DNA from: Flavobacterium branchiarum | Lineage (GTDB): Bacteria > Bacteroidota > Bacteroidia > Flavobacteriales > Flavobacteriaceae | Direction: 5' to 3' | NCBI RefSeq assembly: GCF_030409845.1 | Contig: NZ_JAUFQQ010000005.1 | Location: 682,001 to 746,000, forward strand | DNA length: 64,000 nucleotides | Shown here: one piece after another, positions 1 to 64,000 of the stretch | Layout: every line of letters begins with the position of its first letter | Position numbering within the stretch: the first letter of the stretch is position 1 | Translations under genes and position numbers: made by a program | Notes under the pieces: model-generated | Seen by the model: the letters and a program-made list of their open reading frames with translations, nothing else | Told to the model about the DNA's origin: nothing | Database searches by the model: none

Positions 1-424
1 AATCAAAAATAAATACCCGTTAAAACCTTTATTGATTGTAGTTAATAAAAGAGATATATTATCTGAAGATGAAGTTTCAAATATTACAAATCAGCTTGAA
101 AATTTAAATGCCAAACTCCTATTGATTTCTGCAAAACAGAAAATTGGGGTTGAAGATTTAAAGAATGAATTATTATCTTTTGTAAATACGGGTGCTTTAC
201 GAAATAATGAAACTATTGTAACCAATACAAGACATTACGACTCTTTACTAAAAGCACTAGACGAAATACAAAAAGTCAAATACGGACTAGAAACTAATCT
301 TTCGAGTGATTTAATGGCGCTCGATATTCGTGAGGCTTTATACCAATTCGGGTTGATTACAGGGCAGGTTTCTAATGATGAATTATTAGGTAATATCTTC
401 GCTAATTTCTGCATCGGAAAATAA
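1..424 (+). CDS. mnmE: MnmE (TrmE) tRNA modification GTPase, C-terminal part
   Basis: The reading frame is open from the left edge, so the 5' part of the gene lies outside the window. About 140 residues are visible. The G4 motif NKRD is near the start, followed by the end of the G domain and the helical C-terminal domain. The protein finishes with the family's C-terminal signature FCIGK, whose Cys is catalytically important. With MnmG, MnmE makes the 5-carboxymethylaminomethyl type modification at wobble uridine of some tRNAs. The last codons double as a probable attachment site: the stretch TGCATCGGA at 410-418 recurs at 4351 and 13112. MnmE 3' ends are known integration sites for genomic islands such as SGI1 of Salmonella. 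Identification is firm; its role as an attachment site here is inference. Confidence 0.95.
   Translation, partial: IKNKYPLKPLLIVVNKRDILSEDEVSNITNQLENLNAKLLLISAKQKIGVEDLKNELLSFVNTGALRNNETIVTNTRHYDSLLKALDEIQKVKYGLETNLSSDLMALDIREALYQFGLITGQVSNDELLGNIFANFCIGK
410..418 (+). repeat. Left attachment-site candidate in mnmE 3' end
   Basis: TGCATCGGA spans the last codons of mnmE. The same nine bases occur at 4351-4359 and 13112-13120. At 13112 the similarity continues for about 70 further bases, covering the mnmE stop region and its terminator. The three copies bound two successive blocks of accessory DNA, as expected for attL, an internal junction and attR of tandem islands. Confidence 0.7.
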
Positions 425-430
425 CATATT

Positions 431-458
431 ATAACTACCTGTTTTTATTAGTAGTTGT
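431..458 (+). terminator. mnmE terminator hairpin
   Basis: AACTAC at 433 pairs with GTAGTT at about 451 around a T-rich loop just after the mnmE stop codon. A degenerate copy of the same hairpin follows the repeat at 13112, so the element or duplication carried this terminator with it. Confidence 0.5.
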
Positions 459-478
459 TACAAAAATTAAGTAAAGAA

Positions 479-514
479 ATAACAAAAACAGATGTAGTTA
501 TCTGTTTTTGTTAT
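479..514. terminator. Bidirectional terminator between mnmE and the convergent gene
   Basis: AACAAAAACAGAT and ATCTGTTTTTGTT form a perfect 13-bp stem with a 6-base loop and T/A tracts on both sides. It overlaps the stop codon of the minus-strand gene at 511. The related sequence near 13180 keeps only the left arm. Confidence 0.7.
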
Positions 515-981
515 TTAAACATTTCTCTGAGTTCGCTTTTGAATCGGTATTCTATAAGTCCCAGATTTTTAACTCTTTCCTCAATTGCAGTTTTCATTTC
601 TCCATAATTCCTATGATAGAATTCTGAAATTGATCCGATTCTTTTTCCTTGTTGAATTATAAAAATGTATTCATAAGGACCACTTTTACTTGGTTGAATT
701 GATAAATTGAACCCTTCCAAATTCTTCAATTCAAAAATTTTCTGTTTTCCTAACCCAAAATATTCTCTAACAATAACCTTATCGTTTAGAATTTCTATTT
801 TATGAGCTCTTGTCCTAAATTCAGTAAGCCAAAGATAAATTGCTACTATCAAAAAAAACATAGGTCCAAGAATATCAGGTTTAGAAGAACTTAAAGTTAG
901 AAAGAATATTCCAAATGCTGACATTGTCACAATAAAGCAAATAATAATTGGAAGAAAAGCAAATTTTGTTTTAATATTCAT
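511..981 (-). CDS. Small membrane protein with PH-like cytoplasmic domain
   Basis: The protein has 156 residues. Two hydrophobic segments, at about residues 8-30 and 38-52, are followed by a polar domain of about 100 residues rich in alternating beta-type patterns. Two membrane helices followed by such a domain resemble bacterial PH-domain membrane proteins (the YdbS/DUF304 kind), but no decisive motif is present and this is only a structural guess. It is the only minus-strand gene in the island and lies outside the cassette series, between the mnmE junction and the first leader repeat. The 250 bases upstream of its start show no recognisable gene. Confidence 0.6.
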   Translation of the reverse strand: MNIKTKFAFLPIIICFIVTMSAFGIFFLTLSSSKPDILGPMFFLIVAIYLWLTEFRTRAHKIEILNDKVIVREYFGLGKQKIFELKNLEGFNLSIQPSKSGPYEYIFIIQQGKRIGSISEFYHRNYGEMKTAIEERVKNLGLIEYRFKSELREMFK

Positions 982-1233
982 TTGGTGAATTTAGGTGTTG
1001 TACGCTTTATTTTAGTGAAATTGATGCCAATATTCTACACTTGTAAATTTAAGTGAATAAAGATCAGTGTTTTTTCTATTGTAACCAAGATTAAGAGCAA
1101 ATAACTCAAATATTATAATAAAAATATTTGATACAAATCTAAGCAGAGAAGATTAGAACTATATCCCATTACAAATCTCACTTTTCTCAATTATAACGTA
1201 TCGTATAGGCTGTTCTTTTATATACTTTCTGAT

Positions 1234-1497
1234 TATTAAAGCAACTCTTTTTCGGACTCTTTTATAAATATTTTCTTTACCGCCTACTTGTTAGTTCAAC
1301 CTATACCCCATCTAAGAAATGAAGCTTAATTTAAAAATATACTGTATAAATAATTAGTATAATTTATATTTTCTACAGTAATAAATTAATAAAGATATTT
1401 CCTATATTCGCTTGAAATAAATGCTAAGTTATGACATAAAGCCAGTTAAAAATGGTGTTACTTGAGTAATTGTATAGCCCTAATAAATAAGTTAGCG
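1234..1497 (+). repeat. Leader repeat, copy 1 (attI-like)
   Basis: About 260 bp that recurs with some divergence at 5824-6088. Both copies start at TTAAAGCAACTCTTTTTC and end at AATAAATAAGTTAG. Both stop being similar at the GTTAG core (GTTAGCG at 1491-1497), exactly where the first cassette begins. Inside is a promoter -7-like box TATATTCG at 1403. This is the position and boundary behaviour of an integron attI leader, though no integrase is present. The region between the gene ending at 981 and this repeat holds nothing else recognisable. Confidence 0.65.
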
Positions 1498-1525
1498 ATA
1501 ATAATTCAAAAAAAAAAAACGAAAA

Positions 1526-2629
1526 ATGGACGACAATAGAAAAGAAGAATTTCTAATCTGCTCAAATTGTTTTAAAGATGAAGGACTTAAAATTGACGCA
1601 AAACAAATTGGAATCGAAAATGATGAACCTTGTAAAAAATGTAAATCTGAAGAAGGCGCTAAACTAACTAAAGATTTAACCAGAGATTTATGTTATCGTT
1701 TTTTCGTTAGAGGGACTATTGAAAAATGTGAATATGGTGGCTTTCCACTGATTGAGATGAATGAACAACATTATAACCGGTCAGATATTGATGTTTCGCC
1801 TTGGTTGATTGATGATGTTAAAGTAATTGAAAAAGCAGGAGAAATAGGCTTGTTTTACTATGGCCCTAGATTTTGGATGTTTGGGGAAATTGAACCGCTA
1901 AAATCACTCCAAAATAAAGAGGAAAGAGATGAAATAATTGAAACAATATTAAATAAATATCCCGTAAAATATTTAAACCCTGATAAGTATTTTTATAGAT
2001 TAAGAAAAGACCCTAAAGTACCACACAATTTTTCTGAATACGACACACCACCAGAACAATTTATTGGTGATGGTCGGTTTGATATTCCTAATTTTCCAAT
2101 TTTATATGGCTCTCAAGATTTAGAAATTTGTATTCACGAATGTAGAACAACAGTTGAAGATAATATTTTTGTGGGTAAGTTAAAGCCAAAACAAAATTTA
2201 AAACTTTTAGACTTAACTGAACATATTGAAGAAGAAAATGTAACTGAATTTGAAAGTTTAGATATGGCAATACATTTCTTGTTTTTAGCTGGAAAGCATT
2301 CTTATGAAATTTGTAGAAATATAGCTAAACAAGCTCATAAAAAAGGTTTTGATGGAATTATTTATCCTTCATATTTTAGTTATTTGAGAACAGGGACAAT
2401 TCCATTTGATACAGTTTATGGCATTTCTATTCGCAGAATTCCACAATATAGAAATTATGTTGCTTCTCAAATTATACCGAATTTAGCATTATTCGGTCGA
2501 CCTATAGAAGAGAATAAAGTAGAAGTAGAATGTGTAAACAAAGTTTTAATTAATAAAGTAATTTACGAAACTTCATTTGGACCAGCTTATCATAAAGCAT
2601 TTAGTGAAGAAGAAAATATTAACGTATAA
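1526..2629 (+). CDS. RES-domain protein with zinc-binding-like N terminus (cassette 1)
   Basis: The protein has 367 residues. The N-terminal 90 residues contain two Cys pairs (CSNC near residue 12, CKKC near 36) and resemble the N-terminal domain often fused to RES proteins. From about residue 150 the RES-family landmarks follow: YRLRK, the conserved YGSQDLEICIHECR block, and a late GFDGIIYPS / FDTVYGI region. RES domains are ADP-ribosyltransferase-like enzymes that consume NAD+, best known as toxins of Xre-RES toxin-antitoxin systems. No antitoxin-like gene precedes it, so a solitary defence or effector role is possible. The ATG lies 30 bases after the GTTAG core, so this is the first cassette after the leader. 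Promoter activity from the leader is inference. Confidence 0.8.
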   Translation: MDDNRKEEFLICSNCFKDEGLKIDAKQIGIENDEPCKKCKSEEGAKLTKDLTRDLCYRFFVRGTIEKCEYGGFPLIEMNEQHYNRSDIDVSPWLIDDVKVIEKAGEIGLFYYGPRFWMFGEIEPLKSLQNKEERDEIIETILNKYPVKYLNPDKYFYRLRKDPKVPHNFSEYDTPPEQFIGDGRFDIPNFPILYGSQDLEICIHECRTTVEDNIFVGKLKPKQNLKLLDLTEHIEEENVTEFESLDMAIHFLFLAGKHSYEICRNIAKQAHKKGFDGIIYPSYFSYLRTGTIPFDTVYGISIRRIPQYRNYVASQIIPNLALFGRPIEENKVEVECVNKVLINKVIYETSFGPAYHKAFSEEENINV

Positions 2630-2638
2630 AATTACTAC

Positions 2639-2771
2639 GGCTAACACTTGCTACAATAGATTTGGGCAATTGGCTTAATTTAAAAATGGTTTTGTATTTG
2701 GGAAGTTTTGACAAATCCGAAAACAAGGCTTAATTTAACCACAAACCTCTTGTAGCAAGGGAACCTTATGC
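2639..2771 (+). repeat. attC-like site a
   Basis: 133 bp between the RES and SieB-like genes. It opens with GGCTAAC and closes with CTTATGC. Inner arms ACTTGCTACAA and CTTGTAGCAAGG are complementary. The final core has C where all other sites have the G of GTT, so this site may be inactive. Family A (see the finding on two families). Confidence 0.75.
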
Positions 2772-2813
2772 GACATTTTTGAGAATCAGTTTACAATAGA
2801 AAACACTTTATAA

Positions 2814-3401
2814 ATGGAAAATTTCAAAGCATTATTTGACTTAACAAAATTACCTGCAAAATTCTTCTTTTTATTTGCAGTCTTATCAGGTTTTATTTTG
2901 TTTGCCGACCAAACTTTACTAAAAAGAATTCATTTAGAAAAAATGAATGAAAACTATGGATGGATTATCGGATTAGTCTTTATATCAACATCGGGATTGA
3001 TGGTTGTTAATCTAACAATTTGGATGTTCAATAAAATTACCTATAAGATAAAATTTTTTAAACTAAAAAAGGAATATATTGACAGTTTAAGAAACTTAGA
3101 TTATCATGAAAAATCTGTTTTAAGAGAGTTTTTAATCAATCAAAAAACTTCACTTGATGTCCCAATTGACGATCCGACAATTTCTGGTTTAATCAGAAAG
3201 AAAATCTTATTCATAAATAAACAATTTGGGAATGCTTTCATACTAAACGGAATGGATGCCTCGGTTTCCCTAAGTAAATTTGTAGACAAAAATTTGAAGG
3301 CTAGCGATATTGATATATCAGATAATCCAACAGAAGAAGAAATTAACTTTATAAAATCAAATAGACCATCTTGGAGCGAAAAACGATCTTGGCATTATTA
3401 A
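2814..3401 (+). CDS. SieB-like superinfection-exclusion membrane protein (cassette 2)
   Basis: The protein has 195 residues. Two strong membrane segments, about residues 16-34 and 48-70, are followed by a basic linker and a cytoplasmic domain of about 110 residues. The opening FDLTKLPAKFFF and the layout match the superinfection exclusion protein B family (PF14163), which in phage P22 aborts growth of superinfecting phages. The cassette is bounded by attC-like sites a and b. Its 5' end (TTATGCGAC at 2766) is complementary to the box GTCGCACAAC before site b. The family call is from memory of the pattern; an antiphage function in this host is inferred. Confidence 0.7.
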   Translation: MENFKALFDLTKLPAKFFFLFAVLSGFILFADQTLLKRIHLEKMNENYGWIIGLVFISTSGLMVVNLTIWMFNKITYKIKFFKLKKEYIDSLRNLDYHEKSVLREFLINQKTSLDVPIDDPTISGLIRKKILFINKQFGNAFILNGMDASVSLSKFVDKNLKASDIDISDNPTEEEINFIKSNRPSWSEKRSWHY

Positions 3402-3404
3402 AAC

Positions 3405-3539
3405 GTCGCACAACACACGTTTGGCGCAATTGCGAATTTTGTGGTGAGTTGACGTTAACGTTTCGCAAGAAATATTATCTTAGTGGAAAATAATCAGTTC
3501 CGTAGTTGGCAACTGACGCCAAGCGCGGGAACGTTAGCG
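3405..3539 (+). repeat. attC-like site b
   Basis: About 132 bp from the R'' box GCACAAC (3408-3414) to the core GTTAGCG (3533-3539). Inner arms TTGGCG and CGCCAA are complementary. It belongs to a different sequence family (B) from site a, sharing its interior with the site at 10284. Confidence 0.8.
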
Positions 3540-3571
3540 GTAACCCTACCAAAACAGACAGAAACAAGATA

Positions 3572-4165
3572 ATGAATAAAAAACAAGCAATAAAATATTC
3601 ACTACTTAATACCATACTAATTTTAGTTGGTGCTTTTATTCTTTATAAAGTTTGGTGGACAAATGATGGCGCAAAATTTTTAGGTCTAATTGGATATTTT
3701 TTAATTGGTTTTGGTTCTCTTCTTTTAAGCATTTCATTGACAAGAATTTTTATTTCTACTAAAACGGACTTTGATTTCACAACGCTTTCAAACAAAATTA
3801 AATATGACATTCTAAAAGAAACAATTGGTTCTTCTAAAGTAAAAGTTATAAATACAATTTACTGTTCATTAACTGTAATTATATTTGGAGGAACAGCGTA
3901 TTACTTGGTAACATCTCTAAACAAGTATGAGAAAGACCAACTGAAAAATTTTGGTCAAATACAAAAAGTGAGAATTAATGATATTCATTACAAAGGCAAA
4001 GGAACTCCATACGCTTTTTTTGATTTTTATTTGAATGGCAAAAAATTAACCAACAACTTAAATCCCAAAAATTATAGTGTTGGAGACAGTGCTACTATAA
4101 TTTTTTCAACTCATAACACTGACATTGTAAAATGGGCAGACGATTTTGACCCAAATGGCGAATAA
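3572..4165 (+). CDS. Membrane protein with DUF3592-like extracytoplasmic domain (cassette 3)
   Basis: Begun at the ATG at 3572 it has 197 residues. The frame is open 66 bases further up, but those bases overlap the attC-like core, so the internal ATG is preferred. Three hydrophobic segments (about residues 10-30, 37-60 and 92-115) are followed by a soluble domain with the pattern of DUF3592: a variable beta-rich stretch, then SVGDSATIIF and a final DP. Function unknown. It is the last cassette of the first island. The matching boxes GTTAGCGGTAA (3533) and TTACCGCCAAC (4187) frame it. Confidence 0.65.
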   Translation: MNKKQAIKYSLLNTILILVGAFILYKVWWTNDGAKFLGLIGYFLIGFGSLLLSISLTRIFISTKTDFDFTTLSNKIKYDILKETIGSSKVKVINTIYCSLTVIIFGGTAYYLVTSLNKYEKDQLKNFGQIQKVRINDIHYKGKGTPYAFFDFYLNGKKLTNNLNPKNYSVGDSATIIFSTHNTDIVKWADDFDPNGE

Positions 4166-4186
4166 ACTAATAAACAGAAAAAAGTA

Positions 4187-4219
4187 TTACCGCCAACTTT
4201 AGTTTCACAAGATTTGGGT
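4187..4219 (+). repeat. Truncated attC-like half-site c'
   Basis: TTACCGCCAAC and the first arm TTCACAAGATTTGGG resemble the left half of the complete sites. The usual right half is missing and is replaced by the right-end repeat that begins near 4241. The same arrangement is seen at 12913. Confidence 0.6.
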
Positions 4220-4240
4220 TATGATTATTTTGGTTTTTTT

Positions 4241-4360
4241 AAAATTAAATAAGTAACGAATTATTTTTACTATCATCAATTACGTTTTCTTTATCAAACA
4301 ACTACATCTTTACCTTGCTAAGCTCCTACAAACAAAGAGAAGTTAAATATTGCATCGGAT
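4241..4360 (+). repeat. Right-end repeat, copy 1, with internal attachment site
   Basis: About 120 bp similar to 12984-13122. Shared landmarks are ATTATTTTTACT, a C/T-rich then A-rich stretch, an AAAGAGAAGTTAAAT block, and finally TGCATCGGA at 4351-4359, the mnmE-end motif. It marks the right end of the first island and its junction with the second. Confidence 0.65.
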
Positions 4361-4426
4361 AAAATAAATCTATTCACATGATAATAAAAACTTTAACCTC
4401 ATAATACGGTGAAAAAACAACTTAAT

Positions 4427-4466
4427 CACCGCGTTTTTTGCGGAGAATAATTACTATATTTACCGC
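4427..4466 (+). promoter_or_regulatory. Promoter/operator candidate of the Fic gene
   Basis: CCGC at 4429, GCGG at 4440 and CCGC at 4463 form two nested inverted repeats. The second pair, 19 bases apart, encloses a TATATTTA box that would serve as the -7 element. The ATG follows 16 bases later. A repressor bound here would block transcription; autoregulation is inferred, not shown. Confidence 0.45.
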
Positions 4467-4481
4467 ATAAACTAAAAACAA

Positions 4482-5582
4482 ATGGCAATCTATATCCATC
4501 AACTTAAAAATTGGCCTAATTTAGAGTGGAATGAGCAAGAATTTATTTCGTTATTAAGCGATGTTAGAAACTTGCAAGGTAAGCTCATGGGAAAAGTGGA
4601 GTTGCTTGGTTTTGAGTTAAAAGACGAAGCCAACTTAGAAACTCTTATACAAGATGTATTACAAACATCAGAAATAGAAGGCGAAATATTAAATCCCGAA
4701 CTGGTTCGTTCTTCAATAGCAACAAGACTTGGACTAGAATATTCAGGCTTAGAACACTCAGATAGACACGTTGATGGAATCGTAGAATTAATGTTAGATG
4801 CCACACAAAATGACAACAAAACATTAACAAATGAGCGTTTGTTTGGTTGGCATGCAGCACTATTCCCAACGGGAAGAAGCGGTATGCATAAAATTGAAGT
4901 AGCCAATTGGCGTTCAGGTGCTATGCAAGTAGTTTCAGGTGGTATGGGGCGCGAAATTATACATTATGAAGCTCCAAAAGCAGAACAGCTAGCGTCGGAA
5001 ATGAAAGATTTCATACATTGGTACAATAACGACCTAAATCTAGAATCATTGCTTAAAGCTGCTGTTGCTCATCTTTGGTTTATAACCATACACCCATTTG
5101 ATGATGGTAATGGAAGAATAGCCAGAGCAATAACAGATATGCAACTTTCGAAATCTGATGGTGTAAATCAAAGGTTTTACAGTATGTCAACGGAGATAAA
5201 CAAACAGAAGAAAAGTTACTACACAATTTTAGAACGAACTCAGAGAGGTGATTTAGATATTACCGAATGGATCATTTGGTTTTTAGAGTGCTTAAAAAAC
5301 AGCATCCTTCACTCTAATACAATAGTTGATAAAGTAGTTAAAAAACATCACTTTTGGATTAACAATGTAGGCAAAATAAGTAATGAGCGTCAGCAAAAAA
5401 TGCTAAATCTATTAATGGATAATTTTGAAGGGAATTTAAATACTAGCAAATGGGCTAAAATAGCTAAAACTTCTCCAGACACAGCTCTTAGAGATATAAC
5501 AGATTTAGTCAATAAAGGCATTTTGATTAAAGCAGATTCTGGTGGAAGAAGTACGCATTATATTTTGAAAGATAAATTTTAA
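4482..5582 (+). CDS. Fic-family AMPylase with self-inhibitory helix
   Basis: The protein has 366 residues. It has the canonical Fic motif HPFDDGNGR at about residues 204-212, with catalytic His204. An N-terminal DUF4172-like region carries the inhibitory helix motif TSEIEG (62-67), whose Glu blocks the active site in class II Fic proteins. The last 70 residues form a winged-helix-like domain (TSPDTALRDITDLVNKGIL). Such proteins transfer AMP from ATP to hydroxyl groups of target proteins and often regulate their own expression. The gene follows the internal mnmE-type junction at 4351 and lies before the second leader, so it belongs to the island arm, not the cassette series. It is intact. Cell target unknown. 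Confidence 0.9.
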   Translation: MAIYIHQLKNWPNLEWNEQEFISLLSDVRNLQGKLMGKVELLGFELKDEANLETLIQDVLQTSEIEGEILNPELVRSSIATRLGLEYSGLEHSDRHVDGIVELMLDATQNDNKTLTNERLFGWHAALFPTGRSGMHKIEVANWRSGAMQVVSGGMGREIIHYEAPKAEQLASEMKDFIHWYNNDLNLESLLKAAVAHLWFITIHPFDDGNGRIARAITDMQLSKSDGVNQRFYSMSTEINKQKKSYYTILERTQRGDLDITEWIIWFLECLKNSILHSNTIVDKVVKKHHFWINNVGKISNERQQKMLNLLMDNFEGNLNTSKWAKIAKTSPDTALRDITDLVNKGILIKADSGGRSTHYILKDKF

Positions 5583-5638
5583 ATAATAAAAAAAACTACA
5601 ATTTGAAATATCTAAATCAACTCTAAAATGAATAGAAA

Positions 5639-5770
5639 TTGAAAAACAATACTAAACTTTTAGCATCAAAAGAACACTTAGCAAAAGGTTTATCAGATGC
5701 AAAAACAGATATGATTAAATGGCTTTTTGGGTTATTTTTTGCGCTAGCATTAATGATTATAGGGTTATAA
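5639..5770 (+). pseudogene. Remnant of a DUF1640-like coiled-coil membrane protein
   Basis: A 43-codon frame without an ATG (first possible start TTG at 5639, preceded by a stop). It reads as a short coiled-coil piece ending in a membrane segment, IKWLFGLFFALALMIIGL. This is typical of the C terminus of DUF1640-like proteins, which are normally two to four times longer. It is best read as a decayed 3' fragment. A terminator follows directly. Confidence 0.45.
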
Positions 5771-5788
5771 TTTAAGTAACTATATTTT

Positions 5789-5813
5789 AAATCCTACTAT
5801 GGTAGGATTTTTT
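5789..5813 (+). terminator. Rho-independent terminator
   Basis: AAATCCTAC and GGTAGGATTT form a tight stem with a 3-base loop followed by a T run. It separates the Fic gene and remnant from the second leader, insulating the cassette promoter region. Confidence 0.75.
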
Positions 5814-5823
5814 GTTGTCTAAT

Positions 5824-6088
5824 TTTTAAAGCAACTCTTTTTCAGACTTTTTTATAAATATTTGGTTTTCCATTTCCTCCTTGATTCTACCTATATCCCA
5901 TCTAAAAAAATGCAGTTTAATTTAAAAATATAGTATATAAATAATTAGTATAATTTATATTAACAACAGTAATAAATTGATAAAGATATTTTCTATATTC
6001 GTCTAAAAGAAATACTAACTTATAGCATAAAGCCATTTAAAAATGGTGTTACTTGAGTCATTGTATAGCTCTAATAAATAAGTTAGGC
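5824..6088 (+). repeat. Leader repeat, copy 2 (attI-like)
   Basis: Second copy of the leader seen at 1234-1497, of the same length, ending in GTTAGGC at 6082-6088. The box TATATTCG at 5994 and the small hairpin CCATTTAAAAATGG near 6031 are also in copy 1, the latter slightly altered. Similarity stops at GTTAG, the predicted recombination point. The box CGCCTAAC that closes the following cassette (8607) is the exact complement of GTTAGGCG here. Confidence 0.65.
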
Positions 6089-6137
6089 GATATTATGCCG
6101 AAATGACAGTAAAACCAACACCCAAAAATTAATTAAA

Positions 6138-8603
6138 ATGAATGAATACGACAAATCCTTTCAAAATTTATTAGAGTTCGAGAAATCATATGATGAATTT
6201 AAAAAAATGGATTTATCAGAAACAGACACAAGAAGTAAGATTCTTGATAAAATGTTAATTGATGTACTTGGTTGGACTGAATATGATATTGAAAGAGAAG
6301 GTTGGATTAGGGTTGGTTATTTTGATTATGAAATTAATACATCCTCTTTTCAATACGTAATTGAAGCAAAAAAGAATTTTGTAGAATTTAAACTTCCAGA
6401 AAAAGGAAATGAAGTAAATATCAAATCAATTTACGCAGGAAATAAAGAAGTTATAGACCAAATTCGCTCATATGTTGTAGAAAGAAGTTTAAGTTTTGGT
6501 GTTATTACAAATGGCACACAATTCATTGTTGGTCAATTTGCGAACACATTAGGAATAGATTGGAAAAATCAAAAATGTATTTTCTTTAAAGATTTAGATG
6601 ATATAAAAAGAAATTTTGATAAATTTTATGATTTACTACATAGACAATCTATTTGTAGATATGGAAAAATTAAAATAAATAAAACATCAAATATTGGTAA
6701 AACAATTGTCAAAGATTTTCCTTTAAAAAGGAAAAAAGTTGAATTAGTAAGGAATCAAATTAGTAAACAATTAGTTCCTATTATTAATCAAGTTTTTGTG
6801 GAAATTTATAATACAGAATCTTTAGAAGGAAAAAAAATTCTAACTAAATGCTATGTTCAAAATAAAGATGTTAAAAAATACAATTCAGAATTAGGCTATA
6901 TCTTTTCAGATGAGCCTCCAACTTTTGATAGTAGAATTGTTCCTGTTCAAAATACAGAAAACACGCAGAATCAAATTAAAGAACAAATTTTCAATGATGT
7001 TGGTTTTTTACCTGACCCAATTATTTTGATTGGCACTGCTGGAGCAGGAAAGACTACTTTTATAAAATATTTTACAGAAGTTTTACTGAACAATAAAAAT
7101 AAATCAAATCGTCCGTTTATTTATATAGATTTTAGACTTTTTACAAGTCAAATAGTTAGAGATACCAAATTTATTTATAATTCAATAATTGAACAAATTG
7201 AAAACGAATATCCTGAATTAAATCTTACAAAATATAATATACTCAAAATTATATATAAGAATGAAATTGATAAAAAAAAACAAGGAACTTGGTCATATTT
7301 ACTTAACGACGAAGATAAACTAAATGAAGCCATTTCAAAACTAATAGATGAAAACCAAAGTGATTCTCTAAAACATTTAATGAAAATTTCTGAATACCTT
7401 TTACATACTTGTAGAAAAAGAATGTGTATTGTATTCGATAATGCTGACCAACTTGATGATGCCGACCAAAAAGAAGTTTTTTTATTAGGTAATAGTATAA
7501 ACAGAAGTTTAAAATCCATTGTAATAATATCATTAAGAGAAGGTTATTTTTATAAATGGAAAAACAAACCCCCTTTCAATGCTTATCAATCGATAGTTTA
7601 TCACATTACGGCTCCGCCGTATAGCGATGTTATTGAGAAAAGAATTAAGTATGTAATGACACAATTTAATTTTCAAGAGTTAAGTTTGAGAGCAGAAAAC
7701 AAATTGGTAACTTTTCAAAATGGTAGTTTAGAACATTTATTCAAAAATCTATATGAAACTCTTTTTAATTCTAAAAATTCTGATGTAATGGAATTTTTAG
7801 AAGAAACATCATATCCAAATACCAGATTAGGATTAGAAATTTTTAAAAGTTTTTTATTATCAGGTCACTCAAAAATTACAGAATATATGTCTTTTGCATA
7901 CGGTATAGGAGAAGGAATTCCAATTTGGGAATTTTTCAAATCTATCGCCTTAGATTCTAATTTCTATTACGAAACAAATAAAAGTAAAATAGTAAATTTA
8001 TTTTATCCAAGTAAGTCTAATCGAAATCATTTTACAAAAATTAGAATTTTAAATTTATTGCATTTAAAACTAAAAAATTCTTCTAAACGAAAAGAATATT
8101 TTTTAATTTCTGAAATAACAAATGAATTTATAAAAGCTGGTTATACTATTGACATCATTGAAGAAGAATTACAAGAATTATTTGATTATAAGCTTATTTC
8201 CACATCTGAATATTCAGAAGATATTGAAGAGGAAACAACAATTGACTTAAATTCAATGATTTCAATAACATCAACTGGCGTTTATTACCTCAAATCTCTA
8301 ATTGGAAGGTTTCATTATATAGATTTGATACTTCAAGATACACCAATATATGATGATGACTTTTATAATGATTTAGCAAAAGTATTTCCAGATTCTGAAG
8401 AAAATGGGAATCGAAATTTAAGTCAAAGAAAATTATCAGTAGAAAAATTTGTAGATTATTTATCTTCACAAGAATTAAATGATAAGAAGTTTTTAGCGAA
8501 TTTTGAAGACAAAGAAATAATGTTTAATGTTTCTGGAAAAATATTCAATTCATTAAAAAAAGATATTGAAAAAATTCAGAAAGTAATTGTCAGAGAAAAA
8601 TAA
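6138..8603 (+). CDS. PD-(D/E)XK nuclease fused to P-loop NTPase (cassette 4)
   Basis: The protein has 821 residues. Residues 30-140 resemble the N-terminal nuclease domain of HsdR-like proteins: VLGWTEYDI, then D63, then VIEAKK with the Glu-x-Lys pair at 76-78. A Walker A motif GTAGAGKTT lies at about 299-307 and a Walker B-like CIVFDNAD near 430, followed by a long helical region. This is the layout of a STAND/KAP-type ATPase with an effector nuclease, typical of antiphage systems. No methylase is nearby, so it is not a classical restriction enzyme. It is the largest cassette, and its AT content matches the rest of the island. Nuclease assignment is moderately sure, NTPase sure; the defence role is inferred from architecture and context. 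Confidence 0.75.
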   Translation: MNEYDKSFQNLLEFEKSYDEFKKMDLSETDTRSKILDKMLIDVLGWTEYDIEREGWIRVGYFDYEINTSSFQYVIEAKKNFVEFKLPEKGNEVNIKSIYAGNKEVIDQIRSYVVERSLSFGVITNGTQFIVGQFANTLGIDWKNQKCIFFKDLDDIKRNFDKFYDLLHRQSICRYGKIKINKTSNIGKTIVKDFPLKRKKVELVRNQISKQLVPIINQVFVEIYNTESLEGKKILTKCYVQNKDVKKYNSELGYIFSDEPPTFDSRIVPVQNTENTQNQIKEQIFNDVGFLPDPIILIGTAGAGKTTFIKYFTEVLLNNKNKSNRPFIYIDFRLFTSQIVRDTKFIYNSIIEQIENEYPELNLTKYNILKIIYKNEIDKKKQGTWSYLLNDEDKLNEAISKLIDENQSDSLKHLMKISEYLLHTCRKRMCIVFDNADQLDDADQKEVFLLGNSINRSLKSIVIISLREGYFYKWKNKPPFNAYQSIVYHITAPPYSDVIEKRIKYVMTQFNFQELSLRAENKLVTFQNGSLEHLFKNLYETLFNSKNSDVMEFLEETSYPNTRLGLEIFKSFLLSGHSKITEYMSFAYGIGEGIPIWEFFKSIALDSNFYYETNKSKIVNLFYPSKSNRNHFTKIRILNLLHLKLKNSSKRKEYFLISEITNEFIKAGYTIDIIEEELQELFDYKLISTSEYSEDIEEETTIDLNSMISITSTGVYYLKSLIGRFHYIDLILQDTPIYDDDFYNDLAKVFPDSEENGNRNLSQRKLSVEKFVDYLSSQELNDKKFLANFEDKEIMFNVSGKIFNSLKKDIEKIQKVIVREK

Positions 8604-8606
8604 CAA

Positions 8607-8740
8607 CGCCTAACACTTGCTAAAAGTGATTTGGGCATTAGGCTGAATTTAAAAATGGTCTTGTATTTGGGAAGTTTAGGCAAATCCGAAAATAAGGCTT
8701 AATTTAATCCCAAACCTCTTCTAGCAAGGGAACGTTAGCG
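8607..8740 (+). repeat. attC-like site d
   Basis: Runs from GCCTAAC (8608-8614) to GTTAGCG (8734-8740), 133 bp, starting four bases after the stop codon of the ATPase gene. Family A interior, with arms ACTTGCTA and TAGCAAGG. The R'' box matches the 5' end of its own cassette over 8 of 8 bases. Confidence 0.85.
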
Positions 8741-8781
8741 GTCAGTTGACAGCAGAACGGGATAAAAAACAATGAAATACG

Positions 8782-8880
8782 ATGAAAATAGTAAGAAAAA
8801 TAAAATCTTGGTGGGATAAATTTATATGTCCTAAATGTGGAGAAGTTGCGAAGTTTTGTAAATGTCCAGGTGGGTGCTAA
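8782..8880 (+). CDS. Tiny zinc-ribbon-like protein (cassette 5, first gene)
   Basis: A 32-residue frame, ATG at 8782 and TAA at 8880. It is basic at the N terminus (KIVRKIKSWWDKF), then carries CPKC, CKC and a final C in close spacing, which looks like a miniature metal-binding knuckle. It starts 42 bases after the core of site d and ends 22 bases before the next gene, so it fits as the first gene of a two-gene cassette. No family recognised; the Cys pattern is the main reason to think it is real. Confidence 0.45.
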   Translation: MKIVRKIKSWWDKFICPKCGEVAKFCKCPGGC

Positions 8881-8902
8881 TATAAAATTTAATTAATAAC
8901 AA

Positions 8903-9214
8903 ATGAAAAAAGATAGAATAATTAAATTAACTGAAATTTTATTAAAAGTAGATCTAGGGTGGGCATTTTTTAATCCTCCTACAAGGTATAAAGTTGGAGA
9001 AATTGAAATTTTTGTGGATGTAAAAAAAATTAGCAGTTTTTCTAGAATCAACCCAAAAAACGAAGAAGTAGGTTTTTTTAATAGTATTAGCTACCCTGAA
9101 AATCCAATAAATATAAATTTAGAACCTATCACTTATTTAGAAATAGTAGGAGGGAGAAATATTTATGTCAAAGAAACTCCAGAAACTATAAAAAGATTAA
9201 TGGAGGAAAACTAA
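8903..9214 (+). CDS. Hypothetical protein, 103 residues (cassette 5)
   Basis: No signal peptide or membrane segment is visible, and I do not recognise the family. The sequence looks like a compact alpha/beta protein: an N-terminal helix (KLTEILLKVDLGW), a central FINP-rich part and strands around TYLEIVGGRNIYVKET. It is framed by sites d and e, whose facing boxes GTTAGCGGT (8734) and ACCGCTAAC (9375) are perfectly complementary. The 160 bases between its stop and site e contain only AT-rich sequence. Confidence 0.6.
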   Translation: MKKDRIIKLTEILLKVDLGWAFFNPPTRYKVGEIEIFVDVKKISSFSRINPKNEEVGFFNSISYPENPININLEPITYLEIVGGRNIYVKETPETIKRLMEEN

Positions 9215-9374
9215 AAAAGATTAACCCTAATTAATTTTAATTTTGTATGTATTTTCATTTCTTGTAATTTAGAATTGTACTAAAAAATCTATATATAAAG
9301 TTATCAATTAAATTAATGAAAAGAAAAATAGATTTAAAAATTGGAATATAAATACAGATTAAATACACAACCGA

Positions 9375-9510
9375 ACCGCTAACACTTGCTACAAGAGATT
9401 TGGGCATTTGGCTTAATTTAAAAATGGTCTTGTATTTGGGATGTTTAGGCAAATCCGAAAGATTAGTCATTTTTAATCCCCAAACCTCTTGTAGCAAGGG
9501 AACGTTAGTG
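9375..9510 (+). repeat. attC-like site e
   Basis: R'' box CGCTAAC at 9377-9383, core GTTAGTG at 9504-9510, 134 bp, family A. The arms ACTTGCTACAAG and CTTGTAGCAAGG are complementary over 11 bases. It has the best preserved arms of the series. Confidence 0.85.
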
Positions 9511-9556
9511 GCAAGCATCGCGCGACACTCAAAAAAAACTAACACAATTTTAATTA

Positions 9557-10255
9557 ATGGTTGAAAACTACACAGAAGAAGTTCTAAAGGCAAGACAAAT
9601 TTCACAGCAAGCGATTGAAAAAGAATATCCTAATGTTTTGGAACTATTAAAATTAATGGATGAATATATCGTATCATTAATAAACCGTTTTGAAAGTGTA
9701 AGTGGAATGGGAGAAATTGACAATTACAAATTAGCTTTGATTGTCTCATTCATTAGAACGCAATTAATTATTAGTGAACATATTCTCAATAGTGAGTTAA
9801 TTGAAGTTACTATTTTAGAAAGAAAACAAATAGAATTGATTGCGAGATTATCCGAAATCGATAAGAAGACTAACAACAAAGAAGGTCTACATAAATTAAA
9901 AGGTAAAACACCAAATATTGGAAATGGAAATGTAAGTGAGAACTTAAAAAACATGTATGGAATGTTTTCTGAAATAGCTCATTCTTCAAAAACAGAACCA
10001 TTTGCATTGATAGCGGAAAATACAGATAATGACACAATTGGATATAGCGTTTTACCTGAATATAATTCAACAAATACAATTGTTGCTTTAGGTAATCATA
10101 TTCAGCTATTTTTTGATTTCGTCATTTATATGTTTAGTTTTCAAGAAGCATTTATTCCAAGTTACACCAATGATGATGATGATATGGAATTAATAAACAA
10201 TCTGATAGAAAAAGGTAAACTCGCAAAACTTTCAGTATTTGATAGGTTTAAATAA
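9557..10255 (+). CDS. Hypothetical all-helical protein, 232 residues (cassette 6)
   Basis: A mostly helical, soluble, acidic protein with no signal peptide. Helices at about residues 25-45 and 60-105 (IRTQLIISEHILNSE) and a later segment YGMFSEIAHSS recall DUF5677/HEPN-like helical proteins found in phage-defence neighbourhoods, but the HEPN RxxxxH motif is not evident, so I leave the function open. The start at the ATG 47 bases past the core of site e is the first available. Framed by GTTAGTGGC (9504) and GCCACTAAC (10282), complementary over 9 of 9 bases. Confidence 0.65.
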   Translation: MVENYTEEVLKARQISQQAIEKEYPNVLELLKLMDEYIVSLINRFESVSGMGEIDNYKLALIVSFIRTQLIISEHILNSELIEVTILERKQIELIARLSEIDKKTNNKEGLHKLKGKTPNIGNGNVSENLKNMYGMFSEIAHSSKTEPFALIAENTDNDTIGYSVLPEYNSTNTIVALGNHIQLFFDFVIYMFSFQEAFIPSYTNDDDDMELINNLIEKGKLAKLSVFDRFK

Positions 10256-10281
10256 AACAAATTAGGAAAAGATAAATGCCA

Positions 10282-10415
10282 GCCACTAACAGGCGTTTGG
10301 CAAGATTGCGAATTTTATAGTAAATTCACGTTTACATTTCGCAAGAAATTTTATCTTTAACAGAAAATAATCGGTTCCGAACTTCGCAACCTCGCCAAGC
10401 GCCTGAACGTTATAC
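10282..10415 (+). repeat. attC-like site f
   Basis: R'' box CACTAAC at 10284-10290, core GTTATAC at 10409-10415, 132 bp. Arms GCGTTTGGC and CGCCAAGCGC. The interior matches site b (family B) rather than its immediate neighbours e and g. Confidence 0.85.
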
Positions 10416-10429
10416 AGCATATTTGCGAA

Positions 10430-10804
10430 ATGAAAAACCTCGGTAGAAAAAATCAGATTATGGATAAATATAACTTTAACAACAAGAAATTTGCATTAAT
10501 TGAAAACTCTGAAAGTGGACAAGTAAATTCTGAAACTGTTTTTGAATATAACCAAAATGGAAATCTTGTAACTGCCGATTATTTTGGAGGAACTATAAAA
10601 TATGGGAAGATTATTGCTGAGCTGAAAGACGATGAACTAAATATGCTTTATCAATGTTTGACAACAGATAATTTATTGAAAGCGGGAAAAGCAATAGCTA
10701 AAATTTCTTTGAACGAAAATGGAAAACTAAAACTGAGTTTAAATTGGGAATGGCTAACAAACAGAAACGAAAAAGGCCAATCTGAATACATTGAAATTAA
10801 CTAA
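10430..10804 (+). CDS. Hypothetical protein, 124 residues (cassette 7)
   Basis: A small soluble protein, strand-rich, opening with YNFNNKKFALIENSESGQVNSET and containing an extended SADYFGG-like turn (VTADYFGGTIKYG). No known domain recognised, though short beta-barrel proteins of this kind are common orphan cassette products in Bacteroidetes islands. The ATG at 10430 lies 14 bases after the core of site f; a second ATG at 10460 is possible. Cassette boxes GTTATAC and GTATAAC (10910) match over 7 bases. Confidence 0.6.
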   Translation: MKNLGRKNQIMDKYNFNNKKFALIENSESGQVNSETVFEYNQNGNLVTADYFGGTIKYGKIIAELKDDELNMLYQCLTTDNLLKAGKAIAKISLNENGKLKLSLNWEWLTNRNEKGQSEYIEIN

Positions 10805-10909
10805 CCGAATAAGCACAAATTGAAAGTACAAAAAAGTTTGTGAAATATACACTTTGAGCCGAACTTAATCGATTAGATAATGGACAAACTTTGTGGTTAA
10901 AAAAACGCC

Positions 10910-11042
10910 GTATAACACTTGCTACAATAGATTTGGGCAATTGGCTTAATTTGAAAATGGTTTTATACTTGGGAGGATTGGGCAAATCCGAAAATAAGGC
11001 TTAATTTAATCCCAAACCCTCTGTAGTAGCGGGACGTTACTG
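10910..11042 (+). repeat. attC-like site g
   Basis: R'' box GTATAAC at 10910-10916, core GTTACTG at 11036-11042, 133 bp, family A. The right arm is slightly decayed (CTGTAGTAGCGGG instead of CTTGTAGCAAGGG). Confidence 0.8.
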
Positions 11043-11162
11043 GCTAGTTATGAGAAAATCGGAATTCCGACAAAACAAAAACACTGTGAAAACTCAACAT
11101 TAAAGTTAGTGATTGATATATTTGGGAAATTAGTTTTGAATAAAAAAATATCCATATTCAAT

Positions 11163-11606
11163 ATGAAAAAAAATATTATAATGTTATTCTTAATAATGAA
11201 TATTGCAGTGATATATTCCCAATCACCTGTAGAAGATGATCATCTTCTTGTAAAAGCTTTTTATGGAGAAAAAGTAATTGTAAATAAAACAGTAGTATCG
11301 TATACAGTCACAGGTAAAACAACTTATTCTAATATCAATATTCCATTCAATATTTTTATTACTTCAAATGACCTATCGGGCACTATAAGGATTAATTCTA
11401 AAAAATTACGTGAAGATATTATGTTGAGATTTAAATGTATCCATAAAAAAATGACATATCTTGGTCTTAGGTATAGTTTTTATGATGATTATGATGAAGT
11501 AGCCTCATATACAATTCCCAAAGACGGAAGTCATCAAGAATTGTACATATCGTTTAAAGATGGTAGTTCCTATCTTTTTACAATTTCAAAGTATGACCAA
11601 TTGTAA
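11163..11606 (+). CDS. Small exported protein (cassette 8)
   Basis: The preferred start is the ATG at 11163 (147 residues), because the sequence from there, MKKNIIMLFLIMNIAVIYSQ, is a clean signal peptide with a cleavage site after Ser-Gln or nearby. A frame-compatible start at 11109 would bury it. The mature part is about 125 residues, strand-rich, with no Cys and no recognised domain; it could be a periplasmic beta protein. Framed by sites g and h. Roughly 280 bases between its stop and site h hold no gene. Confidence 0.6.
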   Translation: MKKNIIMLFLIMNIAVIYSQSPVEDDHLLVKAFYGEKVIVNKTVVSYTVTGKTTYSNINIPFNIFITSNDLSGTIRINSKKLREDIMLRFKCIHKKMTYLGLRYSFYDDYDEVASYTIPKDGSHQELYISFKDGSSYLFTISKYDQL

Positions 11607-11884
11607 TTTTTTTTCATACTTTTCAGTACAATACTTAAAAACGTTTCGCTACAAATCTAAAACTAAAATTCGAAACCGAAAATTTGGATTATCAAAGGGA
11701 TTGAAATTCTGAAGTGTTAAATTCAGAACTTGATTTTTTTTTGCGCAATATTTATAAAACGAAAAGTAGATAATTGAAAATAAAACCTCGAATTAAGAGC
11801 AGAAAAGCCGAAATATGAAAGTTGGATTAAGCCAACAGAAGCGTGAAAAATTTACGGTTTAATTGTAATTTCGACAAAATAACC

Positions 11885-12018
11885 AGCCAGTATCACACGC
11901 TACAAGAAATTTGGGCATTTTACTTAATGGAAAAATTGGTTTTTATTTGAAAAATTTGGTGAATCCGAAAGATAACGCTGATTTAATCCCAACTGCTTGT
12001 AGCGCAAGAACGTTAGGT
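11885..12018 (+). repeat. attC-like site h
   Basis: The R'' box reads CAGTATC at 11888-11894 where consensus would be CAGTAAC. The core is GTTAGGT at 12012-12018. About 131 bp with arms CGCTACAAG and CTTGTAGCG. The interior differs from families A and B, making a third variant. The 10-base box AGCCAGTATC still matches its cassette's start GTTACTGGCT at 9 of 10 positions. Confidence 0.75.
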
Positions 12019-12043
12019 ACCATTCCACAAAACACTTTAAAAA

Positions 12044-12907
12044 ATGACATGTAAACTATGTAATCTTAACAAAGAATTAAGAGAAAGTCACATTATCCCG
12101 AAATGTATTTTCAGATGGCTTAAAGATTCTGGCGGAGATTATTTTAGAAGTCCAGAAACTTCAAACAGAAGATTACATGATGGTATTAAACCGAGAATGC
12201 TTTGTAATGAATGTGAGGGAATATTCTCCAAATTAGAAACTGATTTTTCATCCAAAATTTTTTATCCACATGTAAAAAAAGGGCAAACAACTTTTGAATA
12301 TAATGCTAATCTTTTCAAATTTTCCGTATCAATTCTTTGGAGAGTTTTATGTCAAGAATACTCATCGTTAAGTTCATACCCAAATTTTAGTCAAGAATTA
12401 TACGATGCCGAAAAAGAGTGGCGAAGTTTTTTATTCAGCGGTAAGAAATTGGAGAACATTAATGAAATTCATTTAATTTTCACAACTCATTCACTCAATT
12501 ACAACATTCAGCCGGTAGAAAATTTTTTATATTATCATGCAAGAGGAATTGATGCAAGCGTCTATTCAAATTCACATTTTAGTTTTATTTACGCTAAATT
12601 AGCAAGAGTCATAATTATTGGTGAAATAGCTAATAAAAGTTCTTTTAAATTTTCTAATAATGTAATAACTGAAAGTCCAGGCAATCTCGATACGGAAAAA
12701 ACTAAACTTGAAGAACTTACAAAAGCTTACATGATAAATCGTCTCAAAAAAATAAATACTCAATTCGATCAAATATCGGAAAATCAGAAAAGAGTTGTAT
12801 TTGAATATGCCGACAAACAAATGAAACAATCAGAGAATACAGAAATGTATAAAATAAACATGGCGCAACTAAAAATGTCAATTGACGAGAATTTTCTAGA
12901 TTTCTAA
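12044..12907 (+). CDS. HNH-like zinc-binding protein (cassette 9)
   Basis: The protein has 287 residues. It opens with CKLCNLNKELRESHIIPK and then, about 35 residues later, LCNECE. The two CxxC pairs around a Ser-His-Ile-Ile-Pro motif are typical of an HNH/treble-clef nuclease-like domain often found in defence islands. The remaining 200 residues are helical and probably bind the substrate or partner. The second catalytic His/Asn is not clearly identifiable, so catalysis is uncertain. Last cassette of the second island; boxes GTTAGGTACC (12012) and GGCACCTAAC (12913) pair at 9 of 10 bases. Confidence 0.65.
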   Translation: MTCKLCNLNKELRESHIIPKCIFRWLKDSGGDYFRSPETSNRRLHDGIKPRMLCNECEGIFSKLETDFSSKIFYPHVKKGQTTFEYNANLFKFSVSILWRVLCQEYSSLSSYPNFSQELYDAEKEWRSFLFSGKKLENINEIHLIFTTHSLNYNIQPVENFLYYHARGIDASVYSNSHFSFIYAKLARVIIIGEIANKSSFKFSNNVITESPGNLDTEKTKLEELTKAYMINRLKKINTQFDQISENQKRVVFEYADKQMKQSENTEMYKINMAQLKMSIDENFLDF

Positions 12908-12912
12908 AGAAC

Positions 12913-12960
12913 GGCACCTAACAGCTATTTTGCAAGATTGGGCATTTAGTCGAATTACCG
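12913..12960 (+). repeat. Truncated attC-like half-site i'
   Basis: GGCACCTAAC and the left arm are present (TTTTGCAAGATTGGGC), but the right arm and core have been replaced by the right-end repeat. This repeats the arrangement at 4187. Confidence 0.6.
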
Positions 12961-12983
12961 TTTATACAAATTTTATTTTTTCT

Positions 12984-13190
12984 TAAATTAAAAAGTAAGC
13001 ACATACAAATTATTTTTACTGTCATTAATTACTCTTTCCTTTATTAAAAAATTACATCTTTTGTACACCTCTACCCTCTTAATGCCTTATAAATAAAGGA
13101 AAGTTAGATATTGCATCGGAAAACAACATATAATAACTTCCTGTTTTCATTAATAGTTGTAACAAAATATTGCAGAAAAATAACAAAAAG
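12984..13190 (+). repeat. Right-end repeat, copy 2, and right attachment site
   Basis: 12984-13122 repeats the block at 4241-4360. It contains a perfect 12-bp inverted repeat CTTTCCTTTATT (13034) / AATAAAGGAAAG (13092), then GTTAGAT, then TGCATCGGA at 13112-13120. From there to about 13185 the sequence follows the original mnmE 3' flank (bases 419-490), which ends partway through a terminator arm. This is the right boundary of the second island. Confidence 0.7.
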
Positions 13191-13781
13191 AGGGTTATCG
13201 AAACTAGTATTTGAATCAGAAGGAAATCAACAATCCCAAAATTATATAACCAAATTACAAAAAAATTGAAACATAGTTGTCACTGACTTAAGCATCTACA
13301 GGGCAGTAATTATTTGTCTTTTTGTAGTCAAAAGAATTATCCAGATGACTTCCAAACAATACTATCTCTTTTTCATCCGTGATTCAATCAATGGTATAAA
13401 TTTAAAGACCCAGAGCTGAATTGTCGAATGATAGCTTTAGGATAGCAATGACCTTGGGTATTCATTTAATATATTTTGAAGTTCTAAAAATAATAGTTAT
13501 TAAATAGAAGCGACTGAACCAGGTTAATTCATTAAATAAAATACCAATCTAAAAAACTACAAATTTAATAATTTACAGATTTTATATCTTTCACAAAAGT
13601 GGTTTTGCTAAGGAATAATAAAACCTTAAAAATATTATTTTTTTCAATTTCAACTCGTGTTGAAGATTGTGGTTTATATTTGTTTCCAAAATTGATTTTA
13701 GCTACTTTTAAAAAATTAATAGTTTTTGTGACCCCAATTTTTCAAAACGAGTATTTTTCCAAATAGTTATTTCGTCTTATT
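13191..13781. other. Intergenic region without a recognisable gene
   Basis: No open frame of useful length and no clear repeat. The last 120 bases upstream of the kinase gene at 13782 contain a TATATTTG -7 box (about 13675-13682) that could be its promoter, but the matching -33 TTG is not well spaced. Confidence 0.5.
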
Positions 13782-16022
13782 ATGATTAGATTTTGCATAG
13801 CAAAATGTTTATTTGCATTCTTTATCCTCACAAATTGCTATTCAATGATGCTTCCGACAGTTCATTCAGTTGTGAATCAAAAAGAGGACACTTTAATAAA
13901 AACAAAAATTACCAATCTTCTAGCGCATGGAGCCGATTTCTTATATAAACCAGATAGTTATAAAAAAGATATGGACAGCGCACGTTTTAATTTTGATCGC
14001 GCTTCTGCCTTAAGCGATCGTATCAATAATGAGTCTCTTCAATATAAATGTCTGTTTTACTATGGAGAACTTTTGTTCGAAGAAAATAATTATCCCAAAG
14101 CAATAGAAAATTTTAAAAAGGTCATTGCTTATTATCAAAAAACAAAAGAATATATAAAAGAAGCCGATATATGGGAAAAACTCGGAAAAAGAATATTTTG
14201 GCAATTGCCTCGTGATTTTAAAAACTTCGAAAATTCTATAGACTGTTTTGATAAAGCAGCCAAAATTCACAAAGATTTGGGCGATCTTGAGCGTTACGCC
14301 TACTTGCGAAAATACAAAGCCGATGCCCATTTAAACCAAGGAAGACTGGATTTAGCCGAAAAGGAACTACTTGAAGTCGTATCGATTTATAAAAAAACCA
14401 GTTATAAAAATCTACACTACACTTATGATTTATTAGCAGATGTCTACCGACTAAAGGGAGATTTAGGCAAAAGTCTATATTACGCTCTTGCGTGCGTAAA
14501 AAGTATGGAGAGCAAGAAGGATTTCAGACAAGCTCCGGATTTTTATGAGCAGCTTGCAATTGCCTACAAAGATCTTGGCAAACATGATTTGAGTGCAGAA
14601 TTACTAACAAAAGCAATTTCTATTATAAAATCTAAAGAAGAATTAGATTATACCAATTTATATGCTTTTTCAGATTTATTGAGTAAAGAACTTATTGCGT
14701 TAAAAAAACCAAAAGAAGCTTTAAAACAGATACAGAAAATTATAAGAGAATATCCCCCACTAAAAGATACCGATAAGGCTATAATTTATGGTTCTCTGGC
14801 GTATTGTTATAATAAAAATAACCAAAGAAAACTGGCTGAAGCCAATTTTACAGAAATGGTTCATTTGTATGAAAAAAGCAATTCTATCCTGGATATAGAT
14901 TTATCTCAAGCCTATTTTGAGTTTGGAAAATTTTACGAAGAACATAAAAACTATGAAAAAGCGAAGCTTAATTTTCAGAAATCGCTTCATTTTCCAAAAG
15001 GAATTGTAGAACTTTCTCAGATAAAAGACGCCAATTTATATTTGTTTAAAATTGATTCTGCACAGGGAAATTATATTACTGCGATAAAATATTTTCAGAC
15101 CTACAAAGATTTGAATGATTCTATTTTTAATGAAAAAAAGAACAAGCAAATTGAAGAATTGCAAATTTTATACGGTCTTGAAAAGAAAGAAAAAGAATTT
15201 TCGACTCTAAAATTAAATATGGATGACGAAAAGCAAAAAACATTTCAGGCAGAAAACACTATAAAATTTGGTATTTGTATTGTTGTTTTTCTTGTAATAA
15301 GTATTTTTTTATTTTGGATTAGTTATCAATCTAAGAGAAAAAACAATAAGCTTTTAACGCTTCAAAAGAATGAGATCGATCAAAAAAATGAGGCGCTTCA
15401 AAAACTGGTTATAGAAAAAGAATCACTTATGCAGGAAATTCACCATAGGGTAAAGAATAATCTGCAAATTGTGATGAGTCTCTTAAATTCGCAGTCATCA
15501 ACTTTAAAAAATAAGGAAGCTTTTGATGCCATTCAAAAAAGCCAGCATAGATTGTATGCTATTTCTCTTTTGCACAAAAAATTATACAGAACAGATATCA
15601 TAAGAGAAATTGAAATGGAAAATTATATTAATGATTTACTGTATAATTTCCGGGATTCATTTGACATGCAGAATATCACTTTTGAAGCTCATCTTGATCC
15701 CTTATTTCTTGATGAAGCACAAGCTGTTTCTGTTGGTCTTATTTTGAACGAATCGATTACAAATGCCATAAAATATGGTTTTCCAAATAATAAAAAAGGA
15801 ACTATTTTTATCTCAATAGAAGCATTGGAAAACTTCAGGATAAAACTTCAAATCAGAGATACAGGAATCGGTTTCCCTAAAAAATACAATACTTCTGACA
15901 CTTTAGGCATCAACTTAATTACTGGTTTAACGCAACAAATCGATGGCGAAGTTTCATTTTTTAATGATAATGGCGCCGTTGTAAAAATTGAATTTGTAAA
16001 AAATAACATTACTCAAAAGTAA
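13782..16022 (+). CDS. TPR-containing sensor histidine kinase (HisKA_2 type)
   Basis: The protein has 746 residues. A signal peptide of about 25 residues precedes an extracytoplasmic array of TPR-like helices to about residue 450. Then come a coiled coil, a membrane helix (about 503-523, FGICIVVFLVISIFLF) and a HisKA_2 phosphoacceptor box EIHHRVKNNLQIVMSLL near 552. An ATPase domain with an N box (NESITNAIKYGF) and DTGIGF ends the protein. The kinase at 23990 has the same kinase type. No response regulator adjoins it. The likely partner is the NtrC-type regulator at 24992, by homology of the kinases; this is inference. A strong terminator follows the gene. Confidence 0.9.
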   Translation: MIRFCIAKCLFAFFILTNCYSMMLPTVHSVVNQKEDTLIKTKITNLLAHGADFLYKPDSYKKDMDSARFNFDRASALSDRINNESLQYKCLFYYGELLFEENNYPKAIENFKKVIAYYQKTKEYIKEADIWEKLGKRIFWQLPRDFKNFENSIDCFDKAAKIHKDLGDLERYAYLRKYKADAHLNQGRLDLAEKELLEVVSIYKKTSYKNLHYTYDLLADVYRLKGDLGKSLYYALACVKSMESKKDFRQAPDFYEQLAIAYKDLGKHDLSAELLTKAISIIKSKEELDYTNLYAFSDLLSKELIALKKPKEALKQIQKIIREYPPLKDTDKAIIYGSLAYCYNKNNQRKLAEANFTEMVHLYEKSNSILDIDLSQAYFEFGKFYEEHKNYEKAKLNFQKSLHFPKGIVELSQIKDANLYLFKIDSAQGNYITAIKYFQTYKDLNDSIFNEKKNKQIEELQILYGLEKKEKEFSTLKLNMDDEKQKTFQAENTIKFGICIVVFLVISIFLFWISYQSKRKNNKLLTLQKNEIDQKNEALQKLVIEKESLMQEIHHRVKNNLQIVMSLLNSQSSTLKNKEAFDAIQKSQHRLYAISLLHKKLYRTDIIREIEMENYINDLLYNFRDSFDMQNITFEAHLDPLFLDEAQAVSVGLILNESITNAIKYGFPNNKKGTIFISIEALENFRIKLQIRDTGIGFPKKYNTSDTLGINLITGLTQQIDGEVSFFNDNGAVVKIEFVKNNITQK

Positions 16023-16098
16023 AATTCCTTTATTGATTTCTTGTTTTCTCTATATACTCCAAGTGCTAAAGAGAAAATCTAATTTTTATTTAAAAAAA

Positions 16099-16145
16099 CA
16101 GGTCCGAGTAAGATTGAAAAATAATCTTACTCGGACCTACTTTTT
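16099..16145 (+). terminator. Strong rho-independent terminator
   Basis: AGGTCCGAGTAAGATT and AATCTTACTCGGACCT make a perfect 16-bp stem around a 7-base loop, followed by a T run. It closes the kinase gene before the detoxification cluster. Confidence 0.85.
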
Positions 16146-16207
16146 GGTTACAGATTAAATAATCAATTTTCTAAATTTCCTCAATTCTCATTAGGTGAGT
16201 AATAAAT

Positions 16208-16223
16208 TTACGACATATCGTAA
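16208..16223. promoter_or_regulatory. TACGA-N4-TCGTA palindrome (activator-site candidate)
   Basis: TTACGACATATCGTAA, a perfect dyad of 6-bp arms with 4-base spacer, 175 bases upstream of the gene at 16383. A near-identical palindrome lies 209 bases upstream of the gene at 30235. Two sigma-54 activators are encoded nearby. Confidence 0.5.
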
Positions 16224-16290
16224 CGAAAAACCATTTCCAAAATTTACAAAATCCTTATAAACAAAGGCATCAGCATAAAGGCATGTTATT

Positions 16291-16306
16291 TGGCTAATGT
16301 CCTGCG
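16291..16306 (+). promoter_or_regulatory. Sigma-54 type -24/-12 promoter candidate
   Basis: TGGCTAATGTCCTGCG has GG and GC at exactly the spacing of a -24/-12 promoter (consensus TGGCAC-N5-TTGCW), and lies downstream of the palindrome at 16208, as an enhancer-promoter pair should. The match outside the two key dinucleotides is only fair. Confidence 0.45.
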
Positions 16307-16382
16307 ATGCGCTCCAATAGAAAGAAGCAGAATAAGGAAAAAAATGAAATAAAACTTAATCAATAATTTAAAACCATAACAG

Positions 16383-17201
16383 ATGAGTACAATTACAGTA
16401 AAAGATGGAACAGCGATTTATTACAAAGACTGGGGAACAGGACAACCAATAGTTTTTCACCACGGATGGCCATTATCTAGTGATGATTGGGATGCACAAA
16501 TGATGTTTTTCTTAAAACAAGGTTACAGAGTTATTGCGCACGATCGCCGCGGACACGGACGTTCAGGACAAAGTTCTGAAGGAAACAATATGGATACGTA
16601 CGCTGCAGACGTAGCTGCATTGACAGAAGCACTTGACCTTAAAGATGCTATACACGTAGGACACTCTACTGGAGGTGGCGAAGTAATTCGTTACGCTGCA
16701 AAACATGGAAAAGGGCGTATTGCAAAAGCAGTAATTATCAGCGCTGTTACACCAATTATGATTCAGAATGAATCAAATCCAGAAGGTGTTCCATTATCTG
16801 TCTTTGACGAAATCAGACAAGGAACTGGATTTAACAGAGCACAATATTTTTACGATTTCCCGATTCCGTTTTACGGATGGAACCGCGAAGGGCAAACAAT
16901 TAAAGAAGGAATTAAACACAATTGGTGGCGTCAAGGAATGATGGGTTCCGTTTTGGCTCATTATGAAGGTATTAAAGCATTCTCTGAATCCGATTTTACA
17001 GAAGATCTTAAAAGTTTGGATATTCCAGTTTTGGTTTTACATGGAGAAGACGATCAAATCGTACCATTCGGACAAGCTCCAAGAGCTGCAGCACTTTTGA
17101 AAAATGGAAAATTGATTGCTTATCCTGGATTTCCTCACGGTATGCCAACAACAGAAGCAGAAACAATTAATAAAGATATTTTAGAATTTATTAAGGCGTA
17201 A
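16383..17201 (+). CDS. Chloroperoxidase-like alpha/beta hydrolase
   Basis: The protein has 272 residues, the usual length for the non-haem chloroperoxidase/arylesterase group. The oxyanion-loop motif HHGWPLS is near residue 26, the nucleophile elbow GHSTGG places Ser95, an acid is in HGEDDQIVPF and the catalytic His is in FPHGMPT. These enzymes hydrolyse esters and in peracid-forming members can halogenate. No signal peptide. First enzyme of a long co-directional run that includes an isochorismatase-like hydrolase, Dps and DoxX, suggesting detoxification or oxidative stress. A palindrome and a sigma-54-like promoter precede it. Confidence 0.9.
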   Translation: MSTITVKDGTAIYYKDWGTGQPIVFHHGWPLSSDDWDAQMMFFLKQGYRVIAHDRRGHGRSGQSSEGNNMDTYAADVAALTEALDLKDAIHVGHSTGGGEVIRYAAKHGKGRIAKAVIISAVTPIMIQNESNPEGVPLSVFDEIRQGTGFNRAQYFYDFPIPFYGWNREGQTIKEGIKHNWWRQGMMGSVLAHYEGIKAFSESDFTEDLKSLDIPVLVLHGEDDQIVPFGQAPRAAALLKNGKLIAYPGFPHGMPTTEAETINKDILEFIKA

Positions 17202-17313
17202 TCTGATAGTCATTAATTGACAAAACTGCCTGTTATCAGTTCGCTTTTTCAGGTAGTTTAAAATAACTTTTTATGTGTTTAATACAATAACCCATAGTTT
17301 TTAAATTTAAAAT

Positions 17314-17382
17314 AAAGGTATTTCATTCGTAGGTACACATAGCTATGTGTGAAAAACGAGTTTCTTTCAAATACCTTTTTAA
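17314..17382 (+). other. Nested palindromic element (structured RNA or terminator)
   Basis: Outer arms AAGGTATTT and AAATACCTT enclose ACACATAGCTATGTGT (17335-17350), a perfect 16-bp palindrome, with further short complementary stretches between (CGT/ACG). The 3' arm runs into a T run, so it may act as a terminator between the two hydrolase genes. No known RNA family is recognised. Confidence 0.5.
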
Positions 17383-17477
17383 GAAAAAAAATCTATGTCG
17401 CTGGGTGTTGAACATACAAACATCAAAGCCTTAAAATTTACAGGCTAAACTAATAATAACTTTTAAAAATAAATAAA

Positions 17478-18110
17478 ATGAAACCTGCTACAAACTTATT
17501 AACCCCAGACAATCACACATTAGTATTAATTGACTTTGAAGGTCAGATGGCTTTTGCTACGAGTAACATTTCTTTGAGTGAATTGCGAACTAATGTTGCT
17601 ATAATCGCTGGTGCCTCTAAAATTTTTAACGTTGCAACAGTTGTAACAACAGTTGCGGAAGAAAGTTTTTCTGGTCCAGTTTTTCCAGAATTAGAAGAGT
17701 TTTATCCAATTGCAACTTCAGGATATATTGATCGTACGACAATGAATACCTGGGAAGATGAAATTGCGTACAAAGCTATTACAGGAAAAAACAAGAGAAA
17801 ATTAGTTCTTGCCGGTTTATGGACAGGTGTTTGCATCGTTGGACCAGCTTTATCTGCAATCGAAGAAGGTTACGAAGTTTACGTAATTACAGATGCCTGC
17901 GGTGATGTAAGTGCAGAAGCTCACGAACGTGCGGTACAAAGAATGATTCAGGTTGGGGCGCAACCGATAACTTCAATTCAGTATTTATTAGAATTACAAA
18001 GAGACTGGGCTCGTGAAGAAACCTATGTTCCGGTAACGAACTTAATGAAGAAATATGGTGGTTCGTATGGTTTAGGAATTCACTATGCTCATAATATGTT
18101 GAAACACTAA
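17478..18110 (+). CDS. Isochorismatase-like (cysteine) hydrolase
   Basis: The protein has 210 residues. It has the family's nucleophile region LAGLWTGVCIV with the catalytic Cys near residue 125, the early acid in VLIDFEGQM and a cis-peptide-type stretch downstream. It is closest in pattern to YcaC-like hydrolases of unknown substrate. No signal peptide. The gene begins 276 bases after the chloroperoxidase-like gene, separated by a palindromic element that may attenuate transcription. Confidence 0.85.
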   Translation: MKPATNLLTPDNHTLVLIDFEGQMAFATSNISLSELRTNVAIIAGASKIFNVATVVTTVAEESFSGPVFPELEEFYPIATSGYIDRTTMNTWEDEIAYKAITGKNKRKLVLAGLWTGVCIVGPALSAIEEGYEVYVITDACGDVSAEAHERAVQRMIQVGAQPITSIQYLLELQRDWAREETYVPVTNLMKKYGGSYGLGIHYAHNMLKH

Positions 18111-18204
18111 TTCAATGTCAATGTCAAACTTGAAACCTGACACGAGCCTTTAGCCAAATTGGCGAAGCAAACAAAACTAAACAATCCTTTTACGCTTCAT
18201 TATA

Positions 18205-19590
18205 TTGAAATCAACAAAAATCATATCGGATAACGTCAAGTTACTTTTTCTTTTTCTCTTTTTAGGAAGTAGTGTATCGGCTCAAAATTTTAAGCTTTTA
18301 CGTTATGATGAAAATTACGAATCGTTAAAAGATTCGGCTAATAATTTTTACGAGAAATTAAAATTTATTCCCTTAAATCAAGAGAAAGATTTTTACTTGT
18401 CTTTTGGAGGCGAAGCACGATATGAATACGTTGATTTCAATAATGAAGATTGGGGACGATTAAATATTGGCAACAACAATTTTCTTTTGCAGCGCTATGA
18501 TCTACATGCCGATATACATTTAGGAAAAAAATTTAGAGTATTTACTCAATTAAGAAGCGCCTTACAAGACGGAAGAATAAACGGTCCGAGAGGAATTGAC
18601 GAAGATCAATTTAATGTTCAAAATCTTTTTTTGGATGTTAATGTTTGGCAGAAAGAAGATAAAAAACTGATTGTTCGTGCCGGAAGACAAGAACTAGATT
18701 ACGGTTCCGGAAGATTGATTTCGGTAAGAGAAGGTCCAAATGCGAGATTATATTTTACAGGAGGAAAAATTATGTTCTCTTCTGCCCGATTATCGATTGA
18801 CGCATTTGCAATGATGGCCGATACAATTTATCCTGGAGCTTTTGATAATAAAATGTCAAAACAGCTTAATCTCTGGGGAGCATATTCTAAAATAATTTTT
18901 CCAAAAGCTGGAAATCTGGATCTATATTACCTCGGAATCAAAAGAAATGCATCGCTTTTTGAACAAGGAATTGCTCCAGAAAAAAGACATACTATAGGTT
19001 CAAGATTTTGGAAATACGGTGGTGGTTTTATTTACAATCTCGAAGCGGCATATCAATTCGGAAGTTTTGGTTCTGGAAAAATAAATGCCTGGACAGCCTC
19101 GGCAGATTTGGGATATTCATTCGAAAACATCAAATTAAAACCGACGATAAATCTTCGAAACGATTATATTTCAGGAGATCAAAACAAAAACAGCGAAAAC
19201 CTGCAAACGTTCAATCCGCTTTATCCAAAAGGAGGTTATTTTGGTTTTAGTCCACAAGTTGGGCCGGTAAACCTTATCGATATTCATCCGTACGCCACAA
19301 TGGATTTATTACCAACGCTGAAGATGCAGATCGATGTGGTATTTAACTGGCGATTCTCAACACATGATGGGGTTTACAGACCAAGCGGCTCGCTAAATCT
19401 TCCCGGAAGTACATCGGACGAAAGTTATATAGGAACAGCTTATCTAGCCAATTTTACTTATAGTGTAAATAAATATATATCTGTCGTAAGCGGGATTCAA
19501 TACTTTAAAACTGGCGCATTTATCAACGACATCATTCCAAATTCTAAAGACGGCGTTTTCTTTAATGCACGACTTGGCATTAAATTTTAA
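18205..19590 (+). CDS. Outer-membrane porin of the alginate-export family
   Basis: The start is TTG at 18205, because no ATG precedes the signal peptide (LLFLFLFLGSSVSAQ). The mature part of about 430 residues is beta-strand rich and ends in KF, as expected for an outer-membrane barrel. The recurring patterns YEYVDFNNEDWG, VRAGRQELDYGSGRLI and LQRYDLHADI resemble the alginate-export (AlgE-like) porin family, which in Bacteroidetes is widespread and not tied to alginate. Function: diffusion channel, substrate unknown. Lies in the detoxification run. Confidence 0.8.
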   Translation: MKSTKIISDNVKLLFLFLFLGSSVSAQNFKLLRYDENYESLKDSANNFYEKLKFIPLNQEKDFYLSFGGEARYEYVDFNNEDWGRLNIGNNNFLLQRYDLHADIHLGKKFRVFTQLRSALQDGRINGPRGIDEDQFNVQNLFLDVNVWQKEDKKLIVRAGRQELDYGSGRLISVREGPNARLYFTGGKIMFSSARLSIDAFAMMADTIYPGAFDNKMSKQLNLWGAYSKIIFPKAGNLDLYYLGIKRNASLFEQGIAPEKRHTIGSRFWKYGGGFIYNLEAAYQFGSFGSGKINAWTASADLGYSFENIKLKPTINLRNDYISGDQNKNSENLQTFNPLYPKGGYFGFSPQVGPVNLIDIHPYATMDLLPTLKMQIDVVFNWRFSTHDGVYRPSGSLNLPGSTSDESYIGTAYLANFTYSVNKYISVVSGIQYFKTGAFINDIIPNSKDGVFFNARLGIKF

Positions 19591-19722
19591 AAACATAAAA
19601 ATACATTCTGAATAAATCAAAACGCGGATAAAATGTTTTCACGATAGCAAATCTGCGTCTGTTTCGTCAAAATCTACGTTACTCTGTATTAAGAAAAATA
19701 AACATCAACTAAAATTATAAAT

Positions 19723-20454
19723 ATGAAAAAATTAGTCATTTTAAAAAAACATACAATTAGAGAAGTAACTCTAATTCTTCTACTATTCGCAGGAATAACC
19801 AATACTGCTTTTGCACAAACCGCGGCACTTGGTTCAACTATAACCTGGGGGAAAGTAGACGGCGTTGCTATAAACGGATTGGTTCAAGGACCCTCTTCTG
19901 CAAAAGCTGAATTACAAGTTGCTTGCGTTTTTGAATATACTGAAGGTGATATCTTTAACCCTCCTGCTCTTCCTGCAAACCTAAACGGTATGATTCATCT
20001 TGATGAGGCTTTAAAAGGTATTATTACCGAATTACGCAAAAGCGGAAAATTTACAGCACATTCATTAGAAACTTTATTGATTACACCTCCAAAAGGAACT
20101 TTAGCCGCAAAAAAACTATTACTTATTGGTTTAGGCGATCGTACAAAATTCACTCCTGATTTAATGATCAGCGTAGGAAGCACAGCCATGCGCGAAGCTT
20201 TACGTTTGGGTGTAACCAATTATTCGTTTGCGAGCGATATTAAAGATGCAGGAATTGATTCTCCAACTGCTTTGGTTGCCAAAAATGTAGTTTTAGGTTC
20301 TTTTGAAGCCTACAGAGTACAAAACTATTTGAAAGATAAAAAATTATCTGACAATAAACCTTTAACCAAAATTATTCTGCTAGCCGGCCCAGCATTTTAC
20401 AATGTTGCAGGCGAAGGAATTAAAGAAGCAATCACAAAACTTAATTCTAAATAA
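19723..20454 (+). CDS. Exported stand-alone M17 peptidase N-terminal domain
   Basis: The protein has 243 residues. A signal peptide (about residues 1-32, ending in AFAQ) is followed by a domain like the N-terminal, non-catalytic domain of leucyl aminopeptidases (M17): LAAKKLLLIGLGDR and the TPDLMISVGSTAMREA helix. The metal-binding catalytic half is absent; the stop codon follows a complete-looking domain. The protein therefore cannot be a peptidase. Such stand-alone domains have no assigned function. Nine bases upstream of the next gene, so co-transcribed with it. Confidence 0.75.
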   Translation: MKKLVILKKHTIREVTLILLLFAGITNTAFAQTAALGSTITWGKVDGVAINGLVQGPSSAKAELQVACVFEYTEGDIFNPPALPANLNGMIHLDEALKGIITELRKSGKFTAHSLETLLITPPKGTLAAKKLLLIGLGDRTKFTPDLMISVGSTAMREALRLGVTNYSFASDIKDAGIDSPTALVAKNVVLGSFEAYRVQNYLKDKKLSDNKPLTKIILLAGPAFYNVAGEGIKEAITKLNSK

Positions 20455-20462
20455 TAGAAGCT

Positions 20463-22349
20463 ATGAAAGCAGATCTAATTTTATTCAACGGAAAAATTCA
20501 TAGTTTCAATGCCGAAACACCGAATGTTACAGCAGTTGCAATTAAAGATGGAAAATTTATTGCCGTTGGAAACGACAGTGACATCATGACTTTTGCTTCA
20601 GAGGAAACGAAAACAATCGATCTTTTGAACCGAAGAGTAGTTCCTGGAATCAACGATTCTCACATCCACTTAATTCGTGGGGGACTAAACTATAATTTAG
20701 AATTACGTTGGGACGGCGTTCCTTCGCTTGCCGATGCGCTCAGAATGCTGAAAGAACAAGTAGATCGCACGCCAAGTCCGCAATGGGTTCGTGTGGTGGG
20801 CGGTTGGTCAGAGTTTCAGTTTGCAGAACGAAGAATGCCGACTTTAGAAGAAATTAATGTGATTGCTCCAGATACTCCTGTTTTTATTCTGCATTTATAC
20901 GACAGAGCAATCATGAACAGAGCCGCTTTGAGAGCAGTTGGCTACAACAAAAATACGCCTGCACCTCCAGGCGGACAAATCGAAAGAGATTCTAACGGAG
21001 AACCTACAGGACTTATTATTGCCACACCAAATGCGATGATTTTATATTCGACTTTGGCAAAAGGCCCAACACTTTCATATGAACATCAGATCAATTCAAC
21101 ACGTCATTTTATGAAAGAATTAAACCGTTTCGGAATCACAAGTGTAATTGATGCCGGCGGTGGTTTTCAGAATTTTCCAGACGATTATAAAGTGGTAAAT
21201 GAATTGAATGAAAAGAAACAACTTACCGTTAGAATCGCTTACAATCTTTTCACACAAAAACCAAAACATGAGTTTGAAGATTTCTCAGATTGGATTGATT
21301 CTGTAAAATTATATCAGGGCGATGATATGTACCGCCATAATGGTGCGGGCGAAATGCTAGTTTTTTCAGCCGCAGATTTTGAAGATTTTTTACAACCAAG
21401 ACCCGATTTACCGGAAAACATGGAGGCCGAATTGGAAAAAGTAGTTCGCCTATTGGTTGAAAATCGCTGGCCGTTTAGACTTCACGCAACCTATAACGAA
21501 AGCATTACAAGATTTCTGAATGTCTTCGAAAAAATAAATCAGGAAATTCCATTTAACGGATTACCATGGATTTTTGACCACGCCGAAACAATTGACGAAA
21601 GAAATATTGAACGCGTAAAAAATCTTGGTGGCGGTATCGCTGTACAAAGTAGGATGGCATACCAAGGCGAATATTTCACCGATCGTTACGGCGCAAAAGC
21701 AGCAGAAAACACACCGCCAATCAAAAAAATGATTGAAATGGAAGTTCCCGTTGGTGCGGGTTCAGACGCTACACGTGTAAGCAGTTATAATCCGTGGGTT
21801 TCTATGTATTGGATGACGGTTGGGAAAACTGTTGGAGGTTTGCAATTGTATAATGAAACAAGATTGAACAGACAAACTGCCTTAGAATTGTACACCAGAG
21901 GAAGCGCCTGGTTTTCGCAGGAACAAAACAAAAAAGGAGATATTAAAACCGGAATGTTTGCTGATTTAGTGGTTTTAGACCGCGATTATTTTGCTATTGA
22001 CGATGAAGATATTAAAAAAATTGAAGCTGATTTAACGATTGTCGACGGGAAAATCGTATACGCCAATGGCGATTTTTCTACGTTTTCTCCACCTCATATT
22101 CCAATTCTACCAGACTGGTCGCCGACTAATATTTACAACGGATATCCAGCGAGAAATAGTTTTCAAAGTGCAATTGAGAAAAATTCAAAGACAACGGAAA
22201 AACCAAGTCTGACTTCTCAAATACACAGTTGTAGCGGCAGTTGCGATGTACATGCGCATAGTCACGATGTTGCGAGAATGAGCAATGTTCCTGTCAATAA
22301 TTATAACGCATTTTGGGGTGCTCTTGGGTGCTCTTGTTTTGCTTTTTAA
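20463..22349 (+). CDS. YtcJ-like amidohydrolase with Cys/His-rich tail
   Basis: The protein has 628 residues. Amidohydrolase family 3 landmarks are present: DSHIHL near residue 67 (metal-binding HxH), NGEPTGL, DAGGG, WIFDHAE and GAGSDATRVSSYNP. These enzymes hydrolyse amide or ester bonds with a metal centre. The last 45 residues form an unusual tail rich in Cys and His (SCSGSCDVHAHSHD, then GCSCF), probably a metal or redox site not found in typical relatives. No signal peptide. Its neighbours 9-13 bases away suggest one operon with the M17-like domain, DoxX and Dps. Confidence 0.85.
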   Translation: MKADLILFNGKIHSFNAETPNVTAVAIKDGKFIAVGNDSDIMTFASEETKTIDLLNRRVVPGINDSHIHLIRGGLNYNLELRWDGVPSLADALRMLKEQVDRTPSPQWVRVVGGWSEFQFAERRMPTLEEINVIAPDTPVFILHLYDRAIMNRAALRAVGYNKNTPAPPGGQIERDSNGEPTGLIIATPNAMILYSTLAKGPTLSYEHQINSTRHFMKELNRFGITSVIDAGGGFQNFPDDYKVVNELNEKKQLTVRIAYNLFTQKPKHEFEDFSDWIDSVKLYQGDDMYRHNGAGEMLVFSAADFEDFLQPRPDLPENMEAELEKVVRLLVENRWPFRLHATYNESITRFLNVFEKINQEIPFNGLPWIFDHAETIDERNIERVKNLGGGIAVQSRMAYQGEYFTDRYGAKAAENTPPIKKMIEMEVPVGAGSDATRVSSYNPWVSMYWMTVGKTVGGLQLYNETRLNRQTALELYTRGSAWFSQEQNKKGDIKTGMFADLVVLDRDYFAIDDEDIKKIEADLTIVDGKIVYANGDFSTFSPPHIPILPDWSPTNIYNGYPARNSFQSAIEKNSKTTEKPSLTSQIHSCSGSCDVHAHSHDVARMSNVPVNNYNAFWGALGCSCFAF

Positions 22350-22361
22350 AAAATAAATGTA

Positions 22362-22790
22362 ATGATAGATATTATAAAACAAATTCTGAACTCTGATTTA
22401 GGAAGTTCATTCAACAATATAGCTCTTTTGATTTTCAGAGTTTTATTAGCCTTTGAGCTTTTTAGAGTTCACGGTATGAAAAAATTCAGAGTTGAAAACG
22501 GACAAAAAGAACAGGTTCCGAATCCGTTACATCTTCCAGAAAAACTAAACGATTTGATTGCGATATTCTCCGATACTATAGTTCCGTTTTTTATTATTCT
22601 CGGACTTGGAACTCGCTTGGCTGTTTTACCAACAATTGGCGTAACTGCCGTTGGTTATTTTGTAGTGCACCGAAAAGACTCTCTCGAAGTACGCGACGTT
22701 CCCTATATGTACACTTTATCCTTATTACTTATTTTGGCACTTGGTGCAGGAAAATATTCACTTGATTATTATTTATTAAACCTAATTTAA
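22362..22790 (+). CDS. DoxX-family membrane protein
   Basis: The protein has 142 residues and four membrane helices, with the DoxX-type first helix (IALLIFRVLLAFELFRVHGMKKF) and a loop proline-rich region. DoxX-like proteins are linked to thiol or sulphur-compound metabolism and oxidative stress. Three bases separate it from the Dps gene. Confidence 0.8.
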   Translation: MIDIIKQILNSDLGSSFNNIALLIFRVLLAFELFRVHGMKKFRVENGQKEQVPNPLHLPEKLNDLIAIFSDTIVPFFIILGLGTRLAVLPTIGVTAVGYFVVHRKDSLEVRDVPYMYTLSLLLILALGAGKYSLDYYLLNLI

Positions 22791-22792
22791 AA

Positions 22793-23266
22793 ATGAAAGC
22801 AAACATCGGAATCAAACAGGAAAACCTATCAAAAGTCGTAGAGATTTTATCTAAAATTCTTGCAGACGAATTTGTTCTTTATACCAAATCAAAAAGGGCG
22901 CATTGGAATGTTGAAGGACCTGATTTTTACAACAAACATCTTTTTTTTGAACAGCAATATGATGCTATTGATGAAATTGTAGATACTGTTGCAGAAAGAA
23001 TTCGCTCTCTAGGACATTATGCTCCTGCAACGCTAAAAAATTTCTTAGCGCTAACACATCTTTCTGAAGAATTACACGAAAAAAATGACGCAAACGGCTT
23101 TATTAAAGAGCTGCTTATCGATCACGAAAGTATTATTATTTTCCTTCGTGAAAACATCAATTTTATCGCTAATGATTTACAAGATGCTGGAACTAGTGAT
23201 TACATAACGAGCCTTGTCGAAACTCACGAAAAAATGGCGTGGATGCTTCGCGCTCACTTAAATTAA
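22793..23266 (+). CDS. dps: Dps-type DNA-protecting ferritin
   Basis: The protein has 157 residues, the usual Dps length. It has the ferroxidase-region signatures KRAHWNVEGPDFYNKHLFFEQQYDAIDEIVDTVAERIRSLG (seen only in part here as separate motifs HWNV, HLFFEQQYD and DEIVDTVAERIRSLG). Dps oxidises Fe(II) with peroxide and stores it in a 12-subunit shell, protecting DNA. It is translated directly after the DoxX gene and before the DUF1275 gene (gap of 4 bases). The gene name is by family. Confidence 0.9.
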   Translation: MKANIGIKQENLSKVVEILSKILADEFVLYTKSKRAHWNVEGPDFYNKHLFFEQQYDAIDEIVDTVAERIRSLGHYAPATLKNFLALTHLSEELHEKNDANGFIKELLIDHESIIIFLRENINFIANDLQDAGTSDYITSLVETHEKMAWMLRAHLN

Positions 23267-23270
23267 TATT

Positions 23271-23936
23271 ATGGAAATTCAAAAAAACATTTGGTACGTA
23301 ACCCTGCTTTTAACCATTATAGCAGGATATTGCGATACCGTAACTTTCGTCGCAGCCGATTCGATATTTTCGGCACACGTAACGGGTAACTTTATTGTCT
23401 TTGCCTATCAAATCATCAAAGGTTCTGACGCTCATGCGTGGATTAAATTATTGACTTTTCCGATTTTCATCTTAGCGGTAATCGTGGGAGGAAGAATCAC
23501 TTTAAAAAGTGTAAATCGTTATACTATTTTGTTTTGGGAAGGCATTATTTTATTACTAAGCGGAATTGCTTCTTATGTTTTTGGCTATTTAGAAAACTTT
23601 TCAGAATGGACTATGTACGCGGTAGCAATGACAACCGTTTTTGCGATGGGGCTTCAAAATGCTTTTGGAAAAATATATGTAAAAGAAACACACGGACCTA
23701 CAACCATGATGACAGGAAATGTAACTCAGGCTTCTCTTGATTTGGGAAATCTTATAAAAAATGGATTAAAAGATACTGAAGTTCTACTAAGTTTAAAAAA
23801 ACAATTGGTTACCATCTTTGGCTTTTTAATTGGTTGTTTCCTTGGAGCAGTTGCTGGTAAGTTTTTCGGTTTGGGAACTTTAGTTTTTCCAGGAGTAGCA
23901 ATGATAATCTGTTATTGGTATCACAGAAATAAATAG
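23271..23936 (+). CDS. DUF1275 (YoaK-like) membrane protein
   Basis: The protein has 221 residues with about six membrane helices, including TVTFVAADSIFSAHVTGNFIVF and the conserved GLQNAFGKIYVKETHGPTTMMTGN region of the DUF1275 family (the TMTGN motif). The function of the family is unknown; it is often next to stress or efflux genes, as here. Confidence 0.85.
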   Translation: MEIQKNIWYVTLLLTIIAGYCDTVTFVAADSIFSAHVTGNFIVFAYQIIKGSDAHAWIKLLTFPIFILAVIVGGRITLKSVNRYTILFWEGIILLLSGIASYVFGYLENFSEWTMYAVAMTTVFAMGLQNAFGKIYVKETHGPTTMMTGNVTQASLDLGNLIKNGLKDTEVLLSLKKQLVTIFGFLIGCFLGAVAGKFFGLGTLVFPGVAMIICYWYHRNK

Positions 23937-23989
23937 ACTTTATTGCACATTAATTTACAGAATTATGATAAACGATTATCTCTTAACAA

Positions 23990-24982
23990 ATGAATAATTC
24001 AACCTTCTTTTCTGTCAGCAAATTTGTGTGCATTTGGGTTGCTATTTTATCCATTTTCGCGATAAATATTCATGCGTTTGCAAAGCGAAAAGATAATTAT
24101 ATTACATTAAAAAAAAATCCAATTCTTTATTTGGTTCCAGCAGAAGACAAACTGCAAAAAATTCAAACCCGCAATGACGCTGTAATAGTATATGTTTTTA
24201 AAGGTAGTTTAGCCGTTTTAATTCTTTTCATCACATTATTTTACAATTGTTTTAAATTGAAAAAGAAAATCAATGAGCAACTAGAAATAAAAAAACAAGA
24301 AATCAACGAACAAAACGAACACAATAAAAAGATGTTCCTTGAAAGAGAATGGCTTTTAAAAGAAATTCATCATCGAGTAAAAAACAATTTTCAAATTGTG
24401 ATTAGCTTACTCAATATACAAGCTGCTTATTTGGATAATGAAGATGCTTTAATGGCCATACAAAACAGCCAAAACAGAATGCAAACAATGTCTATTATTC
24501 ATCAAAAACTATATCAATCTGATAATCTAACAAATATAGATATGAATTGGTATATTTATAAATTGATCAATTATATTAAAGAATGTTTTGATATAGTTGA
24601 TCAGATTCATTTTATTTTAGACATTGATAAAGTGTATCTAGATGTTTCACAAGCTGTTCCTTTAGGATTAATAATTAATGAAGCCGTAAATAACTCCATA
24701 AAATATGCATTTCCACATGAAAATAAAGGCAATATATATTTGTTTCTTAAAAATACAGGAGAAGATAATTACAAACTAATTATTGCAGACAATGGTGTTG
24801 GAACTACCGAAAATTTTAATCCTACTGAAAGAAATTCATTCGGCATGAATTTAATAATAGGCTTAAGCAACCAAATTGATGGAACTTTGGATGTCATTAA
24901 TGATGATGGATTGCAAATCAAAATTACCTTTACTAAAAATACAGAATTTGACGAACGAACAGACAATTCTGAAATTATTTAA
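23990..24982 (+). CDS. Sensor histidine kinase (HisKA_2 type), short sensor
   Basis: The protein has 330 residues. An N-terminal membrane segment and a second at about 75-95 bracket a short periplasmic stretch of about 40 residues, so the sensory part is small. Then HisKA_2 (WLLKEIHHRVKNNFQIVISLL) and the ATPase domain (LIINEAVNNSIKYAFP, then DNGVG). The next gene, 9 bases on, is a REC-containing sigma-54 activator. They form one two-component pair inside the detoxification operon. Confidence 0.9.
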   Translation: MNNSTFFSVSKFVCIWVAILSIFAINIHAFAKRKDNYITLKKNPILYLVPAEDKLQKIQTRNDAVIVYVFKGSLAVLILFITLFYNCFKLKKKINEQLEIKKQEINEQNEHNKKMFLEREWLLKEIHHRVKNNFQIVISLLNIQAAYLDNEDALMAIQNSQNRMQTMSIIHQKLYQSDNLTNIDMNWYIYKLINYIKECFDIVDQIHFILDIDKVYLDVSQAVPLGLIINEAVNNSIKYAFPHENKGNIYLFLKNTGEDNYKLIIADNGVGTTENFNPTERNSFGMNLIIGLSNQIDGTLDVINDDGLQIKITFTKNTEFDERTDNSEII

Positions 24983-24991
24983 ATTTACAGA

Positions 24992-26344
24992 ATGAAGGGA
25001 AAAATTCTAATTGTTGAAGACGAATTTATAGTAGCAAACGATTTAAAAATCATGTTATTAAAATCTGGTTATCAAGTTACTGGCATAGCTTCTTCAGTTA
25101 TACAAGCGCGTAAATTAATTGAAGAAAAAAGACCCGATTGGGTTTTACTAGATATTATGCTAAAAGGTGCCCTTACGGGAATTGATCTGGCATGGGAACT
25201 GCGCAAAATGCAATTACCGTTTCTTTATATTTCTGCAAATACCAATCAATCAACTTTAGAAGCAGTGAAGGAAACGCATCCGTATGGTTTTATGGTAAAA
25301 CCTTTTAGAGAAAGTGATTTGCTTGTAATGTTAGACATTGCTAAATACAGATTTGATCAGGAAAACAAAACTTTTACAAATAATCATGAATCCGAAAATT
25401 ATGAAATTAAAGAAATTATTGGCAAAAGCGATTTACTGAAAGAAGTTATAGAAAAAATAAAAGTTGTAGCTCCAGCAGAAACTTCGGTTTTAATTCTCGG
25501 CGAAAGCGGTACTGGAAAAGAAAGAGTCGCACATTCGATTCACGACCTTTCGGCTCACAAATCAAGTGCCATTGTGATCGTAAATTGTGCAGCATTACCA
25601 TATTCCTTAATAGAATCAGAACTTTTTGGACATGAAAAAGGAGCTTTTACGGGAGCAAATGCATTACGAATTGGAAAATTTGAACAAGCCCACAACGGAA
25701 CTATTTTTCTGGACGAAATTGGTGAATTACCTTTAGATTCTCAAGTAAAATTATTACGTGTTTTACAGGAAAAAGAAATTCAGAGATTGGGCGGGAATTC
25801 AACTATAAAAATTAATGTCCGTATTATTGCTGCAACCAATAGATCCTTAGAAAAAGAAGTCGCCGAAGGTCGTTTCAGACTCGATTTGTATTATCGCTTA
25901 AATGTATTTCCGATACAATTACCAACTTTAAAAGAACGTAAAGAAGATATCGAAGTTTTGGCTAATTATTTTCTAATAAAATACGCAACAAGTTCTAAAA
26001 AGAATATTTCAAGCATTAGTAAATTGGCTTTGTCTCAATTGTTACAATACGACTGGCCGGGAAATATTCGTGAACTGGAACATTTAATAGAAAGAAATGT
26101 ATTGCTTTCAAAAACAAACGAAATAGATAAATTTGATCTTCCTGCTAATTCTACTATTCTTTTTGAAGAAAACAATGGTAAAATAAAAACGATGGAAGAA
26201 ATGGAGAAAGAACATATTATGAAGGCATTAAAAGCAAGTGATGGGAAAGTTTCGGGAATTGGTGGCGCTGCAGAACTTTTGCAAATGTCTGCACAAACTT
26301 TGTTTTCTAAAATAAAAAAATTAGGGATTAAACAAGGATATTAA
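24992..26344 (+). CDS. NtrC-type sigma-54 response regulator
   Basis: The protein has 450 residues. REC domain with phospho-acceptor Asp54 (VLLDIM), AAA+ domain with Walker [10 protein letters not shown], the sigma-54-contact loop GAFTGA, Walker B region and arginine-finger-type R, and a C-terminal Fis-type helix-turn-helix ending in [11 protein letters not shown]. It hydrolyses ATP to open sigma-54 promoters. Upstream activator-site candidates at 16208 and 30026, with a similar C-terminal recognition helix in the regulator at 28328, fit common targets; this is inferred. Confidence 0.95.
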
Positions 26345-26419
26345 TCTACATTAAGTGGACTTAACTGTGAGCTTATCGAACTTTGCTTTTATAAACCAAT
26401 ACATAAAAACAAAATTATT

Positions 26420-26710
26420 ATGGAAACAATAAAACTAGAATTAGACGAAAAAAAACACGGCAATTTCAATCTCTATGTTGATGGTAAAAAACAAGGCGAA
26501 ATGACCGTAAGTCTAAAAGATGATTTATTAACGGTTTATCATACAGGCGTTGAACCAGAAGCCGAAGGAAAAGGCTATGCAAAGAAACTTCTTCTAGAAA
26601 TGGTTTCGTATGTGCGCGAAAATAAAATGATGGTTAAAGCACTTTGTCCGTATGTACATGCTCAATTCACGAGACATCCAGACGAATATCAAGACATCTG
26701 GAAAAAATAA
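26420..26710 (+). CDS. Small GNAT-like N-acetyltransferase (YjdJ type)
   Basis: The protein has 96 residues, matching the short N-acetyltransferase family of YjdJ (PF14542 size). The acetyl-CoA loop is seen in VEPEAEGKGYAKKLL and there is the closing HAQFTRHPDEYQDIW. Substrate unknown. The gene overlaps no neighbour; an esterase follows 18 bases downstream. Confidence 0.8.
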   Translation: METIKLELDEKKHGNFNLYVDGKKQGEMTVSLKDDLLTVYHTGVEPEAEGKGYAKKLLLEMVSYVRENKMMVKALCPYVHAQFTRHPDEYQDIWKK

Positions 26711-26727
26711 TTTATAAAACAAAACTC

Positions 26728-27351
26728 ATGAACTTAGATACTATAACTGCTGGCATCCCTTTAAACGAAGCAAAAAAAGCCTTAATTATGCTCCATGGGC
26801 GTGGTGCAACACCACACGATATTTTATCAATTGCAAAATATCTTAATGTTGATGAATTTGCTTTGGTAGCGCCACAAGCAGCAAACAGAACCTGGTATCC
26901 TTATTCTTTTTTAGTTCCGACTAACGAAAACGAACCTTACTTTTCAAATTCTTTGGAAGCAATACATCAGGTGTTAGTTGCAATTCAACAAAACGGTATT
27001 GAAAAAGAGAACATTTATTTCTTAGGATTTTCGCAAGGAGCTTGTCTTGCTTTAGAGTTTACGGCAAGAAATGCCGCAAAATATGGTGGCGTTGTCGCTT
27101 TTACTGGTGGCCTTATTGGTGATAAAGTTTACGAAGAACACTATCACGGTAATTTTGAAAATACGCCTATTTTCATCGGAACAAGCGATCCTGATTTTCA
27201 TGTTCCTGTAGAAAGAGTAAACGATTCTGAAGCACTTCTTAAAAAAATGGGTGCCAATGTAACTAAAAAAATCTACGACAACATGGGACACACTATAAGT
27301 CATGACGAAATTTCCATAGCTAACGAACTCATTTTCTCAAAAAAATTATGA
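26728..27351 (+). CDS. Phospholipase/carboxylesterase family hydrolase
   Basis: The start is set at the ATG at 26728 (207 residues), because upstream codons run back into the acetyltransferase gene. The nucleophile elbow is GFSQGA (Ser in LGFSQGACLAL), the acid is in TSDPDFH and the His in GHTISHDE. A typical cytosolic serine esterase of the YpfH/EstB kind, acting on short acyl esters. It overlaps the next gene by 4 bases. Confidence 0.85.
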   Translation: MNLDTITAGIPLNEAKKALIMLHGRGATPHDILSIAKYLNVDEFALVAPQAANRTWYPYSFLVPTNENEPYFSNSLEAIHQVLVAIQQNGIEKENIYFLGFSQGACLALEFTARNAAKYGGVVAFTGGLIGDKVYEEHYHGNFENTPIFIGTSDPDFHVPVERVNDSEALLKKMGANVTKKIYDNMGHTISHDEISIANELIFSKKL

Positions 27352-27698
27352 TCCAGATTACACGAATTTATAGTGACAAAAATGGAGAAAGTCAATTTGA
27401 GAATTTAGAAATTCCGTTGAAAAACAATGGTGATATCGGTTTTTTATCTGATGATGAGCCAGTAAAATCTATTGTTTTTAGAGAAGTTAAACCTTCCTAC
27501 GATTATGATTTTCATAACGCACCAGACCGACAATATATTATTTTATTGGAAGGTGGCGTAGAAATAGAAACTTCATTAGGAGAAAAGAGAATTTTTGAAA
27601 CAGGTTCTATATTATTAGTCGAAGACACAACCGGCAAAGGGCACAAAACGAAAAATATCGAATCAAAACTTAGAAAATCGATATTTATAAAATTATAA
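27348..27698 (+). CDS. Cupin-fold protein
   Basis: The protein has 116 residues. The central stretch GGVEIETSLGEKRIFETGSILLVED is the typical second cupin motif (a G-x5-P/E...G spacing), and the first motif with His/Glu is weak. Small cupins are often metal-binding dioxygenase-like or sensor proteins. Lies in an operon overlapping the esterase gene by 4 bases and 3 bases ahead of a channel-like gene. Confidence 0.7.
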   Translation: MIQITRIYSDKNGESQFENLEIPLKNNGDIGFLSDDEPVKSIVFREVKPSYDYDFHNAPDRQYIILLEGGVEIETSLGEKRIFETGSILLVEDTTGKGHKTKNIESKLRKSIFIKL

Positions 27699-27700
27699 TT

Positions 27701-28318
27701 ATGGAAAAAGAAACCGTAAGAATTGAAGGTTTCAGCGATGCTGTTTTTGCCATTGCCATTACACTTTTGGTTTTAGATCTTCATACACCGGATTCAGAAG
27801 TTGTGAAAAATGGTGCGCAATTATTAAGTTTTCTAAAAGGCGAGTGGACAACCTATCTGGCTTTTACGCTTTCTTTTTTCAGTATTTTTATCATGTGGGT
27901 CAATCACCACAAGATTTTTAAACAAATATACAGTCGAAATACTGCTATTATGTTTGCTAATGGATTGATACTTTTTTTGGTTTCTGCCGTTTCTTATCCA
28001 ACTGCTTTATTAGCTCGTTTTTTTAATGAAGAAGCTTCTAATATTGCTGTGGCTGTTTATACAGGCATTTTTGTGCTCATCAACATTTCGTACAATCTTT
28101 TATGGTTTGTAGCGAGTAAAAACAAGAAACTTTTACGTCCGGGAATTACTGATACTGCTATAAAGAAAATTAGAAATAATTATTTGTACGGATTTCCTAC
28201 CTATCTAATTGCATTTGGTATTTCATTTAAATTTCCGGCTGCGGCCTTAGTAATAAATTTGGCTTTGTTATTGTTTTGGGCAGTTTCTTCAGGAAAAATA
28301 AAGATTACTCAAGAATAA
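27701..28318 (+). CDS. TMEM175-like potassium-channel family protein (DUF1211)
   Basis: The protein has 205 residues and six helices. The first carries FSDAVFAIAITLLVLDL, the hallmark of the family (TMEM175/DUF1211), whose members conduct K+ or protons. Last gene of the + strand run; it converges with the regulator on the minus strand, with only 9 bases between the stops. Confidence 0.85.
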   Translation: MEKETVRIEGFSDAVFAIAITLLVLDLHTPDSEVVKNGAQLLSFLKGEWTTYLAFTLSFFSIFIMWVNHHKIFKQIYSRNTAIMFANGLILFLVSAVSYPTALLARFFNEEASNIAVAVYTGIFVLINISYNLLWFVASKNKKLLRPGITDTAIKKIRNNYLYGFPTYLIAFGISFKFPAAALVINLALLLFWAVSSGKIKITQE

Positions 28319-28327
28319 AAATTCAGT

Positions 28328-29917
28328 CTAAAAATATTTTTTTCTAATTCCTAATTTCTGCATTTTAGAAATAAGCGTCGTTGCGGGTAAATCTAATAAA
28401 ACTGCAGCACCCTGCGGTCCAGAAATTCTTCCACCGCATTTTCTCACCACTTCCAGAATATGTTCTTTCTCTACTTCCTGCAATGTTTTGGTGTTAAAAT
28501 CATTTTCTAAATTATGAAAATCTCTAATAAAATTTTTCGGAAAAATCATTTCATTTATAACATCCTCTGTAGTAAACAAAATACTGCGTTCTATCATATT
28601 TTCCAATTCCCTAACATTTCCTAGCCAAGGATTTGCTAGCATTTTTTTAAGCACTTTTTTAGAAAAGCCTTTGATCTTTTTTCCAATTATATTCGAATGC
28701 TTTTCTAAAAAAAAATTACTAAGAATTTCTATATCTTCCGGGCGTTCGCGCAATGCAGGAAGATCAATCGGAAATACATTCAATCTGTAAAATAAATCAC
28801 TTCTAAAACGTCCTTCGGCAACTTCTTTTACGAGTGATTTGTTTGTTGCTGCAATTATTCGTGTGTTTAATTTTAGGCTTTTATTCCCTCCTACTCTTTC
28901 TATCTCTTTTTCCTGTAAAACACGAAGTAATTTCCCCTGAAGTTCTAAAGGCAATTCGCCAATTTCATCTAGAAAAATGGTGCTGTTTTCTGCTTGTTCA
29001 AACTTTCCAATTCTCAAATTTAATGCGCCTGTAAAAGCTCCTTTTTCGTGACCGAATAATTCGCTTTCTATTAAATTTTCAGGAATCGAAGCACAATTTA
29101 CTTTGATCATTTTTTCATTTGAAACAGATGACAATTGATGAATCGCGCTTGCAATCAGTTCTTTTCCAGTTCCAGTTTCGCCAGTAATCAAAACCGTAGA
29201 ATTCGATAATGCAACTTGAGAAATCAATTCATAAACATTTTGTATAGCCACACTTTTTCCAACAATTCCATGAAAATTTTCAGTTGCTGTATTTATCGTT
29301 CTTACTTTTCTTTCCTCAAAATTATTTTTCAAAAGCTTTAATTCTGCTAGATTATTTTCATATTTAGCTATCAATTGAATATTTTGAACGGTAATATAAA
29401 GTTGCGTTGCAATACCGCGAAGAATTCGATTAGATTCTCTACTAAAAATAGAAGCATTTTTAAAGAAGAGAAAAAATACGTTTCGGTTTCCTTTAGTATC
29501 TATAAGACCAATTCCAATTCCGTTATTAAAATTTTTATGGCTTACGGATTGAAGATAATCTGGAAGTTTATTTTTTTCTTCTTTGATAGTTTTTAAATCA
29601 AAAATAACATTATCCGCAGAATTTAAACAAGCATCAAAAAAACCATCTTCAACGGCGTAATTTTTACTTTCTGACTCTTTTTGATCTGAGAACTGAAAGA
29701 AAATTGTATAGTCTAGTGCTTCTTTATTTGCTGAAGCGAAAATAAAATCTTCAAATAAAAAATGCTCTTTTAATAAACCATTTACTAAAATCTGAAAATC
29801 TGACTTGGTCAGAACTTCTGAAAGTGACTTACAGATCGATAAAATGAGAATTTGTTCTCTTTCTCTTTCCTGCAATCTGTTGAGCATAATTGCAGTTTGA
29901 TCTGTTAACTTTTCCAT
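28328..29917 (-). CDS. GAF-domain sigma-54 dependent activator
   Basis: The protein has 529 residues. The N-terminal ~190 residues look like a GAF sensor domain, then a linker, then an AAA+ domain with Walker A GETGTGKEL and GAFTGA, and a Fis-type helix-turn-helix (GAAVLLDLPATTLISKMQ). It lacks a REC domain, so small-molecule sensing rather than phosphorylation is expected. Its recognition-helix region is similar to that of the regulator at 24992 (both GAA-LL...T L-SK). Divergent from the dioxygenase gene at 30235, which shares the palindrome between them. Confidence 0.9.
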   Translation of the reverse strand: MEKLTDQTAIMLNRLQEREREQILILSICKSLSEVLTKSDFQILVNGLLKEHFLFEDFIFASANKEALDYTIFFQFSDQKESESKNYAVEDGFFDACLNSADNVIFDLKTIKEEKNKLPDYLQSVSHKNFNNGIGIGLIDTKGNRNVFFLFFKNASIFSRESNRILRGIATQLYITVQNIQLIAKYENNLAELKLLKNNFEERKVRTINTATENFHGIVGKSVAIQNVYELISQVALSNSTVLITGETGTGKELIASAIHQLSSVSNEKMIKVNCASIPENLIESELFGHEKGAFTGALNLRIGKFEQAENSTIFLDEIGELPLELQGKLLRVLQEKEIERVGGNKSLKLNTRIIAATNKSLVKEVAEGRFRSDLFYRLNVFPIDLPALRERPEDIEILSNFFLEKHSNIIGKKIKGFSKKVLKKMLANPWLGNVRELENMIERSILFTTEDVINEMIFPKNFIRDFHNLENDFNTKTLQEVEKEHILEVVRKCGGRISGPQGAAVLLDLPATTLISKMQKLGIRKKYF

Positions 29918-30025
29918 AAATAGTAATTGCTTCAGTATTTTTTTTGATAAAACGTAAATTTAAGAAATAGCCTTTATTAAAATACTATCTATTCTCTGAA
30001 ATAAAAACAATCACCAAACATAAAA

Positions 30026-30041
30026 TTACGATATATCGTAG
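30026..30041. promoter_or_regulatory. TACGA-N4-TCGTA palindrome, second copy
   Basis: TTACGATATATCGTAG includes the perfect 14-bp palindrome TACGATATATCGTA (30027-30040), in the divergent interval between the activator and the dioxygenase gene. It shares both 5-bp arms and the 4-base spacing with the copy at 16208. No convincing -24/-12 promoter is seen downstream of it here. Confidence 0.5.
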
Positions 30042-30234
30042 AACTAAAAAAAAGTAAATTAACCAAAATATTTGTTTTACAATACATTAATCAAAAAGGA
30101 ACATTATTTGGATATACTTATTAATGATCGAAATTCAGCCTTTTTTATTTCTTAATCTAGATTAATCGATGCGTACCCATAACGGGCGTAAATTTGTAGA
30201 ACAAAAATCAATAATAATTAAATATATAACTACC

Positions 30235-31173
30235 ATGGAAAATAAAATTTTAGGCTTACACCATATTACAGCAATTGCAGGTGACGCTAAACGTAATTTT
30301 AACTTTTACTCTAACATATTAGGATTACGATTTATCAAAAAAACGGTGAATTTTGATGATCCAGGAACCTACCATTTTTACTTTGGTGACGAAGTGGGAA
30401 GCGCAGGAACTATTTTAACTTTTTTCCCTTGGGGAGAAGGAATTCAACAAGGCAGAAAGGGCTCGGGAATGGCAACCGAAATTGGATATTCTGTTCCAAA
30501 AGGAAGTTTAGAATTTTGGCAAAACCGTTTTGAGAGATACAATATAATTTACAATAAACCATCTGAAAAATTTGGAGAAAAATATTTGACTTTCCTTGAT
30601 CCAGACGGTTTAAAACTAGAATTAATTGAATCTAAAACTGAAGACAATAGAAAAGCTTGGGAAACTGATGAAGTAAAAGCAGATGTTGCTACAAAAGGTT
30701 TTCATAACATTACTTTGACTCTAAACGACATCAAACCAACGGCGGCAGTTTTAACTGAAATATTTGGTTATAAATTAATTGATCAAGACGTAAATCGTTA
30801 CCGTTATGCAACAGATGCTGTAGAAAATGCGGCTATTGTAGATTTAGTTGAATTGACGGATGAAAAACACGGACATGTAGCAAACGGATCTGTGCATCAC
30901 GTAGCTTTTAGAGTTGCAAACGATGAAATTTTAATGCACTTCCGTGAAAAAATCGAAGCTTACGGATTATCTATTACGCCACAAATTGACAGAAATTATT
31001 TCCACTCTCTTTATTTTAGAGAACCAGGTGGCGTTTTATTCGAAATTGCAACAGAAAATCCTGGATTTATGGTAGACGAAAGCTTAGAAGAATTAGGCAA
31101 AAATTTAAAACTTCCTGCACAATATGAATCTGACAGAGCCGCAATTGAAGCACATTTGGTTAAAATTAATTAA
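30235..31173 (+). CDS. Ring-cleaving dioxygenase / glyoxalase-family protein
   Basis: Start chosen at the ATG at 30235 (312 residues). The frame is open further up, but the bases before encode no typical N terminus. Two vicinal-oxygen-chelate domains are visible: HHITAIAGDAKRNFNFY (first metal His), then LDPDGLKLELIE, then a second module opening with FHNITLTLND and ending in EPGGVLFEIAT. The family is named for ring-cleaving dioxygenases and glyoxalases with a bound metal, although many members have other detox roles. Alone on the right side of the cluster, transcribed away from the sigma-54 activator. Confidence 0.85.
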   Translation: MENKILGLHHITAIAGDAKRNFNFYSNILGLRFIKKTVNFDDPGTYHFYFGDEVGSAGTILTFFPWGEGIQQGRKGSGMATEIGYSVPKGSLEFWQNRFERYNIIYNKPSEKFGEKYLTFLDPDGLKLELIESKTEDNRKAWETDEVKADVATKGFHNITLTLNDIKPTAAVLTEIFGYKLIDQDVNRYRYATDAVENAAIVDLVELTDEKHGHVANGSVHHVAFRVANDEILMHFREKIEAYGLSITPQIDRNYFHSLYFREPGGVLFEIATENPGFMVDESLEELGKNLKLPAQYESDRAAIEAHLVKIN

Positions 31174-32240
31174 TTATTAAATTTAACCGTTTTAAAAAAA
31201 TTAAAACGAAAATGGAGTTGTTACGGGAATTGATTTTATATTGAAAAAAAGTACGAATAACAAAACCTACCCAGTTGGACATGCAGTTAAAAAAACAAGG
31301 ACTAGATTTAAGGAGACCCTTTTAATTAGTCCTTTGTGAAACTGCTATAAAGAGTGTGTAAGTTAAAAAATAACTGAGTTTGATCTTTTAATTAAAATTG
31401 AACTCTTTTTTCAAATATCGAAAACACACAATTGACTATCAACACATTGCCACAACAACCTCACTTTTATAAAAAAAAAGTTCCATACAGCTAATTGATC
31501 TAAAAATGGTATTTTAACAAAAGAATCCAAATAAACATTTAAAAGATTCAAGCTATAAAAATCCAATACCGATGAAAATTGGGTATTGGATTTTTACATT
31601 TCGAGCATCAACTACAACTTTCACATCTATTGTATTTATTTACCAATATTCTAAAGATTTTCTGTTCTCGAAAATATATTTTTTATGTATTTAAATCTAT
31701 CGGTTTTCCCGAAAAGTTTCTACAGGTGCATTTCCATGCAAAAGTCATTGCGGAAGCATGGTATATTCGTTAATATATTTTAGTATTTCATTTTTTCAAT
31801 AATTGATGTTGGTATTGATTGACACAACACAGAAAATAGAGAAAATCACATTTATTGATAACCACTATTTTATAATTATGATAGATAGATCTATAAATAT
31901 TTAAGTATTTTAATACATCAACCGCGACAATATCTTTAATCCTTTCGATAGTATCTACTGATTTTTCTTTTTATAAAGCCATTTCTTGCTAGATTCCTTT
32001 TACATAGTTTATAATCTCATGATAAGTATCAGAAAGTTTGAAATAAGCCTCAATACTACATTCTAAGGAACGATGTATTATAAATAGGAGTCAACGATCT
32101 AGAAAGACTTTGCGTTAGTTACTAGATGTGATTACTTGGTCTATTCTTATGGTTCCCGTATTGATCCTCTATAAAACCTATTTTACGCTAGTTACTTGCG
32201 GATATTCTTCGTTCCTCAGAAGGACAAAATTGGGCAAAAA
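31174..32240. other. Intergenic region with two terminator hairpins
   Basis: No convincing gene. A hairpin AAGGACTA (31297) / TAGTCCTT (31327) probably terminates the dioxygenase transcript. A perfect 14-bp stem AAAAATCCAATACC / GGTATTGGATTTTT at 31557-31596 is a second, bidirectional terminator. The rest is AT-rich. Its last 40 bases (from about 32197) repeat the 3' flank of the second rRNA operon at 47157. Confidence 0.6.
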
Positions 32241-32272
32241 AAAAACCCTGTTTCGTTAGAAACAGGGTTTTA
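32241..32272 (-). terminator. rRNA operon 1 terminator
   Basis: AAAACCCTGTTTC GTTA GAAACAGGGTTTT, immediately beyond the 5S gene. It ends the operon transcribed right to left. Confidence 0.85.
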
Positions 32273-32276
32273 AAGA

Positions 32277-32384
32277 AAGGCGACGACATACTCTCCCACA
32301 TAACTGCAGTACCATCTGCGCAGGCGGGCTTAACTACTCTGTTCGGGATGGGAAGAGGTGAGCCCCGCCGCAATAACCACCTTA
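32277..32384 (-). rRNA. rrf: 5S ribosomal RNA, operon 1
   Basis: About 108 bases with the 5S hallmarks on the minus strand, including the CCCATCCCGAAC loop (complement visible as GTTCGGGATGGG) and GTAGTTAAGCCCGCC. Operon order 16S, tRNA-Ile, tRNA-Ala, 23S, 5S on the minus strand. Ends are estimated to a few bases. Confidence 0.9.
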
Positions 32385-32537
32385 AGGTCGTTAGTTGCTT
32401 TGGACAACTTTTCAATTGTTAATTATTAATTGTTGATTATTAATTATCAAGTGAACAATATCTTAACACACTGAGATAAAAAAAAATATAATTTATTTAG
32501 AAAGTTTCTCCCCCACACCGTAGTGTGGGGAAAAGGG

Positions 32538-35430
<2,893 letters not shown>

Positions 35431-35623
35431 CATAATTTAATATGACCGTTTTTTTTTGTTTTTATATTTTGTATTGCTACTCAATAAAAACGCTTTCTAC
35501 TTTTTATTATTTTCTTATCTCAATATGTCAATGAACTTTTTCTTTTTAGATTAAGAAAATAGAGATTAGAGTATAGACTTAATCTATATTCTTTTTTTCT
35601 ATATTCTATCTTCTTAAAGATAG

Positions 35624-35697
35624 TGGAGAATAACGGAGTCGAACCGTTGACCTCCTGCGTGCAAGGCAGGCGCTCTAGCCAGCTGAGCTAATCCCCC
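35624..35697 (-). tRNA. tRNA-Ala (anticodon TGC), operon 1
   Basis: A 74-base minus-strand gene, acceptor stem GGGGGAT / ATTCTCC with discriminator A, anticodon loop CTTGCAC. Encodes tRNA-Ala reading GCN. Spacer position between 16S and 23S. Confidence 0.95.
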
Positions 35698-35785
35698 ATT
35701 TTTAAAATGATGATGAATTATGAGTTATGAATTCACTCATAAATGCTCAACTTCTAAAATTTCCTTTTATTTAAGTTTTAAATAG

Positions 35786-35859
35786 TAGTCCCGGGCAGAC
35801 TCGAACTGCCGACCCCTACATTATCAGTGTAGTACTCTAACCAGCTGAGCTACGAGACT
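35786..35859 (-). tRNA. tRNA-Ile (anticodon GAT), operon 1
   Basis: A 74-base minus-strand gene with acceptor stem AGTCTCG / CGGGACT and anticodon loop CTGATAA. Lies between the tRNA-Ala gene and the 16S gene. Confidence 0.95.
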
Positions 35860-35979
35860 CTGTTTTACTTAAATTTATTATTTGAACTAACAGCAGAGTA
35901 ATATAATCTTTAGAGATGAACCTTTAGTATCTTTCGTCTTCTTTCCCTAGCGTGCATATAGCTAACACTAAGGCTCTAG

Positions 35980-37492
<1,513 letters not shown>

Positions 37493-37661
37493 TATATTTT
37501 TTATATTATATTGCGACTCAGATTCTATCGGTTATATTCAAATCTTGCGATTCTATTACTCTTTATTATTTGTTTCGAAATCTCTTTCGAAACGGCTGTC
37601 AATTCAATATGTCTAAGAACTTTCTCTTTATTTTTGTGTCGCTTGTTTCTCAAAGCGAGTG

Positions 37662-37938
37662 CAAAAGTAATGAACTCCTTTTTAACTGGCAAGATATTTT
37701 TGAAGTTTTTTTTAGAAATTTTTATTTCTAATTTCACTTCTTATCTTAGCAGTATTTCAAGGAACTTCGCTTCTTTTGCGGGGTGCAAATGTAACTTTCG
37801 TTTTCCAAACTCACAAGCTTTTTTTAATCTTTATTTTTAAAACTTTCGTTTCTAATTTTAATTGTTTGCTTGTCAGTATTTCAGTGAACGTCTTGTTTGT
37901 TGCGGGTGCAAAACTACCACCTTTTTATAGATAAACAA
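37662..37938 (-). promoter_or_regulatory. Three tandem promoters of rRNA operon 1
   Basis: On the minus strand, three -7 boxes of the TAnnTTTG type: TACTTTTG (37662-37669), TACATTTG (37786-37793) and TAGTTTTG (37909-37916). Each has a -33 TTG at 19-20 bases spacing. All three sit in the same context (the + strand reads GGGTGCAAA or GAGTGCAAA just there), so the promoter appears triplicated. Confidence 0.65.
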
Positions 37939-38162
37939 TACTTTCCGCTTGTGTTTTTGCGTTTATTTTTTGATTATTTCTTAATGTATTGATAACACTA
38001 TCTTTACGATTTGGTTGTTTTTGAGTTTTATGAGGTTTTTCTGCGGGACAGCATTCTCTTTCCTTGTTTTCACTCTCTTTTACTGGGGTTCTCGCGAAGA
38101 CGCAAAGACAGAAAGCTTATTATATTGTCGTTAAATAGGTAGCATATCCTGTATTTTACCCC

Positions 38163-38248
38163 TACTAGCCCTGATAGAAGCGGAAATCCTTGCCCTTTTT
38201 TCTTTAAAAAGGACAAGATTGAAGCGCATAGCAGGTAAAAGCTCCTAA
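38163..38248 (+). ncRNA. Flavo-type structured RNA motif, copy 1 (candidate)
   Basis: A compact structure: CCCTGATAG with a distal partner ATAGCAGG, inner helix AATCCTTG with CAAGATT, and closing AAGCTCCT-like tail. A second copy at 53233 keeps the structure while the stem bases covary (CCTG/CAGG against CCCG/CGGG). I recall such elements as a conserved Flavobacteria motif (Flavo-1 type), unverified. It lies upstream of rRNA operon 1, whose promoters are to its left. Confidence 0.5.
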
Positions 38249-38564
38249 AAAATTGTAATGCTTGATTCCTTTGATTCGTGTCTCCTATATATAATGAGTA
38301 ATCACACCTATATATAAGGTAGAAAAGCTTCCTTAACATAGCAACCAATCTATATACCCAACACTAGATTGCTGTATAGACTACTTTTTACTTCTCCTCT
38401 TTTGTCATTCCCATAAATATTAACTTGAAATGATGCGCATGAAAAGAACCTATATCATTTGACATACATATACCGATGAACCTCTGAAGTCAGAAAACAA
38501 CTCTTACTCTTGGACACGACAGAACCGATTATTAATATAAGCCTGTATTATGATTCACTTTTAA

Positions 38565-39593
38565 TCAATTACTATTCAAAATCCAATTACTTATATATTC
38601 TTTGGCGTCTTTATTAATTTCATAAATAGCTATATTGAGCTCCATTCGTTCGTTTTTGTTTAAATAATGATTTAAAGTTTTAAATACTTTGAGACTTATT
38701 TTTTCATTATTGAGACTCTCAAGAACTTTTATGCTTTCATTCGGATCCACAAAAACATCATTATCTCCTATTATATACAAAGTAGGTATTTCAATTTTTT
38801 TATATATGGGAATGAAATCTTTTCTCAATAAATCGAAATAGGAACGATATGAAATGTACCATCCATAGTCCTCTTTATTGTAACCATATTTTTTTAAAGA
38901 CTTAAATATGGTTTTTCTCAAAGTCGAATTGTCAAGCGTAGAATTGTCGTCAATGATTTTCTGAATGCTATCCATTACTGCAAATTTCATTTCGTCACTT
39001 GCATAATTAAGTGTTTTTTCTTGCTTATTAATACCTGTTTTAATTTGATATTTAAAAAGATCCTTAGCTCTTTGTACAGGGGCAGCCCATTGAATTAAAA
39101 AATCACACTTTACTCCTTTTTCGATGGATTCAATTGTAACAAGACCTCCAAAACTATGACCTAATAAACCGATTTTTTTATTCACAAACATTTTATCATT
39201 CTTCAAATCATTGAAAACAAAAGTAAAATCACTTACCATATTTGACAATGTGTACGCGTGAGTACTGTATTTCCCTCCTGTTAAACCGACACCTCTTTCG
39301 TCGTACCTAAAGACCGCTATTTTATTATCTAACAAATGTTGTGTTAAAAGAAAATGAGAATTTCTGGTATCTTTTCCAGATCCAGGCACAATTATTACAA
39401 TTCTATCATAATTATCTTTAGGTGTAATCAATGTTCCTGAAATATTAAAATTTTCTTCAGCTTGCAATATTTGATAATTATGAAAATTATAATTATCAGC
39501 ATTCTCAATGCTTTTTTCGTAAGGCATAATTTCTTGACTATAGCATTTTGCAACAAATAGAGTAAATAAAATTGCGAACTTAATTTTTAACAT
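38565..39593 (-). CDS. Exported alpha/beta hydrolase (S33-type)
   Basis: The protein has 342 residues. A signal peptide (about residues 1-19, AKCYSQ) is followed by an alpha/beta hydrolase domain with an oxyanion region IIVPGSGKDTRNSH, FRYDERGVGLTGG, nucleophile elbow GHSFGG, acid in IGDNDVFV and His in LNHYLN. Serine-aminopeptidase-like lipase/esterase, periplasmic. A single gene with no operon partners. Confidence 0.85.
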   Translation of the reverse strand: MLKIKFAILFTLFVAKCYSQEIMPYEKSIENADNYNFHNYQILQAEENFNISGTLITPKDNYDRIVIIVPGSGKDTRNSHFLLTQHLLDNKIAVFRYDERGVGLTGGKYSTHAYTLSNMVSDFTFVFNDLKNDKMFVNKKIGLLGHSFGGLVTIESIEKGVKCDFLIQWAAPVQRAKDLFKYQIKTGINKQEKTLNYASDEMKFAVMDSIQKIIDDNSTLDNSTLRKTIFKSLKKYGYNKEDYGWYISYRSYFDLLRKDFIPIYKKIEIPTLYIIGDNDVFVDPNESIKVLESLNNEKISLKVFKTLNHYLNKNERMELNIAIYEINKDAKEYISNWILNSN

Positions 39594-39998
39594 GTTTCTA
39601 GTTTAAAAGTTGGTGGATTCGAAAAATTTGATTTAGCAATTTTTACACTTAAAGCATATTTAAATGCAACAGGACTTTATTTTTTGTTTTAATTTAAAAA
39701 AAACGATGTACTCCTCCCCAAACTTCGTATAGTCAGAAAAAAGATTAAACAAAACTCCTAAAATCATCCCTCCAAAACTATCATAATAAAAAACATTAAA
39801 TTGTTAACAAATACCTAAAATATTTAAAAATTTTCACATTAATTTATGCTGTATTCTAAAAATTAATAATTTACTTCAATTTATCATACTACTTTACGCT
39901 TAAAAAAATGGCTAAATCCGGAAGATATTATTGGATGGTTACTGATTTTGAAATTGATAAAGACCTGAATAATGAGATTGCAATTTTTTAAGCGGATA
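39594..39998. other. Intergenic region with a 27-codon frame
   Basis: Contains a short + strand frame at 39908-39991 (ATG to TAA, 27 codons, starting AKSGRYYWMVTDFEID) that looks like a fragment of a larger protein, not a whole gene. The rest is AT-rich with no clear repeat. Confidence 0.4.
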
Positions 39999-40613
39999 CT
40001 AACCACAAATACTGTTATCATTAGGACTGAAAAGCGTTGCCGTACACAAACAATTTTTTCTTTCTTTACTAGTTAGAATTGCATAATTGACACAAGTTTT
40101 ACAATTTTCCCAAAATTGCCTATCACTTGTCAATTCTCCATATGTTACAGGTTCAAAACCCAGTTCATGATTCATTTTCATTACTGCTAGACCAGTTGTA
40201 AGACTAAATATTTTAGCAGTTGGGTACATTTCAGCACTTAATTCAAAAATCTTTCTCTTGATACTTTTAGCTAATCCTGTATACCTAAATTCTGGTGCTA
40301 CAATAAGTCCAGAATTTGAGACATAGCGACCGTTTTCCCAAGAAGATATAAAAGAAAAACCAGCCCATCTACCATCTGGTGCAAACGCAATAATAGCTTC
40401 TCCTTTTTTCATTTTTGTTTCAAGCAATTGAGGTGAACGCCCAGATATACCACTTCCACGAGCAATAGCAGATAAGAGCGTAACTTCACAAATTTCGTTT
40501 ATCCACAAAATATGAATGGATCTTGCTTTTTCAATTTTAAAATCAATTGATTCTTTATCTACTGCATTGGCTAATAATACAGTTTTTTTGTTTCTACACT
40601 CAATAGTTGCCAT
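39999..40613 (-). CDS. GNAT acetyltransferase, N-acetylglutamate-synthase-like
   Basis: The protein has 204 residues. The core SNSGLIVAPEFRYTGLAKSIKR and SLTTGLAVMKMNHELGFEPVTYGELT, plus the C-terminal CVNYAILTSKERKNCLC, match the acetyltransferase that heads the arginine operon in Flavobacteria and is thought to be its N-acetylglutamate synthase. Cys pairs (CKTC and CLC) are typical of that subgroup. Here it stands alone, without arg genes, so it is probably a paralogue with another role. The start is the first ATG and fits the family length. Confidence 0.75.
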   Translation of the reverse strand: MATIECRNKKTVLLANAVDKESIDFKIEKARSIHILWINEICEVTLLSAIARGSGISGRSPQLLETKMKKGEAIIAFAPDGRWAGFSFISSWENGRYVSNSGLIVAPEFRYTGLAKSIKRKIFELSAEMYPTAKIFSLTTGLAVMKMNHELGFEPVTYGELTSDRQFWENCKTCVNYAILTSKERKNCLCTATLFSPNDNSICG

Positions 40614-40670
40614 AATAATTTGGAGATTATATCTACTTACTTATGCTAAAAAAACTAGCTACAGTATTAC

Positions 40671-40823
40671 TTAGACTATTTGGGAAATTAGCAGAATAGC
40701 AATAAAGAAAACTATCGAAAATACCATTAAATTGACAACCCTATCTTTATTCTGCATAGATTTATTTGATACGTACGATTTTGTAATCTGCTTACTTCTA
40801 GATTTATTTGATTTCATATTCAT
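40671..40823 (-). CDS. Small membrane protein, 50 residues
   Basis: Internal start at 40823 (MNMKSN) is chosen over the longest frame (40946) because the upstream part lacks sense. The protein is basic (KSNKSRSKQITKSY) then has one helix VVNLMVFSIVFFIAILLIS. No family recognised. Confidence 0.4.
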   Translation of the reverse strand: MNMKSNKSRSKQITKSYVSNKSMQNKDRVVNLMVFSIVFFIAILLISQIV

Positions 40824-41069
40824 TAGATTTATATGTTTGTTTTTTATTTTTTCTGTCAATTTTGTTACTATTAAATACCTAGACTTATTAATAAAAACAA
40901 ATGGCATGCCAAAACAATTTAAAACAACAAAAGCTCTAATTATCAATTGATTAAAAAAAATTAAAATCTAGAAATTTATAAAACCTATCAAAATGATACG
41001 ATTAGCTATTCATATTGATAAAATACTAAATAATTGTGCATTTACAATTTCTACAATCAGCCCAAGTGT

Positions 41070-42488
41070 TTACTGAATTAGATTATTGATCATGCCCTTA
41101 AAAATAAAACCATGAAAAGGTAACACAGAATACCAATATAATTTACCAAGAATTCCTTGCGGTCTGAAAGTAGCGGTTTGATATAAAGTATTATTAATTA
41201 TTTCAAATTCCAGCCAAGCTTCGCCAGGTAATCTCATCTCTGCGAATAGAATTAATTTCCCCTGCTTTTTGTCAGCATATACTACACGCCAGAAATCTAA
41301 AGCATCTCCAGGATATAATGCCTTTTTATGAGTTCTACCTCTTCTTATCCCTACCCCTCCAAAAAGTTTATCAATAAACCCGCGCAGGTTCCACAGCCAA
41401 TCTCCGTAATACCATCCTGTTTTTCCACCTATCGCCCAGATTTTTTCTATAGTATGTTCGCGGTTAACAATTTCTTTTTTTCTGCTATCAATAAAACAGT
41501 TCTTTTTGGGCACTTCTAGAAACTGACTTAAGTTACCTTTAAACTGACCACTAATAAGGGAATCTTTCCAACTTGAAATAATATCATCATCTTCTATTTT
41601 TTGCAATGCCCGTTGCAATGCCAACTCATAAGAAATGGGTTCGATTCTCAAAAGTGTATTAATTCTGTTGTCATTGCAAATGACTTCAACTTTCATACTG
41701 CTCACTAATGCAGATGCCAGTTTATAAGAGGTTGACGTTACAAAATATAACCAATAAGAAGATAATTTTGGAGTCATGACCGGGATTGTGTAAATATATC
41801 GTTTCAATTTTTTTGCTTTAGCAAATTGCAATAGCATTTCTTTATAAGTCAGGATATCAGGTCCACCAATATCAAAAATCTGATTATAGGCTTGAGGATT
41901 TAATAGCGATTTGGATAAAAATTCTAAGACGTCTGTAATTGCAATAGGCTGACATTTTGTGTTCAACCATTTTGGAGTAATCATTACAGGCAGTTTATCT
42001 ACCAAATCACGTATAATTTCGAATGAGGCGCTTCCAGAACCAACAATTATTCCAGCTCGTAAAGTAATTGTTGGAATTTCTCCACTACATAAAATTCCCT
42101 CAACTGCTTTTCTTGAAGTTAAATGTTTAGACAAAGACGTATCATTTACAATTCCCCCTAAGTAAATAATCTGCTTTGCTAATGTATTATTAAGTTTATT
42201 GGTAAAATTAGTAGCCGCCATACTTTCCAATTGATCATAATTAGTTACAGGGTCAGACATAGAGTGAATTAAATAATAAGCAGCATCAATATCATCAGGT
42301 ATATTCACAAGGCTGTTTGCATCTAGAAAGTCTACTTTGATGACTTCTACATTTTGTCTTATAATTTCAGGATAATAAAACCTGCTTTTATCCCTTACAC
42401 AACAAATTACTGTATGCCCGTTTTTTATCAATAAAGGCAAAAGTCGTTTCCCAATATATCCTGTTGCTCCTGTTAATAGAATTCTCAT
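41070..42488 (-). CDS. NAD(P)-binding atypical SDR with DUF2867 domain
   Basis: The protein has 472 residues. N-terminal Rossmann motif GATGYIGKRLL, followed by an SDR-like domain (QIIYLGG, YLIHSM, TLRAGIIVG), and a C-terminal part with GGKTGWYYGDWLW and LPGEAWLEF typical of DUF2867. Enzyme of unknown substrate. Partner gene 42499 is just upstream on the same strand (10-base gap), next to the photolyase cluster with which such genes are commonly linked. Confidence 0.85.
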   Translation of the reverse strand: MRILLTGATGYIGKRLLPLLIKNGHTVICCVRDKSRFYYPEIIRQNVEVIKVDFLDANSLVNIPDDIDAAYYLIHSMSDPVTNYDQLESMAATNFTNKLNNTLAKQIIYLGGIVNDTSLSKHLTSRKAVEGILCSGEIPTITLRAGIIVGSGSASFEIIRDLVDKLPVMITPKWLNTKCQPIAITDVLEFLSKSLLNPQAYNQIFDIGGPDILTYKEMLLQFAKAKKLKRYIYTIPVMTPKLSSYWLYFVTSTSYKLASALVSSMKVEVICNDNRINTLLRIEPISYELALQRALQKIEDDDIISSWKDSLISGQFKGNLSQFLEVPKKNCFIDSRKKEIVNREHTIEKIWAIGGKTGWYYGDWLWNLRGFIDKLFGGVGIRRGRTHKKALYPGDALDFWRVVYADKKQGKLILFAEMRLPGEAWLEFEIINNTLYQTATFRPQGILGKLYWYSVLPFHGFIFKGMINNLIQ

Positions 42489-42498
42489 ACTTGTATCG

Positions 42499-43182
42499 TT
42501 ATAATTTAAAAGTTACAAGTCCATAATCCAAAGGGAAAATTTGTCCTGATATGGATGCAGCACTTTCAGAAATGAGAAAACAAGCCATTGTAGCAACTTC
42601 TTCCACATGCAGATAATTTTTCATAGGGTGACGTTCTTTCATGTTTTCTTTCATTCTTTCATTTCTCAAAATCGATGCCGAAAGAGTAGTTTCAGTAATA
42701 GTGGGTGCAATAGCATTGACCCTTATTACACCAGCCATTTCAGCTCCAAGAGATTTCACTAATCCTTCTACAGCTGATTTTGCAGCCGAAATACTGGCAT
42801 GAAAAGGCATTCCTAACTTCGTAGCAACAGTACTAAACAAAAGAATGGATGGGTCAGTCCCTTTTTTTAGAACTGGCAAATATTTTTGTATAACCTTAAC
42901 TGCTCCAAGAACATTGATTTCAAAATCATGCCTAAAATCCTCGATACTTAAACTCTGAATTGGTTTAAGAGTTATAGATCCAGGACAATAAATTAAAGAA
43001 TCGATACTGTCTAGCTCCGGAAGATTATCTTGAAGAATATCTATAGAAAAATGAAACAGATTAGGATGTAAAATATCAGGCGCAGTACGGCTAAGGTTAT
43101 ACACTAAATTGTTCTCCAGTTGCTGATTTAATATAGCATTACCAATTCCTTTACTTCCTCCTATAATTACAATATTTTTCAT
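42499..43182 (-). CDS. SDR-family protein lacking the catalytic tyrosine
   Basis: The protein has 227 residues. The NAD(P) motif GGSKGIGNAIL and the closing region fit a classical short-chain dehydrogenase, but the active-site YxxxK reads ISAAK (in HASISAAKSAVEG): Ile stands where Tyr should be. The same replacement occurs in photolyase-associated SDR proteins as far as I recall. Either it uses another residue or it has a non-catalytic role. Co-transcribed with the DUF2867 gene. Confidence 0.85.
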   Translation of the reverse strand: MKNIVIIGGSKGIGNAILNQQLENNLVYNLSRTAPDILHPNLFHFSIDILQDNLPELDSIDSLIYCPGSITLKPIQSLSIEDFRHDFEINVLGAVKVIQKYLPVLKKGTDPSILLFSTVATKLGMPFHASISAAKSAVEGLVKSLGAEMAGVIRVNAIAPTITETTLSASILRNERMKENMKERHPMKNYLHVEEVATMACFLISESAASISGQIFPLDYGLVTFKL

Positions 43183-43452
43183 GTTAAAAAAAAATAAATT
43201 ACTACTACACTGCTAATTATTTTATATCCAACGCACACACCAACTATATATAACACTAAAATTCAACTAATTACATAGTGATTTCAATTTCAAAAAAAAG
43301 TCATTTCTACCATCTATTAAAGATAATAAATGTTTAATCATTTCTGTAAAAACTAAAACAAAACAATACTTTTTATTTCAAAACTTATATATCCTGAGAA
43401 AAAAGATTAATTTTGTTTAACAATTAAACGAAAAAATTAAACAAATTAAAAT
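43183..43452. promoter_or_regulatory. Divergent control region of the photolyase cluster
   Basis: 270 bases between minus-strand SDR and + strand TIGR03643. It is strongly A/T-rich. I saw no operator of a known light regulator and no convincing -33/-7 pair. Confidence 0.4.
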
Positions 43453-43764
43453 TTGAAAGCAATTATAAAGAAGATAGATAATACCATTTTGAGTGAAATT
43501 CAAATGGACCGAATAATTGAGATGGCTTGGGAAGACCGAACACCATTTGATGCTATAAAATTTCAGTTTGGATTAACAGAAGATGAAGTAAAAGCCTTAA
43601 TGAAAAAGGAATTAAAATTTAATAGTTATAAATTGTGGCGAGAACGTGTTGAAAAATCAACAACTAAACATACAGCCAAAAGAAATATTGAAATAGATCG
43701 ATTTAAATGTAATAGACAAAGAGCCATATCAAATAATAAAATCTCAAAGCGTCAAAAAACATAA
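43453..43764 (+). CDS. TIGR03643 family protein
   Basis: The protein has 103 residues. It contains the family signature DRIIEMAWEDRTPFDAIK and the closing FNSYKLWRERV. The start is TTG at 43453, because the internal Met (43504) would cut into the conserved part. The function is unknown, but the family is repeatedly found next to photolyase genes, as here. Confidence 0.85.
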   Translation: MKAIIKKIDNTILSEIQMDRIIEMAWEDRTPFDAIKFQFGLTEDEVKALMKKELKFNSYKLWRERVEKSTTKHTAKRNIEIDRFKCNRQRAISNNKISKRQKT

Positions 43765-43899
43765 AAAAAAATTATAGCTACAATACATCTAAAGAAAGCA
43801 AACATTATTACATGCGTAAAATTTAAAGTTAACATAAAAACCAGTCATTAAACAAATTTGACTTTGCTTAACATCAAATATTACAACGATATTCAAAAA

Positions 43900-45348
43900 T
43901 TGAAAAAAAAAACTGTAAATATTATATGGTTTAAACGTGATCTTCGCTTTACAGATCATGAACCGCTTTTTATGGCACAGCAAGAAAATATTCCATTACT
44001 GATGGTTTATTTTTTTGAGCCATCTATAATGTCTTATCTTGATTCTGATGTGCGCCATTGGCGATTTATTTATGAATCATTGCAGGAAATGCAGACCAAA
44101 TTAAAAACAATCAATGCTAAACTTTATTATTTTCATCAGGAAGTCCAAACAGTTTTTGAGCAATTATGTAGTGTTTATGATGTAAAAACAGTTTTCTCGC
44201 ATCAAGAAATTGGAAATAAAATCACTTTTGATAGAGATATTGCTATCCAAGCTTTTTTCGATGAAAACAAAATCATTTGGTCACAGTCTCAGCTCCACGG
44301 TGTAATAAGAAGATTAAAATCGAAACAGGAATGGGAACAACGCTGGGAAGATGTTATGAGAGCAACTCCTAAGATAATTGATTTTAAAGCTTTTAAATTT
44401 GAAAATTTAGATCCATTTTTTTACCAAAATTTAAGTGGAGAACTACTTTCTAAAGACATTACAGAACACAAAGTAAACTTTCAACAAGGTGGAGAATATT
44501 GGGCATGGCGGTATTTAGACAGCTTTGCAAAGGAACGTCACATTAATTACAGCAGGCACATATCTAAACCTGATTTAAGTCGAAAAGGTTGTAGCCGTCT
44601 GTCTCCCTATTTAACATACGGAAACATAAGCATGCGAATGGTCTATCAATATATGAATCAGTTTTACGAAACATCTTCAAACAAAAAAGCCATGCTCAAT
44701 TTTGTATCGCGTCTTCACTGGCATTGCCATTTTATGCAAAAATTTGAAAACGATTGCACTATCGAATTTCAAAATATAAATAAAGATTTTGATTCACTAG
44801 TAAAACCAAAAAACGATATATATATAAAGGCATGGCAGGAAGGAACAACTGGAGTTCCAATTGTTGATGCCTGTATGCGATGCTTAGCACAAACAGGTTA
44901 CCTAAACTTTAGAATGCGCGCCTTAGTAGTTTCCTTTTTCACTTTTAATTTATGGCAGGACTGGCGAGAGCTTCATTTTCTCGCTAGACAATTTTTAGAT
45001 TACGAACCTGGCATCCATTATCCACAAATTCAAATGCAAGCAGGGACAACTACAGGTGGAACTATTAGAATATACAGTCCAATAAAAAATTCAGAAGAAC
45101 ATGATCCAGACGGTATTTTTATAAAAAAATGGATACCAGAGCTCGCTGAAATTCCTTCAAAATTAATTCATGAACCATGGAAATTAAATCTTATCGAACA
45201 GCAGTTCTATAACTGTGAAATTGGAAAAGATTATCCTGAACCGATTGTTGATATCGAGCAGACTAGAAAATATGCAAGCGATATTGTATGGCAATACAGA
45301 AATAAACAAAAAAATGAAAGGAGTAAAGAAACAAAACCTGCCCAATAA
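43900..45348 (+). CDS. DNA photolyase / cryptochrome family protein (FAD type)
   Basis: The preferred start is TTG at 43900 (482 residues), directly before the [15 protein letters not shown] that opens the photolyase alpha/beta domain. Signature regions are [32 protein letters not shown] (FAD site) and [11 protein letters not shown]. It uses light to repair cyclobutane pyrimidine dimers, or it is a sensory cryptochrome; the sequence alone does not decide. The gene overlaps the DUF2256 gene by 35 bases. Confidence 0.9.
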
Positions 45349-45457
45349 AATCTGCATTGTCTGCAAGAGGTCATTTGAATGGAGGAAAAAATGGGAAAAA
45401 GTTTGGGAAGAAGTAAAATACTGCAGTGATAAATGCAGAAGCAGTAAATTAAAATGA
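45314..45457 (+). CDS. DUF2256 small zinc-finger protein
   Basis: The protein has 47 residues. The pattern [28 protein letters not shown] is the DUF2256 signature with four Cys. The ATG at 45314 overlaps the photolyase end. Its stop overlaps the ATG of the next photolyase (ATGA), so the three are translationally coupled. Confidence 0.85.
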
Positions 45458-46983
45458 AAAAAACTTTAAGACTAATTCTTGGCGATCAGCTAAACGAAAA
45501 TCATTCTTGGTTTAATACCGTTGATGATTCAATATGGTATGTAATGATGGAGATTAGATCTGAAACAGATTATGCTGTCCATCATATTCAGAAAGTGATA
45601 GGGATTTTTAGTGCAATGAGGAATTTTGCTTCAAACTTAGAATTAAATAAACATCAAGTAATATATATAAGATTAAATGATGAATACAACCTACAGTCTT
45701 TCAATGAAAATTGTAAAAGATTAATGTCGTGCTATGCTTTTACTCATTTCGAATATCAATTACCGGATGAATATCGTGTAGATCAAGTTCTCCTAAATTT
45801 TTGCAAAACAATTTCTCATAACGTATTTGATACAGAGCATTTTTTTACTTCTCGGAATGAGTTGGGAGATTTTTTTGAAGGTAAGAAAACGTATTTAATG
45901 GAAAGTTTTTACAGAGCTATGCGTACAAAACATACTATTTTGATGCAAAGTGGCAAACCGCTAACGGGTCAATGGAATTATGACAGTGACAACCGCAAAA
46001 AGCTACCCAAAAATCATAAACCTATTGAGCCATTAGTTTTCAATAATGACGTTTCAACTATTTTTGAAACAATCAATAAAACCAATGTAAAAACAATTGG
46101 TAAAATCGATCCTAAAAACTTTGTATGGCCTGTAAATAGAATACAGTCTCTAGAGCTGTTAGAATTCTTTGTAACCGAGTGCCTGCATTTATTTGGGAGT
46201 TACCAAGATGCAATGTCACCAAACGAATGGTCACTTTATCATTCTAGGATTTCATTCTCCATGAATATTAAAATGATTTCTCCACTTGAAGTCATTGAAA
46301 GAGCAATTACTGAATGGGAAAAAAGACCAAATGAAATTCAATACAATCAACTAGAAGGTTTTGTGCGCCAAATTATTGGCTGGAGGGAATACATGAGAGG
46401 AATGTATTGGCTTAAAATGCCAGAGTATGCAACACTAAATTTTTTCAACAATAAAGAAAAACTACCAATATGGTTTTGGACAGGAAAAACAAAAATGAAT
46501 TGTGTAAAAGATGCAGTAAATCAATCATTAAATCATGCCTATGCGCATCATATTCAACGTCTAATGATTACAGGCAATTTCGCTCTTCTTGCTGGAATTG
46601 ATCCTGACGAAGTAGATCAATGGTATCTTGGAATATATATTGATGCTTTTGAATGGGTTGAGATTACAAATACAAGAGGAATGAGCCAATATGCAGATGG
46701 TGGAACCGTTGGTACTAAACCCTACGTAAGTTCAGCAACGTACATCGATAAAATGAGTCATTATTGCAGTAGCTGCTTTTATAATAAAGCAGTAAAAACC
46801 GGAAACAAAGCCTGTCCATTTAACAGTTTATATTGGAATTTTTTTAATAGAAATGAACACAAGTTAGGCAATAATCAAAGAACGGGCATGATGTATAACA
46901 TTTGGCGCAAAATGAATCCGAAAGATAGAACAGCGCTGTTAGAACAAGCAACTTATTATTTGAAAAATATAAATGAATTATAA
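45454..46983 (+). CDS. FeS-type (6-4) photolyase-like protein (PhrB/CryB)
   Basis: The protein has 509 residues. Starts with the family opening [16 protein letters not shown]. The late part has YCSSCFYN and ACPFNSLYW, Cys pairs expected to bind a [4Fe-4S] cluster as in PhrB of Agrobacterium and CryB. FAD pocket residues [20 protein letters not shown] precede them. Such proteins repair (6-4) photoproducts. Coupled to the DUF2256 gene by a 4-base overlap. Confidence 0.9.
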
Positions 46984-47196
46984 TATGTCATAATTCTGTC
47001 ATTTTAACTGAACCACTTGAGTAATTTTATACACAACATATTGAAAAAAAAAAATCTGGTTATGAAATGTTTTTTAGGTAGTTAAAATAAAAGCTATAGG
47101 ATCTTTAAACTGTTTATGCATAATTCTATAAAAACTATTTTGTGTTAGTTAATTGTGAAGATTCTTCGTTCCTCAGAAGGACAAAATTTGGCAAAA

Positions 47197-47227
47197 AAAA
47201 ACCTGTTTCGTTAGAAACAGGGTTTTA
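47197..47227 (-). terminator. rRNA operon 2 terminator
   Basis: CCTGTTTC GTTA GAAACAGG with flanking T/A tracts; one base pair shorter on the left than operon 1's hairpin. Confidence 0.8.
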
Positions 47228-47231
47228 AAGA

Positions 47232-47339
47232 AAGGCGACGACATACTCTCCCACATAACTGCAGTACCATCTGCGCAGGCGGGCTTAACTACTCTGTTCG
47301 GGATGGGAAGAGGTGAGCCCCGCCGCAATAACCACCTTA
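47232..47339 (-). rRNA. rrf: 5S ribosomal RNA, operon 2
   Basis: Same 5S as operon 1 (offset of 14,955 bases) on the minus strand. Ends estimated to a few bases. Confidence 0.9.
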
Positions 47340-47492
47340 AGGTCGTTAGTTGCTTTGGACAACTTTTCAAGTGTTAATTACTAATTCTTGTTTAGTAATT
47401 ATCAAGTGAACAATATCTTAACACACTGAGATAAAGAAAAATATAATTTATTTAGAAAGTTTCTCCCCCACACCGTAGTGTGGGGAAAAGGG

Positions 47493-50386
<2,894 letters not shown>

Positions 50387-50580
50387 CATAATTTAATATG
50401 ACCGTTTTTTTTTGTTTTTATCTTTTGTATTACTACTCAATAAAAACGCTTTCTACTTTTTATTATTTTCTTATCTCAATATGTCAATGAACTTTTTCTT
50501 TTTAGAATAAAGAAAATAGAGATTAGAGTATAGACTTAATCTATATTCTTTTTTTCTATATTCTATCTTCTTAAAGATAG

Positions 50581-50654
50581 TGGAGAATAACGGAGTCGAA
50601 CCGTTGACCTCCTGCGTGCAAGGCAGGCGCTCTAGCCAGCTGAGCTAATCCCCC
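50581..50654 (-). tRNA. tRNA-Ala (anticodon TGC), operon 2
   Basis: Identical to the operon 1 copy, in the same spacer position. Confidence 0.95.
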
Positions 50655-50742
50655 ATTTTTAAAATGATGATGAATTATGAGTTATGAATTCACTCATAAA
50701 TGCTCAACTTCTAAAATTTCCTTTTATTTAAGTTTTAAATAG

Positions 50743-50816
50743 TAGTCCCGGGCAGACTCGAACTGCCGACCCCTACATTATCAGTGTAGTACTCTAACCA
50801 GCTGAGCTACGAGACT
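50743..50816 (-). tRNA. tRNA-Ile (anticodon GAT), operon 2
   Basis: Identical to the operon 1 copy. Confidence 0.95.
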
Positions 50817-50936
50817 CTGTTTTACTTAAATTTATTATTTGAACTAACAGCAGAGTAATATAATCTTTAGAGATGAACCTTTAGTATCTTTCGTCTTCTT
50901 TCCCTAGCGTGCATATAGCTAACACTAAGGCTCTAG

Positions 50937-52449
<1,513 letters not shown>

Positions 52450-52618
52450 TATATTTTTTATATTATATTGCGACTCAGATTCTATCGGTTATATTCAAAT
52501 CTTGCGATTCTATTACTCTTTATTATTTGTTTCGAAATCTCTTTCGAAACGGCTGTCAATTCAATATGTCTAAGAACTTTCTCTTTATTTTTGTGTCGCT
52601 TGTTTCTCAAAGCGGGTG

Positions 52619-52897
52619 CAAAAGTAATGAACTCCTTTTTAACTGGCAAGATAATTTTGAAGTTTTTTTTTAGAAATTTTTATTTCTAATTTTCTTCTCT
52701 AATCTTAGCAGTATTTCAAGGAACTTCGCTTCTTTTGCGGGGTGCAAATGTAACTTTCGTTTTCCAAACTCACAAGCTTTTTTTAATCTTTATTTTTAAA
52801 ACTTTCGTTTCTAATTTTAATTGTTTGCTTGTCAGTATTTCAGTGAACGTCTTGTTTGTTGCGGGTGCAAAACTACCACCTTTTTCTAGATAAACAA
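52619..52897 (-). promoter_or_regulatory. Three tandem promoters of rRNA operon 2
   Basis: The same three -7 boxes as in operon 1 are at 52619-52626 (TACTTTTG), 52745-52752 (TACATTTG) and 52868-52875 (TAGTTTTG), each with a -33 TTG at 19-20 bases. Confidence 0.65.
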
Positions 52898-53232
52898 TAC
52901 TTTCCGCTTGTGTTTTTGCGTTTATTTTTTGATTATTCCTTAATGTATTGATAACACTATATTTACGATTTGAGTGTTTTTTGCGATTTGTGAGTATTAT
53001 CGCAGTTAGAATGCCTTTTTGGCAAAAAGTCTGCTGTTCTTAGTTCAATTATTATGTGATTCTTATCAAGAGAGCCTCTTTTTTGACAAGCAATACACGC
53101 TAAACCTCTTGTAAACACTCAAAATACCAATCAAAGCTATTCTCTCCTATATATAATAAGGAGCATTCATCATTCCTTTATATATACCACTCAATTTCAT
53201 CTTTAATAACTTCATTCTATAATACTAAACCA

Positions 53233-53318
53233 CTACCCTAGCCCCGATAGAAATGGAAATCCTTTTTGCCGGGGTTCGGCATAAAAGATTGAAATGTATA
53301 GCGGGATTAAGCTCCTGA
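53233..53318 (+). ncRNA. Flavo-type structured RNA motif, copy 2 (candidate)
   Basis: Outer arms CCCCGATAG and TAGCGGG, inner ATCCTTTT / AAAAGAT with the hairpin TGCCGGGGTTCGGCA. Lies between the rRNA promoters and thrS and ends about 95 bases upstream of the thrS start, so it could be in neither or either transcript. Compare copy 1. Confidence 0.5.
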
Positions 53319-53360
53319 TAAAATTTACTCTTATATATAGTATAAACTTCTACATATATA

Positions 53361-53391
53361 TTGTATGTATTTTTGTAATCCCCTATATTTG
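53361..53391 (+). promoter_or_regulatory. thrS operon promoter
   Basis: -33 TTG at 53361, 20-base spacer and -7 TATATTTG at 53384-53391, matching the Bacteroidetes primary sigma consensus. The start codon is 20 bases beyond the -7 box. Confidence 0.65.
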
Positions 53392-53411
53392 CATTCATAA
53401 AATTATAAACA

Positions 53412-55358
53412 ATGATTAAGATTACTTTACCCGATGGGTCAGTTAGAGAGTATGCTTCTGGCGTAACTCCTATGGAGGTTGCAAAAAGCATTAGTGAAGG
53501 ATTTGCTCGAAATGTGATTTCAGCTTCTTTTAATGGTACAACTATTGAAACCGAAACTCCACTGACGACCGATGGTAGTCTTATTTTATATACATGGAAT
53601 GATGCAGAAGGTAAAAAAGCTTTTTGGCACTCGACTTCTCACGTAATGGCTCAAGCCCTTGAAGAGCTTTTCCCTGGAATTAAACTAACTCTAGGACCTG
53701 CAATTTCTAATGGTTTTTATTATGATGTTGATTTTGGAGACCAAAAGATAACTGATGCTGACTTTAAAAGAATCGAAGATCGTGTTCTTGAGATTTCTAG
53801 AGGTAAACACGAATTTAAAATGCGTCCTGTAAGCAAAGCTGAGGCTTTGGAATTATACAAGGACAATGTTTACAAAACGGAATTAATCTCTAATCTTGAA
53901 GACGGAACTATTACTTTCTGCGATCATGCTACTTTTACTGACTTATGTCGTGGTGGTCATATTCCTAACACTGGAATCATCAAAGCAATGAAAGTAATGA
54001 GTGTTGCGGGTGCTTACTGGAGAGGTGACGAAAAGAACAAGCAATTAACTCGTGTTTATGGAACTTCTTTTCCTAAACAAAAAGACTTAACTGAATATTT
54101 GGAACTTCTTGAAGAAGCTAAACGTCGTGATCACCGTAAGCTTGGTAAGGAACTTGAATTATTTGCTTTCTCTCAAAAAGTTGGTCAAGGTTTGCCTTTA
54201 TGGTTGCCTAAAGGTGCTGCTTTGCGCGATAGATTGGAGCAGTTTTTAAAGAAAGCGCAGAAGAAAGCTGGTTACGAACAAGTGGTTACTCCTCATATTG
54301 GTCAAAAAGAATTATACGTTACTTCTGGTCACTATGCTAAATATGGTGCTGACAGCTTTCAACCTATTCACACTCCAGCTGAAGGAGAAGAGTTTTTATT
54401 AAAACCAATGAACTGCCCTCATCACTGTGAAATTTACAACGTAAGACCTTGGTCATATAAAGACTTACCTAAGCGTTATGCTGAATTTGGTACTGTTTAC
54501 AGATACGAACAAAGCGGTGAGCTACATGGTTTGACTCGTGTACGTGGTTTTACTCAGGATGATGCTCATATTTTTTGTACTCCTGAGCAATTGGACGAAG
54601 AATTTAAAAAAGTAATCGACCTAGTTCTTTACGTATTTGGTTCTTTAGGTTTTGAAAACTTTACAGCTCAAATTTCTTTACGTGATAAAGAAAATAGAGA
54701 CAAATATATTGGTAGTGATGAAAACTGGGAAAAAGCAGAAAATGCCATTATCAATGCAGCGGCTGACAAAGGCTTAAATACTGTGGTTGAATATGGTGAG
54801 GCTGCTTTTTATGGCCCAAAACTAGATTTTATGGTAAAAGATGCTTTAGGAAGACAATGGCAATTAGGAACTATTCAAGTTGACTACAACTTACCTGAGC
54901 GTTTTGAACTTACTTACAAAGGAGCTGACAATGAATTACATAGACCTGTAATGATTCACCGTGCTCCTTTTGGTTCGATGGAACGCTTTATTGCAATCTT
55001 ACTAGAACACACAGCAGGAAATTTCCCACTCTGGTTGATGCCAGAACAGGCTATAATCTTGTCTTTGAGCGAGAAATATGAAATATATGCTAAAAAAGTT
55101 TTAGATTTGCTAGAAAATCACGAAATTCGCGCCCTAATTGACAACAGAAGTGAAACCATAGGTAAGAAAATTAGAGATGCAGAAATGCAGAAATTACCGT
55201 TTATGCTGATTGTAGGTGAGGAAGAAGAGAAAAACGGTACTATTTCTATTCGCCGTCATGGTCAAGAAGGAAAAGGAAACATAACAGTTACAATTGAAGA
55301 ATTTGTCGCAATTGTAGACGAAGAAATAAAAAAGACATTAAAAGTATTTACAGTTTAA
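53412..55358 (+). CDS. thrS: Threonine-tRNA ligase
   Basis: The protein has 648 residues, full length. TGS domain at the N terminus, editing domain with HSTSHVMAQ (zinc-type HxxxH) and [10 protein letters not shown], and class II core motifs ([28 protein letters not shown]) with motif 3 near the C-terminal third ([11 protein letters not shown]). Attaches Thr to tRNA-Thr. It is followed by infC, rpmI and rplT, the classical order. Confidence 0.98.
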
Positions 55359-55374
55359 CTTAAATTATAAAGTC

Positions 55375-55929
55375 ATAGCAATAAGAAGCAACAGAGGTTA
55401 CCAACCTCGCGTAGAAAAAAAAGATGCACACAGAATAAACAATCTTATTCGTGTTCCTGAAGTACGCCTTGTAGGCGAAAACATTGAGCCTGGCGTTTAT
55501 AAAATAGCCGAAGCTCTACGACTAGCTGATCAATTTGAATTAGATCTAGTTGAGATTTCGCCAAATGCAGAGCCACCGGTTTGTAAAATCATGGATTACA
55601 AGAAATTTGTTTACGAACAAAAGAAACGTGATAAAGTCCTGAAAGCAAAATCGACTCAAGTTGTAGTGAAAGAAATTCGCTTTGGTCCTCAGACTGATGA
55701 GCATGATTATGAGTTTAAGAGAAAGAACGCAGAAAAATTCTTGAAAGAAGGTGCTAAATTAAAAGCATTTGTATTCTTTAAAGGACGTTCTATTATCTAT
55801 AAAGATCAAGGTCAGATTTTACTATTGAGACTAGCTACAGATCTTGAAGAATATGGTAAAGTAGAAGCTATGCCTGTTCTGGAAGGAAAGAGAATGATTA
55901 TGTTCATTGCTCCGAAGAAGAAGAAATAG
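55375..55929 (+). CDS. infC: Translation initiation factor IF-3
   Basis: The conserved N-terminal part ([20 protein letters not shown]) precedes any ATG; the first codon consistent with the family is ATA at 55375 (184 residues). This rare start parallels the AUU start of E. coli infC, where the factor represses its own translation. The reading frame is open further back without another candidate. The C-terminal domain ([28 protein letters not shown]) is typical. 16 bases after the thrS stop. Confidence 0.9.
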
Positions 55930-56028
55930 TTTTCAGTCATAGAGTTGCAAGTATCAGTTATGAACTTGAATCTTTAAGAATGAAACAAAAAAATAAGTAA
56001 GTAAGAATAAATTAAAACACTAGGAAAA

Positions 56029-56226
56029 ATGCCTAAAATGAAAACAAAATCTAGCGCCAAGAAACGTTTCAAAGTTACTGGTTCTGGAAAGATTAAAAGA
56101 AAGCATGCTTTTAAAAGTCACATCTTGACTAAAAAATCTAAAAAACGTAAATTAGCTTTGACACATTCAGCGTTAGTTCACAAAACAGATATGAAAAGTA
56201 TCAAACAACAATTAAGAATTATCTAA
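56029..56226 (+). CDS. rpmI: Ribosomal protein bL35
   Basis: 65 residues; opens with [20 protein letters not shown], the bL35 signature, and ends in [10 protein letters not shown]. It is the third gene of the thrS-infC-rpmI-rplT group. Confidence 0.97.
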
Positions 56227-56329
56227 TAATTCTTTAGGTTAAAACATTTAAAAATAACCTTGGAGTTTGGCTTATAATAAGTTCCCTTGATTAAATTCGG
56301 GACGCCAGCTACAAAAACACATAAAAATT

Positions 56330-56674
56330 ATGCCAAGATCAGTAAATTCAGTTGCTAAAAGAGCAAGAAGAAAAAAGATAATGAAGCAAGCCAAAGGTTT
56401 CTTTGGTAGACGTAAAAACGTTTGGACAGTTGCTAAAAATGCGGTAGAGAAAGCAATGTGCTACGCTTACCGTGATAGAAAAGTGAATAAAAGAAATTTC
56501 CGTGCATTATGGATTCAACGTATCAACGCTGGAGCTAGATTGGAAGGAATGTCTTATTCTCAATTCATGGGGAAAGTAAAAGCTAACGGAATCGAATTGA
56601 ACCGTAAAGTTCTTGCAGATTTAGCTATGAACCACCCTGAAGCTTTCAAAGCTGTACTTAATAAAGTAAAATAA
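56330..56674 (+). CDS. rplT: Ribosomal protein bL20
   Basis: 114 residues; opens with [29 protein letters not shown], visible as separate bL20 signatures ([14 protein letters not shown] and [12 protein letters not shown]). In many bacteria bL20 represses the operon by binding its own leader; the 103 bases ahead of it could contain such a site. Confidence 0.97.
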
Positions 56675-56714
56675 ACGTTTTATAAACTCAATTTATATTA
56701 CTTACTTATATAAT

Positions 56715-56746
56715 AAAAGCCCAATCTTACGATTGGGCTTTTTGTT
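56715..56746 (+). terminator. rplT operon terminator
   Basis: AAAAGCCCAATC TTAC GATTGGGCTTTTT: a stem of 12 pairs with T run. The remaining bases to 57041 contain nothing recognisable. Confidence 0.85.
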
Positions 56747-57041
56747 TTTAAATATAAGATCAAAAAATTATTTTTTCCTGACTACTTCGCACATTCAATC
56801 GATCTATAAACTGTAGCAACTTTCTATCGTCTAGAAACCTAATACCTCCACAATTTACTCTACTACAAGTGTTTCATTCAAAATTTAGCTTACAAAAATA
56901 AATTCTACTCTATAATCCACTACACATACTGCATAAATCACCTTACCATCCTTTACGTCATAATTATCTTTTACACGATCTCTTTTAACCCATCTTTAGG
57001 CTTGTAAAATCGTGTATTAACAAGAATTATTTGTACAGAAA

Positions 57042-57947
57042 CTAATTCTCCTTTTTTTTTAAGATATGCCTCTCAATAATATACTGCGTAATAGGCTTTA
57101 ATGTTTTTTCAGTTTCAGGATGCAAACCAGGAGCAGTAAAACATTCGTAGCTACCATCAAAAGACTTACCATACCAAACACAAGGTTTTCCCATTTTGAA
57201 AAAACTTGTTGTGTCGCAAACTTTAATTTTTTTGAACTTAGAAATTATCCCATCCTCCTTTTTAAGTACTATCGCTCCAAATAGCGCCTTTGAGTTTGCA
57301 ATCTCATCGCAAGACACAACCTCATAATGATCCACACTCCAAACCATACAATCCCTCACATTATAAAGATTCCACACTACTAAACCAGCCATAAAAATAA
57401 CCAAACTAAATGTCAAAACTAAATAAACAATCTTAGGTTTAGGCTTTCCTCTAACGGTGAAATTTGTTGAATTACCAACAAATGCTTTTGGTTGAATCTC
57501 TGTTGTAAGATCAACAACGGTTTCTTCTTTTATAGCAGACTGCACAGGGACTTCCAAAATAGTTTTAGATTTCTTAGCAATCACTTCTTCTTTTAAAAAT
57601 TTATTATAAGGCCTCTTTTCAAAATCAACTAAAATTGCTGCCAACTCAATTCTTGCAGTATTATCTGAATCTTTATCTCCAATCAAAAATGAGATAATAG
57701 GTCTAAATTTTGCAATTTCAAATTTTGCAATAGCTCTTCTTAAGTCCTCCCCTTCTTTCACATTCAAAAATACTCTTAGCGAATTATCATCATTTATAGA
57801 TAATGAATTATCAAAAAGCATCAAGCATAAATTACGTAATTGTGCTGGTGATGGATTTAACAAAATACCTGTTGGATCTTCTAATTTATAAGATTGGTAT
57901 TTTGATTTTATGGCACTTTTATATTCTTCAAAAGTAATTTTACACAT
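57042..57947 (-). CDS. Hypothetical single-pass membrane protein
   Basis: The protein has 301 residues. A soluble helical N-terminal half (about 1-120), a linker, one membrane helix at about 174-196 (VYLVLTFSLVIFMAGLVVW), and a C-terminal part with four Cys (RDCMVW, SCDE, VCDT, PCVWYG) that would face the other side. No family recognised. The gene is convergent with rplT. Confidence 0.6.
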   Translation of the reverse strand: MCKITFEEYKSAIKSKYQSYKLEDPTGILLNPSPAQLRNLCLMLFDNSLSINDDNSLRVFLNVKEGEDLRRAIAKFEIAKFRPIISFLIGDKDSDNTARIELAAILVDFEKRPYNKFLKEEVIAKKSKTILEVPVQSAIKEETVVDLTTEIQPKAFVGNSTNFTVRGKPKPKIVYLVLTFSLVIFMAGLVVWNLYNVRDCMVWSVDHYEVVSCDEIANSKALFGAIVLKKEDGIISKFKKIKVCDTTSFFKMGKPCVWYGKSFDGSYECFTAPGLHPETEKTLKPITQYIIERHILKKKEN

Positions 57948-58298
57948 AAGTATTAATCGGAATTATTAAACATTTTAAAGCAATCAATAGAATTATCAGC
58001 ATTACTGGAATTCTATCTCAACACCCCACCAAAACTGACATTTCTTTGCCTCAGAATTAGTTACCGGCTTAATCTGCAGGTTAAGGCAAATGTACAAAAC
58101 TACTTCTTTCAAAAAGTGCGTGAATCCGTAAGACCGAGTTTATCCGGGAAGTGTAAATAAAATCATACTGCTTCTACCCACTTCACTTCCCAAGAAAAAA
58201 TCTAAAAAACAATCCGCAAAGTGCGGTTTGTAAATCAGCAAAATTTTCGATTTCAAATCGAACAGGCTGGTCTATGTCTAAATTTTAAACTTAAGAAG
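57948..58298. promoter_or_regulatory. Upstream region with AATCCGTAA motif
   Basis: No gene. Contains AATCCGTAA at 58123-58131 and a small hairpin CCGCA AAG TGCGG near 58205. The complement TTACGGATT occurs again at 60950-60958, inside a hairpin after the response-regulator gene. Two copies around a two-component operon suggest a possible regulator site; inference only. Confidence 0.35.
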
Positions 58299-58475
58299 AT
58301 GAAAAGAATTTTCATACTAACGCTTTTTATAGCAACCAACTTAGCTTTTGTTTCATGTACTAATGATGATGTTGAAGATGCAATTAACACTAACAAACCA
58401 GTAGCCATCAATGCTTCTATGGTTGATACAGGCGGAGGAGCTAATGGTCAAACACCAATCCCACCACCAAAATAA
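58299..58475 (+). CDS. Small lipoprotein, 58 residues
   Basis: Start chosen at the ATG at 58299, where a lipoprotein signal (KRIFILTLFIATNLAFVSC) begins. The mature part is only about 40 residues with a Gly/Pro-rich tail ending in PIPPPK. It precedes a lipoprotein-like histidine kinase by 52 bases. Function unknown; possibly a ligand or partner of the kinase. Confidence 0.55.
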   Translation: MKRIFILTLFIATNLAFVSCTNDDVEDAINTNKPVAINASMVDTGGGANGQTPIPPPK

Positions 58476-58527
58476 TTCAATTACAATTCAACTAGAATAT
58501 TGTAAATAATTTTCATATTTTCGGGAA

Positions 58528-60240
58528 ATGAAACTTCAAAAAGTCCATTTCCCGATTTTTATTTTAATAATGATTCTAACAATTGTTTCTTGCAAAAAAG
58601 AGTCTAATCTAAATGTGACCCCAAAAAATAACTCTTCTTATAGTTCTTTTTTATCCTTAGCAGATAAGCATACTGAAAACCAAGTATATGATAGTGCTTT
58701 TTACTATTATAGTAAATCTAAACAGGTATGTAATACTAATGAAAAAGAAAAAAAAATCTACTCACTATTAAAAATGGCTGCTATACAGCAAATACAAGGT
58801 GACTATTTTGGCAGTGAAACTAGTGTAACAGAAGCAATCCCTTTTTTTACAAAAACAACTAATCCTTTTTATAAATGCGCTGTATATAACATTTTAGGGA
58901 TCAACTATGAAAGATTAAATGAATATGATGATGCTATTTATAATTACAACAAAGCAATTACATTTGCTGAAATAGATTTGCAAAAGGACATATTAAGAAA
59001 CAATATTGCTGTCGTTTATCAAGGTAAGAATAATCACAAACAAGCAGAAAAAATTCTCTACGCTCTAAGTCAAAAAAAAAGTATTATAAGTGATCCTAAG
59101 AATCAAGCTCGGATACTTGACAATTTAGGCTATTCCTATTATAAAAATGGTAACCCAAAAGCTTTAGAATATATCAACAAATCGATAATAATAAGAGAAA
59201 AAATAAATGATGATTTCGGATTAACGACGAGTTACATGCATCTTGCAGAATTATATTCAAATTTAAATAATAAACTTGCAAATAAATATGCGAATATAGC
59301 TTATCAAAAAGCTACCGAAACTAATAACATAGATGATCGCTTGACCGCACTCGAATTAATAATCAAGAACTCAACAGGCGAAGAATTAAAAAAGAAGACT
59401 CTACTCTACTTAAAAGTAAATGAGAGTATAAGTAAATCTAGACAAAAAGCTAAAAATCAATTTGCAAAAATTAAATACGATTCTAAACTTGATCGCGAAG
59501 AAAATCTAAAACTGAAAAACCAAAAAGCTGAGAATGCATTACAATTGGAAAAGGTTAAAAATAGAAATTTAACCTTATACATTATAATTGGACTTGTTTT
59601 AGGATCTGTTTTTTTCCTTTATTATTATTTAACAACAAAAGGAAGACGAGAAAAAACTGCGGCAATATATGAGTCTGAAATTAGAATTTCTAAAAAACTC
59701 CATGATGAACTTGCCAATGATGTATATCACACTATTGTTTTGGCAGAGACCAAAGATCTGTCTACATCTGAAAATAAAGAAATTCTTCTTTCAAATTTAG
59801 ACACAATATACTCTGGAACTAGAAACATTTCAAGACAGAATAGCACTATTGATACTGGAGAAAATTTCGAGAATGAATTAAAGGAAATATTATCTAGTTA
59901 CAATGGCAATGAAACAAACGTGATTATAAACAATAGTAATGCTATTAACTGGTCTAAAATTCAAGCTGAGAAGAAAATTGCATTATATCGCGTACTACAA
60001 GAATTATTAGTAAATATGAAAAAACACAGCCGATGTACCTTTGTTGTTATTGGTTTTGAGGAAAATGAAAAACATATTCAAATTCAATACTCTGATAATG
60101 GAATTGGTTTCAGTGAAAAAATGAATTTAAGAAATGGTCTTAAAAATGCGGAAAACCGTATTCACAATATAAAGGGAACTCTTACTTTTGAATCGGAACC
60201 TAATAAAGGTTTAAAAGTAAAAATTTCATTTCCAAAATAA
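58528..60240 (+). CDS. TPR sensor histidine kinase with lipoprotein-type N terminus
   Basis: The protein has 570 residues. A signal ending in IVSC (lipobox-like) is followed by TPR repeats to about residue 300, then a coiled coil, a membrane helix at about 349-367, and a kinase domain of the NarL-partner type: H-box KKLHDELANDVYH and ATPase motif QYSDNGIGF. A response regulator follows 9 bases downstream. A lipid anchor plus a transmembrane helix is odd and may be a mis-read signal. Confidence 0.85.
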   Translation: MKLQKVHFPIFILIMILTIVSCKKESNLNVTPKNNSSYSSFLSLADKHTENQVYDSAFYYYSKSKQVCNTNEKEKKIYSLLKMAAIQQIQGDYFGSETSVTEAIPFFTKTTNPFYKCAVYNILGINYERLNEYDDAIYNYNKAITFAEIDLQKDILRNNIAVVYQGKNNHKQAEKILYALSQKKSIISDPKNQARILDNLGYSYYKNGNPKALEYINKSIIIREKINDDFGLTTSYMHLAELYSNLNNKLANKYANIAYQKATETNNIDDRLTALELIIKNSTGEELKKKTLLYLKVNESISKSRQKAKNQFAKIKYDSKLDREENLKLKNQKAENALQLEKVKNRNLTLYIIIGLVLGSVFFLYYYLTTKGRREKTAAIYESEIRISKKLHDELANDVYHTIVLAETKDLSTSENKEILLSNLDTIYSGTRNISRQNSTIDTGENFENELKEILSSYNGNETNVIINNSNAINWSKIQAEKKIALYRVLQELLVNMKKHSRCTFVVIGFEENEKHIQIQYSDNGIGFSEKMNLRNGLKNAENRIHNIKGTLTFESEPNKGLKVKISFPK

Positions 60241-60249
60241 TTTAAGTAT

Positions 60250-60918
60250 ATGTTTACAAAAGTTTTGATAGCAGAAGATATAGATTTTAACGATATTGCG
60301 GTTGTACAAGTGCTTCGTGAACTTGATGTTCCCGAAATTGACTATGCTAAATATTGTGATGATGCCTTTCTTAAAATGAAAAAAGCACACTTTGATAACA
60401 ATCCTTATCAATTATTAATTACTGATTTATCATTTAAACCTGATTATCGAGAAAATGATTTAAAATCTGGTGAGGAACTTATTGCTGCTGTAAAAGAATT
60501 ATTTCCTGACATAAAAATAATTGCATTTTCTATTGAAGATAAATCATATCGCATTAAGAAATTGTTTAACCAATACAACATAAATGGTTTTGTAATGAAA
60601 GGACGCAATAGTATTCCTGAATTAAAAAAAGCAATAGAAAATGCTTTTAATACTGATGAGAAATATCTTTCTCAAGAATTAAACTACATCCTTAGAGACA
60701 AAACTGCAAATGAGATAGACAACTACGACATTCAACTTATCAAATATCTTTCTGTAGGTATATCTCAAGAAAGCATGGAAGGGAAGTTTAAAGAAATGGG
60801 GATTACTCCTAACAGTAAAAGCACCATCGAAAAACGTCTTAATAAACTAAAAATTTATTTCAAGGCAAATAATCCGACTCACCTTGTAGCTATTGCTAAA
60901 GACTTGGGCTTAGTATAA
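60250..60918 (+). CDS. Response regulator with LuxR-type DNA-binding domain
   Basis: The protein has 222 residues. REC domain with the acidic cluster AEDIDFND and phospho-acceptor Asp in LLITDLSF; the C-terminal 65 residues form a HTH domain weaker than typical (VGISQESMEGKFKEMGITPNSKS). Pairs with the kinase upstream. A hairpin AGCATCCTT / AAGGATGCT (60932-60972) follows and could terminate transcription. Confidence 0.85.
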   Translation: MFTKVLIAEDIDFNDIAVVQVLRELDVPEIDYAKYCDDAFLKMKKAHFDNNPYQLLITDLSFKPDYRENDLKSGEELIAAVKELFPDIKIIAFSIEDKSYRIKKLFNQYNINGFVMKGRNSIPELKKAIENAFNTDEKYLSQELNYILRDKTANEIDNYDIQLIKYLSVGISQESMEGKFKEMGITPNSKSTIEKRLNKLKIYFKANNPTHLVAIAKDLGLV

Positions 60919-61014
60919 TCAGAATTAATTATAGCATCCTTTTCACGCTTTACGGATTACCGTAAGGATGCTCAATTATTTAATTCTATTTTTGGGCAAC
61001 CAAATCATTATCTA

Positions 61015-61257
61015 ATGAAGAATTCCCATTTCATACTACTATCAAAAAAATATTTAGCAAAGATTATCTCTCCTAAAAATATATTAATATTTAAAACAAT
61101 ACTTCTCTGCTTCATTCTATCTTACGGAATAACTGTATTAGGAGCAATATCTGGCTATATTAACATAGACTGGAAATTATTATTTATTCCAGCAATTATA
61201 ATATTCCAAGTAGTACTATTAATACTTGCCCTTAAAGATCGGTATCGAAAAATATAA
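61015..61257 (+). CDS. Small membrane protein, 80 residues
   Basis: Two membrane helices (about 24-42, ILIFKTILLCFILSYGITVLG, and 53-71) with a short basic N terminus. No family recognised. Confidence 0.55.
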   Translation: MKNSHFILLSKKYLAKIISPKNILIFKTILLCFILSYGITVLGAISGYINIDWKLLFIPAIIIFQVVLLILALKDRYRKI

Positions 61258-61330
61258 TTTTACCCCGCACTACCATTACTAAAAAAACGCTTTTTTTGAT
61301 TTAAAACAAAATAGCTTTTTTCTAAATAAA

Positions 61331-61738
61331 ATGAACAACGCCACTTCTTTTAAAGTTCTAATCTCTAGTCTTTTTTTAGGATTAATAGGTTGTAAAAATG
61401 AGTCTCTAAAAGTAGAAAAAAACAAAACTCAACTGTTTTATAAAGTTGCTATTACTCCAGATGATGTAAAAACAATCACTCTTGAAGAAGCAAAAACATA
61501 TCATAAGAATATAAATTACCAGTATGAATATCGTACTGGTTTACCAGCAAATTACGAATACACGTATAATGTAAGCGGTTATGACCAAGATGGGAATTTA
61601 GTTTCAGGAATTATAAACACTGAGAAAAAATATGGTGCAGGAATAATTGTAAGTAATATTGATGAAGAAATTGATATAAAGGTTGAATGGATTGATCATG
61701 GAAAATTAAGAGCTTCGGATGAAAACGGAAACGAATAG
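61331..61738 (+). CDS. Hypothetical lipoprotein, 135 residues
   Basis: A signal with lipobox (SLFLGLIGC) gives a mature lipoprotein of about 115 residues, strand-rich, with repeated Tyr. It has no known domain. It precedes a small exported protein and a nuclease. Confidence 0.55.
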   Translation: MNNATSFKVLISSLFLGLIGCKNESLKVEKNKTQLFYKVAITPDDVKTITLEEAKTYHKNINYQYEYRTGLPANYEYTYNVSGYDQDGNLVSGIINTEKKYGAGIIVSNIDEEIDIKVEWIDHGKLRASDENGNE

Positions 61739-61781
61739 ATTCTGGTAGTAGATTAATAAATACTAACAATAAATTTAAAAA

Positions 61782-61991
61782 ATGAAGTTTATAATATCAA
61801 TTATTTTTATTAGTCTAACATCATTTAGTCTAGTAGAAACTAACGTCTACATTTGCGGTCCTCGTGGTGCAAAAAAATATCACTATAAAGAATTTTGTCG
61901 TGGTTTAACTGCGTGTAAAAGCCAAACATCAAAGGTTAATTTAAAGCAAGCACAACAATATGGCTTGACACTTTGTGGATGGGAAGACTAA
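61782..61991 (+). CDS. Small exported CGPxGAKKYH protein
   Basis: 69 residues. Signal peptide (about residues 1-18), then VYICGPRGAKKYHYKEFCRGLTACKSQ and a final LCGWED. Four Cys make disulphides or a metal site likely. I have seen this pattern next to secreted nucleases in Bacteroidetes. Its 43-base distance to the following nuclease gene suggests a pair. Confidence 0.6.
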   Translation: MKFIISIIFISLTSFSLVETNVYICGPRGAKKYHYKEFCRGLTACKSQTSKVNLKQAQQYGLTLCGWED

Positions 61992-62034
61992 AAAATCTAG
62001 GATAATCTTTATATTTGAAAATTAATACCTTTAA

Positions 62035-62838
62035 ATGAAAATCCAGTTTACAATCCTATTTTTATTATTAACCACACTTCTATATTCCCAAACAAAAGTA
62101 CTTTCTTGGAACATTGAAAACTTTGGAAAATCAAAAACAGAACAAGAAATTGACTTTATTGCCAATACAATAAAAAACCATGATATTATTGCAATTCAAG
62201 AGGTTGTAGCTGGTTATGGAGGCTCACAAGCTGTAGCGAAACTTGTAGACCAACTCAATCGAAACGGAAATAAGTGGGATTATTCTATAAGCAATCCAAC
62301 AAGTAGCAGTGCATACAAAAAAGAACGATATGCTTTTATCTGGAAAACGAACAAAGTAAAGCTAATCGGAAAACCATGGCTCGAAAAAAAATACGAAGAA
62401 GAAATAGATAGAGAACCTTACTATGCAACTTTTGAAAAGAACGGTAAAAAATTTACAATTGTAAGTTTTCATGCAATTACAAAAAGTAAACAACCTGAAA
62501 CAGAAATTAAATATTTTAAATTTTTACCTCAGCAATACCCAAATCTGAACTTGATTTTTGTAGGTGACTTTAATTGCCCACAATCCCATACCGTTTTCAA
62601 TCCACTGAAAAAAATGGGTTATTTACCAACTTTCGAAAATCAAAAAACGTCTTTGAAACAAAAATGTATTAACAACCAATGTTTAGCCTCTGAATTTGAT
62701 AATATATTTTATCATTCTTCAAAAATAAAGATTATAAATAAAGGAATAATACATTTCTACGAAACTTTTAATTCTTTAAAAGAAGCCAGAAAAGTATCAG
62801 ACCACATTCCGATATGGGTTGAGTTTTCTTTAAACTAA
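62035..62838 (+). CDS. Secreted endonuclease/exonuclease/phosphatase-family nuclease
   Basis: The protein has 267 residues. A signal peptide (about 1-19, LLYSQ) precedes an EEP fold: WNIENFGK, IAIQEVV (catalytic Glu), FVGDFNCPQSH (Asp-Phe-Asn), and SDHIPIWVEF (Asp-His). It cleaves nucleic acids outside the cytoplasm, probably for nutrient use. Ends only 3 bases before the convergent gene's stop. Confidence 0.85.
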   Translation: MKIQFTILFLLLTTLLYSQTKVLSWNIENFGKSKTEQEIDFIANTIKNHDIIAIQEVVAGYGGSQAVAKLVDQLNRNGNKWDYSISNPTSSSAYKKERYAFIWKTNKVKLIGKPWLEKKYEEEIDREPYYATFEKNGKKFTIVSFHAITKSKQPETEIKYFKFLPQQYPNLNLIFVGDFNCPQSHTVFNPLKKMGYLPTFENQKTSLKQKCINNQCLASEFDNIFYHSSKIKIINKGIIHFYETFNSLKEARKVSDHIPIWVEFSLN

Positions 62839-62841
62839 AAA

Positions 62842-64000
62842 TTAAGTTTTAAGTTTTTTCTTCTTAGCAGCTGGAAATAATACATTATTCAGAATTAATC
62901 GGTAACCTGGAGAATTAGGATGTAAATCTAAAACTGTCGGTGGATCTCCCACTTTATGCTGGTAATCTTCAGGATCATGACCTCCAAAAAAAGTAAACAT
63001 ACCTTTCCCTTTTTCACCATGTAGATATCTAACTTCTCCATTAATTTCACAAGTTCCCATTACCAAAGCACTCGACTTAACAAAAGTTGCGTCGAATGAG
63101 GTAGTTTGCCCCATAAATCCTTTTACTAATTGTGTATGATTCTGACATAACATACTCGGAATTGGATCCCACTTTGCTGAAAACTCCATTAGAGTAAAAT
63201 AGTCTTTTTCCATTGAAATACGTCTTTTGGGAGTCATATCTATATCAGAGAACTCATAAACTTCTGGTTTACGCTCTAATGTATAATCTCTAAAAGCAAA
63301 TGAATTCGCGTAATTAAGCTTAGATTGATAATTGGGTTCACTCGCATCACCATCAAACATTGCTTCACAAATATCAACACCATCTGCAGCCAAAGCTATA
63401 TCAAAACTGTCAGTTGCTGAACACATTGCAAACATAAAACCGCCACCAATGACAAAATCTCTAATTTTTTTAGCTACTGCTCCTTTTTCTTTTGCTACTT
63501 TATCGTATCCTAATTTTATTGCCAATGCTTCTGCATCTTTCTTTTGCTCAATGTACCATGGTGCATTTTTATAAGCTGCATAAAATTTACCATATTGACC
63601 GGTAAAATCTTCATGATGTAAATGCAACCAATCATATAATAATAACTGATCACTTAGAACCTCTTCGTCATAAATTGGTGTAAAAGGAATTTCTGCATAT
63701 GTTAATACTAAAGTCACGGCATCATCCCATGGTTGTTTTCCTTTAGGAGTGTAAACAGCTATTTTAGGAGCTTTTTCAAGAATTACGGTTTCCATATTTT
63801 GAGATGGACTTGAAATTTCATTTAAAATAGAATTTTCTTCACTATCAGAAAGTATTTCAAAACTTACCCCTCTTATTTTACATTCTTTACGAATCTCTTC
63901 TGTATCTGGTAATAGAAAGGAACCTCCTCTATAATTAAGTAACCAACTGGCTTTATAATTCTTACTCAAACACCAGTAAGTAATTCCATATGCTTTAAGA
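62842..64000 (-). CDS. Asparagine-synthetase-B-like protein, 5' end beyond window
   Basis: The frame stays open to the right edge, reading LKAYGITYWCLSKN before the WLLNYRGGSF block, so the gene is truncated by the window end (at least 385 residues). This protein is annotated asparagine synthetase B in Flavobacteria, but it lacks the obvious glutamine-amidotransferase and synthetase motifs in the visible part, so the function is doubtful. Its conserved CSATDSFDIALAADG and HGEKGKGMFTFFGGHDPEDYQH parts suggest a different enzyme. Treat the product name as conventional only. Confidence 0.7.
   Translation of the reverse strand, partial: LKAYGITYWCLSKNYKASWLLNYRGGSFLLPDTEEIRKECKIRGVSFEILSDSEENSILNEISSPSQNMETVILEKAPKIAVYTPKGKQPWDDAVTLVLTYAEIPFTPIYDEEVLSDQLLLYDWLHLHHEDFTGQYGKFYAAYKNAPWYIEQKKDAEALAIKLGYDKVAKEKGAVAKKIRDFVIGGGFMFAMCSATDSFDIALAADGVDICEAMFDGDASEPNYQSKLNYANSFAFRDYTLERKPEVYEFSDIDMTPKRRISMEKDYFTLMEFSAKWDPIPSMLCQNHTQLVKGFMGQTTSFDATFVKSSALVMGTCEINGEVRYLHGEKGKGMFTFFGGHDPEDYQHKVGDPPTVLDLHPNSPGYRLILNNVLFPAAKKKKLKT

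Follow-up and report, generated by a model that had tools for sequence, protein, structure and literature searches.

Two orphan integron-like cassette arrays in Flavobacterium branchiarum with sites linked in relatives to a XerA-like recombinase

Two integron-like arrays were identified in the window, the 64,000-nucleotide stretch of Flavobacterium branchiarum DNA analyzed here. We propose, with a probability of roughly 0.78, that these are orphan arrays in which the start of each cassette and its own closing box are the arms of one attC-like site, with its folded bottom strand as the likely substrate of a XerA-type tyrosine recombinase whose gene accompanies such arrays in relatives and was not found here. 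The pairing of starts and closing boxes by itself is ordinary textbook integron anatomy and no discovery. Beyond the first-pass annotation, the analysis shows a recombinase and a site structure that differ from those of the canonical integron, and no such recombinase was found in this genome.

Arrays and pairing of cassette ends

The features of arrays A and B are given below, with arm matches counted over the first ten positions and over the four that follow position 11. Complete sites were scored with a model (R2) derived exclusively from other genomes.

1228..1490, + strand: array A leader; its end is a predicted orphan attI core (CTAATAAATAA|GTTA)
1491..2645, + strand: cassette A1; start GTTAGCGATAATAATT; RES-domain gene at 1526-2629 (Pfam RES, E 3e-12); closing arm ends at 2645; arms 8/10 + 4/4 around A/G at position 11
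2634..2773, - strand (bottom strand modelled): attC-like site closing A1; R2 119.5 bits
2765..3414, + strand: cassette A2; SieB-like gene at 2814-3401 (Pfam SieB, E 3e-24); arms 8/10 + 4/4
3403..3541, - strand: attC-like site closing A2; R2 78.2 bits; bottom-strand fold z -0.84, no better than shuffles
3533..4197, + strand: cassette A3; gene at 3572-4165 with no Pfam family; arms 9/10 + 2/4, A/A at position 11; no full site with R2 at its end, closing on a truncated site
5818..6081, + strand: leader of array B, bearing a predicted attI core
6082..8614, + strand: cassette B1; gene at 6138-8603 for an 821-aa AAA/NACHT-like ATPase (Pfam AAA_22, E 2e-7); arms 9/10 + 4/4
8603..8742, - strand: attC-like site closing B1; R2 139.5 bits; fold z -2.36 (bottom) and -1.17 (top)
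8734..9383, + strand: cassette B2; gene at 8903-9214; arms 9/10 + ungapped 2/4, with one extra T in the closing arm
9372..9512, - strand: attC-like site closing B2; R2 133.7 bits; bottom-strand DNA fold z -6.65, 0/200 shuffles as good
9504..10290, + strand: cassette B3; gene at 9557-10255; arms 9/10 + 4/4
10279..10417, - strand: attC-like site closing B3; R2 102.1 bits; fold z -4.87
10409..10916, + strand: cassette B4; gene at 10430-10804; arms 9/10 + 3/4
10905..11044, - strand: attC-like site closing B4; R2 112.5 bits; fold z -1.26
11036..11894, + strand: cassette B5; gene at 11163-11606; arms 9/10 + 4/4
11883..12020, - strand: attC-like site closing B5; R2 103.0 bits
12012..12922, + strand: cassette B6; gene at 12044-12907; arms 9/10 + 3/4; no full site with R2 at its end, closing on a truncated site

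The first-pass annotation had quoted eight pairs of cassette start and closing box, all of which are present in the sequence at the positions given there; a ninth (start at 1491, box ending at 2645) had been overlooked. Its view that pairing occurs within cassettes and not with their neighbors held for all nine window starts, each of which had its own box as the best match when read as the reverse complement. Over 11 informative positions, the true pairs of the window averaged 9.33 matches versus 4.56 for the 72 false pairs, and only 1 of the 362,880 permutations of starts and boxes, the true pairing, reached the observed sum. The same comparison in 120 cassettes from eight other genomes and this one gave 9.28 of 11 own-box matches versus 4.86 in shuffled pairings (sd 0.19; highest of 2,000 within-genome shuffles, 5.54), and the own box was the best or tied for the best in 98 of 114 cassettes, counting groups with at least four. 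A further 86 cassettes, at 22 loci of named records, behaved in the same way. The comparison of true and shuffled pairings that had been called for thus gave far lower scores for shuffles both in the window and in other arrays, and the idea that the boxes are merely a shared consensus is excluded, with false pairs at background.

In the pooled set of 206 cassettes (196 distinct pairs), the arm spans 15 nt, comprising ten paired positions, a fixed position 11, and four more, with background reached from position 16. The earlier match lengths of 7 to 11 nt were therefore too short for a pairing that is itself real, as the match picks up again beyond the fixed mismatch at position 11 and extends to position 15. 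The start has A at position 11, which lies outside the span of the site model, in 206/206 cassettes, and the closing arm has G in 170/206; the remaining 36/206, with another closing base, count against our reading. Misfits were kept in the set (fewer than 7/10 matches in 22 of the 120 cassettes); some have one extra base in the closing arm, and others probably span a site missed by model R1.

Matches numbered 5.16/6 within the cassette, 2.27 in false pairs, and 2.30 between R' and R'' of the same physical site. The arms would pair within cassettes and not within the physical site because each cassette keeps its own two arms. The data support the proposal of a circulated cassette whose start and closing box derive from a single attC site, one half each. 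Canonical integrons in this phylum are alike, the same pairing being seen in 14 cassettes beside canonical IntI genes.

Among 162 cassettes with an ORF of 60 aa or more within a single retrieved stretch, 151 had their longest ORF on the cassette sense strand. The cargo was varied and included acetyltransferases and toxin-antitoxin genes. As for defense genes, 80 cassette ORFs compared with PADLOC matched 89 families, with one or two members each in the 25 of the 89 listed, and we do not propose enrichment.

The genome has three attI-like leaders, with leader A being 86% identical to leader B and 83% identical to the third copy, on C3. No recombinase gene was found beside leader A. At its end, leader A agrees with the attI consensus of relatives at positions -8, -7, -6, -4, -2, and -1 but not at -9 and -3; against our reading, the leaders of this genome and the attI of relatives are alike near the core only. 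The window has seven complete attC-like sites (R2) with no recombinase gene beside them, which corresponds to a CALIN (at least two attC sites, no integrase nearby) if these sites count as attC.

Site structure and folding

Fixed bottom-strand G.T pairs were found in the inner stem in 276/286 cases (143/147 plus 133/139 sites). The inner stem had no bulge in 226 of 283 sites, and the others showed no preferred side (19 only in L'', 23 only in L', and 15 in both), although the presence of some bulge in 57/283 sites speaks against the main reading. Canonical sites had bulges on the L'' arm only (23/23), and extrahelical bases on the attC L'' arm, by which canonical integrons are judged, are not a feature of the sites described here.

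In reconstituted circular sites, the bottom strand was stabler than the top strand in 186/206 cases (means, -29.7 versus -25.8 kcal/mol), and it was stabler than its in-array form in 191/206. Several observations point the other way: (i) in-array sites favored the bottom strand less often (158 versus 44 of 206); (ii) the inner hairpin alone favored it in only 127/206; (iii) a bottom-strand C.A mismatch was common at one inner pair (62/139); and (iv) among five window sites folded as the bottom strand, two did no better than shuffles (z -0.84 and -1.26) and one was modest (-2.36). The folding bias nevertheless suggests that the folded bottom strand could be the substrate. A free circular cassette would bring both arms together, its bottom strand would fold into a hairpin, and the recombinase would join this hairpin to the attI just after its own gene, with each cassette retaining its own two arms. 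The strand could be marked by two G.T wobbles (A.C mismatches on the top strand) and by unequal spacers, which would replace the canonical extrahelical bases.

It is unlikely, though deserving of some weight, that a XerA-type enzyme acts on double-stranded DNA instead, as Xer does at dif, and that the arm complementarity is inherited and unused as a hairpin. In favor of this, the linked enzyme scores best as XerA and lacks the I2 region, which the available excerpts of PMC7790495 link to single-strand work. However, the varying arms stay complementary over 14 positions, which would be needless for a double-strand reader of a fixed sequence, and the fixed G.T positions favor the same strand.

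The linked recombinase and its distribution

The recombinase linked to such arrays in relatives is XerA-like and lacks the ~41-residue IntI insertion; in Flavobacterium taihuense and F. saccharophilum, it is 347 aa long. The spacing from the catalytic K to H is 65 residues in 51/51 linked recombinases versus 106 in 28/28 canonical IntI proteins, and R, K, H, R, H, and Y are all present in the 51. Alignment to 2a3v was in two parts, with 42 residues left out, and the linked recombinases and canonical IntI formed separate clades (100/99). Two linked recombinases scored 211.7 and 198.2 bits with NCBIfam TIGR02249 (integron integrase), below its cut-off of 265, and 220.5 and 219.9 bits with NF040815 (XerA; cut-off, 220); the best NCBIfam model was recomb_XerA_Arch, and the closest solved relatives by sequence were of the archaeal XerA type. 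The linked recombinase also has an extra N-terminal domain of about 70 residues. Its first Foldseek match, the SMARCAL1 HARP substrate-recognition domain (4o66), had an E value of 0.25 and was rejected; 4o66 was absent among the 50 VIA-align matches listed for the domain, and neither Pfam (six members) nor a profile search of PDB sequences supported it.

Nearly all sites (137/139) were downstream of the recombinase gene and in line with it. Sites were found at 42/80 loci, or 42/59 among those holding at least 700 nt of downstream sequence; the 17/59 such loci with no site, and the 5/42 site-bearing loci in which the first site is >3 kb away, count against our reading. The attI of relatives is predicted about 105 nt past the recombinase stop, and using the first closing box alone to predict the core placed it 70 to 168 nt past the stop codon in 36/39 loci. 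An attI next to the integrase gene is thus seen, as a predicted core, in relatives, and in the window as leaders only, with no gene. A central inverted repeat in attI, seen by eye, failed as a fixed-position feature.

Sites were found in 176/198 genomes of the genus, namely, in 79/81 with the recombinase versus 97/117 without it (Fisher p 0.001). The correspondence is incomplete, as those 97 recombinase-less genomes still carry sites, which goes against our reading. Cruder queries gave a weak link (p 0.14 and p 0.016); the first of these, co-occurrence with TIGR02249 hits, mixes several recombinase classes and was not significant.

In this assembly, no close homologue or pseudogene of the linked recombinase was found. 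The best matches were XerD (32%), a XerC-like protein (27%), longer tyrosine recombinases (417- to 473-aa frames), which we take from their length to be probably of the CTnDOT type, and one short fragment. XerC-like and XerD genes are present separately in this genome. The exact leader pattern had 0 matches in the genome contigs, and a search of 299 genus genomes gave only three partial matches outside this genome; the stretches around these contained no full site with an E value of 0.1 or below and no frame with the tyrosine-recombinase motif, which two positive controls have.

These data make it very unlikely that the arrays are an ordinary CALIN, i.e., cassettes of a canonical integron whose IntI has been lost or is supplied in trans. 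Canonical integrons share the start/closing pairing, R2 weakly recognizes some of their sites, and other parts of the phylum often carry canonical IntI (105/395 genomes over the TIGR02249 cut-off), but no IntI exceeded that cut-off in 199 genomes of the genus, the one-sided bulges of canonical attC are absent from these sites, and the IntI insertion is missing from every linked gene (51/51). A role of the stem-loops as RNA elements of the genes, either terminators or processing sites, is hardly credible: they sit 3' of genes and are able to fold, but the transcript is the top strand, where the fixed G.T positions read as A.C mismatches, the in-array outer arms come from different cassettes and are unpaired, and the one Rfam match in window positions 1-14000 with E up to 1 was a sub-threshold snoRNA lying inside a gene.

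Comparison with known systems

The orphan-array reading implies that bacteria likely have a second way of shuffling cassettes. We regard as evenly balanced the broader proposal that a second type of integron arose or was retained in Bacteroidota and occurs in most genomes of the genus. In this type, a XerA-like recombinase without I2 would capture cassettes from folded single strands, and the strand would be told by two fixed G.T wobbles, not by extrahelical bases; integron searches, which look for IntI and its sites, would have missed it. If so, a large cassette pool of the genus (176/198 genomes) may escape present tools. For Bacteroidetes, the sections available on IntegronFinder 2.0 mention a single complete integron, in Salinibacter ruber M1, alongside others in Chlorobi and Ignavibacteriae (PMC9024848). 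No earlier description of this system was found in a search limited to parts of the open-access PMC literature.

The view in integron research is that the I2 domain brought with it the recombination of single strands. According to the portions of PMC7790495 consulted, direct proof is lacking, since I2 deletion abolishes IntI1 function (Escudero et al. 2020). A natural cassette system without the IntI insertion and without one-sided extrahelical bases would make the question of I2 and single strands directly testable.

The arrays resemble integrons (IntI, attI, attC) in their single-gene cassettes, the order R'', L'', L', R', the derivation of start and R'' from one site, the attI-like platform, and the varied cargo. 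They differ in having a recombinase without the IntI insertion, sites without one-sided extrahelical bases, 15-nt arms with a fixed position 11, and a recombinase gene in line with the cassettes. Like CALINs, as described in the excerpted text of PMC9024848, they are site arrays with no integrase gene nearby; unlike CALINs, they have attI-like leaders and a site type linked to a XerA-like enzyme in relatives. The recombinase shares with XerA and XerCD a catalytic core without the IntI insertion and differs from them in its extra N-terminal domain and its linkage to cassette arrays. In CTX phage integration, as far as the cited part of PMC4792948 goes, Xer enzymes without an I2-like domain act on a phage stem without extrahelical bases; both traits are shared with the system proposed here, whereas CTX is a phage relying on host XerCD, with no cassettes and no dedicated recombinase.

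Start/closing-box pairing in the window and in canonical integrons

The F. branchiarum genome comprises 5.0 Mb in five contigs, and the window (G000:C5:682001-746000) opens with the 3' end of mnmE. Each array is preceded by a leader with a predicted attI core; all three leaders in the genome end in AATAAATAA, followed by GTTA.

Cassette arrays and separate sites in the F. branchiarum genome
1491-4197, window: array A, a cassette run behind a leader
6082-12922, window: array B, a cassette run behind a leader similar to that of array A
L025:8341-9977, contig C3 of the same genome: a third array with its own leader
L027:13272-14103, contig C3: a separate pair of sites

The first-pass annotation had claimed that each cassette start is complementary to its own closing box (R''). 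All eight pairs that it quoted are present in the window sequence, and a ninth was identified (start 1491 with box 2645). In a 9 x 9 table covering 11 informative positions, the own box was the best match in all nine rows, and among shuffled pairings the true assignment outscored the other 362,879. The pairing is real, and chance is excluded.

Complementarity of start and own box is, however, common to these cassettes and to those of canonical (IntI-type) integrons. PMC3053210 describes cassettes as bounded by GTTRRRY cores, with attC beginning at the RYYYAAC inverse core and ending at the core. In other Bacteroidota, 14 cassettes beside IntI genes, contributed by 4 of 16 fetched loci, were compared: start and own box agreed in 0.93 to 1.00 of cassettes at each of positions 5 to 10, in 0.71 at position 11, and in 0.36 at position 12 (versus 0.22 and 0.10, respectively, for false pairs), with agreement near background farther on. 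Taken alone, the pairing is known integron anatomy and nothing special.

Arm grammar and cargo across the genus

A covariance model built from nine sites of this genome detected sites in 252 of 398 genus genomes. A first set of 120 paired cassettes was obtained from 16 stretches of 10 genomes together with this genome, the cassettes coming from 8 of those 10 and this one. Identity between start and box was 0.71 to 0.98 over positions 1 to 10 but 0.02 at position 11, where the start had A in 120/120 and the closing base was G (94), C (21), T (3), or A (2). Identity was 0.88, 0.74, 0.80, and 0.73 at positions 12 to 15, with background values beyond. In a second set, comprising 86 cassettes from 22 loci in named records, the start had A in 86/86 and the closing base was G in 76/86, with identities of 0.78 to 0.90 at positions 12 to 15. 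The two sets overlap in one identical pair; among the 196 distinct pairs of the 206, start A was found in all 196 and closing G in 164. The A/G combination at position 11 corresponds to a T.G wobble on the bottom strand and an A.C mismatch on the top strand. In a subclass (start ..CA.., closing ..TCG..), the closing arm seems to be one base longer next to position 11; by eye, the 21 of 120 closing-C cassettes look like cases of one extra T in the closing arm (for example, B2 in the window, 9383).

Among the 206 cassettes, 162 lying within one stretch carried an ORF of 60 aa or more, and in 151 of these the longest ORF ran in the cassette sense direction (median, 180 aa). Families among the 80 ORFs scanned (9 from the window and 71 others) include GNAT acetyltransferases, toxin-antitoxin parts, a cytosine methylase, and SieB. 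Such a mix resembles the cargo of ordinary integrons.

Recombinase linked to the arrays

No IntI scored above the cut-off in 199 genus genomes. Across the phylum as delimited in GTDB, which is probably wider than the Bacteroidetes of the papers cited, IntI did so in 105 of 395 genomes sampled (loci L108-L137 and L146-L161). This frequency of canonical IntI is higher than the cited papers would suggest.

The array-linked enzyme is a 347-aa tyrosine recombinase whose score lies at the cut-off for XerA and under that for integron integrases. Its alignment with the solved integron integrase 2a3v falls into two blocks and skips 42 residues of 2a3v. The six catalytic residues are kept in its homologues, and the distance from the catalytic K to H is 65 residues in 51/51 homologues versus 106 in 28/28 canonical IntI. 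Smyshlyaev et al. (PMC8138268) describe the insertion as not fully conserved in their integron-like subgroup. In a tree of 23 homologues and 28 canonical IntI, each group formed one clade (support, 100/99); the two Xer rows of this tree are long branches, and it does not settle the deeper branching order. The recombinase of genus genome G168 is 89% identical to the Flavobacterium taihuense enzyme. The N-terminal ~60 residues (L162:10001-10192) are predicted to form a beta-beta-alpha-beta-beta-alpha domain with conserved W residues, the first Foldseek match of which, a HARP domain, is weak and otherwise unsupported.

A same-direction downstream site was found in 42 of 80 loci with the 347-aa protein, fetched from named records; 21 of the other 38 have less than 700 nt of downstream sequence. 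On the downstream side and in line with the recombinase gene were 137 of 139 sites. Covariance model R2 was built from sites found by model R1 in these same loci, which affects the number of sites found and not their placement. The cassette start point, predicted from the closing box of the first cassette, lies 70 to 168 nt past the stop codon in 36 of the 39 loci examined (of the 42). In the 36 rows that match at 12 or more of 15 positions, a conserved TATATACAA-like tract comes before this point. Among 198 genus genomes, 81 have the recombinase and 176 have sites, the latter being present in 79 of the 81 recombinase-bearing genomes and in 97 of the 117 others. Several genus copies of the recombinase contain in-frame stops (e.g., in G112, G045, and G078), and these stops could explain orphan arrays. 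A second, related recombinase class of ~580 aa is followed closely by a correctly oriented site at 3 of 14 loci fetched (L041, L046, and L051), and the system may therefore use more than a single type of recombinase.

A search of the F. branchiarum genome for the 347-aa enzyme found nothing more similar to it than XerD and XerC-like genes. The final site of arrays A and B and of the C3 array is cut off past the R'' half, as read from the sequence, and the model search gave no full site at these ends. The nine window cassettes have 9.33/11 arm matches versus a mean of 9.47 for 200 cassettes of other genomes; arms about as well kept here as elsewhere suggest that the cassettes circulated recently. 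The arrays are most likely platforms whose enzyme was lost or acts from elsewhere. Copies of the terminal bases of mnmE (C/TTGCATCGGA) lie at window positions 409-418, 4350-4359, and 13111-13120, on either side of arrays A and B, an arrangement that tandem insertion of two islands at the 3' end of mnmE would give; this short pattern alone is not rare (7 matches with at most one mismatch versus 3.2 expected). Matches to the tail at 12977-13140 occur at a second location in this genome and at locations in 5 of 149 other genomes of the genus.

Site architecture compared with canonical integrons

A second, nearly fixed wobble, G.T on the bottom strand, was found in the inner stem (143/147 and 133/139 sites). 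In canonical sites, bulges were confined to the L'' arm (23/23), whereas 226 of 283 sites studied here have no bulge and the remainder show no side preference. Unequal spacers are common to both; here, the R' and R'' sides have 5 and 1 nt in 82 of 146 sites and 7 and 3 nt in 33. Predicted energies favored the bottom strand in 186 of 206 reconstituted circular sites, and five window sites folded unevenly as bottom strand (z, -6.65 to -0.84). In canonical integrons, according to PMC2727003, the first extrahelical G governs strand choice, and when extrahelical bases are lacking, an unpaired central spacer can still impose it. By analogy, the spacer becomes a second candidate for what marks the strand in these Flavobacterium-type sites.

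Followed outward, the pairing leads to a cassette system that has a recombinase type and a site grammar of its own, with putative activity and a putative single-strand substrate. In recombinase and site grammar it differs from canonical integrons, whereas the pairing itself is alike.
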